This document shows, piece after piece, positions 1 to 64,000 of a stretch of DNA of 64,000 nt. The stretch is from Hydrogenimonas urashimensis. GTDB taxonomy: Bacteria > Campylobacterota > Campylobacteria > Campylobacterales > Hydrogenimonadaceae. A program made the translations under genes and the position numbers. Where the stretch lies: assembly GCF_016593255.1 (NCBI RefSeq), contig NZ_AP023212.1, forward strand, positions 1,042,001 through 1,106,000. Reading direction: 5' to 3'. Position 1 is the first letter of the stretch. Each line of letters begins with the position of its first letter. The notes beneath the pieces are model-generated. The model did not search any database and had not been told where the DNA came from. It saw only the letters and a program-made list of their open reading frames with translations.

Positions 1-1
1 C

Positions 2-259
2 TACCTGGCGCTGGTAGCCGAAGCGCTTGCCGACGGCGCCGTCAAAGAGGGTCTTGGGCGCGCCGACGCGATGAAGCTGGTCGAAGGCCTCTTCGCCGGT
101 TTCGCACCGCTTATCGCCCACAGTCATCCCGCCCTCATAAAAGACGCCGTCATGAGCCCCGGGGGCACCACCGCCGCGGGATACGGGGCGCTGGAAGCCG
201 CAGGCGCCCGTGACGCCTTTATCGAAGCCGTCGAAAAAGCCTACAAAAAGACCCTCTGA
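2..259 (+). CDS. proC: Pyrroline-5-carboxylate reductase, C-terminal part
   Basis: The last 85 residues of ProC, the NADPH-dependent enzyme that reduces pyrroline-5-carboxylate to proline in the cytoplasm. The reading frame is open from base 2, so the 5' part lies outside the window. The family signature of the dimerisation domain is clear: a helix ending ...EALADGAVKEGL, then AVMSPGGTTAAGYGALE, where SPGGTT is the most conserved segment of ProC. The protein ends in a short basic tail just before a hairpin terminator, so this is the last gene of its transcript. The identification rests on the C-terminal signature only, but that signature is very specific. Confidence 0.9.
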   Translation, partial: YLALVAEALADGAVKEGLGRADAMKLVEGLFAGFAPLIAHSHPALIKDAVMSPGGTTAAGYGALEAAGARDAFIEAVEKAYKKTL

Positions 260-263
260 CTTC

Positions 264-289
264 ACCGGCTTCATATGCCGGCTTTTTTT
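264..289 (+). terminator. Rho-independent terminator after proC
   Basis: A five-base-pair GC stem (CCGGC at 265-269, GCCGG at 277-281) with a seven-base loop is followed directly by a run of seven T. It lies five bases after the proC stop. The stem is short but the T-run is strong. Confidence 0.75.
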
Positions 290-534
290 GCGGATATTTT
301 TTTCGAAATACCCTAAAGCTTTTCAATTTTGTGCCGATACTCTTTCCGTAATGGGACAGTAGACACAAATTCCCGTCCACTGTTCAAGGTCGTTAACATT
401 AAGAAGCATTTTACCGCCATGCGGTTAAAATAGATATCAAGGTGGGTGGTTGGGATGCATAAATTACACAACAATACGCTATTTTTATGCACTTCTCTTT
501 TTTTTCCCGCCCTCAAGAGCCGAAGGGGACAAGA
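290..534. other. Intergenic region before the giant surface-protein gene
   Basis: About 245 bases without a supported gene. It is AT-rich and must hold the promoter of the large downstream operon. The best -10-like strings are TAAAAT near 425 and TACGCT near 475, neither with a convincing -35. A small minus-strand open frame here (313-516) has no recognisable features and is not called. Confidence 0.4.
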
Positions 535-3500
535 ATGAAGACAAAGAGTCTTTTAAAACAGATATTCTCACTGATTTTGGGTATATTATTCGTACAAACA
601 TGGGTGTACGGCGGAGTATCCGGTAAACCGGATATCGAAATCACCTCTTTGACGGACTCGCCAGACCCGGTATCGGCAGGCGGAGACATAACCTATACTG
701 TCAATATAAAAAATTCGAGCGCGGACGTTTCTGCCTTCAATGTTTATGTCGATTTCTCTTCCTCTTCCTCTCTTTCTCTTACCAAAATTTCAGGAAGCGG
801 CTGGAGCTGCTCCAGCAATCACTGCACTTACGCTTCACCTCTTCCCGCGGGTACATCGGCGACAACCCTGAAAGTCAAAAGAACAGCCCCCAACAGCGGC
901 GGAACCATCAATCTGACAGCCCACGCAGATTCCGACACCACAGACGGTGACACAAGCAACAATGTCAAAACCGTCACAACGACCGTAGAAGCCCCCAAAG
1001 AACCCAAACTGAAAATCACCAAAACAGCCAACACGACCGACATGAATGTCAACGATTCGGTCACATTCACACTCAAAGCCCAAAACACGGGGGATGCCAC
1101 TGCGACAGGAACGAAGATAACCGACACCGTTCCTTCCATTTTCGACATCACCTCTTACTCTTCGGGATGCTCGAAAAGCGGTCAAAAGGTGACATGCACC
1201 ATTGGCAACCTGAATGCGGGCGCAAGCAAGACATTCAGAATCTACGCCAAAGCAAAAGAGCCGGGCGATGCCACAAACACCGCCAAAATAACGGCTGACA
1301 ATGCCAGCAGCAAAACCAGCAGTGTCAGCCTGCATGTCAGAGGGGTCAAACTTCAGGCTAATACCGTGTCGGCGTACAGTGTCGCAAGTGGTGAAAAAAC
1401 CACGTTCAAATACCGCGTCAAAAACAACGGAGACGCAACAGCCCAAAACACCTATCTTTATATCGATCTCGATGATGCGTTCACCATCACGTCAAACGGC
1501 GGATGCACCACTCTAAGCGGGAAAAAACTCAAATGCGGTCCCTATACGCTCAATGCGGGAAGCTACTCACCCACAATAACAGTCGAAGCACGGGCACCGG
1601 AAGTAAGCAGCAGCCGTTCATACAAAACCGTTTTCAGTGCCCAAACCACTTCAGCGGGCAATCCTTCCGATATCTCTTCATCGAGATGGAAAACCATTTA
1701 TGCTGTCAATCTGTCGATTAGCAAAAACGTCAGTCCGACCGAAGTGGGTCCCGGAGACGACGCAACGTTCACCATTCGTGTCACCAACAAGACAGGGGCC
1801 ACGGTATCCGGCGTCAAGATGGAAGATACCCTTCCTTCCGGTTTTTCCATCAGTAGTCTCTCGCCTTCAGAATGCAGCAAAAGCGGACGCAAAGTCACTT
1901 GTAATTTTTCTTCGCTGAGCAACAATGCCCATAAAGATATCACAGTCCATGTCAAAGCTCCGACTTCATTGGGCACCTACACGAATACCGCAGAGACAAC
2001 CTCTACCCATGCAACCCGTTCATGGAGTGACGATGCGACATTGAGAGTCAGTGGTGCCCATCTTTCCGTTGACAAACGGGTTTCTCCCTCCTACGTTGCA
2101 CCGGGCGGCGAGGTCGTATATACGATTGAGGTCACGAACGACGGATTCGACACCGCACACAATGTTCTTGTCGATGACAGCAGTTTCCCCGCAGGTTTCA
2201 GTGTCACAAAAATCGAACCGGCCGGTTGTACACTCTCCTCCTGCAATCTTGGCGATATCGCTGTTAACCAGACCAAAACCATGAAAATTTGGGCAGATGC
2301 CGCTAGTTCTGCCGGCAATTACACCAATACCGCCGTGGCCGAGGACAATCAACACAACAGGGGACAGGACAGTGCCACCGTACATGTTCAAAATGTCGAT
2401 ATTCAGGCGATTCTTCAATGCACGGATTATGTCGCCATCAGTGGGAACTATGTCTGCTACGCTTATATCAGAGAGAGGAATGCTCCTGCCGTCACCAATG
2501 CCGAATTGACATTTTCACTTCCAAGTGACGTCAACCGTGCCTCTTTCAGGGGGTCGAAAATCGACAATATCGACAGTCGTTTTACCTGTTCGGTCAGCGG
2601 AAGAGACGTCCATTGCCAGATGAAGAGCGGCGAACAGATTTCCCAGGGTTACACACGAGTCGTACGCGTATTGATCAAAGCCTTCGATGCGGCGGTTTTT
2701 GATACAACAGGCTTCAATAAAAACGGTATTGTCCATAGTCTCGACGTTTCCACAACACTTTCGGACGGCAACAGTGGCAACAATCACGATGAAGAGACGA
2801 CGTGGGTACGGGGTGCCAATCCCTCCATCACCAAAACCGGCGATTCCGCCACCGGTCCAGGACATGAAATGACCTATACCATTCGCGTTCGAAACTGGCC
2901 GCGGGACAATGTCAACAATCAGACAAGACCAAGTACCACAGCGACCCACATCGAAATCACAGACCCTCTGCCGCTGGAAGTGGAGTTCGTCAGTGCATCG
3001 GGTTCGAACTGGACATGCCCCGCATCCATCCCGGGGAATCTTCTGACATGTACCTACGCCTCTTCGATCGCTCCCAATCACAGCGCGGACGATTTGCATA
3101 TCACCGTCAGGGTCAAAGATGACATATCGCTGGGTTCGAATATCGTCAATTCGATATTCGTTACAAACGATACACCCGAACTGAAAGCCAATCCCGATTT
3201 GACGGTTGACAATGAAGACAGCTGGACAACAACCGTTGAAGGCGCACATCTTTCAACTTCTGTGTCCAGTTCGCTCGATAGTGTCATCGAAACCAACAAA
3301 GTCGTTTTCGACTTCACCGTACGTAACGACGGTTACGCGCCAGCCGGCGAGGTCAATGCGACATTCGATTTCGACAGGCCCGATCTGATCGATTCCCTTT
3401 CGCTCCTTTCCGCACCCTCCTATTGCCGCATCGTCGACAAGTCTGTCGAGTGCAACACCTCCGAACTTGCGGACGGTGACGAGATTACAGCAGAAGTCGA

Positions 3501-6500
3501 AGCGACAACCGCCAATGTCGACAGCGACCAGGTAGTCACCGCAAGAGTGCAGGCGGACGCGAACAACACCGATCCAAGCAGCGCGGAAAAAAGTGTGACG
3601 ATCGTCGATTTCGCGACCTATGCCGAATGGCGAATGGACGACTGCCATATCAAATGGAAGCAGCGTACTGTCAAAGAGGAGAATGGACGTTTCCCCGGCA
3701 CAACAGAAAAAAAAGTCGGCAAAGTTTTAAAGGGTAAAGTCTGTTCGGCTATCAGAGTCAATAAAAACAACAGTGGTAACAACAAAATCAAAACCAGCCT
3801 CGACATCAACGATTTGGGAAGCGGCGGCACCATCATGTTCTGGTTCAAAAGTTTCGTCAAATGGGAAAAAGCTGATAATCAGAAACTTTTCGACTGTTCA
3901 ACGACCCACGGACACAAATATTATTATTTGTATTTGCATAAAGGCAGATTGAAATTTGCTTTTGAAGACTCTGCTGATGATGATTTTACTTACGAAACTT
4001 CGAACAAACTGACCTACGGTGCATGGAGTTGGCACCATATCGCACTGACATTCGATCAACACTCCCATCAAATCAAAATCTATGTCGACGGCAGCTTGAT
4101 AGCGGGTAGTTTGAACAAATCCTGGACGACGGACATCGCAGACGTGGGACCTCTTTATATCGGCGGCAATTCATCAACCTATGCCAAGAAAAAATCTGCC
4201 AACGGCGCTTTCGACGAATTCAAAGTTTTTGATAGTGTACTCGACGCCGCCACCATCCAGGATATATATCAAAACGAAGACAGTGGCAAAAATTTCAACG
4301 GCAGCGAAAGAGTCTGTCCCGCATGCGGCGCTGACGCACGCATAAAAACATTCAGCGCATCGCCAAACAAAATATATGCAGAGAATCCCTTCGACTATAC
4401 CATCAAAATACAAAACATCGATGTCTATCCCATTGAAGAGGTGAATCTGACCGTAGATATCGACAACAGGGCCGATGTGCTCGACATCAACTACACAAGC
4501 GACTGGAGCTGTTCATTTGACGGAACTTCTTCCCGTCTCTCCTGCTATTTCGATGCCGACGGCAACGAATCAGCCATGTTCAAACCATGGAAAACAAAAA
4601 CCATAACACTCAAAATGCGCGCTCCCAATGAAGTCATCACCTCCTCACCTCTTCTAAGCAGCGAAGCTGATATCGCAACTTCGCCTGTGGACGATTTCCC
4701 CGAGGACAATAGGAAAACGAAAAACGTAAAAGTATATCCGGTGGACATTTCCATCGCCAAAACAGTGGACAACGACGAGCCCAATCAGAACGAACCCTAT
4801 CTCTACACACTGAATATCAAAAACAACAGCGGCATGGCCAACCACATCAAAGTCGTGGACGAGATAGAGAGTACGCTGAACATCACATCCATCGCCAATG
4901 ACGATGCCAACTGGACATGCAATACGATAGGCCATACCATCGAATGCCAGCGCGATTCGCTACCAGCCGTCTATGACGGCAATATCTACATCATGGTCAC
5001 CCCGACTGTGGATAAACCGATACACAACGAAGCCAATGTCTCGACTACAACCGCAGAGACGAGATTGGGCAACAACCGAAGCAGCGTGGACGTCAATGTG
5101 CAGTCCTCCGTCGGGACAGGATGGGACAAATCGAAATTCAAAGATTTCACGCTGAGGAAAAACCGAACCTTCTACGGCGACCTTCTGGTTATCGGCAACA
5201 GCAACCTGGAGGGCAGCGGATCCAGTGGCGACAAGCTCGCCGATATCAATGCCACCTATGTTTCGGGCAACAAATCCAGTGCCAATCTCAACCTCGAATC
5301 CTATGAAAAAGTACAATTTGCACGACTTTACTGGACAGGACACTTGCATGGCGCAAAAGGAGATGCTTCGGACGAAGGAGAGGATGAAGGTTTCAAAACG
5401 ATCACTTTCTACACACCGGATGGAAACACGCATACTCTCACGGCCGACGACAACGACACCTATTTTTACTACTACAAAGATGCGGGCGACACCTACCGGC
5501 GCATCTATTCGGCCTCGGTCGACGTCACGGATATACTCAACGACGTCAACCAAAGCCGCGGAACCTATGGCGGAACCTACGCGGTGGGAGGTATAAAGGC
5601 CAATACCGGAAAAGATATCTTCATCAGAACACCGGTACTCGACAGTAACGGAACCATCAAGCCGGACAATATCAAATTCGGCCATTTCGCCGGATGGAAT
5701 CTCGTCGTCTTCTACGAGGTGGACCACCGTACACACAGGGAACAGGTTTACAAAAACATCAATATATTCGACGGATTTAGAAAACTGCTCCCGGCAAGCG
5801 TTGGTTACGAAAAACTTACCATACCTGTTAGCGGATTCATCACGCCCAAATTCGGCGACATCGACTCGAGACTTTCGCTGTTCGCAGCCGGCGGTGAGCG
5901 TAATGTCGAACTCGACAGTATCAGTATCGTCTCGAAAGAGAACAACGTTTCGTCGGAAGTCAAGATTTCCGATGCCCTCAACCCTGAAAACAATGTCCTA
6001 AACGGCACCATTTCCCGTGCGGGGTCCGATGTATCCGACAGAGTGCCAGACCAAGATTACAATATCGGCATCGACCTCGATCAATTCGATATCAGTTCGG
6101 ATTTTTCCATCAACAAAATCTATTTCGGCCATCTGCAGCAAGATACCAACATCACGCTCTCCGTCGGCAGACAGAAAGATGGCTCCTACGAAATTTTCGA
6201 TCAATCTTTCCCGACGGCCATCGGTATTTCGACCCAGATATACAACCCCGATTTCATCGACTCCTACAAAGAGTGTTTCGTCGAGGACAAACTGACAGGG
6301 GCATACAAATCCTGTTCGGACGTCAACATCTCAAGAGGCGGTGAAATCATTTACCGTATCACCATCGTCAACACAGGCGACGAAAAGGCGAGCAACGTCA
6401 TTATCGAGGACCCGTTGCCCAAAGAGGTCGATTTCAACATCTCGACAGCCGATCTGAAAGTTGTCACAAATACCAAACCTCTCTGTGCCGGACTCGACAC

Positions 6501-8931
6501 GAGTGCCGAAAGCATCAACGACTGTGCCCACCACCTCGAAACCCTCGGCGTCTTTGACCACAGGGTACTGACAGATGAGGGCAAAACCTACATCTCCAGC
6601 TATTTCGGAACCGATGTCAACGAAACGAACAACAGGCTATACGACGATGTATGGAACGCTTCGTTCAGCGATTACAACGTCACCACCGAAGGAAGCGGCG
6701 AAGAGGAACACACCAAACTGACGATCGACCTGAGCAACGAACTCAACCAAGGAGAGGGAGACGAATACGAAGGCTATTTCCCCGCCCTCAATGTCACGTG
6801 GATCGAATTCAAAGTCAAAGTCAACACGAGAGCGGTTTTGAACAAGACGTTCGAAAACATCGCCTACATCAATTTCACCAACCCCACCCTCGCCGCGTAT
6901 GGCTATCCCGACGCGACACAGCGGCAGGAGAGCGCCTCGGTCGAATCGCCGCCGGTCGTCTTCCAGTGGACACAACTGCAAGGAGACATACGTGACCCGG
7001 GCAGAATAAGCATGGGCACCAAAATCGTCAACCATCCTTTCGACCTGAACATCAGCATCGACGATTCCAACAGCACTTTCGCGACATTCGCCGCCAACTA
7101 CCCGGATGTCAACCTCACGGTCGCCGCCATCGCGCTGGTGGACAACAATCTGATTCCCCAGGGAGGCACCTGCGACTCCTACATGAGCATGGCCACGCTT
7201 GCCGGCTTCGACCGCGACCCGAGTACCACGACGCCCGACTTTGGCATCGTATCGAACGAGTATATCCCCATCGGAAGCGGCATGTACTGGGTCACCGACC
7301 GCAACATCACCTCCGCCATCGCCGCAAAAGATGTCGGCTTCTGTCTGCTTTTCAGAATGAGCTACAAGGACGGAACGGTGACCAAATACGCCGACGCGCC
7401 GGCATTCTACGGCCCCTTCGGCGATCACTTCGCCCTCAGGCCACAACGCATCGATTTCGATACGGGACTGCCCAAAAGCGGTGACTACTATGTCGTCAAA
7501 GCGGGGCAGACTTTCGCTTTGGACGCCAACGCCACCGACGGCATGACGGCACTTGGCACCCCGGGCTACACAACGGTACTTTCAGCGGGCGAACTCGAGG
7601 ATGGCAACACCTCCCTCGCGACCATCTCGATTTTCGACGAGAAGGGGTGCATCGACTACAAACTCTCCGATCCGACCGGCGTCAAAGTCCATCTCTACGA
7701 CTTCAATTTCACAAACGGAGACATGGCCGCCATACCCAACAACAAATTCGACGATGTCGGTATCGTCACGATACGGGTCAGGGATGTCAACTGGTCGGAG
7801 GTTGATGTGGCCAACGATGACTGCAACAGCTCCTCCGACGATGATCAGAACGGAAGTTTCGTCAGTTGCGCCGTCAAGGGCGAAGCGAAATTCATCTTCG
7901 TTCCCGACAAGATCGAGGTTCAGACTACCGTCAACAATCAGGGCAACGGTTTTACGTACATGGCCAACGATTTGGATGCAATGCATACGAATATCCATGC
8001 AAAACTGAGGTCTTTGAACCTGGAAGGCAACGTGACCGAAGCGTTCAAAAGCGGATGCTACGCCGATGACGTCAACCTCTCCATCGACGCCAATTTCACG
8101 TTCGCGAGCGCCGAAACCGTTCCCTACGTGCTCAATTGGAAGGTGGATGGCGAAACAACCATCAACACCCTCTCCATAGCGGCTGGCGGTGTGGCGAGCA
8201 TCGACTATGTGGTGGGTGAATCGAACTTTAGCAACGGTGAAGCCGACATCGATTTCCTCGTCAATGTTGCGCGAACGAAAACCCATGCCTATTATCCGCT
8301 CGACATGGACACCCTAAACGGCCGGACCTCGATCGACAACTATCTGGGGCGCGTGGACGTGCCCGAAAGCACGTCGCCGCTCGATGCGGACAATATCGCC
8401 AGATTCTGGTACGCCCGCCTGCATGCGCCCGATTATCGAAGCAGCACGACGACAATCGAGACGCCCATCTACATCGAAGTCTTCTGCAACGACGACAAAG
8501 CCGACTGTTCGCAGTTTGGCATGGCCGGTCTGCCCGAAAGTTCCGACGACGTCTTCTGGTGGGTCAACACGAACCACAGCGGCGCCCACCTTGGAGTCCT
8601 CTTCGACATGAACGCCACCCAGAAAAATCAGCTCGACCCGCTGATCAAAATCAATGGCGGAACCAACGTGGCGAACGACATCAACGCTTCGTTCGCCCAG
8701 GGCGTCTATGTCCCGACGGTCACTTACACGGGATCGTCCAAGCTCTACAGAACGCAGATCAATACACGCCCCTCCGAGTGGTTGAAATACAATAGGTTCT
8801 ACGCGGACGGACGGACGAAGTATCATGTCGAATTCAACCTGCCGGTCGATGAGTGGTCCGGCATCGGCCAGCGGGGTGAGACGGTCGAAACCAACGGCAG
8901 CCGCAAGAGCAACAGGAGACTCGAATGGTAA
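535..8931 (+). CDS. Giant secreted DUF11-repeat and LamG-domain protein, putative pilus-associated adhesin
   Basis: A 2798-residue exported protein. The start is ATG 535, preceded by an AAGGGG ribosome site; an in-frame ATG at 487 lacks one. MKTKSLLKQ plus a hydrophobic stretch gives a signal peptide. Eight DUF11-like immunoglobulin-type repeats follow (to about residue 1020), each with a 'tYtv.v.N.g' strand. Next come a LamG/concanavalin-like domain (about 1026-1260, containing WHHIALTFD and IYVDGSL) and two more DUF11 repeats. A region with ARLYWTGHL, VDVTDIL and GWNLVVFYE (about 1520-1900) resembles the DUF3344-type surface domain. One further DUF11-like unit precedes about 800 unrecognised residues. 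Ten repeats carry a close cysteine pair such as CSKSGRKVTC. No transmembrane anchor or sorting signal is evident at the C terminus. The stop overlaps the next pilin-like gene by seven bases, so the protein probably works with those pilins. A role in adhesion is inferred. Confidence 0.8.
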   Translation: MKTKSLLKQIFSLILGILFVQTWVYGGVSGKPDIEITSLTDSPDPVSAGGDITYTVNIKNSSADVSAFNVYVDFSSSSSLSLTKISGSGWSCSSNHCTYASPLPAGTSATTLKVKRTAPNSGGTINLTAHADSDTTDGDTSNNVKTVTTTVEAPKEPKLKITKTANTTDMNVNDSVTFTLKAQNTGDATATGTKITDTVPSIFDITSYSSGCSKSGQKVTCTIGNLNAGASKTFRIYAKAKEPGDATNTAKITADNASSKTSSVSLHVRGVKLQANTVSAYSVASGEKTTFKYRVKNNGDATAQNTYLYIDLDDAFTITSNGGCTTLSGKKLKCGPYTLNAGSYSPTITVEARAPEVSSSRSYKTVFSAQTTSAGNPSDISSSRWKTIYAVNLSISKNVSPTEVGPGDDATFTIRVTNKTGATVSGVKMEDTLPSGFSISSLSPSECSKSGRKVTCNFSSLSNNAHKDITVHVKAPTSLGTYTNTAETTSTHATRSWSDDATLRVSGAHLSVDKRVSPSYVAPGGEVVYTIEVTNDGFDTAHNVLVDDSSFPAGFSVTKIEPAGCTLSSCNLGDIAVNQTKTMKIWADAASSAGNYTNTAVAEDNQHNRGQDSATVHVQNVDIQAILQCTDYVAISGNYVCYAYIRERNAPAVTNAELTFSLPSDVNRASFRGSKIDNIDSRFTCSVSGRDVHCQMKSGEQISQGYTRVVRVLIKAFDAAVFDTTGFNKNGIVHSLDVSTTLSDGNSGNNHDEETTWVRGANPSITKTGDSATGPGHEMTYTIRVRNWPRDNVNNQTRPSTTATHIEITDPLPLEVEFVSASGSNWTCPASIPGNLLTCTYASSIAPNHSADDLHITVRVKDDISLGSNIVNSIFVTNDTPELKANPDLTVDNEDSWTTTVEGAHLSTSVSSSLDSVIETNKVVFDFTVRNDGYAPAGEVNATFDFDRPDLIDSLSLLSAPSYCRIVDKSVECNTSELADGDEITAEVEATTANVDSDQVVTARVQADANNTDPSSAEKSVTIVDFATYAEWRMDDCHIKWKQRTVKEENGRFPGTTEKKVGKVLKGKVCSAIRVNKNNSGNNKIKTSLDINDLGSGGTIMFWFKSFVKWEKADNQKLFDCSTTHGHKYYYLYLHKGRLKFAFEDSADDDFTYETSNKLTYGAWSWHHIALTFDQHSHQIKIYVDGSLIAGSLNKSWTTDIADVGPLYIGGNSSTYAKKKSANGAFDEFKVFDSVLDAATIQDIYQNEDSGKNFNGSERVCPACGADARIKTFSASPNKIYAENPFDYTIKIQNIDVYPIEEVNLTVDIDNRADVLDINYTSDWSCSFDGTSSRLSCYFDADGNESAMFKPWKTKTITLKMRAPNEVITSSPLLSSEADIATSPVDDFPEDNRKTKNVKVYPVDISIAKTVDNDEPNQNEPYLYTLNIKNNSGMANHIKVVDEIESTLNITSIANDDANWTCNTIGHTIECQRDSLPAVYDGNIYIMVTPTVDKPIHNEANVSTTTAETRLGNNRSSVDVNVQSSVGTGWDKSKFKDFTLRKNRTFYGDLLVIGNSNLEGSGSSGDKLADINATYVSGNKSSANLNLESYEKVQFARLYWTGHLHGAKGDASDEGEDEGFKTITFYTPDGNTHTLTADDNDTYFYYYKDAGDTYRRIYSASVDVTDILNDVNQSRGTYGGTYAVGGIKANTGKDIFIRTPVLDSNGTIKPDNIKFGHFAGWNLVVFYEVDHRTHREQVYKNINIFDGFRKLLPASVGYEKLTIPVSGFITPKFGDIDSRLSLFAAGGERNVELDSISIVSKENNVSSEVKISDALNPENNVLNGTISRAGSDVSDRVPDQDYNIGIDLDQFDISSDFSINKIYFGHLQQDTNITLSVGRQKDGSYEIFDQSFPTAIGISTQIYNPDFIDSYKECFVEDKLTGAYKSCSDVNISRGGEIIYRITIVNTGDEKASNVIIEDPLPKEVDFNISTADLKVVTNTKPLCAGLDTSAESINDCAHHLETLGVFDHRVLTDEGKTYISSYFGTDVNETNNRLYDDVWNASFSDYNVTTEGSGEEEHTKLTIDLSNELNQGEGDEYEGYFPALNVTWIEFKVKVNTRAVLNKTFENIAYINFTNPTLAAYGYPDATQRQESASVESPPVVFQWTQLQGDIRDPGRISMGTKIVNHPFDLNISIDDSNSTFATFAANYPDVNLTVAAIALVDNNLIPQGGTCDSYMSMATLAGFDRDPSTTTPDFGIVSNEYIPIGSGMYWVTDRNITSAIAAKDVGFCLLFRMSYKDGTVTKYADAPAFYGPFGDHFALRPQRIDFDTGLPKSGDYYVVKAGQTFALDANATDGMTALGTPGYTTVLSAGELEDGNTSLATISIFDEKGCIDYKLSDPTGVKVHLYDFNFTNGDMAAIPNNKFDDVGIVTIRVRDVNWSEVDVANDDCNSSSDDDQNGSFVSCAVKGEAKFIFVPDKIEVQTTVNNQGNGFTYMANDLDAMHTNIHAKLRSLNLEGNVTEAFKSGCYADDVNLSIDANFTFASAETVPYVLNWKVDGETTINTLSIAAGGVASIDYVVGESNFSNGEADIDFLVNVARTKTHAYYPLDMDTLNGRTSIDNYLGRVDVPESTSPLDADNIARFWYARLHAPDYRSSTTTIETPIYIEVFCNDDKADCSQFGMAGLPESSDDVFWWVNTNHSGAHLGVLFDMNATQKNQLDPLIKINGGTNVANDINASFAQGVYVPTVTYTGSSKLYRTQINTRPSEWLKYNRFYADGRTKYHVEFNLPVDEWSGIGQRGETVETNGSRKSNRRLEW

Positions 8932-9635
8932 AAAGCAGAAGGGGCTTCTCCTTCATCGAACTGCTCGTCTCCATCGTTGTCATCGGCATCGTCTTCATGT
9001 CGGTGCCCCTGATTTTGATGGAGACGGAGCGAAGCAGTGCGTTCTCGACGCAGCAGGAAGGAATCATGGCGGGGGTGACCTCGCTTGTCAACATACTGGG
9101 ATACCGCTGGGACGAAACGGATACCAACCAGACCCTCAACGGGGGATTCGCCAAAGTGTGCGATGTCACCCAGGGCGCCGCCGACCTCAACAGGACCTCC
9201 GGCACTTCCAACCGCCGCAAAGGCCATTTCAAAGGGGAGTACCGCAGAAAATTTTTCGATTACACCTACCTCAACGACCCGACTGTCAGCACTTTCGCCA
9301 CACTTCCGGCTTCGCTTGGAGCAGACAGTGACGACGGCGGTTTGGCGGACGATATCGACGACTTCTCCAACAGCAGCACCACCTTGACGGGGGGAGGAAT
9401 CCGCGACTACAAGTTCGACTATACGATCGGCACGAAGGTCTACTACGTCACGGACAATTTCGGCTACGACGTGAATACGACACTCAACGCGGACATCTCA
9501 AACACGAACATCAATCAGATGACCAACATCAAGATGATAGAGACGACCGTCACCAGCGATGAAGGCGTCATAAAACTCTACGCCTTCTCCTCCAATATCG
9601 GAGAGTACAAAATTTTGCACCGGACATTCGAATGA
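8925..9635 (+). CDS. Minor pilin-like protein, PilV-type
   Basis: A 236-residue type IV prepilin-like protein. It opens with a short basic leader and RRGFSFIELLVSIVVIGIV: a prepilin peptidase site (G before F), Glu at +5 and the hydrophobic assembly helix. The body is rich in Asp, Asn and Thr and has no recognised fold. The gene overlaps the giant DUF11/LamG gene by seven bases and the next pilin-like gene by four (ATGA), so the set is translationally coupled. By analogy with operons where minor pilins PilV, PilW and PilX sit beside the tip protein PilY1, it may help display the giant protein on a pilus or pseudopilus. It could instead be a T2SS minor pseudopilin, but it lies 36 kb from that locus. 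Confidence 0.8.
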   Translation: MVKSRRGFSFIELLVSIVVIGIVFMSVPLILMETERSSAFSTQQEGIMAGVTSLVNILGYRWDETDTNQTLNGGFAKVCDVTQGAADLNRTSGTSNRRKGHFKGEYRRKFFDYTYLNDPTVSTFATLPASLGADSDDGGLADDIDDFSNSSTTLTGGGIRDYKFDYTIGTKVYYVTDNFGYDVNTTLNADISNTNINQMTNIKMIETTVTSDEGVIKLYAFSSNIGEYKILHRTFE

Positions 9636-10537
9636 AAGCCATCAGACACGCCTTTACGATGATCGAACTGATCATGGTGATCCTCATATTCGGCATCATC
9701 GCGATGATAGGGGCCGATATTTTCGTCAAAATCTACGACAACTACATCATCGCCCGAACTATGAACACCCTACAGACCAAAACGGAACTGGCCCTAGAGC
9801 AGATCGCCAGGCGGCTGCAGTACCGCATCAAGGACAGTACGATCGCGCGAAAGGATTCCAACCTGAGCCAGTACAAGTTTCTGGGGGACGCGGACGAGAG
9901 TTACCATATCCTCGAGTGGATCGGGTATGCCGACGAAGCCCTGAAGGGGGAGTGGAACGGCACGATGAATGTACCGGGATGGAGCGGTTTCATCGATCTG
10001 GACGACAGCAACAAAACCCATGTCGCGACACCCGGGAGCCATCTGAGCTACGCCGACAACATCATCAAAACACTCTCCAACAACACTATCTCCCTTGCGA
10101 CGGCGGCCAGCGCCCCAGCCATCGTCATGGACGGCCATGTGGGGGATTACAAGGTCTCATCCTACGGCTGGCATCCCCATGCCGACCACAACTACACGTT
10201 TCCGGTTACAAAACAGGACGAGACGACACTCAATTTCGTGGACGGCACCACATCCAAGGAGATTTACGAGCATTACAAAATGGCGTGGACCGCCTACGCG
10301 CTCGTACCGAGCTGCCCGTCAGGCGTGACGGATGACTGCAACCTGAGCCTCTACTACAATTACCAGCCCTGGTATGCCGAAAGGTTCGACCAGGACGCCA
10401 ACAGCAGCCTGCTCATGGAGCATGTCTCGACATTCAAGTTTATCCAGATGGGAGATTCGATACGTTTGAAACTTTGCGTGGGGGAACACTTCTACGACAA
10501 AAACATCTCCTTCTGCAAAGAGAAGGTGGTATTCTGA
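9632..10537 (+). CDS. Minor pilin-like protein, PilW-type
   Basis: A 301-residue prepilin-like protein. The N terminus RHAFTMIELIMVILIFGII is a type III signal with Ala rather than Gly just before the cleaved F, Glu at +5 and a long hydrophobic helix. This Ala form recurs in several pseudopilins of the window. The remaining 270 residues are a soluble domain with many aromatic residues and late cysteines (SCPSGVTDDC, then KLCVGEHFYDKNISFC), which could form disulfides in the periplasm. The size fits PilW or GspJ-like minor pilins. It is coupled to its neighbours by ATGA upstream and TGATG downstream. The minor-pilin class is certain; the partner filament is inferred. Confidence 0.8.
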   Translation: MKAIRHAFTMIELIMVILIFGIIAMIGADIFVKIYDNYIIARTMNTLQTKTELALEQIARRLQYRIKDSTIARKDSNLSQYKFLGDADESYHILEWIGYADEALKGEWNGTMNVPGWSGFIDLDDSNKTHVATPGSHLSYADNIIKTLSNNTISLATAASAPAIVMDGHVGDYKVSSYGWHPHADHNYTFPVTKQDETTLNFVDGTTSKEIYEHYKMAWTAYALVPSCPSGVTDDCNLSLYYNYQPWYAERFDQDANSSLLMEHVSTFKFIQMGDSIRLKLCVGEHFYDKNISFCKEKVVF

Positions 10538-10965
10538 TGCGACGCGGTTTCACACTCCTTTCGGCGATATTTCTGATGGTGCTTGTGGCCACACTCATGG
10601 TGCTTGCGTACTCGCTTTCGGCGCAGACGAAGAAGCAGACGGGAGACATCTACATGCAGGAGCAGGCGCAGCTGCTCGCCAGGAGCGCGACCGAATTCGC
10701 TCTGCTGGCGGTATCGGGCCACGACAACACGGCCGACTGTATCGATCAAATCAATCTGCGCTACCCGCAGGGCTCTCCGGTCTACGATATCAACATGACA
10801 CTCTACTATATCGGCAACGGCCTGCCCTGTTCGCATATTCTCGCCAACGGCATCGCCACGGCGGAATCGAACGGGACCATACTCATCGACACGTCCGTCT
10901 CCTATACCATCCCCGATTCGAACGAAAAGGTCAGATTTTTCAGACGGACGATCCAGAAGCCTTAA
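10537..10965 (+). CDS. Minor pilin-like protein, PilX/GspK-type
   Basis: A 142-residue protein beginning MRRGFTLLSAIFLMVLVATL: a very short leader, Gly before F, then a hydrophobic helix without the usual Glu at +5. Lack of Glu5 is typical of the tip-most minor pilins PilX and GspK. The start is ATG 10537, which overlaps the preceding stop (TGATG); an upstream in-frame start would lie inside that gene and is rejected. Two cysteines (DCIDQIN and LPCSHI) may pair. It is the last gene of the operon and is followed by the promoter of hpf. It probably completes a PilV-PilW-PilX-like trio serving the giant surface protein. Confidence 0.75.
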   Translation: MRRGFTLLSAIFLMVLVATLMVLAYSLSAQTKKQTGDIYMQEQAQLLARSATEFALLAVSGHDNTADCIDQINLRYPQGSPVYDINMTLYYIGNGLPCSHILANGIATAESNGTILIDTSVSYTIPDSNEKVRFFRRTIQKP

Positions 10966-11071
10966 AGGTCTCGCTTAAGGGTCGGTTGGATATAATTGCG
11001 GGATTATTACCATCCTGTACGAAAAAGCCGATATAACGGTGAGGTAATCAACATCAAAAAGGAGTTTCACG
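10966..11071 (+). promoter_or_regulatory. Probable promoter and leader of hpf
   Basis: A perfect TATAAT at 10991-10996 follows TTGGA, giving a good vegetative -10. No clear -35 is visible, which is common in Campylobacterota. The ribosome site AAGGAG lies just before ATG 11072, leaving an untranslated leader of roughly 65-70 bases. Confidence 0.55.
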
Positions 11072-11611
11072 ATGAATATAAGCATCGTAGGTCGCCACTT
11101 CGAGCTGACCGACGCCATCAAACAGCACATCGAGAGTGCCATTGATGGATTGAAAAAATACAATCTCGACATCATCTCTACCCGCGTCGTCGTCGACGCG
11201 GACGAGAAAAACGGCAAAAAAGGGTACAGCGTCGAGTTTGTCATCAATATGTCGAACAAAAACACGGTGGTCATCCGCCAGAAAGACAAGGATGTCTACG
11301 CCGCGATCGATCTGGCCATCGACCGCGCCCACAAGGTGCTCCGACGCCACCACGACAAAGTGACCGAGCACAAGTCGGTCCGTCCGGACGAACTGGCGGC
11401 GGCCCACGAGGCGGAAATCGCCGCGGCGCTCGCCGACGACAGCGCGGAAATCGTTCCCGCGGAGCTGGAACTCTACAAACCCCTCGAAATCGAAGAAGCG
11501 CTGAATCTGCTCAAAGAGAGCCCCGACCGCCAGTTCATCGTCTTCAACGATATCGAAGGCAAGATGCGCGTCCTCTACCGCCGCAGCGATGGACGGTTCG
11601 GCCTCTATTGA
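11072..11611 (+). CDS. hpf: Long-form ribosome hibernation promoting factor
   Basis: A 179-residue long-type HPF. The N-terminal domain (about 1-100, MNISIVGRHFELTDAIKQHIE, then DVYAAIDLAIDRAHKVLRRHHDK) is the YfiA/HPF fold that sits in the mRNA and tRNA channel of the 30S subunit. A variable Ala- and Glu-rich linker is followed by the C-terminal dimerisation domain (about 125-179, ALNLLKESPDRQFIVFNDIEGKMRVLYRRSDGRFGLY, split here only in prose). Two copies dimerise through this domain to form inactive 100S ribosomes in stress or stationary phase. It is transcribed alone, from a TATAAT promoter to a strong terminator. Confidence 0.92.
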   Translation: MNISIVGRHFELTDAIKQHIESAIDGLKKYNLDIISTRVVVDADEKNGKKGYSVEFVINMSNKNTVVIRQKDKDVYAAIDLAIDRAHKVLRRHHDKVTEHKSVRPDELAAAHEAEIAAALADDSAEIVPAELELYKPLEIEEALNLLKESPDRQFIVFNDIEGKMRVLYRRSDGRFGLY

Positions 11612-11648
11612 TTGCATCGACGCCGCCGACGCGGTGAGCAAAAGGCAG

Positions 11649-11679
11649 GGCCGAGGGGCTAACCCCTCGGCCTTTTTTT
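11649..11679 (+). terminator. Strong terminator after hpf
   Basis: A perfect ten-base-pair stem (11649-11658 with 11663-11672) closes a CTAA loop and is followed by seven T. On the other strand the same hairpin is followed by only four T, so it may weakly stop recG transcription arriving from the right. A second small inverted repeat (GCGGCT at 11682-11687, AGCCGC at 11693-11698) has no T-run. Confidence 0.92.
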
Positions 11680-11757
11680 ATGCGGCTGCCCAAGCCGCTT
11701 GCGAAACGACCATCCAAAAACCGTCGTTCTTTCCTGTGACGTACGGGCGCGTCGGCT

Positions 11758-13653
11758 TTATAGGAAGCTGTCGCCCTCTCCCTCCGCCTTTTTTATCGCC
11801 GCCTTGACGATCTCTTCATCTTCGGCCACGTCAAGCCACCGGAACGCTTTGCCGCTTTGGGCTTTGCCGTCAAGAAGGTCCCCCGATTTTCGGAATTTCA
11901 GGTCGAGCCGCGCGATTTCAAACCCGTTCGTCGTTTTGGCGAAAGCGGCGAGCCGTTCATTGTTTTCATCGTAGGTGAAGAGAAAGCAGTACCCTTTGAG
12001 TCCCGTGCGGCTGACGCGCCCTCTGAGCTGATGCAATGTCGCAAGCCCCATGCGCTCGGCGCCGACGATGACGATGGTGGAGAGTCTTGGAAGCGAGATA
12101 CCCACTTCGATGACCGTCGTCGCCAGCAGAATCCTGCCCCTTTCGGCAAAGTCTTGCAGCACTTCGTCCTTGTGTTTGTCCCTCCCGTGGGTGACGTAGA
12201 CACCTTCAAAACGCCTTTTCCAGAAATGTTCGCCCTCTTCGATGGAGCGGTAGCCGATATGTTCGCTCTCCTCCACCAGCGGGTAGACCACCAGCACCTG
12301 CCTCCCCTCCCCGGTCTCCCTGCGGATATGTTCGAGCATCGCGGCAAAACCTTTTTTGCCCACGATTTCGGTTACAACCTCCTTTTCGTAGGGTGTCCCC
12401 TCGATGAGCGAGACATCCACAAGCGCCGAATCCATCATCGCCTGGGTGCGTGGGATGGGGGTGGCGGAGAACTGAAGGTAATGGGGACGGGGGGAAGTGG
12501 GAAGGTGGGATGGCGATTCCCCTTGCTCCATCCCCGCCAGAAGCTCCAGCCGCTTGCGCTGTTCGGTCCCGAAGCGGTGCTGCTCGTCCACCATAACCAG
12601 CGGCGCTTTGGGCAGTTCGCGGTAGAGCAGCGCATGGGTCCCGATAAGAAAATGGGCGTTTTGGGGGTCGCCCTCTTCCCTGCTCTGGGTCACCAGGGCG
12701 ACATTGACCCGGTCAGGAAGCCAACGGCGCGCCTCTTCATAAAGCTGCCGGGCGAGAATCGAGGTGGGCGCCATGAGGATCGAACGTTGTGGAAATGCCG
12801 TCATGGCGGCGGCGAGTATCACCATCGTTTTGCCCGAGCCGACATCGCCGACAATCATCCGGCGTGCCGCCGTTTCGCTTTTCAAATCCTCGCGAATGTC
12901 GCCTATCGCCCTCTTCTGCCCTTCGGTGAGTTCAAAGGGAAGCCTTTTGACGAAGGGTTCGATGGACCCCTTCAGGGAAGCCATGGCAGGAAATCTGACC
13001 CGCTTGCCGCGCAGTCGCCTGAAATGATCGAGGGCTTCCGCGAATTTGAGAGCCTCAACGGTCCGGGGTCCGAACCCCCCGTGTTTTCTGTAGAGGCGCA
13101 GCCATCTCGCGTCGGGCCGGTGGGCGCGCACGATCATTTCGGCACGCGCCTCATCGAGCCCCTCTTGCGTGAGATTGGCCACCGTCACCAGCGATTCGAC
13201 GAGTCGTCGGTGGATGTCCTGCCGGAGTTTGCACTTGTACTGCGGGACGATCTCGCCCGTTTTCGACACCTTTTTGGGGTTGACCATCTGCAGTTTCATG
13301 CCGAAAAGCTCGATCTTTCCCTGCAGGCAATGGCGCATGCCCGGCGTGTACAAAGCGGCGTGCCACGGTTTGGGGTGGAAAATTGTCACGTCGATGGGAC
13401 GGTCGGTGATTGGTGTGCGAACCGTCGCCACCAGCCGTTTCGAAGGCCTGGCGACAGAAATCACCTCAGCTTCGATGGTATGGATCTCTCCCGGCAAGAT
13501 GGCAGCAGAAAGCCTCGTGTCGAGGTAGGAGACGGGCGTATGGATAGCCAGGTCCAGAAGCGAGGAGAAACCGGCTTTTTCGAGTTTTTCCGAAAAGGGG
13601 CTCTTCGTTTTTTTCAAAGATTGCCCGCGAAGCGGTTCATCCTCTTTTTTCAC
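11758..13653 (-). CDS. recG: ATP-dependent DNA helicase RecG
   Basis: A 631-residue superfamily 2 helicase that reverses stalled forks and branch-migrates recombination intermediates. Visible motifs are the wedge/OB region in the first 200 residues, Walker A GDVGSGKT (269-276), DEQH (356-359), motif III FSATPIPRT and the RecG C-terminal segment with QLRGRVSRTGLKGYCFL. It is shorter at the N terminus than E. coli RecG, as is usual in this group. The start is GTG 13653, overlapping the upstream M16 stop (GTGA). An unusual extra stretch with SHLPTSPRPH lies between DEQH and motif III; its DNA (12477-12511) is a period-7 tandem repeat also found elsewhere in the window, so it looks like an in-frame repeat insertion. 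It is the last gene of the ribH-to-recG run. Confidence 0.95.
   Translation of the reverse strand: MKKEDEPLRGQSLKKTKSPFSEKLEKAGFSSLLDLAIHTPVSYLDTRLSAAILPGEIHTIEAEVISVARPSKRLVATVRTPITDRPIDVTIFHPKPWHAALYTPGMRHCLQGKIELFGMKLQMVNPKKVSKTGEIVPQYKCKLRQDIHRRLVESLVTVANLTQEGLDEARAEMIVRAHRPDARWLRLYRKHGGFGPRTVEALKFAEALDHFRRLRGKRVRFPAMASLKGSIEPFVKRLPFELTEGQKRAIGDIREDLKSETAARRMIVGDVGSGKTMVILAAAMTAFPQRSILMAPTSILARQLYEEARRWLPDRVNVALVTQSREEGDPQNAHFLIGTHALLYRELPKAPLVMVDEQHRFGTEQRKRLELLAGMEQGESPSHLPTSPRPHYLQFSATPIPRTQAMMDSALVDVSLIEGTPYEKEVVTEIVGKKGFAAMLEHIRRETGEGRQVLVVYPLVEESEHIGYRSIEEGEHFWKRRFEGVYVTHGRDKHKDEVLQDFAERGRILLATTVIEVGISLPRLSTIVIVGAERMGLATLHQLRGRVSRTGLKGYCFLFTYDENNERLAAFAKTTNGFEIARLDLKFRKSGDLLDGKAQSGKAFRWLDVAEDEEIVKAAIKKAEGEGDSFL
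12477..12511. repeat. Period-7 tandem repeat inside recG
   Basis: Five degenerate seven-base units read on the plus strand as GGTAATG, GGGACGG, GGGGAAG, TGGGAAG and GTGGGAT. They code in frame for part of an extra segment of RecG between helicase motifs II and III. The same seven-base periodicity appears at 30741-30775, 53302-53329, 53918-53938 and 54417-54451. Confidence 0.6.
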
Positions 13654-14957
13654 TTTCTGTTTTCGGTTTCGTTCTCGTTCGTGATGATGGCGAAGGTAAG
13701 CTTCAGTATCTCCGGATGCGCCTTGATGAAGCTGTTCAAATCATCAAGTTTCAGCGCCTCGATCAGTTCGAGCTGTTTTTTAAAGTAGCCAAGCCCAAGC
13801 CCCTTGTAGTACTCGTCGAAAGCGCGCCCCAGACGCTGCGAGAGGGTTTCGTTGCGAAGCGGTTCGCTGCCTAAAAGGAACATCTTGGCATCGTCGAGCT
13901 CCTGCTGCGTCGCCCCTTTGGCGACGAACTCCTCGATCACCTCTTTGACCACCTTCACCGCCTCCTCCTGGCTTTCGAGTTTGGTCTGCAGATAGCCGCT
14001 GAAGTAGCTGCTGCTCTTGTTCAGCGCGATACGGCCGTAGGCGCTGTAGGCGAGCCCGCGTTTGACACGCACCTCCTCCATCAGACGGCTGCCGAACCCG
14101 CTGCTGCCGAGGATGAAGGCGGCGACCCGCGCCTTGTAGCTCTCGGGGTCGTCGACGCGCAGCCCGAAAGGGGCGCCGAAGTAGATGTAGGCCTGCTCCG
14201 TGGGCTTCGTCTGCACCACCGTTTCGGCCTTGTCGCTGGCCGTGAAATAGGGAAGCGGCTCCACATCGCCGGACGGGAGCGCTTCAAGGGCTTTCCTGGC
14301 ATACGATTTCGCCTCTTCCATCGTCATCGACCCGCCCACGACGACGATCGCCCGCCGCAGCACCAGATGCTCTTTTAGAAACTTTTCGACATCTTTCAAC
14401 CGCAGCGCTTTGAGATTCTCCACGGTGCCGTCCGCGGGTCTTGCCAGCGGCGTACCCTCAAAAAGCGAGCGCTTCAGAAGAAGGCTCGCCTGGTAGTCGT
14501 AATCGCTCTCTTTGCGCATCAGGGAGCCGATCGTCGTGGTCTGCACCTTTTTGAAACTCTCTTGCGTCAGGTTCGGCTCTTTCAGCAGCTTCGCGAAAAG
14601 GCGGGTGCCCTGGTCGAACTCCTCTTTGAGGCTGCCCAGTTCGAAAACGAACGTCTCCGTTCCCGCGTGGGCGCTCAGGCTGATAGCACGCTCCTCGAGG
14701 GCTTTGGCAAAACCGGTCGCCCCCAGGCTCTTTGTCCCTTCGTTCATCATCCGGGCAGAAAATTTCGCCAGCCCCGGATGTTCCCCGTCGGCCAGAGAAC
14801 CGCTGTAGCGGAACACCACCTGCATCGACGCGATGGGCAGCAGCCTCTCTTCCTCGAAAATCAGCGGCACTTCGATCCCGTTTATCTCAACCTTGTCCAA
14901 AACCGCACTCATCAACACTCCTTGCACGATCAACAAAATCGCGAATAATTTTTTCAT
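13650..14957 (-). CDS. M16-family peptidase-like protein without the zinc motif
   Basis: A 435-residue exported protein of the M16 (pitrilysin/PqqL) family. The start is ATG 14957, with AGAAGG upstream; a longer frame to 15137 runs through the MNT gene and is rejected. MKKLFAILLIVQGVLMSA is a signal peptide. The family pattern is visible: the segment PGLAKFSARMMNEGTKS (61-77) aligns with the active-site helix (canonical 'GLAHFLEHMLFKGT'), and EVRVKRGLAYSAYG is the conserved R/Y region of the second half. The HxxEH zinc ligands are absent (K, R and M in their places), so it should be inactive or the non-catalytic partner of another M16 subunit. A homologue sits between the MqnC and RecG genes in C. 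jejuni as far as I recall, so the place is conserved. It overlaps recG by four bases. Confidence 0.85.
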   Translation of the reverse strand: MKKLFAILLIVQGVLMSAVLDKVEINGIEVPLIFEEERLLPIASMQVVFRYSGSLADGEHPGLAKFSARMMNEGTKSLGATGFAKALEERAISLSAHAGTETFVFELGSLKEEFDQGTRLFAKLLKEPNLTQESFKKVQTTTIGSLMRKESDYDYQASLLLKRSLFEGTPLARPADGTVENLKALRLKDVEKFLKEHLVLRRAIVVVGGSMTMEEAKSYARKALEALPSGDVEPLPYFTASDKAETVVQTKPTEQAYIYFGAPFGLRVDDPESYKARVAAFILGSSGFGSRLMEEVRVKRGLAYSAYGRIALNKSSSYFSGYLQTKLESQEEAVKVVKEVIEEFVAKGATQQELDDAKMFLLGSEPLRNETLSQRLGRAFDEYYKGLGLGYFKKQLELIEALKLDDLNSFIKAHPEILKLTFAIITNENETENRK

Positions 14958-15001
14958 TCTCGAACCTTCTTTTTTCCAATCTGTCCTGATGTCCAATGAC
15001 T

Positions 15002-15295
15002 TTACAACAATATCCCATCCCGCATCGCCACCTGCTCGATGCGCTCTTCCGGATGTCGCGCAACGACGATATCGATCTTCTGCTCTCCCAGCCGTTTTTG
15101 CATACATATCCAAAATTTTCCACGTTTTTCCCACCAATCCTCAGGCAACGGTTCGGCCACGATATACAGATCGATATCCCCTCCCCGTTTGGCATCGTCG
15201 ACCCGACTGCCGAAAAGATAGACTCGCGCCCTCTCTCCGAAACTCTCTTTCAGGCATGCTTTGATGGCGTCGACTTCCCAGGGTTTGAGCCTCAC
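15002..15295 (-). CDS. MNT-type nucleotidyltransferase, putative antitoxin
   Basis: A 97-residue minimal nucleotidyltransferase. The signature is LFGSRVDDAKRGGDIDLYIV: GS at 29-30 and the metal-binding DxD at 40-42. Proteins of this size pair with HEPN-domain proteins; in the studied HepT/MntA type the nucleotidyltransferase neutralises the toxin by attaching AMP units to a tyrosine near its active site. The start is GTG 15295, overlapping the HEPN gene by four bases (GTGA), so the two are made together. The third acidic residue of the classic fold is probably in the KIDIVVA strand. It sits 44 bases before the M16 gene in an otherwise housekeeping operon. Confidence 0.88.
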   Translation of the reverse strand: MRLKPWEVDAIKACLKESFGERARVYLFGSRVDDAKRGGDIDLYIVAEPLPEDWWEKRGKFWICMQKRLGEQKIDIVVARHPEERIEQVAMRDGILL

Positions 15296-15780
15296 AGAAG
15301 CTCCTCTTCGTTGAGCTTCGTTTCGATCGCGTCAAAAAGCTCTATGATATAGACCGATTTGTCGAATGCCTCCTGAATCGTTTCGACCGCTTTTTCGGGA
15401 ACGGTTTCGTATTCGTGCGTGATCATGTTGCGCACGCCCCGAAGGTTACGCCACTCCCAGGCGTCGGGAAGGTAGCGGTACTTTTCCAGGCGATTCAGAA
15501 TATCGATGATGGGCCTGGATGTCCACTCGATATCGTCATCCACCACGACAAGAATTTGCGGAAAGAGTTTGTATCCCATCGTATCCTGAAGCTTGATGAA
15601 ACGATAAAAAAGCCAGTCGATATGTTCGATCGCTTCCGGCGCGAGGTTTTCGTAATCCTCGGGAATCATCGGTAACAACGAAGCGACTTTCTCTCTTGCC
15701 ATCCGAAGACGGTCCGCATGGAGCCGGCACTCTTTCAGGTAGGTTCGCAGCCGCGAAAACGCCACATCCCAGGCCGCCAT
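15292..15780 (-). CDS. HEPN-domain protein, putative RNase toxin
   Basis: A 162-residue helical protein with the HEPN ribonuclease signature RNMITHEY at 117-124, an exact RX4HXY motif as in HepT toxins. The start is ATG 15780, which overlaps the mqnC stop (ATGA); a longer frame to 16122 runs through mqnC and is not used. The downstream MNT nucleotidyltransferase overlaps it by four bases, giving the usual toxin-first order of HEPN/MNT modules. HEPN toxins cut RNA, and modification of the motif tyrosine blocks them. The protein is longer than typical DUF86 HepT proteins, with an extra 60-residue N-terminal helical part. Toxin activity is inferred from motif and context. Confidence 0.85.
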   Translation of the reverse strand: MAAWDVAFSRLRTYLKECRLHADRLRMAREKVASLLPMIPEDYENLAPEAIEHIDWLFYRFIKLQDTMGYKLFPQILVVVDDDIEWTSRPIIDILNRLEKYRYLPDAWEWRNLRGVRNMITHEYETVPEKAVETIQEAFDKSVYIIELFDAIETKLNEEELL

Positions 15781-16826
15781 CAGTAAACCTCCAGAATCTC
15801 GTAGGCCGTGTTGCGCTTCGCGGGTGTCTCGCCCACGTCGCGAATGAGGCGTATCATCTCCTCCTGGTTCATGCGGTTCATCGCGCCCGCGGCTTTGACG
15901 ACGTTCTCTTCCATCATCGTGCTGCCCAGGTCGTTGGCGCCATACAGCAGCGCCATTTGCCCGATATAGCTTCCCTGGGTCACCCAGGAACTCTGGATAT
16001 TGCGGACGTTGTCGAGAAAGAGGCGGCTGACGGCGAGCAGGCGGAGGTAGCGGTTGGGGCTGGCTTTGTGTTTGACGATCCCCTCTTTCTGCAGCGCCGT
16101 ATGGTAGGGCTGAAAACTCCACATGATGAAGGCGCGAAATCCTCCCGTCTCATCCTGCAGGTCGCGCACATGCGCCCAGTGCTCGACGATCTCCTCGTCG
16201 GTCTCGACGGTGCCGAACATCATGGTGGCTGTGGATTTGATACCGTTTTTATGCGCCAGTCGGTGGACGTTCAGCCAATCTTTCACGTCGATCTTCTTGG
16301 GGGCGATAATATCCCGCACCCGGTCACTGAGTATCTCCGCCCCCGCGCCCGGAATGGAGCTGAGCCCCTTGGCTTTGAGGCGCTTCAGCACCTCTTCGAC
16401 GCTAATGCGCGAGACTTTGGCGATGTAGTTGATCTCCACCGCCGAAAAGCCGTGAATCGTGATCTGCGGATATTTGGTGTGGATATGCTCCACCAGCTCT
16501 TCGTACCACTCGATCTTGAGTTTGGGATGCACGCCGCCTTGAAAGAGTATCTGCGTCCCGCCGATGGCCAGCAGCTCCTCGATCTTCTCGTCGATCTCGT
16601 CGAAACTGAGAACGTAGACATCCTCGTCGTCGCCGTGGCGGTAGAAGGCGCAAAATTTGCAGTCGACCCAGCAGCGGTTGGTGTAGTTGATGTTGCGGTC
16701 GACGACGAAAGTGGTGAGGCCTTGCGGGTGGAGTTCCTTCTTCTTTTCGTAGGCCATCCGCCCCAGCTCTTTGAGGTCGCCGTGGCGTATCAGCTCCACC
16801 GCTTCGGCGGGGGTCATGCGACTCAT
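15780..16826 (-). CDS. mqnC: Cyclic dehypoxanthinyl futalosine synthase (radical SAM)
   Basis: A 348-residue radical SAM enzyme of the futalosine pathway to menaquinone, the main respiratory quinone of Campylobacterota. The cluster motif NRCWVDCKFCAFYR gives Cys 52, 56 and 59 (CX3CX2C). Other MqnC-type segments are FQGGVHPKLKIEWYEEL, the helix IPGAGAEILSDRVR, and MMFGTVET near the middle. It converts dehypoxanthine futalosine to the cyclic form by radical chemistry. The start is ATG 16826, which overlaps the nusB stop (ATGA); an open frame up to 17093 lies inside nusB. The related MqnE and the general CofH-type enzymes differ in these segments, so MqnC is the best call. Confidence 0.9.
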   Translation of the reverse strand: MSRMTPAEAVELIRHGDLKELGRMAYEKKKELHPQGLTTFVVDRNINYTNRCWVDCKFCAFYRHGDDEDVYVLSFDEIDEKIEELLAIGGTQILFQGGVHPKLKIEWYEELVEHIHTKYPQITIHGFSAVEINYIAKVSRISVEEVLKRLKAKGLSSIPGAGAEILSDRVRDIIAPKKIDVKDWLNVHRLAHKNGIKSTATMMFGTVETDEEIVEHWAHVRDLQDETGGFRAFIMWSFQPYHTALQKEGIVKHKASPNRYLRLLAVSRLFLDNVRNIQSSWVTQGSYIGQMALLYGANDLGSTMMEENVVKAAGAMNRMNQEEMIRLIRDVGETPAKRNTAYEILEVY

Positions 16827-17302
16827 TCCGCCCCGCTCCCGCTCTTTGTCTCCGCCGTTTTCTCTCTCTTTTCCACCGGTGCCTGTTTGCTTTTCTTTTT
16901 GCCCGGTGCCGACTTTTGAATGGCATCGAGCACGCCGTTGACGAATTTGGGCGACTGGTCGCTGCCCAGTTCCTTGGCCAGCTCCACCGCCTCGTTGATC
17001 ACGACAGCGTGATCGAGATCGGTATGCAGAAGCTCGTAAGTACCCAGACGCAGGATCGATTTGTCCACATGGTCGAGACGGTCGAAATCCCACTCTTTCA
17101 GGTGGATTTTGATCCGGTCATCGATTTCGGACAGATGCGACAGCACGCCGTTGTAAAGCCCCAGAGCGAACTCCCGCTGTTTGTGGCGGATCTTCTTCTC
17201 CTCCAGCAGGTCTTCGGCAAATTTCTGGACTTCCGGGTTGCCGATGTCATGGGCGTAGAGCAGGCTGATGACCGCCGCGCGGGACTGGTGACGCGTCGCC
17301 AT
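16823..17302 (-). CDS. nusB: Transcription antitermination factor NusB
   Basis: A 159-residue protein. The first 130 residues show the all-helical NusB fold (RAAVISLLYAHDIG at the start; VDKSILRLGTYELLH and VINEAVELAKELGSD in the conserved core, then FVNGVLDAI). With NusE (S10) it binds boxA of rRNA leaders and supports antitermination. A roughly 27-residue Lys- and Glu-rich tail (SAPGKKKSKQAPVEKREKT) extends beyond the normal end and is probably disordered. The start ATG 17302 overlaps the ribH stop by one base (TAATG). The pairing ribH-nusB is widespread, and the operon continues into mqnC by a four-base overlap. Confidence 0.93.
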   Translation of the reverse strand: MATRHQSRAAVISLLYAHDIGNPEVQKFAEDLLEEKKIRHKQREFALGLYNGVLSHLSEIDDRIKIHLKEWDFDRLDHVDKSILRLGTYELLHTDLDHAVVINEAVELAKELGSDQSPKFVNGVLDAIQKSAPGKKKSKQAPVEKREKTAETKSGSGAE

Positions 17303-17772
17303 TACCCCTCCATCCGGCGGTAGAGGTCGAGCATCTCGATGACGCCTGTCATCGCTTCGAATCCCTTGTTGCCCGCTTTGGAGCCGGCCCGTTCGATCGC
17401 CTGTTCGATCGTGTCGGTCGTCAAAACGCCGAAAGCGACCGGTTTGCCGTGTTTGAGCGTGACGTTGGCGACCCCCTTCGTCGCTTCGGCGGCCACGTAG
17501 TCGAAATGGGGCGTCGAACCGCGGATGATGGCGCCGACACAGCAGACACCCGCGTATTTGTCGCCCAGGAGCGCCTTTTCAAGGGCGAAAGGAATTTCGA
17601 ATGCGCCGGGAACCAGGATCAGGTCGAGATGATCCTCCCGTCCCCCGTGACGCAAAAACGCATCCCGCGCACCCTCAACGAGGCGGTCGGTGATGATGTG
17701 GTTGAAGCGGCTCGCGATGACGGCGATACGCTCCGAGCCTTCGAGTTTGAGTTGTCCTTCGATAATGTTCAT
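17302..17772 (-). CDS. ribH: 6,7-dimethyl-8-ribityllumazine synthase
   Basis: A 156-residue lumazine synthase, the penultimate enzyme of riboflavin synthesis, usually an icosahedral 60-mer. Visible features are the substrate-binding [29 protein letters not shown], the [14 protein letters not shown] loop, and the catalytic-His region near it. The start is ATG 17772 (MNIIEGQL); a frame extension to 17811 has no support. It is the first gene of the run ribH-nusB-mqnC-HEPN-MNT-M16-recG. The 92 bases upstream, towards kdsA, include ATTTTAGCATAAT-like AT-rich sequence on the plus strand, and no strong promoter was identified. Confidence 0.95.
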
Positions 17773-17864
17773 GGGAATCCTCGGTGAGATGAAATGGTGA
17801 TATTTTAGCATAATCGGCGCAAACCGCCGTCGGCTCGACAGAATCCAAGATCGCGCGGAGGCCG

Positions 17865-18674
17865 CTATGCCTCTTCTACGATCTCCCGGATCGCCTTGAT
17901 CTGTCCGATCAGGCTCTCCAGCGCGTCGGGCCGTATCATGTTCGGACCGTCGCTGAGTGCGATGGCAGGATCGAAGTGGGTCTCGAAGAAAAACCCGTCC
18001 ACGCCCGCGGCGGCAGCCGCGCGGGCCAGATAGGGAACGAAGGTACTGTCACCCCCCGTCTTCCCTCCCTGTCCCGGCATCTGCACGCTGTGGGTGGCGT
18101 CGAAAACGACGGGGGCGAATCGCCGCATGATGGGGAGCGCACGCATATCGACGACGAGATTGCCGTATCCGAAGGTCGAACCCCGTTCGGTGAGCCAGAC
18201 GCCGGCCTTTTCGCTCGTTTCGTAATCGGCGCTCTCGAATCCCCGGGTCTTGAGGACCTTGAGAACCGAATATTTCATGTCCGAGGGAACCATGAACTGC
18301 CCTTTTTTGATATTGACGATGCAGTCGGTCTTGGCGGCCGCCACCAGCAGGTCGGTCTGCCTGCAGAGGAAAGCGGGAATCTGCAGCACATCCACCGTTT
18401 CAGCCGCCGCGGGCACCTGCCATGTCTCATGCACATCGGTCAAGGTCCTGTAACCGAAGCGCTCTTTGACCTCTTCGAAAATGCGCATCCCCTCTTCGAG
18501 GCCCGGCCCCCGGAAACTCTCCAGGGAGGTGCGGTTGGCCTTGTCGAAACTCGCCTTGAAATAGAAATCGATCGTTTCTTCTTCGGCGTATCGTTTCAGC
18601 GATTCGGCGATGCGCATCACGTTCTCTCGGCTTTCGATGACGCAGGGCCCGGCGATGAGCACCATCTTTTTCAT
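17865..18674 (-). CDS. kdsA: 3-deoxy-D-manno-octulosonate 8-phosphate synthase
   Basis: A 269-residue aldolase that joins phosphoenolpyruvate and arabinose 5-phosphate to make Kdo-8-phosphate for the LPS core. The N terminus [13 protein letters not shown] puts Cys at position 11, the residue that marks the metal-dependent KdsA class (as in Aquifex and Helicobacter), where E. coli has Asn. Other family segments are [42 protein letters not shown]-like NIKKGQFM and [12 protein letters not shown]. Its ATG overlaps the stop of a degenerate GGDEF protein by four bases, so it is translationally coupled to a gene of apparent signalling origin. Confidence 0.95.
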
Positions 18675-19324
18675 CCTTTGACCTCCATTCCCTCTTTGTC
18701 AAATACGACGAGGTTTTTTTTCTGCTCTTTGGCTGCGTTCAGCGCGTCTTCGGCAAGCTCCATCATCCGATTCAGGTGGATATGCATCCCGTACATCGTC
18801 ACCGCCCCGGCGGTACGGCGGTATTCGATTCTCTTTTTGCCCTGCATCAGAGGGGTTTTGCCGATCTTCTCCTCGATCCGCTCCAAAACGGAAGGGATAT
18901 TGTCGATATCGCACTCCGGCATCAGGACAAAGATGCCCGAACCGCCGAAGCGTCCCAGCACGTCACTGCTTCTGAGCACGCTTTGGATCGATTCGGTCAA
19001 ATGTTTGAGCACGTTGTCGCCGGTTTTGAAGCTGTAGCGAAGATTGATCTTCTCCAATTGGTCCACATCCACGATCATCAGCGTGACGGGCCAGCGGTGC
19101 CGGCGCGCGAGCTTGATCTGGACATTGGCGGTCTTGACGAAAAAAGGGTAGTTGAAGGCACCCGTCACCTCATCGAGAGATCGGGCCGCATGGACCTCCT
19201 CACTCAACGCCGCGAGCCGTTTTTTGCAAAGTTCCAGGGTTTTGAAATATTTGTAAAAGAAAAAACCCGTCACGCCGTTTACAATCACGAGGGTGGCGAT
19301 CACTCCCAGCAGAATGTCATTCAT
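18671..19324 (-). CDS. Membrane-anchored degenerate GGDEF protein (copy 1)
   Basis: A 217-residue protein with one N-terminal transmembrane helix (about 5-25) and a GGDEF-like domain. Fold markers are [20 protein letters not shown], where the DxD-type metal region is partly kept, and [15 protein letters not shown], where the GGDEF loop reads GGSGI. Without the catalytic Glu it should not make cyclic di-GMP. It is followed by kdsA with an ATGA overlap and preceded by two similar genes in the same direction. It could bind nucleotide or act as a scaffold; no function can be assigned. Confidence 0.78.
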
Positions 19325-19347
19325 CGTTCATCCGTTTTTCCCTCTTT

Positions 19348-20079
19348 TCAGTAGGTCTCGATCAGATTGCCGGACTTGCCCCGGATACGGTCGAGGGCAT
19401 TGAGGGACCTTTCCATCAGACGTTTCAAATCGGCCGCGACCGGTTCCAGCGAAGCGAGTCCGCATTGGCACCCGAGCGTGTATTTTTCCTCTTCGATATC
19501 GATCTCTTTTCGGGAAAGATGGGATCCGATCCTCTCGGCAATCTCCTTCGCATGCTCCAGGGAGCAGTCGGGCAGGAGCAGAAGGTACTCGTTTTTGGAG
19601 AAACTCCCGGCAAGATCGCTTCCTCTCAGCAGCGAGTCAAGCTCTTTCACGACGATCTCCTTGATCTTTTTGCCCATCTCTTGCGAAACGCGCCTGCGCC
19701 CTTTGCCCGCACCGACATACATCGCGATCATGCTCACTGGCCACTCGTTGCGACGGGCCATGAGAATCTCTTTGTGTCCCATCCTGAAAAAAAGCTGTTT
19801 GTCATGAAGTTCGAAAGCCGACGAGGGGTTGAGAACCTCGTCGCATCTTTGGATCTGGACTTTTGCCCGAATCCACTCTTTTATGAACACATAGGAGACG
19901 ACGAAGGCGATCAGGAAAAAGAGTGCGTAAGCGGTATTGACGCCCATGATTCGGGCAAGACCGTAGGCTTCCATCTCCTTTTCCAAAACCGGAAGCCATA
20001 TCGCCGCACTGGTCAGCACGATGCCGCCAAGCAGCGCTCCAAGGATTTTGTACCGACCGCTGTTTGCGATATCTGCCAT
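19348..20079 (-). CDS. Membrane-anchored degenerate GGDEF protein (copy 2)
   Basis: A 243-residue protein with two hydrophobic segments (about 10-33 and 46-66) and a strongly diverged GGDEF-like domain. The loop that should read GGDEF is GSFSKNEYLLLLP, and the metal-binding Asp region is MIAMYVGAGKGRRR, so catalysis is not expected. The shared pattern with its neighbours is a polar helix, 'RRNEWPVSMIAMYV', a helix ending LLRGSDLAGSF, and C-terminal YTLGCQCGLASLEP. A good AAAGGTG ribosome site precedes ATG 20079. It is the middle member of three tandem paralogues upstream of kdsA. Confidence 0.75.
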   Translation of the reverse strand: MADIANSGRYKILGALLGGIVLTSAAIWLPVLEKEMEAYGLARIMGVNTAYALFFLIAFVVSYVFIKEWIRAKVQIQRCDEVLNPSSAFELHDKQLFFRMGHKEILMARRNEWPVSMIAMYVGAGKGRRRVSQEMGKKIKEIVVKELDSLLRGSDLAGSFSKNEYLLLLPDCSLEHAKEIAERIGSHLSRKEIDIEEEKYTLGCQCGLASLEPVAADLKRLMERSLNALDRIRGKSGNLIETY

Positions 20080-20105
20080 TCAAACACCTTTCTTTCGGAA
20101 ATGAA

Positions 20106-20837
20106 TCAGAAGAGTTCGATACGGTTTCCGCCCTTTTTCTTTGCCTGCTCCAACGCCACGTTCGCACGATTTATCAAATGGTTGAATTTGGCGACCCGGC
20201 CGGCAAACGAAACGACTCCACAGGAAAACCGGATCTTGATCTCTTTTTTGTCTACCGTCAGGGGCGTCGAAAGTATCTGGTTCTGAAACCGCTGAACCAC
20301 TCTCTTCGCACTGTTGATATCGCAGTTGGGCAGGAGGACGACGAAACGGTCGTCGTCGAATCTCGCGACCAGGTCGCTCTCCCTTATCGTCTCTTTCAAG
20401 ATGGCGGCGAAATGGGAGAGCACCTGGTTGCCCGCATCGAAACTGTATGCCTTGTTGATGCCCGCCAGCTGGTCGATGTCCATGAGTATCATCCCCACCG
20501 GCCAGCCGTTGCGTTTGCACAGGCGAATCTGCGTGCCTGCCAGCTCCCTGAAAACCTTGCTTTTGTAAAGCCGTGTCGTCACATCGCGGAGCAGGCTCTC
20601 CTCCTGCTCCCTCTCGATTCGGTCGACGACGCTCTTTTGCTGCACAAAGGTATAAAAAAGAGGGGCGAAGAACACCACGTAGACCGCCGCCATTATCTCG
20701 ATGCCAAGCATCGGCTGCGTCCACAAGCCGTTTTTCGCCAGCAGCCACGCGATGGCGCTCAGCAGGAGGCTCGCCGCCATCGCGAGCCCCAACGCCACTC
20801 CTCCTCTTCTCAACAGACGCTTATCTATTTTCGACAT
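20106..20837 (-). CDS. Membrane-anchored degenerate GGDEF protein (copy 3)
   Basis: A 243-residue protein with two transmembrane segments (about 12-33 and 41-65) and a GGDEF-like domain. It keeps more of the fold than its neighbours: RNGWPVGMILMDIDQLAGIN, then VARFDDDRFVVLLPNCD, where DDDRF replaces GGDEF. The normal GGDEF loop glycines, needed for GTP binding, are missing. It is first in the order copy 3, copy 2, copy 1, kdsA, with gaps of 26 and 23 bases and then an overlap. Divergence among the three suggests an old tandem duplication. Confidence 0.77.
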   Translation of the reverse strand: MSKIDKRLLRRGGVALGLAMAASLLLSAIAWLLAKNGLWTQPMLGIEIMAAVYVVFFAPLFYTFVQQKSVVDRIEREQEESLLRDVTTRLYKSKVFRELAGTQIRLCKRNGWPVGMILMDIDQLAGINKAYSFDAGNQVLSHFAAILKETIRESDLVARFDDDRFVVLLPNCDINSAKRVVQRFQNQILSTPLTVDKKEIKIRFSCGVVSFAGRVAKFNHLINRANVALEQAKKKGGNRIELF

Positions 20838-20920
20838 GGTTACTCTTTAATGTAGCATATTTTCTCTTAAAGGCTCTGCGGAACCCCTGTTGGAGTCCCC
20901 CGGGCTATATCGGCATTTTT

Positions 20921-21814
20921 TTATGTTTTGTTACTTGCGACGACAATCCCGGCGACGATGACCAGCGTGATACCGAGCCATGTGAGAAGATCGGGGAAGG
21001 GATCTCCCACAAGAAGCCCGAAGAGGATGGAAAAGAGGATGTTGCTGTAGCTGACGGCCCCGACGATGCCCGCCTTGGTCACACCGTAGGCTCTGGTCAT
21101 ATAGATTTGCGCGAGTGTGGCGAAAAGCCCCATGGCGATCACATACAGCCAGGTATGGCCCGAAGGCATGACGAACTCCCCGAAAAGCATGTCGAGTTTG
21201 GGGGAGTCGACACAGGGACTCGCCGCCATCAGAAAAAGAGGTCCAAGCGTCCCGATCCCCATGAACGAAAGGACGATGGCACGGGTGTCGTAGTACTGCT
21301 TCAGTTCCCGTACCGCCGTATAGGCGAGTGCGGCACCCACGCCGCTGAAGATGCCCAGCCATGCGGTTTTGTCCAGAATCATGCCGCTGGGTTTGGCGAT
21401 CAGGACGATACCCAAAAATCCCAGAATCAGTGCCGCCCATCCCCTCATTCCCATTCGCTCTTTCAAAAAGAGCCAGGCGAAAAAGGCGGTAAAGACGGGA
21501 GAGGTTTTCGAATAGGTCATCGCATCGCCCAGGGGGATGTGCGCGATATTGTAGAAAAACGCGAGGAGGGCCAAAAAGCCCATGAGTCCGCGGAAAAAAA
21601 GTAGCCACGGCTTGCCGCCTTTGTGCCTCATCGGTTTTTTCACGAGCGTGGCCGCCACAAGAAAGACCCCGAAGACATTTCTGAAAAAGACCACTTCAAG
21701 CGATGGCATCGTCCCGCTCAGCAGTTTCGCGAACACCCCCATCAACGCGAACATCAGCGAGGCGAAAAGCATGTAGCGCACGCCTCTGTCGAGGCGACCG
21801 AAACGTTCTCTCAC
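20921..21814 (-). CDS. EamA/DMT-family membrane transporter
   Basis: A 297-residue integral membrane protein with about ten hydrophobic segments in two EamA halves. Typical segments are FALMGVFAKLLSG at the start of half one, TSPVFTAFFAWLFLKERM at its end, and AVSYSNILFSILFGLLVGD at the end of half two. Members of this drug/metabolite superfamily export amino acids, sugars or other metabolites; the substrate cannot be read from sequence. The start is GTG 21814, four bases after the stop of the DUF3108 gene, so the two are coupled. A similar transporter lies next to der in C. jejuni as I recall. Confidence 0.85.
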   Translation of the reverse strand: MRERFGRLDRGVRYMLFASLMFALMGVFAKLLSGTMPSLEVVFFRNVFGVFLVAATLVKKPMRHKGGKPWLLFFRGLMGFLALLAFFYNIAHIPLGDAMTYSKTSPVFTAFFAWLFLKERMGMRGWAALILGFLGIVLIAKPSGMILDKTAWLGIFSGVGAALAYTAVRELKQYYDTRAIVLSFMGIGTLGPLFLMAASPCVDSPKLDMLFGEFVMPSGHTWLYVIAMGLFATLAQIYMTRAYGVTKAGIVGAVSYSNILFSILFGLLVGDPFPDLLTWLGITLVIVAGIVVASNKT

Positions 21815-21818
21815 CGCT

Positions 21819-22565
21819 TCAGGGTCTAATCATAAAATCGACGAGTCGTCCGCGCACATCTCCGAACATGACCACATCCTTCAAAACGGCTTTCGTCACC
21901 ACGCCGTCGGGACGCAGCGCCAGATAGAGCGTGCCCCCTTTGGAACCGAAGAGTTTCTGGTATACGGTCACCTCCAAATAGCAGGAGGCCTCTCCCAGGA
22001 GCTCTTTGACATCTTTTCTCTCCTCCCCCACCACGGTGCGGACACGGACTTTGCCCGTCTTCTTTTCCGCCCCCACCGCATGCAGATGCCTGTCGAAAGG
22101 CTTGGAACAGTCGCCGATGATATCCAGGATGTTGAAATAGAGCGAGAAGATGTCATCAAGAGCGTAGTAAGGAAGCGTTTCATCCTTCTGCGACACAAGC
22201 TTACCCTCTTTGTAGCGCTCTTCGTGAAAGGTCACCCTGCCGTGGGGATGGTCGAACCGGTAGGTTTTGATGCGCCTTTTGGAAAACCGTCTGATATCTT
22301 TGGAAAAAAGTTCGGGAACAAGCCTGCCGTCGACAATCAAGCCCTTGCTTCTGTAGATTTCCACCCGTCCGCCGCTCAGAACCTTGGCGAGTCCCGTCGC
22401 CCTGGCGGTCATGACGATCTCGTATCTGTTCTCGGCCCGTGTCAGCTTCGCCTCGGATGTACCCATTTTGCCGAATATTCCGTATTCGACGCTGTATTTT
22501 CCGATCATCGTATCGGCACAAAGCGCGAGCGCGGCCAAAAGCAATATTGAAAACCATTTGATCAT
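21819..22565 (-). CDS. DUF3108-family exported protein
   Basis: A 248-residue protein with a signal peptide (MIKWFSILLLAALALCADT). The body matches the pattern of DUF3108 periplasmic proteins: YSVEYGIFGKMG, an early 'A.ATGLAKVLSGGRVEIYRSKGL', a middle LDDIFSLYFNI and a C-terminal LRPDGVVTKAVLKDVVMFGDVRGRL. DUF3108 members are beta-rich and thought to act at the cell envelope, but no biochemical role is known to me. The gene heads the minus-strand run with the EamA transporter and lies back to back with der across a 250-base region holding a dispersed repeat. Confidence 0.78.
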   Translation of the reverse strand: MIKWFSILLLAALALCADTMIGKYSVEYGIFGKMGTSEAKLTRAENRYEIVMTARATGLAKVLSGGRVEIYRSKGLIVDGRLVPELFSKDIRRFSKRRIKTYRFDHPHGRVTFHEERYKEGKLVSQKDETLPYYALDDIFSLYFNILDIIGDCSKPFDRHLHAVGAEKKTGKVRVRTVVGEERKDVKELLGEASCYLEVTVYQKLFGSKGGTLYLALRPDGVVTKAVLKDVVMFGDVRGRLVDFMIRP

Positions 22566-22599
22566 CGTCTGTCCCCCTCCCGCTTATTTAATCACATTT

Positions 22600-22740
22600 A
22601 CGATAAAATCGCACTAAATCGCCGATGTTACGCGACTCACACCGCCATCCGCCTCGCGCGAACGCAAGGCGCGGGGGCAAGGCGGACCCAAGCGCATCCG
22701 GTGCGTTTTCGTTTGACTAAGAGGCAAAGGATGCGCAACT
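22600..22740. repeat. Dispersed imperfect inverted-repeat element, copy A
   Basis: The intergenic stretch from about 22624 to 22733 begins GATGTTACGCGACTC, continues ACACCGCCATCCG and ends GGATGCGCAACTCAAG. The same start, inner block and end occur on the minus strand at 41966-42144, with about 80 percent identity in the first 30 bases by eye. Terminal parts are imperfect inverted repeats of each other. The middle is GC-rich and differs between copies. Confidence 0.55.
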
Positions 22741-22757
22741 CAAGTCAATGACAACTA

Positions 22758-22786
22758 TTGACAAGATTCGAGTATACTGATAAATT
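22758..22786 (+). promoter_or_regulatory. Probable promoter of der
   Basis: TTGACA at 22758-22763 and TAAATT at 22781-22786 are separated by 17 bases. A TATACT at 22773-22778 is an alternative -10 but has no -35 at the right distance. The der ATG is 31 bases further on. Confidence 0.5.
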
Positions 22787-22816
22787 ATCCCAAAAAATTG
22801 TGAACCAAAGAGAGAT

Positions 22817-24220
22817 ATGAAAAAGATAGCGATTCTGGGACAGCCCAATGTGGGCAAAAGCTCCCTTTTCAACCGATTCGCCAAACGGCGCATCGCAATC
22901 ACGTCCGACATGGCGGGGACAACCCGCGACATAAGAAAAGAGATCATCGATTTCGAGGGGAGCGAGGCGGAGATACTCGATACCGGCGGCATCGATGAAA
23001 GCAGCGAACTTTTCCGACGTGTCGGCAACAAGGCGATCGAAGCGGCGGAGCAGGCGGATATCATCATCTACATGGTCGACGGCAAGGCACTGCCCGACGA
23101 GCGGGACAAACAGCTTTTCTACCGGCTTCAGGCCCTTGGAAAACCGATCGCCCTGGTTGTCAACAAGATCGACAACGACAAAGAGGAGGAGCGGGCCTGG
23201 GAGTTCGCCGAATTCGGTGCCAAAAATCTGTTCGCCATCTCGGTCTCCCACAACCGGCGCGTCGGTCGCCTGATCGAGTGGATCAAAAGCCATCTTGCAG
23301 AACCCGCGCCCCTTCTTGGGGAGGAGCTGGTCTGTGAAGAACCCGACGCCCTCGAAAATCTCATCGGACAGTTCGACGAAAGCGGAACGCTGCAACAGGA
23401 GGAGGATCTGAGCACTATCGGCGTGGCGATCATCGGGCGCACCAATGTCGGCAAAAGCTCCCTGCTCAACGCTCTGCTGGGTGAGGAGCGGGCCGTCGTC
23501 AGCAACGTGGCGGGCACGACGGTCGACCCGGTGGACGAAAGAGTGATTCTGGGCGACAAAACCGTCACCTTCGTCGATACGGCGGGCCTGCGCCGACGAG
23601 GGAAGATCCAGGGGATCGAACGCTACGCCCTGGGCCGGACACGCCAGATGCTGGAGAAGGCCGATATCGCTCTGCTGGTGCTCGATGCCAGCGAACCTCT
23701 CAGTGAACTGGACGAAAAGATCGCCGGCCTGGTGGACGAATACAAACTGGGATGCATCATCGTCCTCAACAAATGGGACGAGGCCCTGGGCGGCTACGAG
23801 GAGATGGTCAAAGAGATCCGGTACCGCTTCAAGTTTCTCAGCTGGGCACCCGTTATCACCGTTTCTGCCAAATCAAAAAAACGGGTCCACAAAATCGGAG
23901 AGATGATCCTGAAAGTGTTCGAAAACTACACCCGCCATATTCCAACAAGAGAGCTGAACGAAGTGATCAGGCAGGCTGCGATGCGGCACCATATACCCAG
24001 TCACAAAGGCAAGCCGGTCAATATCCTTTTTGCGTCGCAGTATGCGATCAAACCGCCGAAAATCGCCCTTATCTCAAATCGCCCCCGAGGCATACACTTC
24101 AGCTATCTCAGGTACCTGACCAACCAGCTGCGCGAGCGTTTCGACCTCGAAGGAACACCGGTGATACTGGTGCCGAAAAAACGGGGGGAACGCGAAGAGG
24201 AGAGCGAAAGCATCGGTTAA
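22817..24220 (+). CDS. der: Ribosome assembly GTPase Der (EngA)
   Basis: A 467-residue double GTPase needed for 50S subunit maturation. Two G domains are in tandem: the first has GQPNVGKSS (8-16), DTGG and NKID; the second has GRTNVGKSS (about 213), DTAGLRRRGK and NKWD. The C-terminal KH-like domain follows (about 355-455), with PVNILFASQYAIKPPKIALISN split across the domain core. The tail ends in charged residues (KKRGEREEESES). It is transcribed from its own promoter and converges on the potassium-channel gene with only three bases between the stops. Confidence 0.96.
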   Translation: MKKIAILGQPNVGKSSLFNRFAKRRIAITSDMAGTTRDIRKEIIDFEGSEAEILDTGGIDESSELFRRVGNKAIEAAEQADIIIYMVDGKALPDERDKQLFYRLQALGKPIALVVNKIDNDKEEERAWEFAEFGAKNLFAISVSHNRRVGRLIEWIKSHLAEPAPLLGEELVCEEPDALENLIGQFDESGTLQQEEDLSTIGVAIIGRTNVGKSSLLNALLGEERAVVSNVAGTTVDPVDERVILGDKTVTFVDTAGLRRRGKIQGIERYALGRTRQMLEKADIALLVLDASEPLSELDEKIAGLVDEYKLGCIIVLNKWDEALGGYEEMVKEIRYRFKFLSWAPVITVSAKSKKRVHKIGEMILKVFENYTRHIPTRELNEVIRQAAMRHHIPSHKGKPVNILFASQYAIKPPKIALISNRPRGIHFSYLRYLTNQLRERFDLEGTPVILVPKKRGEREEESESIG

Positions 24221-24223
24221 AGG

Positions 24224-25924
24224 TCAGAAATCGAGTGTCAGCTTGCACGCAAGCGACAGCTCGCACTCCTTTCCCTGCATGACGTAATAGAATTCGTAGA
24301 TATTCTCCATGATATACTCCATATCTTCGAATGCCTCTTTGGTGCCGGCGAAAAGTATCTCATCTCCGATCCGAATGGGAAGCGAGGGATCGGGCAGCAG
24401 ATGCTCCTCCTCTCCCCTGCGGATATAGAGGATGAGCATCGGATTCTCTTTTCTCCAGTCGTCACGCCTGCGGTAGAGGATACTGTAGGGCACCTCTTCT
24501 TTCGTCTCTTCGATGTGCCTCACCAGCGCGTAGGCGTGCTCTTCGTCGATTCTCGTCTCCAGCGTATCGGGATTGTTGTTGATATGATTTTTCATCAGAT
24601 CGACCACTTTTTTCCCCCACGATTCGCCACGGTAGGCCATCAGGCGGATGAAACGGTCCGCCAGAGGCCGCGCAAGCACATTGTAGGTTTTGTTGATCAT
24701 CAGTGTCTCCAGCATGATGACACGGTCGATTTTGGCCGCTTTGAAGACGACGGTATCGGCCAGATGGTTCTCCCGGGCGATCGTATAGATTTCGGGGTTG
24801 ATCCGTTTGGCGGCCATGATGATCGAAAGGTTGAGAAGATCGTCTTTCGTGGCCGCGATGATGCAGGACGCCTCCTGAACGTCCGCTTTGAGAAGAATCT
24901 TTTTGTCGTCGGCGTCTCCGACCATCACCTTCTCCCCTCGTCTCGCCTTCGCCGCTTTTTCGGGACTCGCCTCGATAAATACGTAATCGATGCCGGCACG
25001 CCGGAGTCCCACTTCAAGCGCCGTGCCCATCCGGCCGTACCCGCAGACGATGTATTTGCCCTCTTTCGGCAGGCGGTCCTTGCGCCTCAGTACCAGCGGA
25101 TCGCCGTAGAGCCACTGTTCGATCATCAGCAGCGAAGGTGAGGTGAGCGAGAGATAAACACGCTTCGCCACGATTTTGAAAGGGTTCTCCACCACGTCGG
25201 CGCCGATGGTCTTGAGGTTCTGCCCATACTCGTCCTGCGTCGCTTCGACCACCACCATGACATGCTTGTTCATCAGTTTCGCCGAGAGGGCCACGTGGAG
25301 GTTCATGGCGTCGTCGTTGAAAAGCGAAACGACCGCACGGCAGTTGCGCTTGTGAATGCCGGCCGTCTTGAAAATTTTCGGATCCCTTATATCCCCTGCC
25401 AGTGCCGGCACTTCGATCGTGTAGTTCTCCAGCGAGAGCTCCTTGATCTTCTCCTCGTCCTTCTCGATGACCACGCTGCGTATGCCGTCTTTTGAGAGAT
25501 GGTCGATAATCTGGCGGGTCATCGAGTTGTAGCCGACAAATATGATGAAAGGCTCCTCCATTTTGCGGATTTTCCGCTGAAACTGCGCCAGGGCGATCTG
25601 CGCGGCGAGGACCTTGTCCTGCACCAGCGTGATGATGGCGCCGATCGCGTAGAACCATCCGATAACGGTCAGATAGATACAGAAAGCGACCCACAGCTTC
25701 TGGGGATAGGTGAAGGTGTAGGGGGATTCGCCAAAACCGATCGTCGTCGCCATGTAGCTGACGAAATAGAAGGCGTCGAAAAAGGAGAGGTGGTAAGGCC
25801 TTCCCTGATCGTCCACGCCGGGAATGAGCACCATTCCCAGGATCGAGATGGCGAAGGTGATCACCAGGACGAACATCGGCGTCCGCATCCGTTTGATGAT
25901 CAGAAAAAGAGAGTTGTTGCCCAA
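24224..25924 (-). CDS. Two-RCK potassium channel / TrkA-N protein
   Basis: A 566-residue membrane protein. Two transmembrane helices flank a pore loop whose filter reads TTIGFGES, a variant of the potassium signature TVGYGD. Two RCK (TrkA-N) modules follow: one with IIFVGYNSMTRQIIDHL (about 127), another with YIVCGYGRMGTALEVGL (about 292), each a Rossmann nucleotide-binding fold; a C-terminal TrkA-C-like part has LPIRIGDEILFAGT. The closest types are MthK/Kch-like ligand-gated channels. The frame starts with TTG 25924, six bases after the stop of a small membrane protein; ATG 25888 is a possible later start, which would still keep the first helix. Confidence 0.85.
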   Translation of the reverse strand: MGNNSLFLIIKRMRTPMFVLVITFAISILGMVLIPGVDDQGRPYHLSFFDAFYFVSYMATTIGFGESPYTFTYPQKLWVAFCIYLTVIGWFYAIGAIITLVQDKVLAAQIALAQFQRKIRKMEEPFIIFVGYNSMTRQIIDHLSKDGIRSVVIEKDEEKIKELSLENYTIEVPALAGDIRDPKIFKTAGIHKRNCRAVVSLFNDDAMNLHVALSAKLMNKHVMVVVEATQDEYGQNLKTIGADVVENPFKIVAKRVYLSLTSPSLLMIEQWLYGDPLVLRRKDRLPKEGKYIVCGYGRMGTALEVGLRRAGIDYVFIEASPEKAAKARRGEKVMVGDADDKKILLKADVQEASCIIAATKDDLLNLSIIMAAKRINPEIYTIARENHLADTVVFKAAKIDRVIMLETLMINKTYNVLARPLADRFIRLMAYRGESWGKKVVDLMKNHINNNPDTLETRIDEEHAYALVRHIEETKEEVPYSILYRRRDDWRKENPMLILYIRRGEEEHLLPDPSLPIRIGDEILFAGTKEAFEDMEYIMENIYEFYYVMQGKECELSLACKLTLDF

Positions 25925-25930
25925 AAGAGG

Positions 25931-26308
25931 TTACCTTTTCGATTTCAGAACATCGCCGGTAAAGAGAACCACGGAGGTGATGTTGGCAAGCAGCGCACCG
26001 CCCGAAAAGGAGATGATCGCCGTGACCACTTCGGTATTCATGCCGGTCACGTACTCACCCAGTGCCCAGATCGACGCGGCGCCGATAAGCTGGATATCGG
26101 CAACGAGACTGGTGGCCAGCAGCACGGCGCCAAGCTGCGTCTTGTCGCCGAGTTTGTAGATCGTGGCGATCAGGTTGACGATGATCGCCGCGAAGAGTTC
26201 GTAGCGGTTGTGCTGTTCCAGTACCGTCGGATCGCCGTAGAAGAACCCGAAGTTCATCGTCAGCGCCAGGATGATGAAAAAGCCCGCGATCACCTTTTCG
26301 AGATTCAT
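25931..26308 (-). CDS. Small integral membrane protein of unknown function
   Basis: A 125-residue protein with about four hydrophobic helices (IAGFFIILALTMNFGFF, ELFAAIIVNLIATIY, LGAVLLATSLVADIQLIG and VVTAIISFSGGALLANIT). It resembles a small conserved membrane family of Campylobacterota that I associate with DUF6394, but I cannot verify that. It is six bases upstream of the two-RCK potassium channel in the same operon, so a subunit or accessory role in ion transport is possible. The ribosome site AAAGGAA precedes ATG 26308. A TACAAT on the minus strand (26348-26353) could be its promoter. Confidence 0.7.
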   Translation of the reverse strand: MNLEKVIAGFFIILALTMNFGFFYGDPTVLEQHNRYELFAAIIVNLIATIYKLGDKTQLGAVLLATSLVADIQLIGAASIWALGEYVTGMNTEVVTAIISFSGGALLANITSVVLFTGDVLKSKR

Positions 26309-26369
26309 GGAATTCCTTTGATCGGCATTTTGGTCAAGTCTTGCATTATTGTAAACCGATACGGATTAA

Positions 26370-26398
26370 ACCGTACTAAAATCATCATCCGGTATAAT
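26370..26398 (+). promoter_or_regulatory. Probable promoter of trpS
   Basis: A perfect TATAAT at 26393-26398 follows CCGG, 32 bases before the trpS ATG. The ribosome site AAGGA lies at about 26419. The region between the divergent genes is 121 bases. Confidence 0.6.
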
Positions 26399-26429
26399 CG
26401 CCGGAAATTCAACAGCGCAAGGATATTCG

Positions 26430-27416
26430 ATGCGAATCGTCAGCGGTATGCGCCCGACGGGCAAACTTCATCTCGGACACTATCTGGGTGTACTGAAAAA
26501 CTGGGTCACTCTCCAGCAGGAGAACGACTGCCACTTCTTCGTGGCCGACTGGCACGCCCTCTCCACCAGTTACGAAGACAGGCTCAACCTGAAACTTCTC
26601 GGAAAGGAGCTGGTCAAAGACTGGATCGCCGCGGGGATCGATCCCGACAAATCGACGCTTTTCGTTCAGAGTGCGATCAAAGAGCACGCCGAGCTCTATG
26701 TGCTTTTGAACATGATCACGCCGCTGGGATGGCTGGAACGCAACCCGACCTACAAGGACCAGCTGGCACAGATGCGGCACAAGGAGATCCATACGGCGGG
26801 CTTTCTGACCTATCCTGTTCTTCAGGCGGCCGACATCATCCTCTACCAGGCCGACCTGGTCCCCATCGGCGAGGACCAGAAGCCTCACCTCGAGATCACC
26901 CGCGAAATCGTACGCCGTTTTCACCATCTTTTCGACTGTGAAGTGTTCACGGAACCCAAAGAGATGCTCACGGAGACCTCGCGCCTGCCGGGCCTTGATG
27001 GGCGGAAAATGAGCAAAAGCTACAACAACGCCATCTTCCTCTCCGACACACCCGAAGAGGTGTGGCAGAAACTGCGCGTGGCCAAAACCGATCCCCAGCG
27101 TGTACGCCGCAACGACCCGGGCGATCCCGACGTCTGTCTCGTGTTCGACTACCACAAGGCATTGACAGACGACGTAACCGTTCAGAAGATCGACGCCGAC
27201 TGCCGTGCCGGAACCATCGGCTGCATCGACTGCAAGAAAATCTGCGCCCAAAGCATCGACCGTCTCCTCGAACCGATGCGTGAACGCCGCGCCACTCTGG
27301 ATGACGGGACGATCGACGCGATTGTCGAAGAGGGGAACGCCAGGGCCAAAAACGAGGCGGCCGCCACGATGGCGAAGGCGAACAAGGCGGTTTTTGAAAT
27401 CTCATGCGACATTTAG
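26430..27416 (+). CDS. trpS: Tryptophanyl-tRNA synthetase
   Basis: A 328-residue class I synthetase that charges tRNA-Trp. The HIGH motif appears as KLHLGHYLG near residue 11, with SGMRPTGKLHLGH at the start, and the KMSKS loop is GRKMSKSYNN (about 191). The tryptophan-binding region shows YPVLQAADIILYQADLVPIGEDQ (in pieces) and the length matches the family. It starts the plus-strand series trpS, DUF190, crcB and later serS, an order that partly matches C. jejuni trpS-serS as I recall. Confidence 0.96.
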   Translation: MRIVSGMRPTGKLHLGHYLGVLKNWVTLQQENDCHFFVADWHALSTSYEDRLNLKLLGKELVKDWIAAGIDPDKSTLFVQSAIKEHAELYVLLNMITPLGWLERNPTYKDQLAQMRHKEIHTAGFLTYPVLQAADIILYQADLVPIGEDQKPHLEITREIVRRFHHLFDCEVFTEPKEMLTETSRLPGLDGRKMSKSYNNAIFLSDTPEEVWQKLRVAKTDPQRVRRNDPGDPDVCLVFDYHKALTDDVTVQKIDADCRAGTIGCIDCKKICAQSIDRLLEPMRERRATLDDGTIDAIVEEGNARAKNEAAATMAKANKAVFEISCDI

Positions 27417-27550
27417 CGGGCAATGGATAGCGAAACCTCCGCTTCGCGGACATGTCGGAGAGAAACGGTCCACGACCTTCCTGCTTGGGAAGCATAGCGG
27501 ATACCCTGTCGCTTTCTTTAGCAGCACGCCATCTTGAAAGGATCTGAATT
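27417..27550 (+). other. Gap with several small hairpins before DUF190-crcB
   Basis: A 134-base gap containing short possible stems (TCCGC-TTC-GCGGA near 27438-27450; CTTCC/GGAAG near 27476-27491). No T-run follows them. Because crcB is downstream, a fluoride riboswitch was looked for, but its conserved GGNGAUGG and CUGAUG blocks were not found. AAAGGA precedes the DUF190 ATG. Confidence 0.35.
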
Positions 27551-27901
27551 ATGAAACGTTTTATCGGCAAACGCAAACTGATTCGAATTTTCATCAGCAA
27601 CGAAGAGAAATGCCACGGCAAACCGCTTTGGGAACATCTGCTCCTGAAAGCGAAAGAGATGGATATTTCGGGCGCCACCGTTATCAAAGGGGTCGCAGGG
27701 TTCGGCGCCCATTCCGAGATCATGGCGTTCAATGTCTGGTCACTGAGCCAGAAACTTCCGCTTATCATCGAGATCATCGATACGGAGGAGAAGATCACGA
27801 AATTCATGCGAGCCGCCGATGACTGGATCGAAGAGGCTTTCGTCACGATGACCGATGTGGAAGTGGTCGCCTACAAACACCCCAAACACAGGCACCAATG
27901 A
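27551..27901 (+). CDS. DUF190 protein
   Basis: A 116-residue DUF190 protein. Typical features are LIRIFISNEEKCHGKPLWEHLLL near the start (in parts), a central GATVIKGVAGFGAHSEI and KLPLIIEIIDTEEKI, giving a ferredoxin-like fold related to PII/CutA proteins. DUF190 genes are commonly paired with crcB fluoride-channel genes, as here, where they overlap by four bases. A regulatory or sensing role with the channel is an inference from that pairing. Confidence 0.88.
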   Translation: MKRFIGKRKLIRIFISNEEKCHGKPLWEHLLLKAKEMDISGATVIKGVAGFGAHSEIMAFNVWSLSQKLPLIIEIIDTEEKITKFMRAADDWIEEAFVTMTDVEVVAYKHPKHRHQ

Positions 27902-28281
27902 TGCAGTTTTCCATCATTCTGGCTGTCGGAACGGGAGGGTTTGTCGGTGCGATACTCCGTTTTCTCATCAGTACATGGGTTCAGAAACTCTCCCCTCTCC
28001 TTTTCCCCATGGGGACGTTGAGCGTCAATGTGTTGGGCAGTTTCGTTATCGGGTTTTTGGCCCTTTATTTCGAAAATATCGTCGCTCCCCACCAAAAGGC
28101 GCTGCTTGTGACCGGCATGCTGGGGGCGCTCACCACCTTTTCGACCTTTTCGCTCGAGACCGTGTCGATGCTGCAAGACGGCCTGTGGGGACGGGCGGCG
28201 GCCAACGTCACCCTGAACGCTCTTTTATGCATCACGGCTACGATCGTCGGCATGATCGTTTTTAAGAAAATCTACGGATAA
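27898..28281 (+). CDS. crcB: Fluoride ion channel CrcB/Fluc
   Basis: A 127-residue four-helix membrane protein. Family hallmarks are GTGGFVGAILRFLIS in helix one, GTLSVNVLGSFVIGFL in helix two with the key Asn, and the TM3 break GALTTFSTFSLET containing the phenylalanine-box residues. Fluc channels work as antiparallel dimers that leak fluoride out of the cell and prevent poisoning of enolase and pyrophosphatase. The start is ATG 27898, overlapping the DUF190 stop (ATGA). Only one crcB is present in the pair, implying a homodimer. Confidence 0.94.
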   Translation: MMQFSIILAVGTGGFVGAILRFLISTWVQKLSPLLFPMGTLSVNVLGSFVIGFLALYFENIVAPHQKALLVTGMLGALTTFSTFSLETVSMLQDGLWGRAAANVTLNALLCITATIVGMIVFKKIYG

Positions 28282-28310
28282 TTCTGACATATATCCAAAA
28301 AAGGAGCATC

Positions 28311-28532
28311 ATGTACACCATCGACATCGAAAAACGCTGCAGCTGTGTCAAAAAGGACGAGAATCTGGTTCTGCCACAAAGTTTCGAAAACAGAAGCGAA
28401 GCGGAACTGACCGCCCTGAAGCTGATCAACCACATGAATGCCAACTACTGCAAAAAACACCGCTTCTACGTCACCGAAGAGAAAGAGAAGCTGACGATCC
28501 GCGTCGAACTCTCCTGTCCGAAGGAGATTTGA
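28311..28532 (+). CDS. Small conserved-type hypothetical protein
   Basis: A 73-residue protein with AAGGAG before its ATG. It has cysteines in CSCVKKDEN near the start, one in NANYCKKH and one near the end (ELSCPKE). The overall pattern (beta strand, cysteine knuckle, helix, beta strand) might bind metal, but no family is recognised. It follows crcB by 29 bases in the same direction and may belong to that transcript. Confidence 0.65.
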   Translation: MYTIDIEKRCSCVKKDENLVLPQSFENRSEAELTALKLINHMNANYCKKHRFYVTEEKEKLTIRVELSCPKEI

Positions 28533-28619
28533 GAGAGTCCAGGAACCTTTTTAGCGCATTGTCAATATCTTTGATGTAGAATGGATCCTGACATTTACGA
28601 AAAAGAAAAGGATACTGCC

Positions 28620-29441
28620 ATGCGCATTCTCTCGGACGATGCATTCGTCACATCGCCGATCAATTCGGCCATGAACTATACATGGGCGGCACTCAGCGCA
28701 AGCTGGAAAAACACCCTGATCGTCGCGGTCACGCTTATACTCCTCTCGATTTTGCAGATGGTCCCGCTGATCGGTTTCATCGCCTCCTTCGTTCAGGCGA
28801 TCGTTCTTTACGCCCTTGGCTACTGGGTCGTCGACAGGTTGAAAGAGAGTGCCGGATACGAAGCGTTCAAAACACAAATCGCCGGGGAAAATTTCAAGGC
28901 GATGATGGGAGAGTTTTTCGCGCCCGCGAGCGGATTTTATGTAGGGTTCTTCATCTTTTCTTTGATCATGATGGCGCTCACAGCATTTTTATTCTGGATA
29001 ACGGGCGGGTTTGATATGATTGCCGCAATGCAGTCGCAAACGCCCGCCGCCCAAGCCTCGCCGGAGCAGGTTTATGCCTTTTACGCCCAGATTCTTGGCA
29101 CCAGCTCTCCCGCTTTGCTCTTCGTTTTGATCACATCGCTCTTTTTCAGTTATCTCTGGCCCCTTGTCTACGGGTACGCGCTTTTGCAAAGAACCTTTAC
29201 CGACGCCTTCAACGCCGTTTTCATGTTCTTTTCGACACGGTTCTGGAAAGCGGCTTTCAGGGGCGCCTATTTCAAAATCGTCTCACTCTGGATGCTGATT
29301 CTTCTGGGTACCGGTATTTTGATGGGCCTTTGCATCGGCATCGTCATCCTGCTGCCTCTGGGGATAGTGATACTTCTGTGGATGCTCTATTTTACGGCAA
29401 TCGTCTCGGCGGAGACCTATAATCTCAGCGACGATATCTGA
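28620..29441 (+). CDS. Polytopic membrane protein of unknown function
   Basis: A 273-residue integral membrane protein with about six hydrophobic segments, some in pairs (TLIVAVTLILLSILQMVPLI; SGFYVGFFIFSLIMMALTAF; LLFVLITSLFFSYLWPLVYG; MLILLGTGILMGLCIGIVIL in part). ATG 28620 is preferred because AAGGAT precedes it; ATG 28581 has no ribosome site. The layout recalls DUF4013/BPSS1780-type bacterial membrane proteins, but I cannot name the family. It stands between crcB and serS in the same direction. Confidence 0.7.
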   Translation: MRILSDDAFVTSPINSAMNYTWAALSASWKNTLIVAVTLILLSILQMVPLIGFIASFVQAIVLYALGYWVVDRLKESAGYEAFKTQIAGENFKAMMGEFFAPASGFYVGFFIFSLIMMALTAFLFWITGGFDMIAAMQSQTPAAQASPEQVYAFYAQILGTSSPALLFVLITSLFFSYLWPLVYGYALLQRTFTDAFNAVFMFFSTRFWKAAFRGAYFKIVSLWMLILLGTGILMGLCIGIVILLPLGIVILLWMLYFTAIVSAETYNLSDDI

Positions 29442-29494
29442 TTTTCAATCGCTTTTTTGTAAAATCTGCCATTATCTGAAGATGAAGGATACCG

Positions 29495-30739
29495 ATGGTC
29501 GACCTGCGACAGCTTGAAAAAGAGTTCGATACGGTTTCGGCAGCCCTGCAGCGCCGGGGAGTCGACGAAAACCTGCTCGAAAGAATCAAAACGCTTTTCG
29601 AAGAGAAAAAAACGGTGCAAAAACGGCTCGAGGCGGCCCAGGCCGAACAGAATGCCAAAAGCAGACTTTTCGGCCAGTACAAACGCGAAGGCAGGGACGT
29701 CTCGCAGCTTCAGAGAGAGGTGGCGGAGAACAAAGCGCGCATCGCGGCGCTGGGCGAAGAGCTGCGCGCGCTCGAGGAGAAGCTCACCGAGCTGGCGACG
29801 ACGATTCCCAATATCCCGGATCCCGACGTACCGGACGGGGCGGATGAAGAGGACAATGTCGAAATCGGAAAAGTTCTAAAGCCCGCACCGTTTGCCTTCA
29901 AGCCCAAAGAGCACTGGGAGCTGGCGGAAGAGAACGGCTGGATCGACTTCGAACGGGGCGTCAAAATCGCCAAAAGCCGTTTCAGCGCGCTGCGTTTCGA
30001 AGGGGCCCGCCTCGAACGGGCGCTGATCAATTACATGCTCGATTTCAACCGGGACCGGGGGTTCGAAGAGGTTTACGTCCCCTTCATGGCCAACTCCGAA
30101 TCGCTTTTTGGGACGGGTCAGCTTCCGAAATTCGCCGACGACCTCTTCAAGATCGAGGGGGAGGATCTCTACATGATCCCAACAGCCGAAGTTCCCGTCA
30201 CCAATCTCTTCAGAGACGAGATACTCAAAAAAAAGGATCTGCCTCTGCGCCTTACCGCCTACACTCCCTGCTTCCGAAAAGAGGCGGGATCGGCAGGGAA
30301 GGATACGCGCGGAATGATCCGCCAGCATCAGTTCGACAAGGTTGAGCTGGTCTGCATCACAACGCCCGAAGAGAGCGACAAAGTCTTCGAGGAGATGGTC
30401 GCCTGCGCCTCCGATCTTCTCGCTTCGCTGGGGCTGCCCCACCGACTGATGCTTCTGTGTGCCGGAGACATGGGTTTTTCCGCCGCCAAAACCATCGACC
30501 TTGAAGTGTGGTTGCCCGGCCAGGGAAAATACCGTGAAATCAGCTCCGTTTCGAACACCCGCGATTTTCAGGCCAGGCGTGCGAAAATCCGTTTCAAGGA
30601 CGAGAAAAAGAACCGTCTTGTCCACACGCTCAACGGCTCCAGCCTGGCGGTGGGGCGCACACTGATCGCCATCATGGAAAACTACCAGCAGGCGGACGGT
30701 TCCATCCTCGTTCCCGATGTATTGAGGCCCTATCTGTAA
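29495..30739 (+). CDS. serS: Seryl-tRNA synthetase
   Basis: A 414-residue class II synthetase that charges tRNA-Ser and tRNA-Sec. The N-terminal coiled-coil arm (about 30-100, [18 protein letters not shown] then long helices) contacts the tRNA variable arm. Catalytic motifs are present: motif 2 around [17 protein letters not shown], and motif 3 near [29 protein letters not shown] is the serine-binding TAE loop. AAGGAT precedes ATG 29495. The linkage to pflB downstream matches C. jejuni as I recall. Confidence 0.97.
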
Positions 30740-30740
30740 A

Positions 30741-30775
30741 TGGAATTTGAGGTTTCGGATTTGGAGATTTGGTGT
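30741..30775. repeat. Period-7 tandem repeat between serS and pflB
   Basis: Five degenerate heptamers follow the serS stop: TGGAATT, TGAGGTT, TCGGATT, TGGAGAT and TTGGTGT. A second heptad-like patch (CCCCAAT, CACCCTT, CACCTTG) lies just before pflB at about 30807-30827. Confidence 0.6.
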
Positions 30776-30842
30776 GTAGCGCAAAAGGAAAACACCCTTC
30801 TGCCCTCCCCAATCACCCTTCACCTTGAAGACGAGGGATATC

Positions 30843-33212
30843 ATGGCGGCTGAAGAAGAGGTCATCATCCTGGAAGAAGGCGAGGAGGGAGGCGGCACTG
30901 CCGAATCTTTCAACGAGCAGGAAAGTCCGACATCCGAAACCCCCGGGCGAAAAAAGAGAAAACTCCTCTTTCTGCTGGGAGGTATCGGCGTGCTTCTGCT
31001 CCTCATGGTAGCCGCCCTCGTACTCCTTCTTGCCAAAAAAGAGAAACCGCCGATCGAGAAAGTCGATACCGCCGGTATCGCCAAAAAGATCAAATCCTCC
31101 GAAAAGGTCCGACCCCTCGCCACCCCCTCCCAGATCGAAAGAATGATCAAAAAAGCCAACCTGCTCTACGAGAGGGGAAACAAGAAGGAGGCTCTGTCGC
31201 TTTTCGAACAGATCGCTACCTACAGCGCATCGATCTCTTATTACAATCTCGGTGTGGCACAGATGAAGCAGGAGCGCTACGACGAGGCGATCGAATCGTT
31301 CAAACGGGCCATAAAAAACGGCGAAAACCGCTGCATCAGCGCCATCAATGCGGCCGCATGCGCCCTGCATCTGGGAGATCGGAAACGATTCGAGTACTAT
31401 CTGCAGATCGCGGAAGGAAATCTGGCGGACAGCTACAACTCCTCCTTGTACAGCTATCTCTACGCCCTGATCAACTACTACAAGGGAAACTATTTCGAAC
31501 TTCTGAGCGCGGCGACCCATCCTGTTTCGAAGAGTTACGACAAGGAGCTCAACCAGATCGGGGCCATCGGTTTTACCGTTTTCAACCGACCTCTCAAAGC
31601 GATCGACATGCTGGAGCGGAGCGCTACTCCGCGCGATTTTCTGGTCCTGGGACAGCTCTACGCGCAGATTGGCGACTACCCCGTTGCCGTTCAGTATCTC
31701 CAGCGTGCGCTCCATGAATCGGACTATCCCCTCGAGAGCCGCAAGTCGCTGGCCCTCGTGGAGCTGAAAAACATGATGCCGCAGCGCGCTTCGGAGATTC
31801 TTCAAAAGATGAAGAGCGATTTCAAGGGGCGGGGAGAGAAGCTCTATCCCATCCGAACGAAACTGCGACCGTCGGTCTACGATATCCAGGCGGCGCAGCG
31901 GCGCTACGCCATCACGGAGATGATCAATCCTCCCAACGCCTACAGGCTCCTTTTCGAATTCGCCCCGTTCAAAGTCTTCAATGCCACACAGACAATCAAC
32001 TACATCAAAAAGGGCAACGCTTCGATCTATGTTGACGAAACGCCGGAAGCGACGAAGTATCTGAAACGAAGCTCCAGCATCTCCCGCGTGAACCTGAAGA
32101 TTTCAAAAGCGATCGGAGCAGCCATCGACTACCGCCTGCGCAAAGCGAAGGCCCTGCTGCAGGATGCTCTCAAACACTATCCGAACCATTCGATCCTCCA
32201 TTACAACCTGGGCCTCACTTACGCGAAACTCGGCAACTTCTCCAAGGCACACAAGCATTTTCTAAGAAGCTACCATCTCGATGCGACCAACTATCTTTCC
32301 GCCATCTTCGCCCTGATGTGCGAGAAACTGACCGGCAAACCGATTCCCCAGATCGAGCAGTTCGTCAACGACGATCTGAGCCAAATCGAAAAACCGACGG
32401 AGACAGAGCGCTTCTACCGGACACTTTTCTACTTCTATCGGGGTGACATATCGGCCGCTACGAAATGGGTGCAGAGCGAACACAGCAACCGTCCCATCTA
32501 CCTGCTTCTGGATATCCTGGTCTCATCAAGCCAGGGGATGTGGAAAAGAGCGCAAAAGAGTGCGAAAAAGCTCAGAGACCGCCTGCGCGACGATCTCCTC
32601 TCCCATCTTCTTTATCTGCAGATCCGCTACAGGAACGAGGATATCAAACAGTTCAGCATCAAGGTCCAAAGATACCTCAAAAAACACCCACTGAACCTCG
32701 ATGCCGTCTATTACGGCAGCGCTTTCACGAGAGAGAACTATATCGCCCTGCGCTTCGTAACCGGAACACTCTATCGTTTCAACCACAGACTGGAACAGAA
32801 GCTTCTAAGAGAAGTTGAGGATCCGGTGGGAATTGTCGAAGCACTGGCACTGAGCGACATCTTTTTGAAGCAGTACGAAAAAGCCTACGTCCTCTTCAAT
32901 CAGCTGGTGGACAAGTACAACATGCAAGACAGCCGTACGCTCTTCCTGGCCGCGGTCGCCTCGGTAGGCGCGGGTCACCCCGCGAACGCGTCGGCACTGC
33001 TGGAACTTTCCAAACTCACCGATCCCAACAACCTCGAAAGCCGATACGCCCTCGGCCTTCTTTATCTGGAGCAGGGCAATACGGATGCGGCGATTATCCA
33101 GTTCTCGAAAATTCCGGACGGTGCCTGCAAACCGGACTATTTCGATTTCGAAATCAAAGATTTCGGGAAAATCGCTCCGGCCCCAGCCTCACCTTCAGCG
33201 CCAAACCGCTAA
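30843..33212 (+). CDS. pflB: TPR-repeat flagellar motor disk protein PflB-like
   Basis: A 789-residue protein with an acidic N-terminal cytoplasmic segment, one transmembrane helix (about 45-65, LLFLLGGIGVLLLLMVAALV) and a long periplasmic region full of TPR-like helix pairs (YYNLGVAQMKQERYDEAIESF; LHYNLGLTYAKLGNFSKAHKHF in part; ALGLLYLEQGNTDAAI). Domain layout, size and position after serS match C. jejuni Cj0390 (PflB), a part of the high-torque motor's periplasmic disks that helps recruit stators. The start is ATG 30843 with GAGG upstream; a TTG further up has none. The identification leans on layout and synteny as I remember them. A general periplasmic TPR protein is the alternative. Confidence 0.75.
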   Translation: MAAEEEVIILEEGEEGGGTAESFNEQESPTSETPGRKKRKLLFLLGGIGVLLLLMVAALVLLLAKKEKPPIEKVDTAGIAKKIKSSEKVRPLATPSQIERMIKKANLLYERGNKKEALSLFEQIATYSASISYYNLGVAQMKQERYDEAIESFKRAIKNGENRCISAINAAACALHLGDRKRFEYYLQIAEGNLADSYNSSLYSYLYALINYYKGNYFELLSAATHPVSKSYDKELNQIGAIGFTVFNRPLKAIDMLERSATPRDFLVLGQLYAQIGDYPVAVQYLQRALHESDYPLESRKSLALVELKNMMPQRASEILQKMKSDFKGRGEKLYPIRTKLRPSVYDIQAAQRRYAITEMINPPNAYRLLFEFAPFKVFNATQTINYIKKGNASIYVDETPEATKYLKRSSSISRVNLKISKAIGAAIDYRLRKAKALLQDALKHYPNHSILHYNLGLTYAKLGNFSKAHKHFLRSYHLDATNYLSAIFALMCEKLTGKPIPQIEQFVNDDLSQIEKPTETERFYRTLFYFYRGDISAATKWVQSEHSNRPIYLLLDILVSSSQGMWKRAQKSAKKLRDRLRDDLLSHLLYLQIRYRNEDIKQFSIKVQRYLKKHPLNLDAVYYGSAFTRENYIALRFVTGTLYRFNHRLEQKLLREVEDPVGIVEALALSDIFLKQYEKAYVLFNQLVDKYNMQDSRTLFLAAVASVGAGHPANASALLELSKLTDPNNLESRYALGLLYLEQGNTDAAIIQFSKIPDGACKPDYFDFEIKDFGKIAPAPASPSAPNR

Positions 33213-33234
33213 CCCGTTCCCAGGCTACGGCGCT

Positions 33235-34785
33235 TTATACCCCTTCGCACTCATCGATCTGGCACTCGTCCGGAAGCATGGAGAGGTAGCTGTTCAAAGC
33301 GCCGATGTAGGCTTTGGCACTGGCGAGCATCGTGTCGATGCTAAGGCCGTGGCCGATCACCGCGTTTTTCGTCTCGTCGAACCGGACATTGACCACCACT
33401 TTCGCGAGCGCGTCTTTGCCCTGGGTCACCGCTTCGACACGGTAATCCATCAGCTGTCCGGTATGTCCGCTGATTCTATCGATCGTTTTGAAGATCGCAT
33501 CCATCGTTCCGTCACCGATACCTGCATCGAGCAGCTCCTTGCCTTCGTGCCTGATTTTGACGGCGGCACTGGGTACCCCGCCCGAACAGTCGGCGATCTG
33601 CAGCCCCACCAGTTCGTATGTCTGGGGGATGTTGGTGATCTCGTTGGCGATCAGCATGCGTATATCGTCGTCGTAGATCTCTTTTTTCTTGTCAGCCAGG
33701 ATTTTGAACCGTTCGAACGCTTTGTTTAGATCCTCGGGGCCAAGCTCGAAACCGAGCTCTTCGAGACGCTCTTTGAAAGCGTGGCGGCCCGAGTGTTTTC
33801 CCAGTACGATGCGGTTCGCCTCCAGGCCGATATCTTCGGCCCGCATGATCTCGTATGTCTCCTGACACTTCAAGACACCGTCTTGGTGGATGCCGCTTTC
33901 GTGTGCGAAGGCGTTCTTGCCCACGATCGCCTTGTTGGGCTGGGGCTCGATACCGGTAATCGCCGCGACAAGGCGGCTTGTGGGATAGATCTCTTTCGTA
34001 TTGATGCCGGTTTCGACATCCGTAAAGATGTCGGAGCGGGTTTTTATCGCCATGACGATCTCTTCGAGGGCCGCGTTACCCGCGCGCTCACCGAGTCCGT
34101 TGATCGTGCACTCCACCTGCCGCGCACCGTTCATGACCGAAAAGAGCGAATTGGCCACTGCCAGCCCGAGGTCGTTGTGGCAGTGGACCGAAATGATCGC
34201 GCGCTCTCCCACATGACTGTGAAGCTCTCTGATCATCTCTCCCATCTCCTGGGGCAGGCGGTAACCCACCGTATCGGGAATGTTGAGCGTCGTCGCACCC
34301 GCTTCGATGACGGCATCGAGAATCTCTTTCAAAAATCCCATATCGCTTCGTCCGGCATCTTCGCAACTGAATTCGACATCCGCGGTGTAACCCTTGGCCA
34401 GTTTCACCGCCTCGACGGCTCTGCGCACCACCTCTTCGGGCCGCATTTTCAGCTTGTGCTCCATGTGTATCGGGCTCGTGGCGATAAAGGTATGGATCCG
34501 TTTGTTGGCCGCCGGTTCGAGGGATTCCCCGGCCTGGACAATATCTTTCTCGACAGCGCGTGCCAGGGAGCAGACGGTGCTTTTCTTCACCGCCTCGGCG
34601 ATCCGGCGGATCGCGTCGAAATCGCCGGGACTCGCCGCCGCGAATCCCGCTTCGATGATGTCCACGCCCAGCTTTTCGAGCTGCATGGCGATCTTTATCT
34701 TCTCTTCGGTGTTCATCGACGCACCGGGGCTCTGCTCCCCGTCTCGTAATGTGGTATCGAATATATAGACTTTCTCTTTTTTCAT
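33235..34785 (-). CDS. leuA: 2-isopropylmalate synthase
   Basis: A 516-residue enzyme that condenses acetyl-CoA with 2-oxoisovalerate in the first step of leucine synthesis. The catalytic TIM barrel begins [17 protein letters not shown], with the metal ligands in [14 protein letters not shown] and the [13 protein letters not shown] segment; a linker (HESGIHQDG) leads to the C-terminal LeuA regulatory domain (about 390-516), where leucine gives feedback inhibition. The full length suggests a feedback-sensitive form rather than a citramalate synthase. A 29-residue leader peptide gene lies just upstream (34835-34924), suggesting control by translation of that peptide. Confidence 0.96.
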
Positions 34786-34834
34786 AGGTTCAATCCTTCA
34801 TCTTCTAAAAAAAATCGGTTTGTCGTTGTGGAGA

Positions 34835-34924
34835 TTAAAAAAGGGGAGATAGGAGAGTGTTCTTTATTTCGATTTTCGGCAAATGCTTGATCGCGATAAT
34901 ACGGCCGGTTTCCGTCCCGTGCAT
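34835..34924 (-). CDS. Putative leader peptide of leuA
   Basis: A 29-codon open frame read toward leuA: MHGTETGRIIAIKHL followed by PKIEIKNTLLSPLF and TAA. It has one of the strongest ribosome sites in the window (GGAAAGGAG before ACG-ATG). Five Ile and four Leu occur in 29 residues, including LLSPL just before a CCCCTTTTTT tract that overlaps the stop. The frame ends 49 bases before leuA. Branched-chain leader peptides use stalling at such codons for attenuation; no clear pair of competing hairpins was found by eye. A true small protein is a less likely alternative. Confidence 0.5.
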   Translation of the reverse strand: MHGTETGRIIAIKHLPKIEIKNTLLSPLF

Positions 34925-34929
34925 CGTCT

Positions 34930-35010
34930 CTCCTTTCCTATTGAATTATGGAAGTATATCATATTGTCCCGCGACCTTTACTGATTTTTATTTTCTCATG
35001 ATAATTTTTT
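34930..35010 (-). promoter_or_regulatory. Probable leuA promoter region
   Basis: Read on the minus strand, the sequence after pssA contains GGGACAATATGATATACTTCC (20 bases shown in part); TATGAT and TATACT are candidate -10 elements about 30-40 bases before the leader-peptide ATG. No good -35 is seen. It is placed between pssA and the leader ORF. Confidence 0.4.
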
Positions 35011-35019
35011 TCCAATCTT

Positions 35020-35745
35020 TCAGGATCGGTTGGCACTCTTTCTGAAAAACAGCATGTAGACGGCCCGGCCGACCCCCCAGACGATGTAGAGCGTGATCAT
35101 CAATGCGAACCCTTCGATCGGAAAAAGATAGAGCAGGGAGGCAACACCGATCAGAAGAATCAGCGTCTTTGTCAGCATTGGCTTTTTCAGCTGCACGGTT
35201 TTGAAACTGGGATAGCGGATGTGGCTTACCATAAGAAACGAGAGGAGCAAAACGGCAAAAAGAAGCATCCAGTCGAAGCGGTGCAGCGATTCGTAGCGTT
35301 CGTACATCAATACCCATATCGAAACGAATACCGCCGCCGTCGGAATCGGCACCCCGATGAAAACCGTCGGGTCGCTTTTGGGACTCATCACATTGAACCG
35401 GGCCAGGCGGATCGCGCCGAAGATGATGTAAAGGGCCGTGACAAGCACACCGAACCGTCCATACGCCTGGGCAACGTTTGTGTACAGAAGAATGGCGGGG
35501 GCGGCCCCGAAGGCGACGATATCGGCCTGGGAGTCGAATTCGGCACCGAACCGGCTGGTAGTGTGGGTCATGCGGGCGATCCGCCCGTCCAGGCCGTCGA
35601 AAAGCAAAGAGAGGAAGATAAGCCAGACCGCCTTCTTGAAATCGCCGTGAATCGAGGAGACGATGGAGATGACACCCGAAAAGATCGAGGCGGCGGTAAA
35701 GAGGTTGGGGAAGATATAGACAATCTGGAAATGGCGCTCTGCCAT
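35020..35745 (-). CDS. pssA: CDP-diacylglycerol-serine O-phosphatidyltransferase
   Basis: A 241-residue membrane enzyme making phosphatidylserine, the precursor of phosphatidylethanolamine. The CDP-alcohol transferase signature is intact: DGLDGRIARMTHTTSRFGAEFDSQAD, written in pieces as DG..AR, then G...D...D. About eight hydrophobic helices follow the family topology. The start is ATG 35745, which overlaps the stop of the Psd-like gene; a TTG one codon upstream is not needed. It is the last gene of the block cheY-prmA-ftsH-psd-like-pssA, which matches C. jejuni gene order as I recall. Confidence 0.93.
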   Translation of the reverse strand: MAERHFQIVYIFPNLFTAASIFSGVISIVSSIHGDFKKAVWLIFLSLLFDGLDGRIARMTHTTSRFGAEFDSQADIVAFGAAPAILLYTNVAQAYGRFGVLVTALYIIFGAIRLARFNVMSPKSDPTVFIGVPIPTAAVFVSIWVLMYERYESLHRFDWMLLFAVLLLSFLMVSHIRYPSFKTVQLKKPMLTKTLILLIGVASLLYLFPIEGFALMITLYIVWGVGRAVYMLFFRKSANRS

Positions 35746-36365
35746 CAAAGATGTCCGTAGCCTAGAATCGAATAGCCTCCCCTGACCCTCTCTCCTTTTT
35801 CGACGGTCGGTGCGATCGGGCCCGGCATCGTGAGTTCCACGATGCCGTCGGTGAGTATCGCCTGGGGCTCTCCGGCAATGACAGGGCCTTTGTGTCGCCG
35901 CGCCGGAAGGCCCAGGGCGTACTTCCCGCAGACAACCCGCATCGTCAAGGGCATTTCGCCACAGAGGTATCGGATGGATGCCTGCTCGTTCAACGTGAAT
36001 GCCTTGGGTGTCTCGGTACCCAGAAAAAGGCCGTGCAAGGGGGTGTGTCCTATCACCTCCCCGGCCACCGGCGATCTGACGACGGCGGGACCGAAAAGAT
36101 CTTTTTTGATTCTTACCCTCACCCCGCTTTCGGATTTTTCCACGCTTTCGACCCAGCCGTCAACCGGCGAGACGATCGCGTCCTCACGGGTATCGAACGG
36201 GGTACGCTTTGGGATATAGAAGAGGTAGGCCGTCGCAAAACTGACAAGAAGCAGCAGCAGATTCACGATCACCTCGTCGCTGACGATCAGAACCAGCAGC
36301 GTTGCCGACCAGACAGGCAGTATGTATCGCCAGCCCTCCGGCAGTATGGCTCCTTCCGGGCGCAT
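35745..36365 (-). CDS. Phosphatidylserine decarboxylase-like protein
   Basis: A 206-residue protein with an N-terminal pair of membrane helices and a Psd-like domain (VSPVDGWVESVEK, then FGPAVVRSPVAGEVIGH and GLFLGTETPKAF). True Psd enzymes end in an LGST or GSS site whose serine becomes the pyruvoyl cofactor. Here the corresponding stretch reads KGERVRGGYSILGYG, without that site. It may be a non-enzymatic relative, or use the nearby Ser in GGYS. The pairing with pssA supports a phospholipid role. The start is ATG 36365, overlapping the ftsH stop. Confidence 0.78.
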   Translation of the reverse strand: MRPEGAILPEGWRYILPVWSATLLVLIVSDEVIVNLLLLLVSFATAYLFYIPKRTPFDTREDAIVSPVDGWVESVEKSESGVRVRIKKDLFGPAVVRSPVAGEVIGHTPLHGLFLGTETPKAFTLNEQASIRYLCGEMPLTMRVVCGKYALGLPARRHKGPVIAGEPQAILTDGIVELTMPGPIAPTVEKGERVRGGYSILGYGHL

Positions 36366-38353
36366 CAATCCTCTTTTTGGGAGGCCTCTTCCTGCTTGCG
36401 GGCCTCACGGGATTGCGCTTTGAGCTCTGTCTCTTCCGGTACGAGCTTCGATTTGATGCCATGCTTCTTTTCAAACTCTCGGATGATTTCACGCACCTTT
36501 TTGCCTTCGATCGTCTCCGATTTGAAGAGCTCTTCCACCATCTCCTCGATCGCTTCGCTGTACTCCTTGAGACGGGCGACCACATGTTTGTAGCGTTCGT
36601 TCAGGAAACTCCTGACAAAATCGTCCATCTCTTCGGCCGTCTTTTCGCTGTACTCCTTCTGACTGTATCCGCCACCGAGGAACATGTTGGTCTGTTTTTC
36701 AAGCACCATCAGCCCCGCCACGTCGCTCATGCCATAGAGACTCACCATCGCCTTGACGATATCGGTCGCCCGCTCCAGGTCGTTGCTGGCACCGGTGGAG
36801 ATTTCGCCGATGAAGACCTCTTCGGCCGCTCTTCCGCCCAGCAATGTATCGATCTCGGCGACGAGTTCGTGTTTTTGCATCAGGTATTTGTTCTCTTCGG
36901 GCTTGTTCAGCGTATATCCCAGTGCCGCCAGTCCCCTGGGTATGATCGAGACTTTCGACACCTGTTTCGCGCCGGGGGTCGTTTCGGCGATCAGCGCGTG
37001 GCCGCTTTCGTGGTAGGCGACGATGCGCTTCTCTTTCGGAGAGATGCGGCGCGATTTTTTCTCGAGACCCGCGATGGCCCTCTCCACCGCTTCGAGAAAA
37101 TCCTCCTGTTCTACCTGCTCCTTGTTCTGCCGGCCCGCCAGCAGCGCCGCCTCGTTGACGATATTGGCCAGGTCCGCCCCGGCCAGACCGGCGGTCAGGC
37201 GTGCGATCTCCTCAAGGTCGACATCGGGTGCCATCTTGATATGTTTGACATGCACCTGCAGAATCTTCACGCGGCCCTCGAAGTCCGGCTTGTCCACCAG
37301 CACCTGCCTATCGAAGCGTCCCGGTCGCAGAAGTGCGGGGTCGAGCACTTCGGGACGGTTGGTCGCCGCCAGGACGATGATCGGTGTATCGGAGCTGAAG
37401 CCGTCCATCTCCGCAAGAAGCTGGTTCAGCGTCTGCTCCCGCTCGTCGTTTCCGCCGATCTGGCCGCTGGCGGCCCGGCTCTTGCCGATGGCGTCGATCT
37501 CGTCGATGAAGATGATCGCCGGCGCCTCTTTTTTCGCCTGTTCGAAAAGATCGCGAACGCGCGCTGCCCCCACACCCACGAACATCTCGATGAAACTCGA
37601 TCCGCTGACCGAGAAGAACGGGACGTTCGCTTCGCCGGCCACCGCCTTGGCCAGAAGGGTTTTGCCGGTTCCCGGAGGGCCCACCAGCAGCACCCCTTTG
37701 GGGATCTTCGCGCCGAGCCGGATGTATCGTTCCGGATACTTCAGAAATTCGACGATCTCCTTGACCTCCTCTTTCGCCTCTTCCACGCCCGCGACATCGT
37801 CGAACTTGACATTGGGTTTTTCGGAGTTGACAAGCTTTTTGGCACTTCCCATGCCAAGAATCCCGCCCCCCATGTTTTTCTGCATACGGCTTGCGAGGAA
37901 CATCCAGATACCAAAAAAGATCAGGATCGGCAGCACCCAGCCGAAAAGTATCTCGCCAAGCCAGTTGTTTTCGGTGTAGCCGCTGTACTCCACATTCATC
38001 CTGTCCAGCAGCGGGATCAGGGTATTGTCCTCGCCGACTTTCTTGGCGATGTAGAGCGTCTTGAACCCTCCTTCGCTCGAAATCGCCTTGATCGAGGTCT
38101 CCCCGATCGAGACATATTTTATCTTGCCCTCTTTGATCATCTTCTTCAGATCGGAGTAGGGAATGGTTTTCGTCTGTGTCACGGGTGCCGTTCCCATCGC
38201 ATTGGGATTGTTGGCACCGAACTGCCCCTCCTGCGTGCCTATGAAACTTTTGAAAAGAACGATGATCAAAAGCGAAAAGATCGCAAAAGTCAGCAGAGGA
38301 TTTTTGTTGAAAAAATTCTGATCGTCCGGATTTTTTTTCGGATTGTCCGCCAT
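36365..38353 (-). CDS. ftsH: ATP-dependent zinc metalloprotease FtsH
   Basis: A 662-residue membrane protease that degrades unassembled membrane proteins and regulatory targets such as LpxC in enterobacteria. Two transmembrane helices (about 20-40 and 120-145) flank a periplasmic domain; the AAA module has [19 protein letters not shown] and the arginine-finger [12 protein letters not shown]; the peptidase part has HESGH with the downstream third ligand. The start is ATG 38353 with AAGGAT upstream and two bases after the prmA stop; an upstream GTG is rejected. The coupling prmA-ftsH is typical of this group. Confidence 0.97.
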
Positions 38354-38355
38354 TT

Positions 38356-39186
38356 TTATCCTTGTTTTCTGTAAATTTTGGTCCGCCACTCGCTATCGGC
38401 TATGGTCTCAAGCAGCTCGAGATCGCCGAATGCATCATCGATCTGCGCCTCTTTTGTATCAAGTATTCCGGAAAGTATCAATAGCCCGCCCTCTTTAGTC
38501 CGTTTTTTTAAGTCTTTGGCAATCATCCTGAGCACGTCCGCCACGATGTTCGCCACCACGACATCGTACTCTCTTTCGGCGGCGGGAACCGATCCCTCCC
38601 ATATCTTTTGCGGCTTTTGATCGTTGAGAGAGAAGTTGTTTTGCGCGTTGTCCACCGCAAGCGGATCGGTGTCGCACGCATCGACCCGGGCACCGAGCAT
38701 CGAAGCCGCGATCCCCAGGATGCCGCTTCCGCAGCCCACATCGAGAAATGCATCGCCCGGTTTGACATATTTTCCGATCGCTAACAGGCATCCGGCCGTG
38801 GTTTCGTGATGACCCGAACCGAAGGCGAGGGCGGGATCGATCATGATATTGCGTTTCCCCTCCTTCGGGGACTCCCAGCTCGGGTAGACATAGAATTCGC
38901 CCACTTCGACGGGGCGAATCGCTTCACGGTACTGCGCGATCCAGTCGACATTCTCCTTCGTCTGTGCCGACGTCTCGACACTAACCGCCTCGCCTGTCCT
39001 GGCAGCAAGGAGTTTCGCGAACTCCCTGGCGCTCTCGGCCAGCGGCGCCACATCCTCTTTCGATCGAATAATCAGGGAGGTGTCGGTTATTTCGATCGCT
39101 TCGGGAAAGAGAGACTGCAGAAAATCGAGGAAAAGGTCGAGATGAGCCGACGGCGTCACCGTCAACTCCCAGTAGGTATCTTTCAT
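38356..39186 (-). CDS. prmA: Ribosomal protein L11 methyltransferase
   Basis: A 276-residue SAM-dependent methyltransferase that trimethylates ribosomal protein L11. The N-terminal substrate domain (1-90) is followed by DPALAFGSGHHETT, the diagnostic PrmA segment; motif I is FLDVGCGSGILGIAASM and motif IV is DVVVANIVADVL, where NI replaces the NPP of many methylases. The ATG overlaps the cheY stop (ATGA), and ftsH follows after two bases. Confidence 0.95.
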   Translation of the reverse strand: MKDTYWELTVTPSAHLDLFLDFLQSLFPEAIEITDTSLIIRSKEDVAPLAESAREFAKLLAARTGEAVSVETSAQTKENVDWIAQYREAIRPVEVGEFYVYPSWESPKEGKRNIMIDPALAFGSGHHETTAGCLLAIGKYVKPGDAFLDVGCGSGILGIAASMLGARVDACDTDPLAVDNAQNNFSLNDQKPQKIWEGSVPAAEREYDVVVANIVADVLRMIAKDLKKRTKEGGLLILSGILDTKEAQIDDAFGDLELLETIADSEWRTKIYRKQG

Positions 39187-39563
39187 CAGTCGTTGAGGCC
39201 CAGTACCGCTTCGAGTTTCTCTTTGAGCACCTGCGGCGTGAATGGTTTGACGATATAGTTGTTGACACCCGCCTTGAGCGCCGTGATCACTTCCGCTTTG
39301 CCCCCTTCGGTCGTCACCATGATGATCGGGATATCCTCGAAAGAGGCCTCGCCACGCACCTTTTTCACAAGCTCCAGCCCATTCATGTTCGGCATGTTCC
39401 AGTCGGTGATCAACACCCCGATATCGTCTTTGTTCGCCTGCATCACTTCCCAGGCTTCCTGCCCATCCGCCGCCTCGAGCAGATCCTGGTACCCCAGCCG
39501 ATTCAATGTATTTTTGATAATCCGACGCATCGTCGAACTGTCATCTACCACCATGATCTTCAA
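39186..39563 (-). CDS. cheY: Chemotaxis response regulator CheY
   Basis: A 125-residue single receiver domain. The acidic pocket is Asp7 and Asp8, the phosphoacceptor is Asp54 in ITDWNMPNMNG, and the switch residues are Thr84 and Lys106 (NNYIVKPFTP). Phospho-CheY binds the flagellar switch protein FliM. The start is TTG 39563 with GAAGGA upstream: the ATG inside (39554) would remove the first strand of the fold. It begins the cheY-prmA-ftsH-psd-pssA operon, an order known from C. jejuni. The 65 bases upstream contain no certain promoter. Confidence 0.95.
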   Translation of the reverse strand: MKIMVVDDSSTMRRIIKNTLNRLGYQDLLEAADGQEAWEVMQANKDDIGVLITDWNMPNMNGLELVKKVRGEASFEDIPIIMVTTEGGKAEVITALKAGVNNYIVKPFTPQVLKEKLEAVLGLND

Positions 39564-39628
39564 AGTCGGTCCTTCATCATTAAAAATAAAATTGTCTCCA
39601 TTTTATCGTCCGCTCCATTTAAAGGAGT

Positions 39629-40339
39629 TTAAGCAACGATTTCGAACGCTTTTCGCAGATCGAGCGTTCCCTCGTAGAATGCCTTGCCGACGATGACACC
39701 GGCAATCTTCCCCGTCGCGAGCAGCGCTTCGATATCGTGCAGATCCCGAACACCGCCGCTGGCGATCGTGTCGATGCCGCTCGCCTCGGCGATACTCACG
39801 GTAAAATCGACATTTACACCCGAAAGTGTACCGTCGCGCCCAACATCGGTACAGATGATCGCCTCGACGCCGCAGTCGGCGAATGCCCTCGCCAGATCGG
39901 TCGCTTTCATACGGCTCACTTCGGCCCATCCTTCCACGGCGACGTAACCGTCGATCGCGTCGATTCCCACGGCGATCGGGTATTTCGCCGCCATCTCTTT
40001 GACGAAATCGGGATCTTTGACGGCGACGGAGCCGAGAATCAGCCGGTCGATTCCAAGATCAAGATAGCGCTCTATCGTCGCTTCGTCGCGGATGCCGCCG
40101 CCGAGTTCCATCTTCAGGTTGCAGTTTTTGCGGATCTTTTCGATCTGTACGAGATTTTTCGGTTCTCCGGCGAAAGCCCCGTTGAGATCGACGAGATGGA
40201 GCCATTTCGATCCCATCTCTTCGAAGGTTTTGGCCAGCCGCCACGGCACGTCGCTGTAGATTTTGGCGCTTTGCATCACCCCCTTTGTTAGGCGGACCGC
40301 TTTGCCGTCTTTCAGATCGATTGCCGGTAAAATTTCCAT
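39629..40339 (-). CDS. hisA: Phosphoribosylformimino-AICAR ribotide isomerase
   Basis: A 236-residue half-barrel-duplicated TIM barrel enzyme of histidine synthesis (ProFAR isomerase). The catalytic Asp8 sits in [13 protein letters not shown] and the second in [13 protein letters not shown]; two phosphate loops are visible as ELGGGIRD and ASGGVRD. Its ATG overlaps the hisH stop by one base (TAATG), showing coupled synthesis with the other enzyme of the middle pathway. HisF is not in the window. Confidence 0.95.
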
Positions 40340-40962
40340 TATATCTCCACAAAATTTTTCAAAATTTTCAACCCGTTGTCATGGGACTTTTCCGGATGGG
40401 GCTGAATACCGAAGACATTGCCGTTTTGTACGGCACTGACAAATTCGTAGCCGTACCATGTCCGTCCGATCACGTACCGATCCGCCGTGACGGCGTGATA
40501 GGAGTGGACGAAATAGAGGTAGAAGCCTCGTTCAAGCCCTGCAAAAAGCGGCGTCTCCTTCTGAACGAAGAGTTCGTTCCATCCCATGTGCGGAATCTTG
40601 TGGGGCGTTTCGAAAAGACCGGAATCGAAAGGGACCACCTCCCCGGCAATGAGTCCCAGCCCCTCATGCTCTCCAAACTCGAGGCTTTTTGAAAAAAGTA
40701 GCTGCATCCCGAGGCAGATGCCGAGCATCGGCTTTCCGCTTTTGGCGAACGCCTTGACGGCTTCGTCCATGCCATTTTGTCTAAGATGCTCCATCGCATC
40801 CCCGAAGGCCCCGACCCCCGGCAGCAGCACTTTGTCGAAGCGGCCCACTTTTTCCGGATCGGAAACCACCTGCGAAGAGGCCCCGATTTTGGCCAGGGCG
40901 TTGCGGACGCTGGCGAGATTGCCCATATTGTAGTCGATAATCGCTATGAGTTGATTGTTCAC
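40339..40962 (-). CDS. hisH: Imidazole glycerol phosphate synthase, glutaminase subunit
   Basis: A 207-residue class I glutamine amidotransferase that feeds ammonia to HisF. The nucleophile Cys lies in [11 protein letters not shown], and the His/Glu pair in [29 protein letters not shown] at the start is the HisH N-terminal signature. It is followed by hisA with a one-base overlap and preceded by a Cache-domain membrane protein six bases away, which is odd company for a biosynthetic gene. Confidence 0.95.
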
Positions 40963-40968
40963 TTTGGT

Positions 40969-41868
40969 CTAACGCTCTTTTCTGGTACTTGTGATGTAAA
41001 ACGACAGGCCGAAAAGCAGCAGTGTAACACCGCCGATCAGATAGACGGCATAGGTCAGTTTTTCGGGGTCGATTATAGCAAATTTGAAGACAAGCATCAA
41101 CGCTTCGATCGCCAGCGCAATGATGATGGAGCCAAGAAAGCGGACCATCGTTTTATGTATTTCGTCAGGCTCCCCTCTTTTGTGATGCCCCAGCACCTCC
41201 TCCTCGAAGATCGCCTTGACCAGATCGAAAATGGCCAGAGCCAATGTCAAAAGAATCGTCGCCTCGAACATCTCTTTGATATCGATATTGAAGACATTGA
41301 ACTGGGCCGTGAAAAAACTTTTGACACCGTTGATGAAGAGAATGAGGGCAACAGCGAACAACGCCAGGGAAAAAGCGGCGTAGTTCAGGCGCGTGAAGCG
41401 ACCGAAAACCGTCTCTCCCGAGGAGGGGTGGACCATGTGGAGCAGTTTGTCCAGGGGGATGTCGGCACAGACGACATATTGAAGCTGACCCTTGTCGTTA
41501 TAGACCGGATAGGCCGCCGTGACAACGAGTATGCCCTCGATTCTTGAGGGGTAGGGATCGGTCAGAATGCACCGTTTTTCCCTGACGGCACGGTAGTAGT
41601 AGGCCCGATCGGCGCGGTTCTCGCCCTCGCCTTTGCGGAATGCCTGTGTTCTGCTGATATTGTTGATCAGCTGGCGTCCTTTGGCATCGAGCACATACAG
41701 CGTATCGATCTCCTTGACCTCTTTTTTGATTCTTTTAAGAGCCGTGACAATCGTCTCCAGCGTTACTTCCGGCGTTTTGTTCGGAATATTCCTCGCAAGC
41801 AGGTAACAGAGATAGGCCCGCGCCTTGGGCCGTATTTCCGAATACTGCTGAATCTCTTTGATGACCAT
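40969..41868 (-). CDS. Cache/PDC sensor-domain membrane protein
   Basis: A 299-residue protein. Residues about 1-165 resemble a PDC/Cache ligand-binding domain (IDTLYVLDAKGRQL, then DRAYYYRAVREKRCILTDPY and VVTAAYPVYNDKGQLQYVV). Four hydrophobic helices follow (about 180-200, 225-245, 265-285 and 270-292 region). It lacks the N-terminal transmembrane helix that usually exports such domains, so topology is unclear; there is no kinase, GGDEF or methyl-accepting output domain. AAGGAG precedes ATG 41868. It may be a membrane sensor that signals through its helices or a partner protein. Hypothetical in detail. Confidence 0.72.
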   Translation of the reverse strand: MVIKEIQQYSEIRPKARAYLCYLLARNIPNKTPEVTLETIVTALKRIKKEVKEIDTLYVLDAKGRQLINNISRTQAFRKGEGENRADRAYYYRAVREKRCILTDPYPSRIEGILVVTAAYPVYNDKGQLQYVVCADIPLDKLLHMVHPSSGETVFGRFTRLNYAAFSLALFAVALILFINGVKSFFTAQFNVFNIDIKEMFEATILLTLALAIFDLVKAIFEEEVLGHHKRGEPDEIHKTMVRFLGSIIIALAIEALMLVFKFAIIDPEKLTYAVYLIGGVTLLLFGLSFYITSTRKER

Positions 41869-41965
41869 GGAATACTCCTTGACCTTTTTTAAAATTTTAA
41901 CGAAGAAAGAGCGTTTTTCAAACTTCTGATTTCATTTGGCAGTGGTTGACATTGTTTTTTACCGA

Positions 41966-42144
41966 TTTTTATTAACTGATGTTGCGCAGTAGACGTCATC
42001 ATCCACGGCACCAGCGCCGCATAATCTCCGCGTTGCGGCGCCATCGGCGTAGCTTCGGCTATGCCCGAACCTTTTCGCCTCGCATTGCATACGTTCTCGT
42101 TGGACGGATGGCGGTGTACATTGCATAACATCAGTTATTAAAAA
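41966..42144. repeat. Dispersed imperfect inverted-repeat element, copy B
   Basis: The ends are imperfect inverted repeats: the left has TAACTGATGTTGCGCA and the right TGCATAACATCAGTTA, both next to T- or A-rich flanks. The inside has smaller palindromes (GGCGCC; CGTAGCTTCGGCTATG). On the minus strand its start matches copy A at 22624-22733 (GATGTTATGCAATGTACACC versus GATGTTACGCGACTCACACC) and its end matches TGCGCAAC. It lies just upstream of the large lipoprotein gene. No transposase is present, so it is MITE- or REP-like. Confidence 0.65.
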
Positions 42145-42198
42145 ATATTCCAAGTGTCCGATATTACCATCACACTGTTATCAATTCAAGGAGAATGT

Positions 42199-45100
42199 AT
42201 GCGAATCAAGTTTGGAAATATGAGCGTTGTTGCCAGTGCGCTGCTCACAAGTACCCTGCTGTTTACAGGCTGCGGCGGAGGCGGAGGCGGAAGCTCTGTC
42301 GATGTCACTCCCCAAAGCACCACCATTTCTGGAAAAGCGGTCGACGGCTACCTGCAAAAATCTCTGGTATGGCTCGACCTCGATGCCGACGGAGTCCTGG
42401 ACGAAGGGGAGCCTTCGGATATCTCCGACGAAAACGGCCAATTTCACCTGACCATTACGGAAGAGGTCAAAAACGATCCCAATTTCGCGAAAGCCCAGAT
42501 CGTCGCAAAAGGCGGTATCGACAAAGATACCGGCAAAAAATTCCCCGGAAAGATTATGGCGCCCAACACGGGCGAGGAGAAGATCAACCTATCTCCTGTC
42601 ACCACGCTGGTCGCCAAACTTGTCGAAAAAGGGGAAGATGTCAAGAAGGCCGAACGGAAAGTCAAAGTCTCTTTGGGCATTTCCGAAAATGTCGATCTCT
42701 TCGAAGATCCGAAAAAACTTGAAGAAAGCGGTCAAAAAGAGTTGATCGCAGCGGCGCTCTCTTTGCAAAAGAGTATCGAAATGATCGCGGCGGCCGCCAG
42801 CGGAGACGATGAAGAAAAAGCCGCAAAACTGCAGGAAGAACTCTACGATGCGTTTGCCTCGGTGCTTGCCGAAGAGAACACAGAGGGATCGGACGAAGCC
42901 TCCGGTGAGGAGACCTCTTCAAAACAAGGCGTAGAGGGGCTTCTTGATGCGGCCAAAGACAAGAATGCCTTGCCCGAAGATATCGAAGACGAACATATTG
43001 ACGATGCAAAGAGTTTGGCCAAAGATGTCAAAGAGGCGGTCGAAAGCGGCAGGGATTCCGGTGACGTGGAAAAAGCGGCTGCCCTCTACACGGCCGATAC
43101 GATCTCAGGAACGGTCACCTCTTTTGATGATCTTATTTCAAAAACCAATGAACTAGAAAAAAAATTCCTCGTCTATCGGCTCAAAGATCTGAACCTCGAA
43201 GATGCCGATGCTTTGGCGGATGCCCTGCTTGCGGCCGGATTCGATGCCGACAAACTGATCGATCCGAGCGACGAAACACTGGAAGCACTGAAAAACAACG
43301 AAAAATTCAAAAGAGTCTATGCCGCGCTTCTTAAAGAGAAAAAAGAAGTAGAGGATGAGAGCGAAGAAGCATCGACACCCCAGGGAAGCGTCGCCGCGAC
43401 CATCAAACCGGGCTTTGTTTTCTATGAAGTCGATGCGGACGAAGAGGACGGGAGAATCGAGATCGAATTTCAGACCCACTCGCTCAATGCCGACGGCACG
43501 GTGGGAGAGAGCGAAAAAGCCTTCGTCAACGGCCATTGGATCACGGATGAGGAACACAGCGACGACAGCGACTATGTCCTCACATCCGACGGCTGGGTGA
43601 AGGAGAACGGCAACGACAGGTATGTCATCAATGACGACGGGTCCGTTACGATAAACAATAGGTTCAAAGTCGCCATCGCCAAAGAGAAGGATATCAGCGG
43701 CACCTACATCGTACCGCTGGGCGATACGGTCGCCGAGATCGAGATGCCGGCAGGAGCGAAAGAGTACCTCAATACCTATGAGACGATAGCGAAGGGGTAT
43801 TACATCTGGGACAAAGAGCGTGCCTGGGGCATCGAAGGGCAGGAATACTACGCGAATCTCGGAGAGTTCATAGCGCATCAGTGCGGCGAACACTGGTTCG
43901 ACGGCAATCACGAAGGCGGTGTCGCATTCGCCGGCACACAAAACGAAGACGGATCCTGGTCCTGCGACGCAAGCGCCACGAGCGGTACGCTTTTTGAAGT
44001 AAAAGGCGGCGACGAAACGCATCCGGCGACAATCGTCTCCGAAGATGCCGGAACATGGAAGATCGAAACCGTCAACGGTGTCAAGATTCTGGTGATCCAT
44101 CCGAAAAATCCGGAATATGCCGACGAAGATGGTGAGACGATCTTCACGGAATTTGATGGAGCGGTCTGGCGTGGAGAGGCCGAACCCGCAGGTCGGCACG
44201 AAACCTGGCACGCCTACAACAAAACCGCCTACGAGGCGATCGAACAGTATGTGGAAAATCTGGCATCGTCGCAAACGGATGAGAGTGAGAATACAAACAA
44301 AGAGAGCGGTAGCGGCATCGATGCCAAAACCCTCTTCGCCGGCAAAACGGTCTATACTCCGATTTCCGGGCAAAACGGCACTCTGGAACGATGGGTTTTC
44401 AGCAATGATTTCAGCAGCGTGACATGGACGGAAATCGAAGGTGGCAACGAGAGCGCGACAGAAAGCATTACCGATGTCGAGGGCGCCTCTTTCGTCACAC
44501 ACGACGGTGAAGAGGAAAGCCGCATCACCATCACCAAGGTAAGCGATGGATATTTCGAATTCACGGTCAATGGCACAATACAGGAGCGCGGCTACTTTGA
44601 CGAAACGCTCGCCAGAGCCAATCTTCTGGGTGAAGGCGGCAACGAGGGGTCGGCGGAAGAGGGTTCGGGCACATCCGGGAACCCTGACGATGGCGATCAT
44701 CTCACCGACGAAGAGAAAGCGCTTCTAAACGCCACCCCGATTCTGAAACTCTCGGCGGGATACACCTTCTACGAATTTGACGCAGAAGACGAAGACGGGG
44801 GAATTGAAATCGGCACCGGCGTCTATACGCTCGGAAGCGACAACAAAATCTCCGTTACGGAACGCCGATACGAAGGGGGTCAATGGATCGAGGATGACGA
44901 AAACGACGATCTGGTGCTAACGGCAGCCGGTTGGGCCCCTGAGACCAACACACCTGCCTACCGGATCAACGAAGATGGCAGCATCGTCGTAGACGGAGCG
45001 GAAAAGATCGCGGTCGTCAAAGAGACGGATATTTCAGGAGAGTATACCTACAGAACCGAAGATGGCCAGAGTGTCACCGTCACGATGCCCGCCGGATCGA

Positions 45101-45618
45101 AAGAATACAAGAACAGCTATGAAAAAGTGGCGCCCCAGTACTATCTGTGGGAGAAGAAACGGACCCACGGCAATATCGAAGGCCAGGAATATTACACCTC
45201 TTTCGGTGAATTCATTGAAAACCAGTGCGGTGACCGCTGGTTCGCGGGTGACGAGCATGGCGGCATAGCGTTCGCCGGAACCCAAGACAACGATGGGCAC
45301 TACGTTTGTGACCCCAATGCCAAGAGCGGAAAACTTTTTGCCGTACAAGGTGGCGACGAAACGCATCCGTCGACTGTGGTTTCGGAAGATGCCGGATCGT
45401 GGGAGATCAAAAATGTCAACGGAACCGAAATTCTGTTCATCCATCCGAACAATCCCGACTATCAGGATAGAGAGGAAGAGAGAATTTTCAGCGTCTACAA
45501 CGGCACTCTCTGGAAAGGGTCGTACGAAAAAGCCGGAATCAAGGATATCTGGACATCCTACAACCAAACGGCGTTCAACGCACTAAAAAGTGCGGCCGAA
45601 GGGGGAGATTTCGAATAG
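42199..45618 (+). CDS. Large acidic lipoprotein with duplicated novel domain
   Basis: A 1139-residue lipoprotein. The start is ATG 42199 with AAGGAG upstream. The lipobox LLFTGC is followed by a six-glycine tract. Next come a carboxypeptidase-regulatory-like segment (ISGKAVDGYLQKSLVWLDLD, in parts) and a long acidic helical region (about 100-400). The C-terminal part has two homologous units of roughly 290 residues (about 415-700 and 850-1135). Shared blocks are FYEVDADEEDG/FYEFDAEDEDG, IEGQEYY, GVAFAGTQ/GIAFAGTQ and GGDETHP. A shorter, different domain (TLFAGKTVYTPISGQNG) lies between. No known family is recognised for the duplicated unit. The acidic composition suggests calcium binding or a halophilic surface. 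It is monocistronic, next to the T2SS locus, which could place it on the surface. Confidence 0.8.
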   Translation: MRIKFGNMSVVASALLTSTLLFTGCGGGGGGSSVDVTPQSTTISGKAVDGYLQKSLVWLDLDADGVLDEGEPSDISDENGQFHLTITEEVKNDPNFAKAQIVAKGGIDKDTGKKFPGKIMAPNTGEEKINLSPVTTLVAKLVEKGEDVKKAERKVKVSLGISENVDLFEDPKKLEESGQKELIAAALSLQKSIEMIAAAASGDDEEKAAKLQEELYDAFASVLAEENTEGSDEASGEETSSKQGVEGLLDAAKDKNALPEDIEDEHIDDAKSLAKDVKEAVESGRDSGDVEKAAALYTADTISGTVTSFDDLISKTNELEKKFLVYRLKDLNLEDADALADALLAAGFDADKLIDPSDETLEALKNNEKFKRVYAALLKEKKEVEDESEEASTPQGSVAATIKPGFVFYEVDADEEDGRIEIEFQTHSLNADGTVGESEKAFVNGHWITDEEHSDDSDYVLTSDGWVKENGNDRYVINDDGSVTINNRFKVAIAKEKDISGTYIVPLGDTVAEIEMPAGAKEYLNTYETIAKGYYIWDKERAWGIEGQEYYANLGEFIAHQCGEHWFDGNHEGGVAFAGTQNEDGSWSCDASATSGTLFEVKGGDETHPATIVSEDAGTWKIETVNGVKILVIHPKNPEYADEDGETIFTEFDGAVWRGEAEPAGRHETWHAYNKTAYEAIEQYVENLASSQTDESENTNKESGSGIDAKTLFAGKTVYTPISGQNGTLERWVFSNDFSSVTWTEIEGGNESATESITDVEGASFVTHDGEEESRITITKVSDGYFEFTVNGTIQERGYFDETLARANLLGEGGNEGSAEEGSGTSGNPDDGDHLTDEEKALLNATPILKLSAGYTFYEFDAEDEDGGIEIGTGVYTLGSDNKISVTERRYEGGQWIEDDENDDLVLTAAGWAPETNTPAYRINEDGSIVVDGAEKIAVVKETDISGEYTYRTEDGQSVTVTMPAGSKEYKNSYEKVAPQYYLWEKKRTHGNIEGQEYYTSFGEFIENQCGDRWFAGDEHGGIAFAGTQDNDGHYVCDPNAKSGKLFAVQGGDETHPSTVVSEDAGSWEIKNVNGTEILFIHPNNPDYQDREEERIFSVYNGTLWKGSYEKAGIKDIWTSYNQTAFNALKSAAEGGDFE

Positions 45619-45768
45619 AAGACACCCTCTTCTTCGTCCGGGGACACCCTTCCCCGGACACTCCTCTGACGTAGTCGCGATCTTGCGAAGGTACAATGGT
45701 TTAACATTCATTTATTCACTATTTATCAAGATTCGGTTACACTATAAAAAAACTTCCCAAGGCGTTTT
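45619..45768 (+). promoter_or_regulatory. Gap with hairpin and probable T2SS operon promoter
   Basis: An eight-base stem (GTCCGGGG at 45636-45643, CCCCGGAC at 45652-45659) follows the lipoprotein gene but lacks a T-run, so it is at best a weak terminator. TATAAA at 45743-45748 is a candidate -10 for the T2SS operon, 20 bases before its TTG start. AAGG at about 45760 serves as ribosome site. Confidence 0.45.
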
Positions 45769-46503
45769 TTGGCACTGTACTATATTCGAGAAAACGAAAC
45801 CATTATCAAAGAATCGGAAAACGATATCGTCGTGATATCGCCGACACTCTATTGGTATGCCTTTGCCCAATTTCCCACCAAGTCGTTGGCCAAAGCCCGC
45901 AGACTCGCCGACGCCTATCTCGACTCCCGACCCGAATCCTACCGAGACATCCATGTCGAAAAAAAGGAGGAGGGTTTTGATTGCTACGCCTATGACAAAG
46001 AGTACCTCACTGCCAAACTCGAAGAGCTCGGAGTTTCGAAGGCACCGGCCTATTTTCTTCAGCAGCTCTCTTCGCAGATGCCGTTGCGCATCGACGAAAA
46101 ACTCGTCGCCGACGTCATCAACGGCATCTGCATCGAGCTGCCTGACGAAAGCAGGACGCTTCCGACACTCGATTCGCTCGATTTCGAAGCGGTCGCGAAG
46201 CCTTTCAACAAACGAGGGTCGGCGACGGTGCCGAAAAAACCGCTCATCGCGCTCGTCGCCCTGCTTTCGATAACGATGCTTCTTGACCTTTCGCTCCGCT
46301 ACCAGCAGTATGCGGCCATCCGGGACGCCATCGAAAAAATCGGGCTGGACCGCTCCGTCTACGAACTGAAGTCCCTGGTTACGCGCTACGAAAAGAGAGC
46401 ATCCGAGCAGGCGAAACTCCGCCAGGCCATCCGCAAGGCTCTGAAACAACAGGGCCTCAAAAAACTCAAATGCACTCCCGCCAAAGGGTGCCGGTATGAA
46501 TAA
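45769..46503 (+). CDS. Type II secretion GspL-like protein
   Basis: A 244-residue inner-membrane protein: a cytoplasmic domain (1-160), one transmembrane helix (about 163-182, KPLIALVALLSITMLLDLSL) and a periplasmic coiled-coil-like tail. This is the layout of GspL, which recruits the ATPase GspE to the membrane. The usual long actin-like cytoplasmic part is shortened. The start is TTG 45769 with AAGG nine bases upstream. It overlaps the GspM-like gene by eight bases and opens the operon L-M-N-C-D-E-F. Sequence identity to known GspL is low, so the call leans on order and layout. Confidence 0.7.
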   Translation: MALYYIRENETIIKESENDIVVISPTLYWYAFAQFPTKSLAKARRLADAYLDSRPESYRDIHVEKKEEGFDCYAYDKEYLTAKLEELGVSKAPAYFLQQLSSQMPLRIDEKLVADVINGICIELPDESRTLPTLDSLDFEAVAKPFNKRGSATVPKKPLIALVALLSITMLLDLSLRYQQYAAIRDAIEKIGLDRSVYELKSLVTRYEKRASEQAKLRQAIRKALKQQGLKKLKCTPAKGCRYE

Positions 46504-46897
46504 TCCTTTCATCAGAATCTCCCTCGCGAGTGTCGCAGCACTCCTGCTCGTATGGACAGGAGCGGCACTTCTTTTAAAATCCAAAACCGCTTCGGCACAA
46601 AAGGAGTATCAAGAAAAGAGTCTTTTGGCGGGCCGGTACGAAAGTCTGAAAAAGGTATGGTCGAAAAAGAGCCAGAAGTATGCGCAGAAAAAACTGAAAA
46701 CGCTTCTGAGACTCTACAGTATCCGACCCGAAATCAGGAAAAAGCGCCATGAAAAAATCTACACTTTCCAAGTAGATAGAAGAAACGCCGACGCGGTGCT
46801 TGGCAAGCTTCTTAACAGTGGACTCGCCCTTTCGAGTTTCCGTGTCGAAAAGATCGATGCCGGGCACCTGAGAGTGCGTGTGGGGGTTCCTCTGTGA
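46496..46897 (+). CDS. Type II secretion GspM-like protein
   Basis: A 133-residue protein with an N-terminal transmembrane helix (about 10-27, SLASVAALLLVWTGAALLL), a basic coiled-coil stretch (KKVWSKKSQKYAQKKLKTL) and a small C-terminal ferredoxin-like domain (NADAVLGKLLNSGLALSSFRVEKIDAGHLRVRV, in parts). This matches GspM, which stabilises GspL. It overlaps the gene before by eight bases and the next by four (GTGA). Confidence 0.72.
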   Translation: MNNPFIRISLASVAALLLVWTGAALLLKSKTASAQKEYQEKSLLAGRYESLKKVWSKKSQKYAQKKLKTLLRLYSIRPEIRKKRHEKIYTFQVDRRNADAVLGKLLNSGLALSSFRVEKIDAGHLRVRVGVPL

Positions 46898-47406
46898 TCT
46901 GGGTCAAACGCGCGGGCATCGCCATTGTCTCCCTCGTGCTCTGGCTCGCACTGGCTGCCGCTTTGGTCTCCAAGGAGCGCCTCTGCAACGCGGTAATCAA
47001 CAGTGTCGCCCATCAGGAAAACATAACCCTCTGCTACGATGGGCGAACCACAACGTCCACGGGATGCACGATGCGCTACGTGCATCTTCTCTTCGCCCAC
47101 TCCGCCGTCGCGAAGATCAAAACCTTCTCGGCGACACCGTGGCGCATCACCGCGGAAGGGATCCGGCTGGAGGGAATGGCCGCCGACGCATGGCCGCCTC
47201 GCATCAAATCTTTCATACTTTCGCCTTGGAGCGGGCGCATCCACGCCGAGGGGGATTTCGGCATTCTTGATGGCACCTTCTCTGTGGCCAAACGGAGGGT
47301 GGCCCTGCAACTGACACCCTCTTCGATCATGCGGCGGCAGTACCGTTCGACACTTCGCATGTTCAAACAGAAAAACGGAAAGTTCGTCTATGAAACGGCG
47401 TTTTGA
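46894..47406 (+). CDS. Type II secretion GspN-like protein
   Basis: A 170-residue protein with one N-terminal membrane helix (RAGIAIVSLVLWLALAAALV) and a mostly beta periplasmic part. It has repeated patterns such as GIRLEGMAADAWPPRIKSF and GRIHAEGDFGILDGTFSVAKRR that recall GspN/AsmA-like strands. GspN is optional in T2SS. The start is GTG 46894 (GTGA with the gspM stop). It could also be an unrelated accessory protein, but its place between M and C is the usual one for GspN. Confidence 0.6.
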   Translation: MIWVKRAGIAIVSLVLWLALAAALVSKERLCNAVINSVAHQENITLCYDGRTTTSTGCTMRYVHLLFAHSAVAKIKTFSATPWRITAEGIRLEGMAADAWPPRIKSFILSPWSGRIHAEGDFGILDGTFSVAKRRVALQLTPSSIMRRQYRSTLRMFKQKNGKFVYETAF

Positions 47407-48211
47407 CAAACTTCTGCCGGCAGCGGTATGGCTGGGCATTTTTTTGTTCGGTGCCAAACTGGGTGCGCTGGTGGCGGAGATGTTTCTGCCACCGCTTCCG
47501 CAGCTTGAATGCCAAAGCGCCCTTTCGCATCCGAAGGAGCGCTACCCTTTCGCCGAAGCCTTTGGGCTCAAGAGCTCATCCGCCCGCCCAAAACCCTCTT
47601 CCCGTCCTGCGCCGAAAGTCTCTTTGAGGGGGTATCAGCTGACGATGACGGCGATCGGCGAACCGAGCATGGCCATCATTGTCCACCAGCGAAAAAGCAG
47701 GCTGCTCACCGTCGGAGAGACGATCGACGGCTTCAGACTCACGGAAGTCTATACCGACCGGGTCAAACTCGTCAAAAACGGCCAGAGTTACTGGCTGACG
47801 ATGAAAAAATCGAAATCGTCCATTCGCACGAGACCCCGCCCCTCCGTCCGCGGGAGCAGACCCTCCGCCTACACGGAACAGATCCGGCACGAGGGCGACA
47901 CCTATTATGTCCCCCGCGAGCTGCTCGAAGAGATGCACGACATCAAAAAAATCTTCAAATATATCTCGCTCAAGCCGATTTACAGGAACAACAAGATGGT
48001 CGGTTTCGGTATCGCGAAAGTGAAAAAAGGCTCCGTTTTTGATAAAATGGGTCTACGTAAACGTGATATCATCGAAAAGATTGACGGCAGCCCGCTGACC
48101 AGTGAGACGGAAGCGTTCAAATATTTCAACAAAATCAATGAATTGAGTTCACTCTCTTTGACGATCAAACGGGGAAGCGAGCACAAGGAGCTGCATTATG
48201 AGATTTTTTAA
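47390..48211 (+). CDS. gspC: Type II secretion GspC-like protein with PDZ domain
   Basis: A 273-residue bitopic protein: one transmembrane helix (about 10-30), a Pro-rich linker, a homology region (VSLRGYQLTMTAIGEPSMAII, in parts, to about 140) that in GspC binds the N0 domain of the secretin, and a C-terminal PDZ domain (about 190-270, GFGIAKVKKGSVFDKMGLRKRDIIEKIDG). The PDZ domain selects substrates in classical systems. It overlaps GspN by 17 bases and the secretin by 14. Confidence 0.85.
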   Translation: MKRRFDKLLPAAVWLGIFLFGAKLGALVAEMFLPPLPQLECQSALSHPKERYPFAEAFGLKSSSARPKPSSRPAPKVSLRGYQLTMTAIGEPSMAIIVHQRKSRLLTVGETIDGFRLTEVYTDRVKLVKNGQSYWLTMKKSKSSIRTRPRPSVRGSRPSAYTEQIRHEGDTYYVPRELLEEMHDIKKIFKYISLKPIYRNNKMVGFGIAKVKKGSVFDKMGLRKRDIIEKIDGSPLTSETEAFKYFNKINELSSLSLTIKRGSEHKELHYEIF

Positions 48212-50033
48212 ATATGTTTTATTGATGTTACTTTTGATGCCGGCTGTCGCATCGGCCGAGAAAATCACGATCAATTTCAACAACACCCCCATCAAGGATG
48301 TCATACGCTTCGTCGCGAAAGAGACCCACAACAACATTTTGATGAGCGACAAAATCAGCGGTACCGTCAATTTCGTCTCGGAAGAGCCCATCGAGAAGGA
48401 TGAGCTCATCCCTCTGTTGACCCAGATTCTGCAAAACCGGGGATACACGCTGATCAACGGCAACAACGGCTATTTGATGGTAACTCGCGCGGCCAACGCG
48501 AAAAAGCTGGCCAGCCCCTACGAAAACGCGGAAGCGGGCATGGTCACGAAAATCATACGGGTCCACTACGTCAAAGCGAGCGACGCGGTCCAGAAGCTCC
48601 GGTATCTCAGCAGCCAGTTCGCCTCGGTCACTTTCGACAACAAGAAAAATGTCATCATCATGACCGATTATCCCAAACACATAAAAAATTTCGAAAAGAC
48701 GCTTCGCAAAATCGATCAGCCGATGAAGAAGGAGATACGTTTCGTCTCGCTGGACAACGCCGACGCGACATCGGCCATCAAGGAACTCAATACCATTTTC
48801 AAGGCGCTGAGTACCACATTCCGATTCCCCGTGACACTGAGCGCCGATGCCAAGAGCAACAAAATCGTCGTTATCGCCGATGCCCACGACATTGCGAAAG
48901 CGACTCAGATTGTCAGGCGTTTCGACAGCCAGAACAGAGCCAAAGAGGTGATGAGCGACGTCATTTTCCTCAACAATGCCGAAGCGGCCGCGACGGTCAA
49001 GATTCTGACGGGTCTGATGAAAAGTTTCGACAAGGAGACCCAGGCCCACGTATCGGTCCAGGCCAAGGAAGATATCAACGCCATCGCCATCACCGGCACA
49101 CCCCAGGCCGTTAAACTCATCACCAAGGTCATCAAGAAGCTCGACATCGAGCAGCAGCAGGTCTACGTCAAGGCCCATATCTACGAAATAAGCCAGCGTA
49201 AAATGGAAAGTCTGGGAATCAAGTGGGGTGCCGTCGCCGGAGGCATCACCGGAAACGTCCTGCTGACGGGACAGCTTCAGATGGGCGGCAGCGTTTTCAC
49301 CCTTCCCGATATTCTTCGCGGCGCCCTGAATCTTGATGAAATCGATGCCAATGTCGCGGTCGGCGCCATCATCGACCTGATGAAGCAAAACGGTGCCGTC
49401 AACGTGATCAGCGAACCCAACATCCTCTGCATCAACAACAAAAAATCATCCGTCTACATCGGTAAGACCATCTCGATTCTCACCAGCCAGTCGACGGGAG
49501 ACCAGACCACATCGACCACCCGAAACACCTACTCCCGGGAAGATATCGGTCTGACACTCGAGGTAAAACCGCAGATCGCCAGCGACAACAAAGTCCTGAT
49601 GGAAGTGAAAACAAAACTCGAGGACATCGACCAGTCGAGCACCAAAGTCGCCGACCGGCCCACCACCTTCAAGCGGGAAGTCCAGACCGTCGCGATCGTC
49701 AGAGACGGTGAAAACGTCATCATCGGCGGCCTTTTGAAAGACTATTACTCCAAAGGAGTGACGAAAGTGCCCCTATTGGGGGACCTGCCGATCATCGGAT
49801 CGATCTTCACATCGAAAAATGATATCAAGGACCAGATCAACGTCATCATTGTTCTGACACCCTATATCGTCAAAGACAGCCAGTCGCTGGCCGAAATCCA
49901 GATGAAAATCGCCAAAACCGAAGAGCTCAAAGCCGACCTGGCCAAAGTCCTCGAGAAGCGGCTCAAAGAGCGCAAAGCCACGTTCGAGCGCGATGAAAAC
50001 GAAAGTGTTCCGACCGATGTTTTCGACCGTTAA
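48198..50033 (+). CDS. gspD: Type II secretion secretin GspD
   Basis: A 611-residue outer-membrane secretin with a signal peptide (MRFFKYVLLMLLLMPAVASA). N0-N3 ring domains occupy about 20-310 (ITINFNNTPIKDVIRFVAKE at the start; TKIIRVHYVKASDA; FLNNAEAAATVKILTGL). The conserved secretin core begins near EQQQVYVKAHIYEISQRKMES and includes GAVNVISEPNILCINNKKS and GKTISI; VPLLGDLPIIGSIFTS is the diagnostic end segment. It forms the outer-membrane channel. No pilotin (GspS) gene is seen nearby. Confidence 0.95.
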   Translation: MRFFKYVLLMLLLMPAVASAEKITINFNNTPIKDVIRFVAKETHNNILMSDKISGTVNFVSEEPIEKDELIPLLTQILQNRGYTLINGNNGYLMVTRAANAKKLASPYENAEAGMVTKIIRVHYVKASDAVQKLRYLSSQFASVTFDNKKNVIIMTDYPKHIKNFEKTLRKIDQPMKKEIRFVSLDNADATSAIKELNTIFKALSTTFRFPVTLSADAKSNKIVVIADAHDIAKATQIVRRFDSQNRAKEVMSDVIFLNNAEAAATVKILTGLMKSFDKETQAHVSVQAKEDINAIAITGTPQAVKLITKVIKKLDIEQQQVYVKAHIYEISQRKMESLGIKWGAVAGGITGNVLLTGQLQMGGSVFTLPDILRGALNLDEIDANVAVGAIIDLMKQNGAVNVISEPNILCINNKKSSVYIGKTISILTSQSTGDQTTSTTRNTYSREDIGLTLEVKPQIASDNKVLMEVKTKLEDIDQSSTKVADRPTTFKREVQTVAIVRDGENVIIGGLLKDYYSKGVTKVPLLGDLPIIGSIFTSKNDIKDQINVIIVLTPYIVKDSQSLAEIQMKIAKTEELKADLAKVLEKRLKERKATFERDENESVPTDVFDR

Positions 50034-51507
50034 AAATCTCGATCTGCCGGCATTTTCGGAGATACCCAACCTCGATTTCTATCTGAAAAACGGCCTGCTA
50101 TTTGGCATCTACGAAGAGAAACCCCATGCCTGCATTCGTGAAAACCCCGACGCCAACATGCTCAACGCCCTCTCCCACCTGGGCGGAAAATATCCCCTGC
50201 TGGTACTCGATGAAGAGAGTTACGACAAACTGAAAAACAGATTCCTGGAGGCGCGAAGCGAAGAGGGTATCGGAGAGGTCGAAGGGTTCGAAACGCCGGA
50301 GGAAATCGAAAATTTCCTGCAGAACGAGGATCTGCTCAACAGTGAAAACTCCGCGCCGATCATCCGCTACGTCAACTCCCTGTTCGTCCAGGCGGTCAAA
50401 AGACGCGCGACCGATATTCACATCGAAACTTTCGAAAAGGAGGGGGATGTCCGCTTCCGTATCGACGGCGTGCTCAACAAGATCGCGACACTGAAAAGAG
50501 GGGCGATCGAATCGATCATCAACCGCATCAAGGTCATCTCAAATCTCGACATTTCCGAAACACGCATCCCCCAGGACGGCCGAACGAAGGTCACCATCGC
50601 CGGCTCGGGTGTGGATGTGAGGGTTTCGATTCTGCCGACCTACTACGGCGAGAAGGTGGTCATGCGACTTCTGATGAAGGGCGAATCGATCCCGTCGCTG
50701 CACAATCTCGGCTTCTCTGTTGAAATCTACAACAAACTCAAGTCACTGCTCAAACACAGTTACGGCATGATTTTGATCACCGGTCCCACCGGAAGCGGCA
50801 AATCGACGACGCTCCACTCCTTTCTCAAAGAGATCGATCACGAGCACTTCAATATCGTCACGATCGAGAACCCGGTGGAATACAATGCGCCGGGCGTCAA
50901 CCAGATCCAGGTCAACGAAAAGGTCAATCTCACCTTCTCCGAAGCGCTGCGGTCCATACTTCGGCAGGATCCCGATGTCATCATGGTCGGGGAGATGCGG
51001 GACAAGGAGACGGCGAAAATCGCCACCCAGGCGGCGATGACGGGCCATCTGCTTCTTTCGACACTCCATACCAACAGCGCCGTGGCGGCAATTCCCCGGC
51101 TTTTCGACATGGGCATCGACCCCTTTCTCGTCCGATCCACGCTCATCGGGATTCTGGCCCAGCGGCTGGTGCGCAAACTCTGCCCCTACTGCAAGGTCGC
51201 CTATGCACCGAGCGAAGACGACATCGAGTATTTCTATCTCGAAAGCGACACGAAGGTCTACGGCCCAAAAGGGTGTAAAAAATGCGGCTTCACCGGGTAT
51301 CGCGGACGACGGGCGATCGGCGAGATCATCCTCGTCGACGATGCATTCGGCGCAAAGATAAAGTACGGCGCCGACGAGCAGACCCTTCGGAACTATCTGA
51401 TCGAAGAGACCGATTTCAGACCGATGTTCGAAGAGCTCAGAAGCATGGTCATCAGCGGTGAAACGAGTATTTCGGAAGCCATCCGCATCGGAGTCAAAGG
51501 GGTATGA
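49993..51507 (+). CDS. gspE: Type II secretion ATPase GspE
   Basis: A 504-residue ATPase that powers pseudopilus assembly. Visible motifs are Walker A GPTGSGKSTTLHSFL, the Asp box around TIENPVEY, Walker B PDVIMVGEMRDKETA, the His box TGHLLLSTLHTNSA, and a C-terminal zinc-binding tetra-Cys region (CPYCKV and GCKKCGFTGYRGRR). The N-terminal part (1-130) binds GspL. The start at ATG 49993 overlaps gspD by 41 bases; ATG 50017 is possible, and neither has a good ribosome site, so coupling to gspD is likely. Confidence 0.95.
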   Translation: MKTKVFRPMFSTVKNLDLPAFSEIPNLDFYLKNGLLFGIYEEKPHACIRENPDANMLNALSHLGGKYPLLVLDEESYDKLKNRFLEARSEEGIGEVEGFETPEEIENFLQNEDLLNSENSAPIIRYVNSLFVQAVKRRATDIHIETFEKEGDVRFRIDGVLNKIATLKRGAIESIINRIKVISNLDISETRIPQDGRTKVTIAGSGVDVRVSILPTYYGEKVVMRLLMKGESIPSLHNLGFSVEIYNKLKSLLKHSYGMILITGPTGSGKSTTLHSFLKEIDHEHFNIVTIENPVEYNAPGVNQIQVNEKVNLTFSEALRSILRQDPDVIMVGEMRDKETAKIATQAAMTGHLLLSTLHTNSAVAAIPRLFDMGIDPFLVRSTLIGILAQRLVRKLCPYCKVAYAPSEDDIEYFYLESDTKVYGPKGCKKCGFTGYRGRRAIGEIILVDDAFGAKIKYGADEQTLRNYLIEETDFRPMFEELRSMVISGETSISEAIRIGVKGV

Positions 51508-52700
51508 CGTTCACCTACAAGGGGTATGACAAAGCAGGCAAACGTATCCGGGGGACACTGAGCGCCACCTCCCTCGAAGCAGCGAAAGAGCAGCTGAAAC
51601 ATCGCGGATTCCTGATCGAGTCGATCAAACAAAAAACGCAGCTCTTCGTCCGTCCGATTCCTCCCGCTCTCATCGCCGCGTTGGGTCGCAACCTCAGCCT
51701 CTACCTCAAAGCCGGCATCTCCCTCAACCAGGGCCTGCACCTCATCGCAGACAACTATCCGAAAAAGAGCAAACAGCATCTCTTTCTACAGGAGGTCGCC
51801 CGGTATATCGAAAGCGGAGGCTCTTTTTCCGACGCCCTTGCGGCCCAGAGCATCTACACCGTGCCCTCCTACTTTCTCCATACCATCAAAGTGGCCCAAA
51901 AGAGCGGAAACCTCGAAATGGTTCTGCTCGAACTCTCCGACTATGTCCAGGAGCAGGAGCGCATCAAACGGGACGTCACCAAAGCGTTCATCTACCCCTC
52001 TTTCATCTTGCTCATCGCCATCGCGATGATCAATTTCATGCTCACGACCATCATTCCGAAAATCGTCGACATGTTCGAATCGACAAAAAGCGAACTGCCC
52101 ACATCCACCAAAATCACACTCGCCCTCTCGCACTTTTTCCAGACCTATTCGTGGCTGCTGCTGATCGTAACGGTCATCGCAATCGCGGCATTGGCACTCA
52201 CCTGGAAACGGAACGAAAAATTCGGTTATGCGATGGACCGCTTCGTCTTGAAAATCCCGCTTTTCGGTGAGATGATCGTCTTCATGGAGCTGGGTCGCTT
52301 CGGAAGGGTCATGGCCCTGCTGCTGCAAAGCGGTGTCCCTTTCGCCCAGGCACTCAATTTTGCGGCTCAGACCATCGGCAACCGCTACCTGCGGAAACTT
52401 TTCGCCAAAATCGCCGAACAGATCGTGGAGGGCAAAAGCTTCACCCAGGCCGTGCGCGAAAACGTCAAATCCCAAGAAATCCCCAACGACTTCGTCAACG
52501 CCGTCGCTCTCGGGGAAAAAAGTTCGCACCTCGCCTTCTCGCTCAAGAGCCTCTCCGAGCTATACGCCCAGCAGAACCGCGACAGAATCGAAGTGCTGCT
52601 CGCCCTGCTTGAGCCGGTGCTGATGCTCACCATCGGCGGGATCATCGGCTTTTTGGTCATCTCGATGCTGCTGCCGATTTTCTCGATCAGCCTGCAATGA
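51504..52700 (+). CDS. gspF: Type II secretion platform protein GspF
   Basis: A 398-residue inner-membrane platform protein. Two GspF/PilC domains are present: the first around AALGRNLSLYLKAGISLNQGL, the second around RFGRVMALLLQSGVPFAQAL. Three transmembrane helices fit the family. The N terminus FTYKGYDKAGKRIRGTLSA is typical. It overlaps gspE by four bases (ATGA) and ends the first part of the T2SS locus. Confidence 0.95.
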   Translation: MTFTYKGYDKAGKRIRGTLSATSLEAAKEQLKHRGFLIESIKQKTQLFVRPIPPALIAALGRNLSLYLKAGISLNQGLHLIADNYPKKSKQHLFLQEVARYIESGGSFSDALAAQSIYTVPSYFLHTIKVAQKSGNLEMVLLELSDYVQEQERIKRDVTKAFIYPSFILLIAIAMINFMLTTIIPKIVDMFESTKSELPTSTKITLALSHFFQTYSWLLLIVTVIAIAALALTWKRNEKFGYAMDRFVLKIPLFGEMIVFMELGRFGRVMALLLQSGVPFAQALNFAAQTIGNRYLRKLFAKIAEQIVEGKSFTQAVRENVKSQEIPNDFVNAVALGEKSSHLAFSLKSLSELYAQQNRDRIEVLLALLEPVLMLTIGGIIGFLVISMLLPIFSISLQ

Positions 52701-52836
52701 GAGTGCGCAGCGAGACGTCGATCGGCAGCCATAGAGCTACGGAGTTGATCACCCGGATTTACATAGGCATCGAAATAGGATATATTTCCAAAATGCTTCA
52801 TGCTTCAAAGAAAACTCATCAAACAAAGGAGAGATC
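52701..52836. other. Gap between gspF and gspG
   Basis: A 136-base gap splits the T2SS locus in two. The part 52701-52745 read on the minus strand contains CGACGTCTCGCTGCGCA, which resembles GACGTCTACTGCGCA of the inverted-repeat element at 42144-41966, so it may be a decayed fragment of it. AAAGGAG precedes the gspG ATG. A separate promoter for gspG is plausible but not clear. Confidence 0.35.
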
Positions 52837-53301
52837 ATGAAATCTACCCGCAACCCGTTAACTTCCAACCGAACGAAAAAGCGCAAGGCTTTTTCGCTGT
52901 TGGAGCTGATGATCGTTATCATCATTCTGGGGCTTTTGAGCGCACTGGTGCTGCCGAACCTCCTGGGAAAGGCCGAAAGCGCCAAACGGAAACTGGTCTG
53001 CATCCAGATGAAACAGATCCAGGAGGCTCTCAAATCTTTCAAGTTCGACAACGGCATGTACCCCACCACCGAAGAGGGGCTCGAAGCGCTCCTTAAAAAC
53101 CCCGATCCGGAAAAGTACACCAATTACGCCCCCACGGGTTATCTGGAGAGCAAAGCGCTGCCTCGCGACCCGTGGAAACATCCTTACGTCTACATCAGTG
53201 ACGGAACCTCCGTCAACATCATCAGTCTGGGAGCCGACGGCAGAGAGGGGGGCGAAGGCGACGCCAAAGACATCACCCTGCAGGAGTGCGAACGGCAATA
53301 A
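52837..53301 (+). CDS. gspG: Type II secretion major pseudopilin GspG
   Basis: A 154-residue major pseudopilin. The leader is about 18 residues with KRKAFSLLELMIVIIILGLL; Ala precedes the cleaved F, and Glu is at +5. The GspG body motif is present: FKFDNGMYPTTEEGLEALL, then YLESKALPRDPWKHPYVYIS, and the acidic late loop that binds calcium (SLGADGREGGEG). It polymerises into the pseudopilus that pushes substrates through the secretin. Confidence 0.95.
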   Translation: MKSTRNPLTSNRTKKRKAFSLLELMIVIIILGLLSALVLPNLLGKAESAKRKLVCIQMKQIQEALKSFKFDNGMYPTTEEGLEALLKNPDPEKYTNYAPTGYLESKALPRDPWKHPYVYISDGTSVNIISLGADGREGGEGDAKDITLQECERQ

Positions 53302-53329
53302 CGGGAAACGGTGAATGATTAACGCGAAA
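53302..53329. repeat. Period-7 tandem repeat between gspG and gspH
   Basis: Four degenerate heptamers CGGGAAA, CGGTGAA, TGATTAA and CGCGAAA fill the gap and continue into the first codons of gspH (ATG at 53315). Confidence 0.6.
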
Positions 53330-53914
53330 CCGGTTGGAAGATCCATCATCAAAGCGCTCAAGCCGCCCGCTGAGAACTACAGAGCGCAAGGCGGTGCTTT
53401 TACTTTGATCGAACTTCTCATCGTCTTGCTGCTTATGGGCATCGTGTATGCGATCGCGTTCAACAATGTCATTCCGAAAACATCGAAAAAGGCAACGGCG
53501 AGCCTTTCGCTGCGGACGATCGACGGCTATTTCAAGAGTCTCTCCGCCTACCGCACGATGGATCTCGTTCTCTATGGCACAGAAAACGGAACGTGTTACC
53601 TTACAGGCAACGGGAAAATTCTTGAAACACTGAATCTTCCCCGCGTCGGCGAAGGGTACAGACTCAACCCGGACGAAACGCTTCAAAGCATCGACTATCC
53701 CCACCTGAAAATCGGAACGACGGAATTTGCGCCCGTCTTCTCCATCCGTTGTCGAAAAGACGGTATGCTGGATCCGCAGATCATCCGTGTAAACGAGAAA
53801 TGGCTCTATATCCATCCTTTCGAACCACCGAAACTCTTCGACAATGCCGTTGAGATGGTCTCCTACATCCGCCAAAGCGATTATCTTCCGGACAGGGCCG
53901 GCTATGCACAGTAA
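53315..53914 (+). CDS. gspH: Type II secretion minor pseudopilin GspH-like
   Basis: A 199-residue prepilin-like protein with an unusually long leader (28 residues; MINAKPVGRSIIKALK...) before GGAFTLIELLIVLLLMGIV: Ala before the cleaved F, Glu at +5, then the hydrophobic helix. Some of the leader's DNA is period-7 repeat. The body contains a Cys pair (GTCYLTGNG and IRCRKDG). GspH is inferred from position between G and I and from size. Confidence 0.82.
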   Translation: MINAKPVGRSIIKALKPPAENYRAQGGAFTLIELLIVLLLMGIVYAIAFNNVIPKTSKKATASLSLRTIDGYFKSLSAYRTMDLVLYGTENGTCYLTGNGKILETLNLPRVGEGYRLNPDETLQSIDYPHLKIGTTEFAPVFSIRCRKDGMLDPQIIRVNEKWLYIHPFEPPKLFDNAVEMVSYIRQSDYLPDRAGYAQ

Positions 53915-54359
53915 CCAAAATCTAAAATCGGAAATCGGAAAACACCCGCCGTTCACCGCTCGCTATTGCCGGGGCTTCACCCTTCTTGAAGTTCTGCTGA
54001 GCATTCTCATTCTTTTCACGATGGGACTGGCACTTTTGAAATTCGACGGATGGATCAAAGAGGATCTTTACCGATACCGCCAAAAAGCCGTACTTCTCTA
54101 CCAGACGACACCGCTGCTATACGCGAGTATCCAGCGCATCCGTCGCAAGAATGTCTCCGTCTTCGACACGGCACGCTTCACCAAACTCAGAGATGACGAA
54201 CTCTTCTGGCTCAGAAGTCTCAAAGGGAGAGTCACGGTAGGCAAAGAGGAGAAAAAAACCCTTTTTCAAAGCGGCGAGCTCGATCTGACCTACCGCTACT
54301 ATCCGCTGCGTCTTGAACAGGGCGAAACGAGCGTCAGCTTCATCAGGATCAAACCGTAA
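53904..54359 (+). CDS. gspI: Type II secretion minor pseudopilin GspI-like
   Basis: A 151-residue prepilin-like protein. The start is ATG 53904, inside the end of gspH by 11 bases; a longer frame from 53844 is rejected. The leader has about 23 residues, coded mostly by period-7 repeats, then RGFTLLEVLLSILILFTMGL with Gly before F and Glu at +5. The short basic body fits GspI, which starts the tip complex with J and K. Confidence 0.82.
   Translation: MHSNQNLKSEIGKHPPFTARYCRGFTLLEVLLSILILFTMGLALLKFDGWIKEDLYRYRQKAVLLYQTTPLLYASIQRIRRKNVSVFDTARFTKLRDDELFWLRSLKGRVTVGKEEKKTLFQSGELDLTYRYYPLRLEQGETSVSFIRIKP
53918..53938. repeat. Period-7 tandem repeat in the gspI leader
   Basis: Three units AAATCTA, AAATCGG and AAATCGG, then AAAACAC. 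They code for the leader peptide part of GspI (QNLKSEIGK). Confidence 0.65.
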
Positions 54360-54967
54360 TGCCCATTCAAAGAGAAGAAACCGGGTTTCGGAAATCGGAA
54401 AATTCTTCCTTCTCCCCAATTTTCAATTTTCAATTATCAACTATCAATTCGACCACGCGCGCCTTCACCCTCATCGAAATGCTTATCTCCATCCTGCTGA
54501 CCGCCATCGTCTTCACCTATCTCTATGCCACGCTTGAGAGTGTCAGGGGAGATCACGCACGTTACACGAAATCGGTCGGGAGCGTAACGACCAGCCAGAA
54601 GATCTACACGCTGCTGATGCAGGATATTACGCAGATGCGAAGTGCCGTGGAGATCATTCACGAGGCGGGGTATGACCGCATCGCATTCAAAACGGACCAC
54701 TCCGTCTACGGAATGGCCCGCCCCTGGGTCCATTACTACATAAGCCGCAACGAAGAGGCGCTCATCCGTATTGAGGCGACCGCTCCGATCGACTTCTTCC
54801 GTACCAACTATGTCGGGGACAGCAACGGCACCTACTTTTTCGCCGACAGACTCGCTGCCGGATGCAGCTCCCTGCGCTTCACACTCAGCGGCCCGCGCAT
54901 CAATCTGCTTCTTAGATGCAAAGATATCACCCCGATTGTCGCGGTCTTCTACAAGGGGGACCAGTGA
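54359..54967 (+). CDS. gspJ: Type II secretion minor pseudopilin GspJ-like
   Basis: A 202-residue prepilin-like protein. Its leader is about 35 residues, very long for this family, and consists largely of translated period-7 repeats (FQLSTINSTT). It then has RAFTLIEMLISILLTAIVF with Ala before the cleaved F and Glu at +5. The body (DITQMRSAVEIIHE; a Cys pair in GCSSLRF and LLRCKD) fits GspJ. The ATG overlaps the gspI stop by one base (TAATG), and the stop overlaps gspK (GTGA). Confidence 0.82.
   Translation: MPIQREETGFRKSENSSFSPIFNFQLSTINSTTRAFTLIEMLISILLTAIVFTYLYATLESVRGDHARYTKSVGSVTTSQKIYTLLMQDITQMRSAVEIIHEAGYDRIAFKTDHSVYGMARPWVHYYISRNEEALIRIEATAPIDFFRTNYVGDSNGTYFFADRLAAGCSSLRFTLSGPRINLLLRCKDITPIVAVFYKGDQ
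54417..54451. repeat. Period-7 tandem repeat in the gspJ leader
   Basis: Five units CAATTTT, CAATTTT, CAATTAT, CAACTAT and CAATTCG in exact seven-base register. Two related units (GTTTCGG, AAATCGG) lie at 54385-54398. All are inside the leader peptide of GspJ, which is removed on maturation. Confidence 0.75.
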
Positions 54968-55866
54968 GACGCGGTATCGTTCTTTTCATTACGCTGGGTA
55001 TTTTGATGCTGCTTGCTTCCATCATTTTCCTCTTCCTGCAGCAAAGCGGAACCCTGAAAAAGAGTGTACGCAAAAATGTCGCAGTCATCCAGACCAATCT
55101 GATTCTCAGCGACCTGAGTGGCTTTCTCAAATCCCAGAACTTCTCCCAGGACGATCTTTTCTACGGATCCGGGATTCCGGTGTCACTCGACCTGGGACCG
55201 ATATCCAGTTTTCTCACGATCGATTCCGCCCAGCGCAAAATCAACCTCAACGCGATTCTCGCGTCGGTACAGAAAGACCAGATCGCGTTCGATACGTTCT
55301 TGGATTGGATGGAGCGGCACAATGTCAAAAATCCGCGACTGATGCTCGCGCTGCTGCTGGACACCTACGATACCGACGTTTACGAAAGAGAGAGAGGCAG
55401 TGAAATCCGGCTCAACCAACCCTGGTTCCAAAATGGTGCCATCGCCAACGCCAAGGCCCTGGAGACGATACTCGAGACCTACCGTATTCTTGGCAATGAA
55501 GAGAATCTCTCCTTGCGGCTGTGGAAAGATGTTTTCGGTTTCGAAGGGAGCACTTTCGATCTCAATTACGCCACCAGCGATCAGCTGCAGCTCCTCTACC
55601 CGGACTATCCCCAAACGACCCTTTCGAAACTCTCCGCCCATACCGAACGGTACGAAAAGCCCGACGATATTCCGATCGACGACGAATACAAGATGACGAT
55701 TCTGCAGCCACGTTTTGGCATCACGCCGGTGCTTTCGACGCAGACCATCGCCATTTCGGTCGATTTCAATACGACACAGGAGTGCAGCGGTTCTATGGGA
55801 TTTTGGATGGGGATGAAAAAGAAAAAAATCACCCATCTGACACTCTCTCCGATTCTTTGTCCCTGA
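54964..55866 (+). CDS. gspK: Type II secretion minor pseudopilin GspK-like
   Basis: A 300-residue protein. The start is GTG 54964 (GTGA with the gspJ stop); the frame from 54916 lies in gspJ. MRRGIVLFITLGILMLLASIIF is a short leader with Gly before a hydrophobic helix and no Glu at +5, as in GspK, which caps the pseudopilus tip. The body has the helical GspK region (FDLNYATSDQLQLLYPDY resembles its helix-hairpin-helix part). It is the last gene of the T2SS locus; no prepilin peptidase or pilotin gene is included. Confidence 0.85.
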   Translation: MRRGIVLFITLGILMLLASIIFLFLQQSGTLKKSVRKNVAVIQTNLILSDLSGFLKSQNFSQDDLFYGSGIPVSLDLGPISSFLTIDSAQRKINLNAILASVQKDQIAFDTFLDWMERHNVKNPRLMLALLLDTYDTDVYERERGSEIRLNQPWFQNGAIANAKALETILETYRILGNEENLSLRLWKDVFGFEGSTFDLNYATSDQLQLLYPDYPQTTLSKLSAHTERYEKPDDIPIDDEYKMTILQPRFGITPVLSTQTIAISVDFNTTQECSGSMGFWMGMKKKKITHLTLSPILCP

Positions 55867-55867
55867 T

Positions 55868-55890
55868 TTTTCAATATTTTTCGATATAAT
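55868..55890 (+). promoter_or_regulatory. Promoter of the LPS operon
   Basis: A perfect TATAAT at 55885-55890 sits in an AT-rich region just after gspK, 23 bases before the waaC ATG. The ribosome site is AAGG at about 55904. No clear -35 box is seen. Confidence 0.6.
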
Positions 55891-55912
55891 ATCAACAAAA
55901 ATTAAGGTTTGT

Positions 55913-56914
55913 ATGCGCGTTGCAATTGTCCGTCTGACCGCGATGGGGGATGTGATTCACACATTGGCGAGTCTGCAGTTTGTCAAAGAAAAAAGTGCCG
56001 ATATCGAATTGACATGGTTCGTGGAAGAGAAATTCGCCCCGATTCTTTTCAACAATCCCGACATCGACCATGTCGTGCCTTTGAATCTTCACAGCCTCAA
56101 AGAGAAGCTCTCTTTCGACGTGATTGGCGATATCTACAAAAAAATAAAAAGAGCGGGGCCTTTCGACCTCGTCATCGATGTACAAGGTCTCATCAAATCG
56201 GCCATCGTCGCAAAGATAGCGGGCCAAAAAACCGCAGGGCTCGACAGGAACTCCGCCAAAGAGGGTATTGCCTCATTCTTTTATCGCCATCGCTATCGTG
56301 TGGACTGCGCCAACATCGCGCCGGTGCGCTTCGCCTCGCTCATCGCACAGGCACTCGGCATGGAGATAACGAGGGAGATGCTTTTGAAAAAAAAGCCCTA
56401 TCTTTTTTTCGACAAAGGGCGCATCGATACCGATATCGACACTCTGTTTTCAAAAAAAAGCAGAAACGTTCTTGTCGTCACCGCCGCCAGTAACGCCAGC
56501 AAAACCTATCCCGCAGAGAGGTTCGTCGAACTCATCGAAGAGCTTCGGGACCACAACGTTCTTCTGATAGCCGGAAGCGCTGCGGAGCGCAGAGAGGCCG
56601 AAGAGATCGCCCGAAATTCCCACGCCACACTCCTGCCGGCCATGGACCTCAACACCCTCAAATACGCCGTCGGACGATGCGATCTGCTCATCGGCGGGGA
56701 CACGGGCCCAAGCCATATAGCGTGGGCCATGAACAAACCGTCGATACTTCTCTTCGGTGCCACACCCAAAACGATGATGATGGAAACCCCCGTCAACGTC
56801 GCCATCACCTCAGGTATGAGGGTCCACCCCTGCCGTTTCGACAAAGGCGACCGTTCCATCGCGACCATTCCTCCCGAAAAAGTGGCCGAAACGGCCCAAA
56901 GGCTGCTGGCGTGA
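55913..56914 (+). CDS. waaC: LPS heptosyltransferase I
   Basis: A 333-residue GT9 enzyme that adds the first heptose to Kdo-lipid A. Family features are VRLTAMGDVIHTLASL at the N terminus (with the catalytic Asp), DVQGLIKSAIVAKIAG in the middle, and LIGGDTGPSHIAWAM in the ADP-heptose-binding half. It opens an operon in which every gene overlaps the next. In C. jejuni waaC also precedes htrB as I recall, which supports the name. Confidence 0.93.
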   Translation: MRVAIVRLTAMGDVIHTLASLQFVKEKSADIELTWFVEEKFAPILFNNPDIDHVVPLNLHSLKEKLSFDVIGDIYKKIKRAGPFDLVIDVQGLIKSAIVAKIAGQKTAGLDRNSAKEGIASFFYRHRYRVDCANIAPVRFASLIAQALGMEITREMLLKKKPYLFFDKGRIDTDIDTLFSKKSRNVLVVTAASNASKTYPAERFVELIEELRDHNVLLIAGSAAERREAEEIARNSHATLLPAMDLNTLKYAVGRCDLLIGGDTGPSHIAWAMNKPSILLFGATPKTMMMETPVNVAITSGMRVHPCRFDKGDRSIATIPPEKVAETAQRLLA

Positions 56915-57819
56915 AAGATTTCGCTTACGTCACTTTGTACCGTCTTTTTCGGCTTTTTGTTCTCTATACGCCAAAATCCGTCCGTTTCCCTGTCGTTCGG
57001 TCGATGGCACGGTTCGCCTACATCCTCGACCGTCGCCACAGACGCATCGCTTATGTCAATCTCGACATCGCCTTTGACGACACCCTTCCCGCTGAGGAAA
57101 AAAAGCGTATCGTCAAACGCACCTACGAAAACCTGCTTTTTCTTATCCATGATTTTGTGCTAAATCAGTCGATCGGAAAAACCGATCTGCTCGAAAAAGT
57201 GAAGATCGTCGACCGACACTATATCGATGAAGCCGCTTCCCGAGACAAGCCTCTTATTTTCATAACCGCCCACTATGGCAACTGGGAAATCGCCCCTCTT
57301 GTGAGTGCCGCGCTTTACGGACCCATCACCATCGTGGGACGTCCCCTCGATTCGAGAAAAATGAACGAGATTCTCAAAAGAGGCAGGGAGCGGTTTGATG
57401 TGGAGCTTGTGGAAAAAAGAGGGGCCATGCGCCGGTTGATCACGGCGCTTAGAAATGGAAGAAACGTGGGGTTGTTGGTCGATCAGAACACCACCCGGGA
57501 CGAGGGGATCGAAGTGCAGTTTTTCGGAAAAACGGTGCGCCACACGCCCGCCGCCGCCCTGTTGGCCAGGCGGCTGGATCTGGCGGTCGTGCCCATTTTC
57601 GTCCGTTCCGACGATCACGAACACTACACGATCAAAGTCTACCCGCCCATCGAACCGGTCAAAACCGAGAATGCGGAAGAGGATATCAAACGCCATGTCC
57701 AGGCGCAGGCCGATGTGACGGAACGGGCCATTCGCGAAAAGCCCGACGAGTGGTTCTGGCTGCACAAACGGTGGCGGAGCCATTACAACACCCTCTATGA
57801 GAAAGGGCCTGCCCGATGA
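56911..57819 (+). CDS. htrB: Lipid A biosynthesis acyltransferase (LpxL/HtrB family)
   Basis: A 302-residue membrane-bound acyltransferase that adds a secondary fatty acid to the Kdo-lipid A precursor. The catalytic HX4E motif is TAHYGNWE (about residue 117); other family marks are VGRPLDSRKMNEIL and VGLLVDQNTTRDEG. The start is GTG 56911 (GTGA with the waaC stop). Acyl-chain choice cannot be read from sequence. The stop overlaps the next gene by four bases. Confidence 0.92.
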   Translation: MKDFAYVTLYRLFRLFVLYTPKSVRFPVVRSMARFAYILDRRHRRIAYVNLDIAFDDTLPAEEKKRIVKRTYENLLFLIHDFVLNQSIGKTDLLEKVKIVDRHYIDEAASRDKPLIFITAHYGNWEIAPLVSAALYGPITIVGRPLDSRKMNEILKRGRERFDVELVEKRGAMRRLITALRNGRNVGLLVDQNTTRDEGIEVQFFGKTVRHTPAAALLARRLDLAVVPIFVRSDDHEHYTIKVYPPIEPVKTENAEEDIKRHVQAQADVTERAIREKPDEWFWLHKRWRSHYNTLYEKGPAR

Positions 57820-58904
57820 GAATTCTGCATACCGAATGGATCCGCACAAAAGGGGGCCAGAGCATGCGGGTACTGGAGGACCTCAAGATCATCGAGGAGC
57901 TAGGGCATACGCCCTATCTCGCCTGCCGGAAAGAGAGCTGGCTCTATGAAGAGGCGCGCCGCAGGGGCTTTGAAACGTTCGCCCTCCCTTTCGGCCATCT
58001 GGCCGATCCGAAACCCTACCTTGAAATGGTACGGCTGATTCAGCACCTCAGAGTGGAGATCGTCCATACCCACAGCAGCAAAGACAGCTATCCCGCCACC
58101 TATGCCGCCAAACTGCTCGGCATAAAAACGGTGCGCAGCCGCCATATCGAACTGACCAAAAAGCCGGGGCATCTTTTCCGCCTGGCCGACCGTATCGTCA
58201 CCACGGGAGAGCGCATCAAAGAAGAGCTTCTCGATTGCGGCCTATCGGAGAAAAAAGTGGTCTCCATCCCGACCTATCCCGACCCGCGGCGCTTCGTCCC
58301 CTCCATCGACCGGCGCCGGGCTTTCCGGCATAATTTGACGATAGGCACCGATACGGTCGTCATCGGCACGATGGCCGGCGCGGGAAATCGCAAGCGGGGA
58401 TGGGCGCTTGTCGACATGATGCCCGCCATCCTCCAAACCCGTCCCGAGACCGTACTGCTCATCGCCGGTGACAGCCGAGGCGATGCGGCCGAGAGACTGC
58501 AGGCGCGAATCGACGCCCTTGGCTTGCAAAACCGTGTCCGGTTTGTCGGGTATGTGCAGCCCGAAACTTTTCTGGATGCCGTCGATATCTACGCCTGCCC
58601 TTCCGAAAAAGAGGGGCTTCCCCAGGCACTGATGCAGGCGATGATGATGGGCAAAGCCTGCCTCTCCACCGATGTGGGAAGCATTCCGGAGCTGAATGCG
58701 GAAGAGAATCTTCTTCTAACCGATAAAGAGGACCTGGCCGGTTTTGCGACGCTACTGCAAAATCTGGCCGGTGATAGAGACCGGATTCGCCGACTGGGCG
58801 AAACGAACCGGCGCCTCGCCCTCGAACGCTTCAACCGGGATGTCATGAAAGCAAAAAGCGACCGGCTCTATCGGGAGTTGGCGGAAGGTGTAAAGCGTGG
58901 TTGA
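57816..58904 (+). CDS. Glycosyltransferase family 4
   Basis: A 362-residue GT-B enzyme. N-terminal features are HTEWIRTKGGQSMRVLEDL and IVHTHSSKDSYPA; the C-terminal nucleotide-sugar region has VGYVQPETFLDAVDIYACPS and EGLPQALMQAMMMGKACLST, with the E-x7-E type donor motif. Its place in the LPS operon suggests it adds a core sugar. Donor and acceptor are unknown. Confidence 0.88.
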   Translation: MRILHTEWIRTKGGQSMRVLEDLKIIEELGHTPYLACRKESWLYEEARRRGFETFALPFGHLADPKPYLEMVRLIQHLRVEIVHTHSSKDSYPATYAAKLLGIKTVRSRHIELTKKPGHLFRLADRIVTTGERIKEELLDCGLSEKKVVSIPTYPDPRRFVPSIDRRRAFRHNLTIGTDTVVIGTMAGAGNRKRGWALVDMMPAILQTRPETVLLIAGDSRGDAAERLQARIDALGLQNRVRFVGYVQPETFLDAVDIYACPSEKEGLPQALMQAMMMGKACLSTDVGSIPELNAEENLLLTDKEDLAGFATLLQNLAGDRDRIRRLGETNRRLALERFNRDVMKAKSDRLYRELAEGVKRG

Positions 58905-59652
58905 TGCCGTCACCGTCACGATATTGACGAAAAATTCGGAAAAATATCTCGCGAAGTGTCTTAATGCGCTGCAAGATTTCGACGAGGTCCTCGTTTTGGA
59001 CAACGGATCGGAAGACAACACGCTCTCCATCGCCCGCGGGTATTCCAATGTCCGAATCATCGAACATCCCTTCATCGGGTTCGGCCCCATGAAAAACCTG
59101 GCGGCCCGAAGCGCCCGCAACGATTGGATTTTGAGTATCGACAGCGACGAAATTCTGACAGCGCAGTTGCTCGACTCCATCCGGCTTCTGAATCCGAAAA
59201 CGAAAAACCGGGTCTATACGATGAACCGTCTCAACCATTACCGCCAAAAGCCCATCCGGTGCTGCGGGTGGTACCCGGATGTTGTGGCAAGGCTCTATAA
59301 CCGTACCCATACACGCTTCAGCGATGCGATGGTCCATGAAAGTCTGATCATAAAACCCGATACCCGAAAAACAAGCCTCAAAGGCCAGATCCTCCACTAC
59401 CCCTTCGACAGCGCTGCCGCGTTGATCGAGAAAATGCAAAGCTACTCCACGCTCTATGCCGAAGAGAAAAAAAGTGCTTCGTCCCCCGCCAAAGCGTTCT
59501 GGCGGGCATGTTTCTCTTTTTTCAAAAACTACATTTTCCGCCGGGGATTTCTCTGCGGCTACGAAGGGCTTCTCATCAGCGTCTCCAACGCCAACGGGGT
59601 CTTTTACAAATATATCAAACTTTACGAAAAAACGTTGGAGAAAAAACGGTGA
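58897..59652 (+). CDS. Glycosyltransferase family 2, WaaE/LgtF-like
   Basis: A 251-residue GT-A enzyme. It shows TVTILTKNSEKYLAKCLNAL at the start, LDNGSEDNT, and the DxD motif in ILSIDSDEILT. The pattern RLNHYRQKPIRCCGWYPD and VHESLIIK is typical of LPS-core glucosyl- or heptosyl-transferases of the WaaE/LgtF kind. The start is GTG 58897 with GGAAGG upstream, overlapping the preceding gene by eight bases. Confidence 0.87.
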   Translation: MVDAVTVTILTKNSEKYLAKCLNALQDFDEVLVLDNGSEDNTLSIARGYSNVRIIEHPFIGFGPMKNLAARSARNDWILSIDSDEILTAQLLDSIRLLNPKTKNRVYTMNRLNHYRQKPIRCCGWYPDVVARLYNRTHTRFSDAMVHESLIIKPDTRKTSLKGQILHYPFDSAAALIEKMQSYSTLYAEEKKSASSPAKAFWRACFSFFKNYIFRRGFLCGYEGLLISVSNANGVFYKYIKLYEKTLEKKR

Positions 59653-60455
59653 AAACCTCCGTCATCGTCACCACCTACAACTGGCCCGAAGCGCTTTCAC
59701 TCACTCTCGACTCTCTGCTGCGCCAGACACGCCTGCCCGACGAAGTGATCATAGCCGACGACGGCTCCGGCAAAGCGACCGCCGAAGTCGTGGAAGCGTT
59801 CGCGGCCAAAGCCCCCTTCCCCGTCCTCCACGCATGGCAGGAGGATGAAGGTTTCAGGCTGGCGATGTCCCGCAACCGTGCCATCGCCAAGGCCAAAGGA
59901 GAGTACATCATTGTCATCGACGGCGATCTGATTTTGCACGAAGCCTTCGTGGAAGATCACCTCAAAAACGCGCAGCCCGGGCTCTATCTTCAGGGCGGAC
60001 GGGTTCTTCTGGGAGAGAGAATGACGAAAGATATCTTTGCCAAAAGTTTCGACCCGCGAAACATCGGCCCCTTTTCACCCGACCTCGGCAACCGCAAAAA
60101 CGCCCTGCGAAACAGGCTTCTCTCCAGACTCTTTTTACGCTCCTCCACTACGATGAAGGGAATCAAAGGGTGCAACTTTTCCCTTTTCAAAAAGGAGATT
60201 CTTGCCGTCAACGGGTTCGACAACCGATTCGTCGGATGGGGCAGAGAAGACAGCGAATTCGTCGCCAGGCTTTACAAAGCCGGCATGCAGCGCAAAAATC
60301 TCAAATTCGCCGCCGTCGCATACCATCTCTACCATCCGGAAAACGAACGGGCCGCACTGCCGCAAAACGACGAGAGACTGCAAAAGACTCTTTTGGGCGA
60401 TCGTATCCGATGTGAAGACGGAATCGACAGATTTTTGAAGAGGGTGGAGGAATGA
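59649..60455 (+). CDS. Glycosyltransferase family 2
   Basis: A 268-residue GT-A enzyme. It begins TSVIVTTYNWPEALSLTLDS, with IADDGSGKAT and the DxD-type IVIDGDLILHEAF; the C-terminal KGCNFSLFKKEILAVNGFD and VGWGREDSEFVARL form the galactosyltransferase-like second domain of chondroitin-polymerase-type GT2 enzymes. The start is GTG 59649 (GTGA with the previous stop). It is a probable LPS core or surface-glycan enzyme; the sugar is unknown. Confidence 0.87.
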   Translation: MKTSVIVTTYNWPEALSLTLDSLLRQTRLPDEVIIADDGSGKATAEVVEAFAAKAPFPVLHAWQEDEGFRLAMSRNRAIAKAKGEYIIVIDGDLILHEAFVEDHLKNAQPGLYLQGGRVLLGERMTKDIFAKSFDPRNIGPFSPDLGNRKNALRNRLLSRLFLRSSTTMKGIKGCNFSLFKKEILAVNGFDNRFVGWGREDSEFVARLYKAGMQRKNLKFAAVAYHLYHPENERAALPQNDERLQKTLLGDRIRCEDGIDRFLKRVEE

Positions 60456-61495
60456 AGAAAATCTACTTCGTTCGCCGTCAACACAACCCCTTCGGCGGAG
60501 TGGAGCGCTATTTCGAGCGATTGGTCAAAGAGATGAAACGGCGCGGAAAATTCGATGTGGAAGTACTGCATATCACGCAACCGAAATGGATGCCCTCCTG
60601 GATCAAACTGCCATGGTACGACTACCAGGTCTGCAGTACGCGCAAAGAGGGGGTCTACTTTTCCAACGACCGCCTCTCCTGTCTGGACATCCACCGCGCC
60701 GGCGGCGGTACTCACAAAACGTTTCTAAAGGTCAAGGGATTCAGCCTCAACCCCCTCCATCCCGTTTATCTCTGGCTGGAAAAAAGGGCGCTGGAAAACA
60801 GCCGACAGATCATTGCCATTTCCAAAATGGTCAAACGCAATATCATCGATGACTACGGTATCGACGAAAAGAAAATCACCGTTATCTACAACGGCATCGA
60901 CATGGAAGAGATTCCGGAAGAGGCGATACACGAAAAAAAAGTGAAAATATTCGAAGAGTTCGCGCTTGAAGAGATGGACCTGCCTGTTATTCTCTATGTA
61001 GGCAGCGGTTACGAACGCAAAGGGGTTTGGGAATTTCTCGAAATCCTGTCCAGATTAAAATCGCCTTTTCACGCCTTTGTCGTGGGAAAAGAAAAACACA
61101 TGCGAAAATATATTCAACGGGCCGAAACACTCGGCATTGCCAAGCGTGTTACCTTTGCCGGCCCACGCCGTGACGTGGAGAATTTCTATGCCGCTTCCGA
61201 TATTTTTCTTTTTCCGTCCCACTACGAACCTTTCGGAAGTGTCGTTTTGGAGGCCATGCATTTCGGGAACGCCATAATCACCACCCGGCAAACCGGTGCA
61301 GGAGAAATCCTGGAAACAGAACCCCGGATGGAGACACCGAAAGATTTTACAATTATTCCCTATATAGAAGAGCTGTTACAAAACCGTTCAAAGCTTGAGA
61401 ATATAAAAAAACACAACCGTACCCTGGTCGAAAACTACTCCATGAAACGCAATGTGGATGAAACCATCGCGGTCATCGAAAAGGTTCTGGATTGA
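60452..61495 (+). CDS. Glycosyltransferase family 4, WaaG-like
   Basis: A 347-residue GT-B enzyme. Family marks are RRQHNPFGGVERYFERLVKE, IAISKMVKRNIIDDYGI, IYNGIDMEEI, LYVGSGYERKGVWEFLEIL and FPSHYEPFGSVVLEAMHFGN, with the EX7E donor motif. These segments are close to WaaG (LPS glucosyltransferase I). It overlaps both neighbours by four bases; the next gene starts with TTG. Confidence 0.86.
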   Translation: MKKIYFVRRQHNPFGGVERYFERLVKEMKRRGKFDVEVLHITQPKWMPSWIKLPWYDYQVCSTRKEGVYFSNDRLSCLDIHRAGGGTHKTFLKVKGFSLNPLHPVYLWLEKRALENSRQIIAISKMVKRNIIDDYGIDEKKITVIYNGIDMEEIPEEAIHEKKVKIFEEFALEEMDLPVILYVGSGYERKGVWEFLEILSRLKSPFHAFVVGKEKHMRKYIQRAETLGIAKRVTFAGPRRDVENFYAASDIFLFPSHYEPFGSVVLEAMHFGNAIITTRQTGAGEILETEPRMETPKDFTIIPYIEELLQNRSKLENIKKHNRTLVENYSMKRNVDETIAVIEKVLD

Positions 61496-62106
61496 AAGAA
61501 CGGGTAAAGATCGATCCCGAGCTCTTCATCGGTGACGGAACGGAGAGGCTCTGTTACCTTCACCCCGGAAACCGCGCATGGTGCATCAAAATCCCCCGCT
61601 CCTCTTCCCATACGAAACAGCATCGCCACGATCTCAAAATTTATAATAAACTGGCGAAAAGAGAGAACGGTTTTCGTCATATCGCCGCATTCAGGGGAAC
61701 CGTCATAACGGAAAGAGGCGAAGGCCTGCTCTTCGAGACGGTTCGAAACGGCGACGGCAGTGTGGCGAAAAGTCTGCTGCACTATCTCTACAATGCCCCG
61801 GATCGAATCGACGAAGAGATGATTTCGGCACTTCGGGAGTTGGAAAATTTCATAAAAAAGGAGCGGATCATTCTCAAAGACCCGAGCCCGTCCAACCTTC
61901 TTTACCAACAAAACGGAAGCGGTGGACGATTCGTCATCATCGACGGTATCGATCTGCCTGCCGTTCCGCTCTTCGCGGATTTCAAAATATCGAAACAGTG
62001 GGAGAAAGTCCTCCGTCGTCTCTATCGGGAGAGCGGTGACAATCCTGCGGTTAGGAAACTCCTAGCTGCCTCATGGCCCAATCTGTTTTCACAGGAAGCA
62101 CAATGA
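61492..62106 (+). CDS. YrbL-like kinase-fold protein
   Basis: A 204-residue protein with a protein-kinase-like fold similar to YrbL of the PhoP network: GDGTERLCYLHPGNRAWCIKI at the nucleotide-binding start, LKDPSPSNLLY in place of the catalytic loop HxDxxxxN, and VIIDGIDLP in place of DFG. WaaP/WaaY-type LPS core kinases share this fold, so phosphorylation of the LPS core is possible. The start is TTG 61492 (TTGA with the previous stop). Substrate and activity are not proven. Confidence 0.75.
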   Translation: MKERVKIDPELFIGDGTERLCYLHPGNRAWCIKIPRSSSHTKQHRHDLKIYNKLAKRENGFRHIAAFRGTVITERGEGLLFETVRNGDGSVAKSLLHYLYNAPDRIDEEMISALRELENFIKKERIILKDPSPSNLLYQQNGSGGRFVIIDGIDLPAVPLFADFKISKQWEKVLRRLYRESGDNPAVRKLLAASWPNLFSQEAQ

Positions 62107-63923
62107 ATCTACCCGTCGAGCGGTTGAAGCTCTTTTTCAAGATCAACTTTTTCATCACTTCTCTCTTCTTTTTGGGTTTTCTGATATTCAACAAAGAGAC
62201 GAAAACCCTCTATTTCACGATTCCCGCGGCCGTATCGACCGCCGCTTTGCTGTATCTGCTCTATTTCATTCTGCTGCGTCCCTTTTTCCGTTTTTACAGA
62301 GTCGTCCTTCCTTTGATGACGGCTCTTTTCATCGTAACGAACTATCTGCTGCTCTTCGATTTTTTCCTATTTAGGATCTGGAAATTCCACATCAACGCCA
62401 TGGTCCTCAACATCATCTTCTCTCCGGCGGCCTACGACAGCATCCAGGTAGGCTACGGCCCGCCGCTGGTAACGGCGCTTTACTTCACTCTTTTTACCGC
62501 TTTGGAACTTTGGCTCATTCGTTTCATCAAACGCCACGATGAGCAACTTTTTTCTTGGAACCGCCTGTTCAACAAAACGGTATTGCCGGCCGTCATCGCG
62601 CTGTTTTTGTGGGAGAAGGTCTATTACGGCCTGCAAAACATGAAAGCCAACGATCTGATATTAGAAAGCGTCAAACCCATTCCTCTCTATCAACCCTTCA
62701 CTTTCGCGCGATTTGCAAGCAGATACCTGGGCATCGAAAAGGTTGAACGCAAAACGACCGACATCGCCACCCGCAAGGACGCCAAAGTCCACTATCCTCT
62801 CGAGCCTGTCAAAATCGGAAAAACCCATCCCGTTCCCATCTTCATTTTTGGCTCCGATGCGGTTCGTACCGATATGATCACACAGGAAATCATGCCCAGC
62901 GTCACGGCCTTTTCCCGAGATGCCACCTTTTACCGAGGCGTGATTACAGGCGGCAACTGTACCCGTTTCGGCCTCTTCAGCTTCTTCTACGGCCTCAACG
63001 CCCCTTACTGGTTCGCCTTTCTCCATGCCAAAAAGGGGCCGGTCCTCTTCGATGTCCTGAAACGTCTCCAATATCAGATCGGAATATTCTACAGCACCGA
63101 TACCCGCTGGCCGGAGTTTCGTCAAACGATCTTTTACGATGTCAAAACACGGATTCATGACCATATGCCGGGCGCACCGTGGCAAATGGATGCGACCCTG
63201 ACCGAAAAATGGCTGCAATGGATCGATGAACAGAATCTCTCCAAACCCATCTTCTCCTTCGTTTTCCTGGACGCTCCCCACGGTCGATCCTATCCCCAAG
63301 AGGCGGCCATATTCCAGCCCGACGGCGGGGGAAGAACCAACTACACCACCGCAAGCGCCAAAGACAGAAAAGAACTTTTCAACCAATACAAAAACGCCAT
63401 TCATTACGATGATGCGCTTTTGGGGAAAATGCTCGACAAACTCAAACGAACCGGACTCTACGATCGCTCCGTCATCGTTTTCATGTCCGACCACGGGGAG
63501 GAGTTTTTCGAACACGGCCATTTCAGCCACAACAACGCCTTCGACAAAGAGCAGACCAATTCATCTCTGATCGTGAAGCTTCCCGGACACTCTCCCAAGA
63601 GCATCGACCAACTCGCTTCAAGCATCGATTTCATCCCCTCACTTCTGAAATATTTGGGAGTAAGAAACGCCCTTTCCACTTTTTCCAATGCCCAAAACAT
63701 GTTCTCCAAATCCTATCACCGAACTTTCGCCACCTGCGGCAACTGGTACCACAATGCGATAATCACACCGAGTTATACTTTTGTCTTTTCCAATCTTCCC
63801 AACGAAATTTTGAAAACAAAAGTGTATAAAACCGACGATTACAGCCGCGTATACCATCCCAAAGGGGATATCAGCAAAATTATCTTAGAGGTTTTGAATG
63901 AAAACAGAAAATTCATCCAGTAA
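62103..63923 (+). CDS. YejM/PbgA-like sulfatase-fold inner-membrane protein
   Basis: A 606-residue protein with five N-terminal transmembrane helices (to about 180) and a periplasmic alkaline-phosphatase/sulfatase-fold domain. The domain has FIFGSDAVRTDMIT, a nucleophile-region pattern GGNCTRFGLFSFFYGLNAPYW and FMSDHGEEFFEHG. The order and the GNxTRxGxFxxFYGL pattern resemble E. coli YejM (PbgA, LapC), which senses LPS and controls LpxC stability through LapB and FtsH. EptA- or LTA-synthase-like transferases are the alternatives. The first metal Asp region reads GSDAVR rather than VDGLR. It is coupled to the YrbL-like gene and to the next glycosyltransferase. Confidence 0.8.
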   Translation: MNLPVERLKLFFKINFFITSLFFLGFLIFNKETKTLYFTIPAAVSTAALLYLLYFILLRPFFRFYRVVLPLMTALFIVTNYLLLFDFFLFRIWKFHINAMVLNIIFSPAAYDSIQVGYGPPLVTALYFTLFTALELWLIRFIKRHDEQLFSWNRLFNKTVLPAVIALFLWEKVYYGLQNMKANDLILESVKPIPLYQPFTFARFASRYLGIEKVERKTTDIATRKDAKVHYPLEPVKIGKTHPVPIFIFGSDAVRTDMITQEIMPSVTAFSRDATFYRGVITGGNCTRFGLFSFFYGLNAPYWFAFLHAKKGPVLFDVLKRLQYQIGIFYSTDTRWPEFRQTIFYDVKTRIHDHMPGAPWQMDATLTEKWLQWIDEQNLSKPIFSFVFLDAPHGRSYPQEAAIFQPDGGGRTNYTTASAKDRKELFNQYKNAIHYDDALLGKMLDKLKRTGLYDRSVIVFMSDHGEEFFEHGHFSHNNAFDKEQTNSSLIVKLPGHSPKSIDQLASSIDFIPSLLKYLGVRNALSTFSNAQNMFSKSYHRTFATCGNWYHNAIITPSYTFVFSNLPNEILKTKVYKTDDYSRVYHPKGDISKIILEVLNENRKFIQ

Positions 63924-64000
63924 CCGACCGCCCTGCATCGTGCTTTTCAACATGACCCTCTCCGGGGGAGCGGGAAATTACATTGTCACACTGGCGGACG
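63898..64000 (+). CDS. Glycosyltransferase, N-terminal part
   Basis: An open frame from ATG 63898 to the end of the window, with GAGG upstream. The 34 residues include PPCIVLFNMTLSGGAGNYIV, which resembles the start of GT4 enzymes ('...LSGGGAERVV..LA'). It overlaps the YejM-like gene by 26 bases and continues the LPS operon beyond the window. Confidence 0.6.
   Translation, partial: MKTENSSSNRPPCIVLFNMTLSGGAGNYIVTLAD

Follow-up and report, generated by a model that had tools for sequence, protein, structure and literature searches.

The window analyzed here, a 64,000-nucleotide stretch of the Hydrogenimonas urashimensis genome (contig NZ_AP023212.1, positions 1,042,001 to 1,106,000), carries a cassette of four genes for a giant exported protein and three minor pilins. 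Judged by profile comparison, it is a cassette of the MshQ-MshD-MshO-MshP type, with its kinship to the MSHA pilus and not to PilY1. The best explanation of our results, which we consider probable, is that the minor pilins of the cassette display the giant at the tip of a pilus. The features of the cassette are as follows:

535..8931, + strand: giant exported protein, putative MshQ-like tip protein with a DUF11 stalk (2798 aa, 305 kDa, pI 4.8)
535..615, + strand: Sec-type signal peptide, end approximate (MKTKSLLKQIFSLILGILFVQTWVYGG; the sole hydrophobic segment of the giant)
631..3597, + strand: array of DUF11 Ig-like domains (PF01345 matches)
631-978, 1009-1308, 1360-1647, 1711-2010, 2062-2385, 2824-3186 and, weak, 3280-3597, + strand: DUF11 copies within the array
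3775..4260 (aa 1081-1242), + strand: LamG/concanavalin A-like lectin domain (PF13385, Laminin_G_3; one copy, 2.7e-17)
4744-5094 and 6307-6486, + strand: two more DUF11 copies past the array (PF01345)
7435..8856, + strand: C-terminal domains akin to DUF6701/MshQ, predicted to be tandem beta sandwiches
8851..8928, + strand: conserved C-terminal tail ending in N-R-R-L-E-W, proposed docking element (by conservation; pLDDT <50 over most of it)
8925..9635, + strand: pilin 1, MshD-like (I/V type), Glu5 present
9632..10537, + strand: pilin 2, MshO-like, predicted GspJ/XcpW fold, Glu5 present
10537..10965 (ATG at 10537), + strand: pilin 3, MshP-like (K/X type), without Glu5

The open reading frame of the giant spans 487-8931, and the ATG at 535, right after AAGGGGAC, gives the 2798-residue product. 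Its N-terminus is Sec-like and no membrane anchor is visible, the best 19-residue segment beyond the N-terminus scoring 1.24 on the Kyte-Doolittle scale. The four genes overlap successively by 7, 4, and 1 bases. The sequence-only reading had described an exported giant of this length without a visible anchor, coupled to three prepilin-like genes by these overlaps, and the open reading frames and hydropathy bear it out in full. Pfam recognizes DUF11 in nine stretches of the giant (9.7e-91). Its end (aa 2239-2798) was modelled as beta sandwiches with a mean pLDDT of 81.7; the closest structural neighbor of this model is the adhesin FdeC (Z 10.0) and many Ig-like chains match as well, which we read only as a sign of predicted tandem beta sandwiches. 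A sequence search of the PDB with the C-terminal profile of the giant found no relatives. Elsewhere in the window, an open reading frame of 1154 residues (42154-45618) begins like a lipoprotein and is rich in Gly there (CGGGGGG).

Pilins 1 and 2 have a prepilin motif with Glu5, which is also present in all of their homologues (31/31 and 32/32, respectively). As the earlier reading had noted, the last pilin lacks this residue: position 5 of mature pilin 3 is Ser, and Glu occurs there in none of 31 homologues. This is the Glu5 pattern of a GspI-J-K type tip complex, in which the capping pilin is without Glu5 and the other two have it. The model of pilin 2 (pLDDT 90.5) matches the XcpV/XcpW (GspI/GspJ) minor pseudopilin entries with Z scores of 10.5-11.2; the next score is 4.9, so that these entries are the sole ones above 5 among the matches listed. 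With Foldseek alone, pilin 2 had no significant match; it was a second aligner that singled out XcpW. A GspJ (XcpW) fold is thus predicted for pilin 2 from its model. Sequence searches of the PDB with the profiles of pilins 1 and 2 matched the N-terminal helix only. The trio had previously been likened to PilV, PilW, and PilX. That these are minor pilins stands, but the specific identity does not: against the PilV model the trio reached 15.6 bits (cut-off 52.2), the PilW model matched none of its members, and among 31 homologues of pilin 3 a single one matched PilX_N, at 0.021 and not over the cut-off. Because no model was reached over its cut-off, we rejected a sequence-based assignment of the trio to PilV/PilW/PilX.

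The giant had likewise been proposed as an analogue of PilY1, a view that we abandon in favor of kinship with MshQ (DUF6701). Neither Pfam nor NCBIfam gave a match to the PilC/PilY1 C-terminal beta-propeller domain in the giant, and we rejected membership of that family on this ground. When the C-termini of stand-alone giants (38 sequences) were aligned with those of MSHA-linked giants, hhalign returned 99.9% (E 8e-37), and 5 of the 38 relatives match DUF6701 (PF20419) directly (best 1.3e-23). The window giant has no Pfam match to DUF6701; since it falls below the cut-off, we call it MshQ-like, a distant homologue and not a curated member. In the MSHA operon of Aeromonas caviae, DUF6701 covers the whole of the open reading frame that follows mshP and directly precedes mreB (6.3e-99), and the giant C-terminus matches this MshQ with 94.4% (9e-8) by profile comparison. 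The corresponding values for the pilins are 97.0% (pilin 1-MshD), 95.6% (pilin 2-MshO), and 88.0% (pilin 3-MshP); these counterparts come from one Aeromonas operon, and the N-terminal helix that pilins share accounts for part of the pilin signal, but the pairing is a specific one, each of the four profiles pairing best with its own MSHA counterpart. Plasmid sequences, searched for further DUF6701 relatives, yielded none.

The function of MshQ is unknown (PMC9815625), and our literature search found no paper on DUF6701 or on the Trp-tail motif described below. Because the giant C-terminus resembles DUF6701/MshQ and the trio resembles MshD/O/P, the cassette is a divergent form of an existing, uncharacterised MSHA component. 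As in Vibrio and Aeromonas, a large exported non-pilin with a DUF6701-type C-terminus accompanies three minor pilins, of which the last has no Glu5, in a genome with an MSHA-type machine. Unlike in the MSHA operon, where the mshQ gene comes last, the giant gene is first, and the cassette lies away from the machinery (MshI-L-M-N-E-G); the window-type giants further differ from MshQ in their DUF11 array, in an invariant C-terminal Trp tail, and in that several giants may occur per trio.

The cassette recurs widely. In a set of 200 genomes from the order, 88 (35 of 70 genera) have a counterpart of the last 535 residues of the giant and 146 match the pilin 2 profile; a pilin 3 scan of GTDB contigs yielded 63 loci, in Hydrogenimonas, Sulfurospirillum, Sulfurimonas, Sulfuricurvum, Sulfurovum, Nitratiruptor, Nautiliaceae, and others. 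Across 40 stretches, the giant gene is as a rule followed by those for pilins 1, 2, and 3, in this order and with overlaps; such a coupled order recurring across many genera is far beyond chance. Conservation in relatives had been named beforehand as a test, and the giant is directly upstream in 73 of 79 testable Campylobacterota trios. The gene hpf follows 72 of 86 trios, as it does in the window, and fliW and proC are often found upstream. The position of hpf places most trios in one ancestral locus, and the trio locus is old and inherited mostly vertically. Of the suggestion that a recurring cassette would be a new adhesin-display system, the recurrence is upheld and the novelty is not: the system is not wholly new but a variant of the MSHA MshD-O-P-Q module. 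The new points are the invariant Trp tail and the existence of orphan giants.

Six trios have no adjacent giant. Directly upstream of two trios without a giant lies a gene for an LVIVD-repeat-like protein (L128:1-924 and L130:7204-8238, the latter lipoprotein-like), possibly an alternative partner. In a Nautiliaceae locus (L165:7208-9000), fliW, proC, the trio, and hpf are in the usual order with no giant between proC and pilin 1, reflecting either loss or ancestral absence.

Trp is the last residue in all 41 complete stand-alone giants of our first set and in 103 of 103 distinct stand-alone giants collected with a profile from which the last 70 residues had been removed. The consensus of the tail in stand-alone giants is N-R-R-[ILM]-[ED]-W, and the conservation of the last six residues ranks 9th among 495 six-residue segments. 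MSHA-linked paralogues end in FR and the Aeromonas MshQ in LH, both without the Trp tail. We considered whether the Trp is forced by an ATGG overlap with the next start codon. An overlap of the Trp codon with the following ATG is present in 14 of the 41 giants but absent from 27, and all 26 orphan giants without a downstream pilin gene also end in Trp. This rules out the overlap as the cause and indicates that the signal lies in the protein. In the AlphaFold model of the giant monomer the tail is unstructured (pLDDT <50); being conserved yet disordered on its own, it is best explained as a docking peptide. The C-terminal strand of PilY1 has been modelled with AlphaFold-Multimer as an added strand on PilX (PMC11046646), and by analogy we infer that the tail docks on the trio. 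Pilin 3 would fit the place of the cap in these published models.

The 26 orphans, together with the six giant-less trios, could also mean that the giants are secreted freely or belong to a surface layer or matrix, that only operon economy links them to the trio, and that the pilins serve the pilus alone. We regard this as very unlikely, as the orphans retain the C-terminal domains along with the Trp, giants directly precede nearly all testable trios, and in another phylum, too, MshQ is encoded next to these pilins. An aromatic residue at the C-terminus is a classical feature of PDZ protease ligands and of outer-membrane protein signals. The motif might accordingly be read by such a C-terminus reader (a periplasmic PDZ protease or chaperone, or the BAM complex) and not by the pilins, and the tail is indeed free in the monomer model. 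This reading appears unlikely: position -5 is Arg or Lys in 33 of 41 giants, unlike a beta-barrel signal, the giant end is modelled as beta sandwiches and no barrel, and the PilY1 model is a direct precedent for docking of a tail to a pilin (PMC11046646).

The genome of H. urashimensis (2.30 Mb, one contig) holds a second copy of pilin 1, which led to a paralogous cassette (L030). Its giant (1634 residues) combines DUF6701 with an H-type lectin domain and three copies of LamG, and shares LamG (8e-15) and a C-terminal stretch (1e-12) with the window giant. Its trio is homologous in order to the window trio (25-32% identity) and is followed by a fourth pilin. Downstream of this pilin come the L030 machinery genes: one that is T2SS-M/PilO-like and those for a secretin nearest to MshL (222 bits, below the cut-off of 250), an MshM-type AAA ATPase, a TPR protein, an ATPase bearing an MshEN domain, and a platform protein of the GspF/PilC type. 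Only L030, L067, and L069 have the cassette inside an MSHA-type machinery operon; the window cassette stands alone. Within the L030 giant gene (L030:3865-8769; G000:C1:1738865-1743769), two LamG copies share 183 identical consecutive residues and are 99.8% identical at the DNA level, the product of a very recent intragenic duplication or conversion.

A second MSHA-type machine (L105) has the core T4P secretin, which scores 255.4 and thus above the MshL cut-off of 250.2; it shares 47%, 29%, and 34% identity with L030 in MshE, MshM, and MshL, respectively. Machines of the L105 type, with the same MSHA-like gene order, are also found in G172 and G103 next to their T4P ATPases. One genome thus holds two machines for pili of the MSHA type; an earlier account restricts MSHA pili to a few Proteobacteria (PMC10191384). 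We infer that the stand-alone cassette is used by the core MSHA-type pilus (L105 type).

The window also contains a complete T2SS operon, 40 kb from the cassette (47390-55866), in the order C-D-E-F-G-H-I-J-K with many overlapping genes and a GspD over its cut-off. The trio might therefore be T2SS minor pseudopilins and the giant a dedicated secreted substrate recognized by its C-terminal tail, a motif that a PDZ-bearing GspC-like protein could read; moreover, the HIJK sets of T2SS and T4P can replace one another in piliation (PMC10191384). The window T2SS, however, already has its own G-H-I-J-K, and the paralogous cassette lies within an MSHA-type operon. Furthermore, no GspE orthologue was found in five single-contig carriers of the cassette (G172, G194, G139, G078, and G103), and hence the T2SS is not required for the cassette. 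We therefore consider a T2SS role highly improbable. The best matches to the window GspE in those carriers lie at the PilB/MshE (T4P ATPase) locus (~44-46% identity); as the link between cassette and T4P ATPase was judged by hand, without phylogenetic correction, it is supportive only.

The cassette shares traits with other known systems. Like PilY1/PilC with PilV-PilW-PilX, it encodes a large modular protein with minor pilins, and the giants resemble PilY1 in their variable N-terminal modules, which are adhesive in PilY1; the beta sandwiches at the C-terminus set the window giant apart. PilB and PilC of Streptococcus sanguinis present lectin-type and other binding modules at a pilus tip, as we propose here, but fused to the pilin, whereas in the window the binding part would be a separate protein. 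With the T2SS GspI-J-K the trio shares the predicted fold of pilin 2 and a Glu5-less last pilin with a weak GspK match, but it forms a stand-alone locus with a partner giant, also in genomes without a GspE orthologue.

We propose that the four genes serve to build the tip of a type IV pilus of the MSHA type. The trio would form the priming complex, with the Glu5-less pilin 3 as its cap. The giant would be exported to the periplasm by Sec, dock on the trio complex via its C-terminal beta-sandwich domains and the NRR-[ILM]-[ED]-W tail, and pass out through an MshL-type secretin on the tip of the pilus as it grows, where the LamG domain and the DUF11 stalk would act as a reach-extending, sugar- or surface-binding tip. 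The tip location, the tail docking, the adhesive function, and the assembling machine are deduced here from genes and models.

In some genomes (such as G175, G069, G131, and G095, most such genomes being fragmented), giants occur alone or in tandem with one stand-alone trio per genome, from which it would follow that one trio can serve several giants. The N-terminal modules vary across the family (DUF11, Calx-beta, PA14, beta-helix, SdrD_B) and the Trp tail is found in all; differing N-terminal parts on a constant tail suggest exchangeable tips. We tentatively put forward, as somewhat short of probable, that one trio takes any of several giants through the common Trp-ending docking domain, like a socket accepting different plugs, and that the cell can swap tips, which would then differ in their DUF11, LamG, Calx-beta, PA14, or beta-helix modules.

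These results place the MshQ-type module in an ancestral locus of the Campylobacterota and give MshQ a concrete role to test, that of a non-pilin tip protein. The terminal Trp offers a single-residue handle for testing how the tip protein is attached. Should a single trio be shared by orphan giants, exchanging tips would be a way to vary what the pilus binds.

Follow-up and report, generated by a model that had tools for sequence, protein, structure and literature searches.

The window analysed here, a stretch of 64,000 nucleotides of Hydrogenimonas urashimensis (NCBI RefSeq assembly GCF_016593255.1, contig NZ_AP023212.1, positions 1,042,001 to 1,106,000), carries a short reading frame that is flanked on its 5' side by pssA (TIGR00473, with Pfam in agreement) and on its 3' side by leuA (TIGR00973, 709.9 bits; NF002086, 786.6 bits; Pfam again in agreement). 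The frame occupies 34835-34924 of the minus strand, with its ATG at 34924-34922, 29 codons (MHGTETGRIIAIKHLPKIEIKNTLLSPLF) and a TAA at 34837-34835. The sequence GGAAAGGAG is found immediately 5' of the ATG, CCCCTTTTTT at 34846-34837 extends into the TAA, and the ATG of leuA follows at 34785, 49 nt past the leader. The features to which we refer below are these:

34953..34963, minus strand: putative extended -10 element TATGATATACT, ending 28 nt 5' of the LeuL start
34928..34934, minus strand: LeuL Shine-Dalgarno AGGAGAG, predicted 5' arm of a leader hairpin, complementary to CTCTCCT and covarying with it across genus-level groups
34835..34924, minus strand: leuL leader ORF, 29 codons plus TAA, a conserved frame with LeuL-like ORFs in 161 of 200 loci
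34859..34882, minus strand: LPKIEIKN codons, candidate nascent-peptide motif on the basis of pN/pS and of its recurrence among leaders
34851..34857, minus strand: CTCTCCT, predicted 3' arm pairing with the LeuL Shine-Dalgarno, from duplex and covariation tests
34850..34855, minus strand: CTC CTA, candidate regulatory Leu codons, present as this pair in 14 of 15 genus loci
34801..34834, minus strand: spacer, by its composition a candidate Rho-loading region jointly with the LeuL tail
34793..34798, minus strand: leuA Shine-Dalgarno AAGGAT, whose pairing with the LeuL tail is at chance level
33235..34785, minus strand: leuA, 2-isopropylmalate synthase, from NCBIfam and Pfam matches

In 13 of 15 loci of the genus the LeuL start was preceded, at a distance of 24 to 30 nt, by T[AG]TGNTATA[AC]T, so leuL probably opens its own transcript; a sigma-70 scanner, which also requires a -35 element, did not call the extended -10 element at 34953..34963. 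In two relatives (G002 and G008) this usual -10 element was missing and a copy of a repeat with the ends TTTTGCGTAANNTCAG lay directly before leuL (loci L003 and L012). The repeat, like a MITE or REP element, numbered 71 copies in G002, where it often formed inverted pairs about 145-150 bp apart, 19 in G008 and 6 in the window's own genome, with copies outside the window at G000:C1 9121-9242 and 1504841-1505001, and its reversed control gave 0 matches in all 18 genomes of the genus. The window leader taken alone had an unremarkable and uninformative minimum free energy (z -0.40). No Rfam match above the gathering score was obtained in the window, the leader region giving two chance-level matches (E 1.7 and 3.2), no Pfam or NCBIfam family matched the leader peptide, and the leader had no match in the plasmid collection.

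A leader of this kind is already known under the name LeuL from a 2013 study whose first author is reportedly Porcelli. LeuL was named in C. jejuni, where the published peptide has 28 aa, with orthologs in most Epsilonproteobacteria that carry leucine genes, and shares with the frame described here the gene position, the 20-35 aa peptide and the C-terminal leucines (PMC3847290). The window frame, with its 29 aa, its distance of 49 nt from leuA and GGAAAGGAG as ribosome-binding site, falls within the description of LeuL as a 20-35 aa ORF with an RBS upstream of leuA. More recently, Ribo-seq in C. jejuni gave translation-initiation peaks at LeuL (PMC11955535, 2025). The original prediction had called branched-chain attenuation not well documented in Campylobacterota, a statement which these two papers overtake. 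The passages of PMC11955535 on its tBLASTn searches place leader peptides "generally ... only in C. jejuni or related Campylobacter species", a range which is extended for LeuL by our comparison of upstream sequences by position. The leader itself is thus of a known kind, and two further conserved features are described here, namely the pairing of its Leu codons with its Shine-Dalgarno and the LPKIEIKN motif. Supplementary figures apart, neither was found in our searches of the open-access literature; the motif may be visible in the peptide sequences of Figure S7 of PMC3847290.

A LeuL-type leader was present upstream of leuA in 161 of 200 related loci, which belonged to 18 families of the same order and had been taken mostly from the high-scoring LeuA matches and not at random. 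The existence of a real leader peptide ahead of leuA, as first proposed from the window, is therefore borne out in many families of the order, and the frame, which stops or frameshifts in close relatives would have discredited, was open in all 16 loci of the window's genus. (The collection holds 18 genomes of this genus, of which G009 had no leuA match and the locus of G017 no gene start; 15 loci entered the table filtered for a Shine-Dalgarno, and L004, found by its motif and without a recognised Shine-Dalgarno, makes 16.) Elsewhere the leader was found in 31 of 32 loci of family f10, 27 of 28 of f20, 29 of 31 of f5, 28 of 33 of f8 and 17 of 20 of f18, and in the small families f9 (6/6), f22 (2/2), f2, f4 and f11 (1/1 each) and f12 (1/2). 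Several families had a leuA mostly without LeuL-like leader (f15 0/9, f13 0/3, f14 0/3, f17 0/2, f21 0/1 and f6 1/9). The 39 regions not counted as LeuL include three LeuL-like cases lost to our filters: the leader of L164 bears the motif and stands 285 nt from leuA, and those of L195 and L199 lack an LL pair. After exclusion of L004 and L035, counted as present by motif only, and of five identical duplicates, 154 unique leaders remained for the tests below; the 30 LeuL-less control loci were those at which no candidate ORF passed. A class-wide draw of 121 genomes, 64 of them with leuA, came entirely from the same order and contained no outgroup. Among named records, those of Hydrogenimonas (L239, L247, L251 and L269) had leader peptides and Shine-Dalgarnos identical to those of the genus loci, and identical pairs were likewise found in Nitratiruptor (f18), Sulfurospirillum (f20), Campylobacter concisus (f10) and Sulfurovum (f5). 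Of 17 leaders read among the best 80 of 350 named loci, 16 were LeuL-like, Arcobacter nitrofigilis (L277) having none; these best 80 include C. concisus and C. majalis and no C. jejuni record.

Substitution patterns, counted pairwise without a tree, show codon-level selection on the frame. Over 24 aligned codons of the 15 genus loci, pN/pS was 0.163 in the leader frame compared with 1.77 and 1.92 in the other two, and it fell to 0.032 over LPKIEIKNxLL. In five motif-bearing groups (f1, f20 g20+g29, f18, f10 g91+g92 and f9) the 12 codons before LL gave values of 0.06-0.17, compared with 0.83 to 7.2, one undefined, in the other frames; for this set the stretch had been shortened from 14 to 12 codons, f10 g10 had been omitted and f18 had been re-anchored on its own motif, which changed its value from 0.47 to 0.17. 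The omitted f10 g10, mostly motif-bearing, had a pN/pS of 0.61 (14 codons, 7 loci, one with an unrelated peptide), and coding constraint was weaker in motif-less groups (0.43 in f8, 0.68 in f5 g54). The motif occurred in 77 of the 154 unique leaders, L167 with LTKIEIKN being classed as without it, so that, by these comparisons, the LPKIEIKN residues before the Leu codons are conserved at the amino-acid level in about half of the leaders. A degenerate pattern of the motif matched in 77 of 398 genomes, at one site each (some double-listed because of the variable gap), compared with 1 match of its reversed control, and in all 16 genus genomes with a match the site lay just upstream of leuA, coordinates being compared by eye. 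Motif-less leaders (f5, f8, part of f10 and of f20) are scattered within families, a patchiness which suggests repeated loss of the motif. A second peptide type, KIYIFIYKLSLLNLL, was nearly fixed in f10 g34, a genus of the Campylobacter family (L162 and L155 among its loci), where 7 of 8 unique leaders carry it and L165 differs by one residue; it is a possible alternative nascent-chain motif.

The peptide had also been singled out as rich in Ile and Leu. With 9 of 29 residues against 16.6% expected from genome usage the enrichment is marginal (P=0.04), and in one genome such a composition could be due to chance, which does not hold for the conservation of the frame. The Leu half of this signal endured, Leu codons persisting where the peptide otherwise differs, whereas the Ile half did not, most Ile residues being part of LPKIEIKN and lost with it. 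Three Leu residues lie in LLSPLF, the last six residues of the window leader, and the CTC-CTA pair was kept in 14 of 15 genus loci. In 400 kb of the genome CTA makes up 2.3% of Leu codons, but CTC 32% and CTT 20%. The LL codons were nearly frozen in f1, f20 and f10 g91+g92 (pS 0.11, 0.00 and 0.00) compared with the codons preceding them (0.74, 0.46 and 0.49), and they were synonymously variable in f18 (0.41), f9 (0.31), f8 (0.66) and f5 g54 (0.26). Taken with the pN/pS of the motif, the near-fixed CTC-CTA indicates constraint at both levels in the window's genus: selection preserves the amino acids of the peptide but the nucleotides of the Leu codons.

The Leu-codon segment of the window, CTCTCCT, is the complement of the LeuL Shine-Dalgarno AGGAGAG. 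CUC-CUN codons by themselves already supply the CUCCU part of this pairing. They do not supply its flanks, which covary, AGGAGGATAGA with TCTATCCTCCT in f5 and AGGAGAGTA with TACTCTTCT in f8. Across the 154 leaders the duplex of the tail with its own Shine-Dalgarno had a mean of -10.81 kcal/mol, compared with -9.50 kcal/mol when Shine-Dalgarnos were permuted among 29 genus-level groups (P 0.0002-0.0098 over 20 draws; median P 0.02 at the level of 13 families), 29 being an undercount with f8 loci L172-L201 lumped as one. Pairing of the tail with the LeuL Shine-Dalgarno was also stronger than with shuffled Shine-Dalgarnos (-11.09 vs -7.36 kcal/mol), and 78 of the 154 leaders paired better than synonymous recodings drawn from leuA codon usage at P<=0.05 (mean z -1.73). 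The recoding test was weak for the window itself (P=0.06), for its genus (4 of 15 loci at P<=0.05) and for f18, of Nitratiruptor type (0 of 16). With the sequences arranged on the Shine-Dalgarno core and the first LL, and hence independently of pairing, register 0 gave 70% standard pairs compared with 44-64% when slid; covariation of the flanks in this arrangement was modest (30 draws, with a median P of 0.015 and a highest P of 0.145). No pairs were counted on a MAFFT alignment of 46 leaders chosen from the 154, since several of its rows have the Shine-Dalgarno 1-2 nt out of register. Among 86 genes of the window's genome that have a GGAG Shine-Dalgarno, 9 have an equally strong complement downstream of it; given this frequency and the P of 0.06, the case for pairing is one that rests on conservation across lineages and not on the window alone. 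On that comparative footing, the Leu codons are complementary to the Shine-Dalgarno of their own ORF and the two covary across genera.

Attenuation by termination/antitermination was proposed for LeuL of C. jejuni, where rare Leu codons were noted, and the passages in question leave the kind of terminator unstated (PMC3847290). In its classical form, stalling at the Leu codons would pick either an antiterminator or an intrinsic terminator with a U-tract. Such a mechanism would agree with the closeness of the Leu codons to the end of the leader ORF, with the short LeuL RNA of C. jejuni, which reportedly ends shortly past the stop codon (PMC3847290), and with CCCCTTTTTT at the stop codon of the window, a T-tract in which the original prediction had seen a hint that translation and termination are coupled. 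That tract did not prove to be conserved: six Ts no more than 12 nt away from the stop were found in just 3 of 15 genus loci (L001, L005 and L008), in 2 of which they extend into the stop codon, and no terminator-like site lies nearby. Such sites were detected in 3 of the 154 leaders, with about 1.2 expected from shuffles, and none in the window between 34700 and 35100, on which grounds an intrinsic terminator was rejected as a conserved part of the leader. The short C. jejuni RNA fits Rho termination followed by trimming to the hairpin, and fits an intrinsic terminator too. The two further conserved features of the leader point away from an intrinsic-terminator mechanism, and we regard classical attenuation, for which antiterminator pairings were covered by a view of the folds of 31 leaders, as unlikely.

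The RNA between leuL and leuA has a composition of another kind. Pooled spacers contained C at 0.167 and G at 0.080, and C exceeded G in 142 of 154 spacers, 12 being exceptions, compared with 19 of the 30 LeuL-less controls (Fisher P=1.3e-4), these control loci coming largely from other families than the leader-bearing ones. In the window, a 75-nt stretch over the LeuL tail and the spacer contains 23 C and 6 G; among 211 control upstream regions of the genome, 4 were as unbalanced (3 of 114 in a smaller control). C-rich, G-poor RNA is typical of Rho-loading RNA. RNA of this type would be exposed past the leader, as in a Rho-dependent attenuator, and the Rho RNA-binding domain was found in 25 of 31 genomes searched, the window's own included. 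The spacer thus resembles Rho-loading RNA, and its composition suggests a role for Rho.

In E. coli tnaC, Rho-dependent attenuation is brought about by an arrest peptide which stalls the ribosome at the stop codon, responds to high tryptophan and serves catabolism. LeuL as we propose it would resemble tnaC in that conserved residues precede the pause site and the spacer loads Rho once the ribosome leaves; it differs in its Leu codons and in serving synthesis, Rho and arrest being candidates in the case of LeuL. LeuL could be a true arrest peptide of the TnaC type, with LPKIEIKN in the exit tunnel stalling the ribosome on free leucine or a pathway intermediate and not on uncharged tRNA. Conserved residues directly before the pause codon, as in TnaC, are found in the 77 motif leaders, in every one of which 0 or 1 residue separates the end of the motif from LL, and the constraint on it is at the amino-acid level; Leu runs were also longer in motif-less leaders (mean 3.66 vs 2.78 with the motif, uncorrected for relatedness). 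Against a free-leucine sensor stand the other 77 of the 154 leaders, which lack the motif: among these, f5, f8 and f10 g34 keep both the Leu runs and the pairing with the Shine-Dalgarno, so the motif cannot be the sole sensor. Moreover, a biosynthetic gene would need leucine-bound arrest to act with inverted sign. Such an arrest peptide seems to us distinctly improbable as the explanation of the locus.

The closest parallel that we found besides LeuL itself is the actinobacterial LEU element, in which a Leu-codon run of the leader is likewise proposed to pair with a Shine-Dalgarno, that of leuA, in a pseudoknot or alternative hairpin, instead of the leader's own as in LeuL (PMC1262725, 2005). 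Translational attenuation of this type would have the Leu-codon run sequester the leuA Shine-Dalgarno until a stalled ribosome frees it, and it draws on this precedent and on the identity of the Leu codons with an anti-Shine-Dalgarno sequence. At our loci the LeuL Shine-Dalgarno was a better partner for the tail than that of leuA in 147 of 154 loci, the pairing of the tail with the leuA Shine-Dalgarno was at the level of shuffled sequences (-5.20 vs -4.92 kcal/mol, mean of 154 loci), and the computed accessibility of the latter hardly moved, staying at 0.55 to 0.57, when the tail was covered. Sequestration of the leuA Shine-Dalgarno was rejected on these duplex and accessibility tests, and we hold translational attenuation to be very doubtful. 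In a further reading, the hairpin of Shine-Dalgarno and anti-Shine-Dalgarno would protect the 5' end of the mRNA or determine how stable it is, or would pause RNA polymerase, with leucine control minor: its 5' arm does lie near the predicted RNA 5' end, a -10 element ending 24-30 nt before the start codon implying a 5' UTR of about 17-23 nt, but the conserved Leu codons and the peptide motif would be left unexplained, and we give this role little credence.

The reading that we prefer, to which we assign an even chance, is that leuL-leuA is attenuated in response to leucine by way of the ribosome and with no intrinsic terminator, a mechanism in which the parts played by Rho, stalling and the response to leucine are inferred. 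A first ribosome would start on leuL once the 5' end of the transcript has emerged. With leucyl-tRNA plentiful, it would pass the Leu codons, terminate and depart. The Leu-codon segment would then pair with the LeuL Shine-Dalgarno and bar further ribosomes from the leader, and the C-rich, G-poor stretch behind it, now bare, would load Rho ahead of leuA, or leave the RNA open to decay. Under leucine shortage the ribosome would stall on the Leu codons, with LPKIEIKN in the exit tunnel assisting where this motif is present, and the stalled ribosome would cover the 3' arm, keep the leuL start open and shield the spacer, leaving leuA to be transcribed and translated. One short segment would thereby serve both as leucine sensor and as lock on its own start site. 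In the presumed geometry, a ribosome at the Leu codons would cover the 3' arm and have LPKIEIKN in the initial section of its exit tunnel. In 130 of 154 leaders, 5-9 codons separate the first Leu of the LL pair from the end of the ORF, so even at termination the ribosome may keep the arm partly covered, and only its release would let the arm close on the LeuL Shine-Dalgarno. A more far-reaching version, which we put forward tentatively and as rather less probable, is that LeuL represents a new type of attenuator in which the sensor codons are the leader's own anti-Shine-Dalgarno, LPKIEIKN tunes or triggers the arrest, Rho terminates, and motif-less lineages compensate by longer Leu runs.

The passages of PMC3847290 on LeuL propose termination and mention neither the pairing of Shine-Dalgarno and Leu codons nor LPKIEIKN. 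Stalling, RNA refolding and Rho are coupled, much as in the model preferred here, at the toiL-topAI uORF of E. coli, where toiL is proposed to control the ribosome-binding site of topAI, whereas the conserved LeuL helix would cover LeuL's own (PMC12121999). The original proposal of LeuL as a termination/antitermination leader was made by analogy. Should leuL-leuA indeed lock itself and depend on Rho, the leader would be an attenuator that can do without terminator or antiterminator hairpins, a single segment acting as both codons and anti-Shine-Dalgarno. The conserved LPKIEIKN chain is also a directly testable candidate for a nascent-peptide part in the sensing of amino-acid starvation, in a group that includes human pathogens as well as chemolithotrophs of vents.
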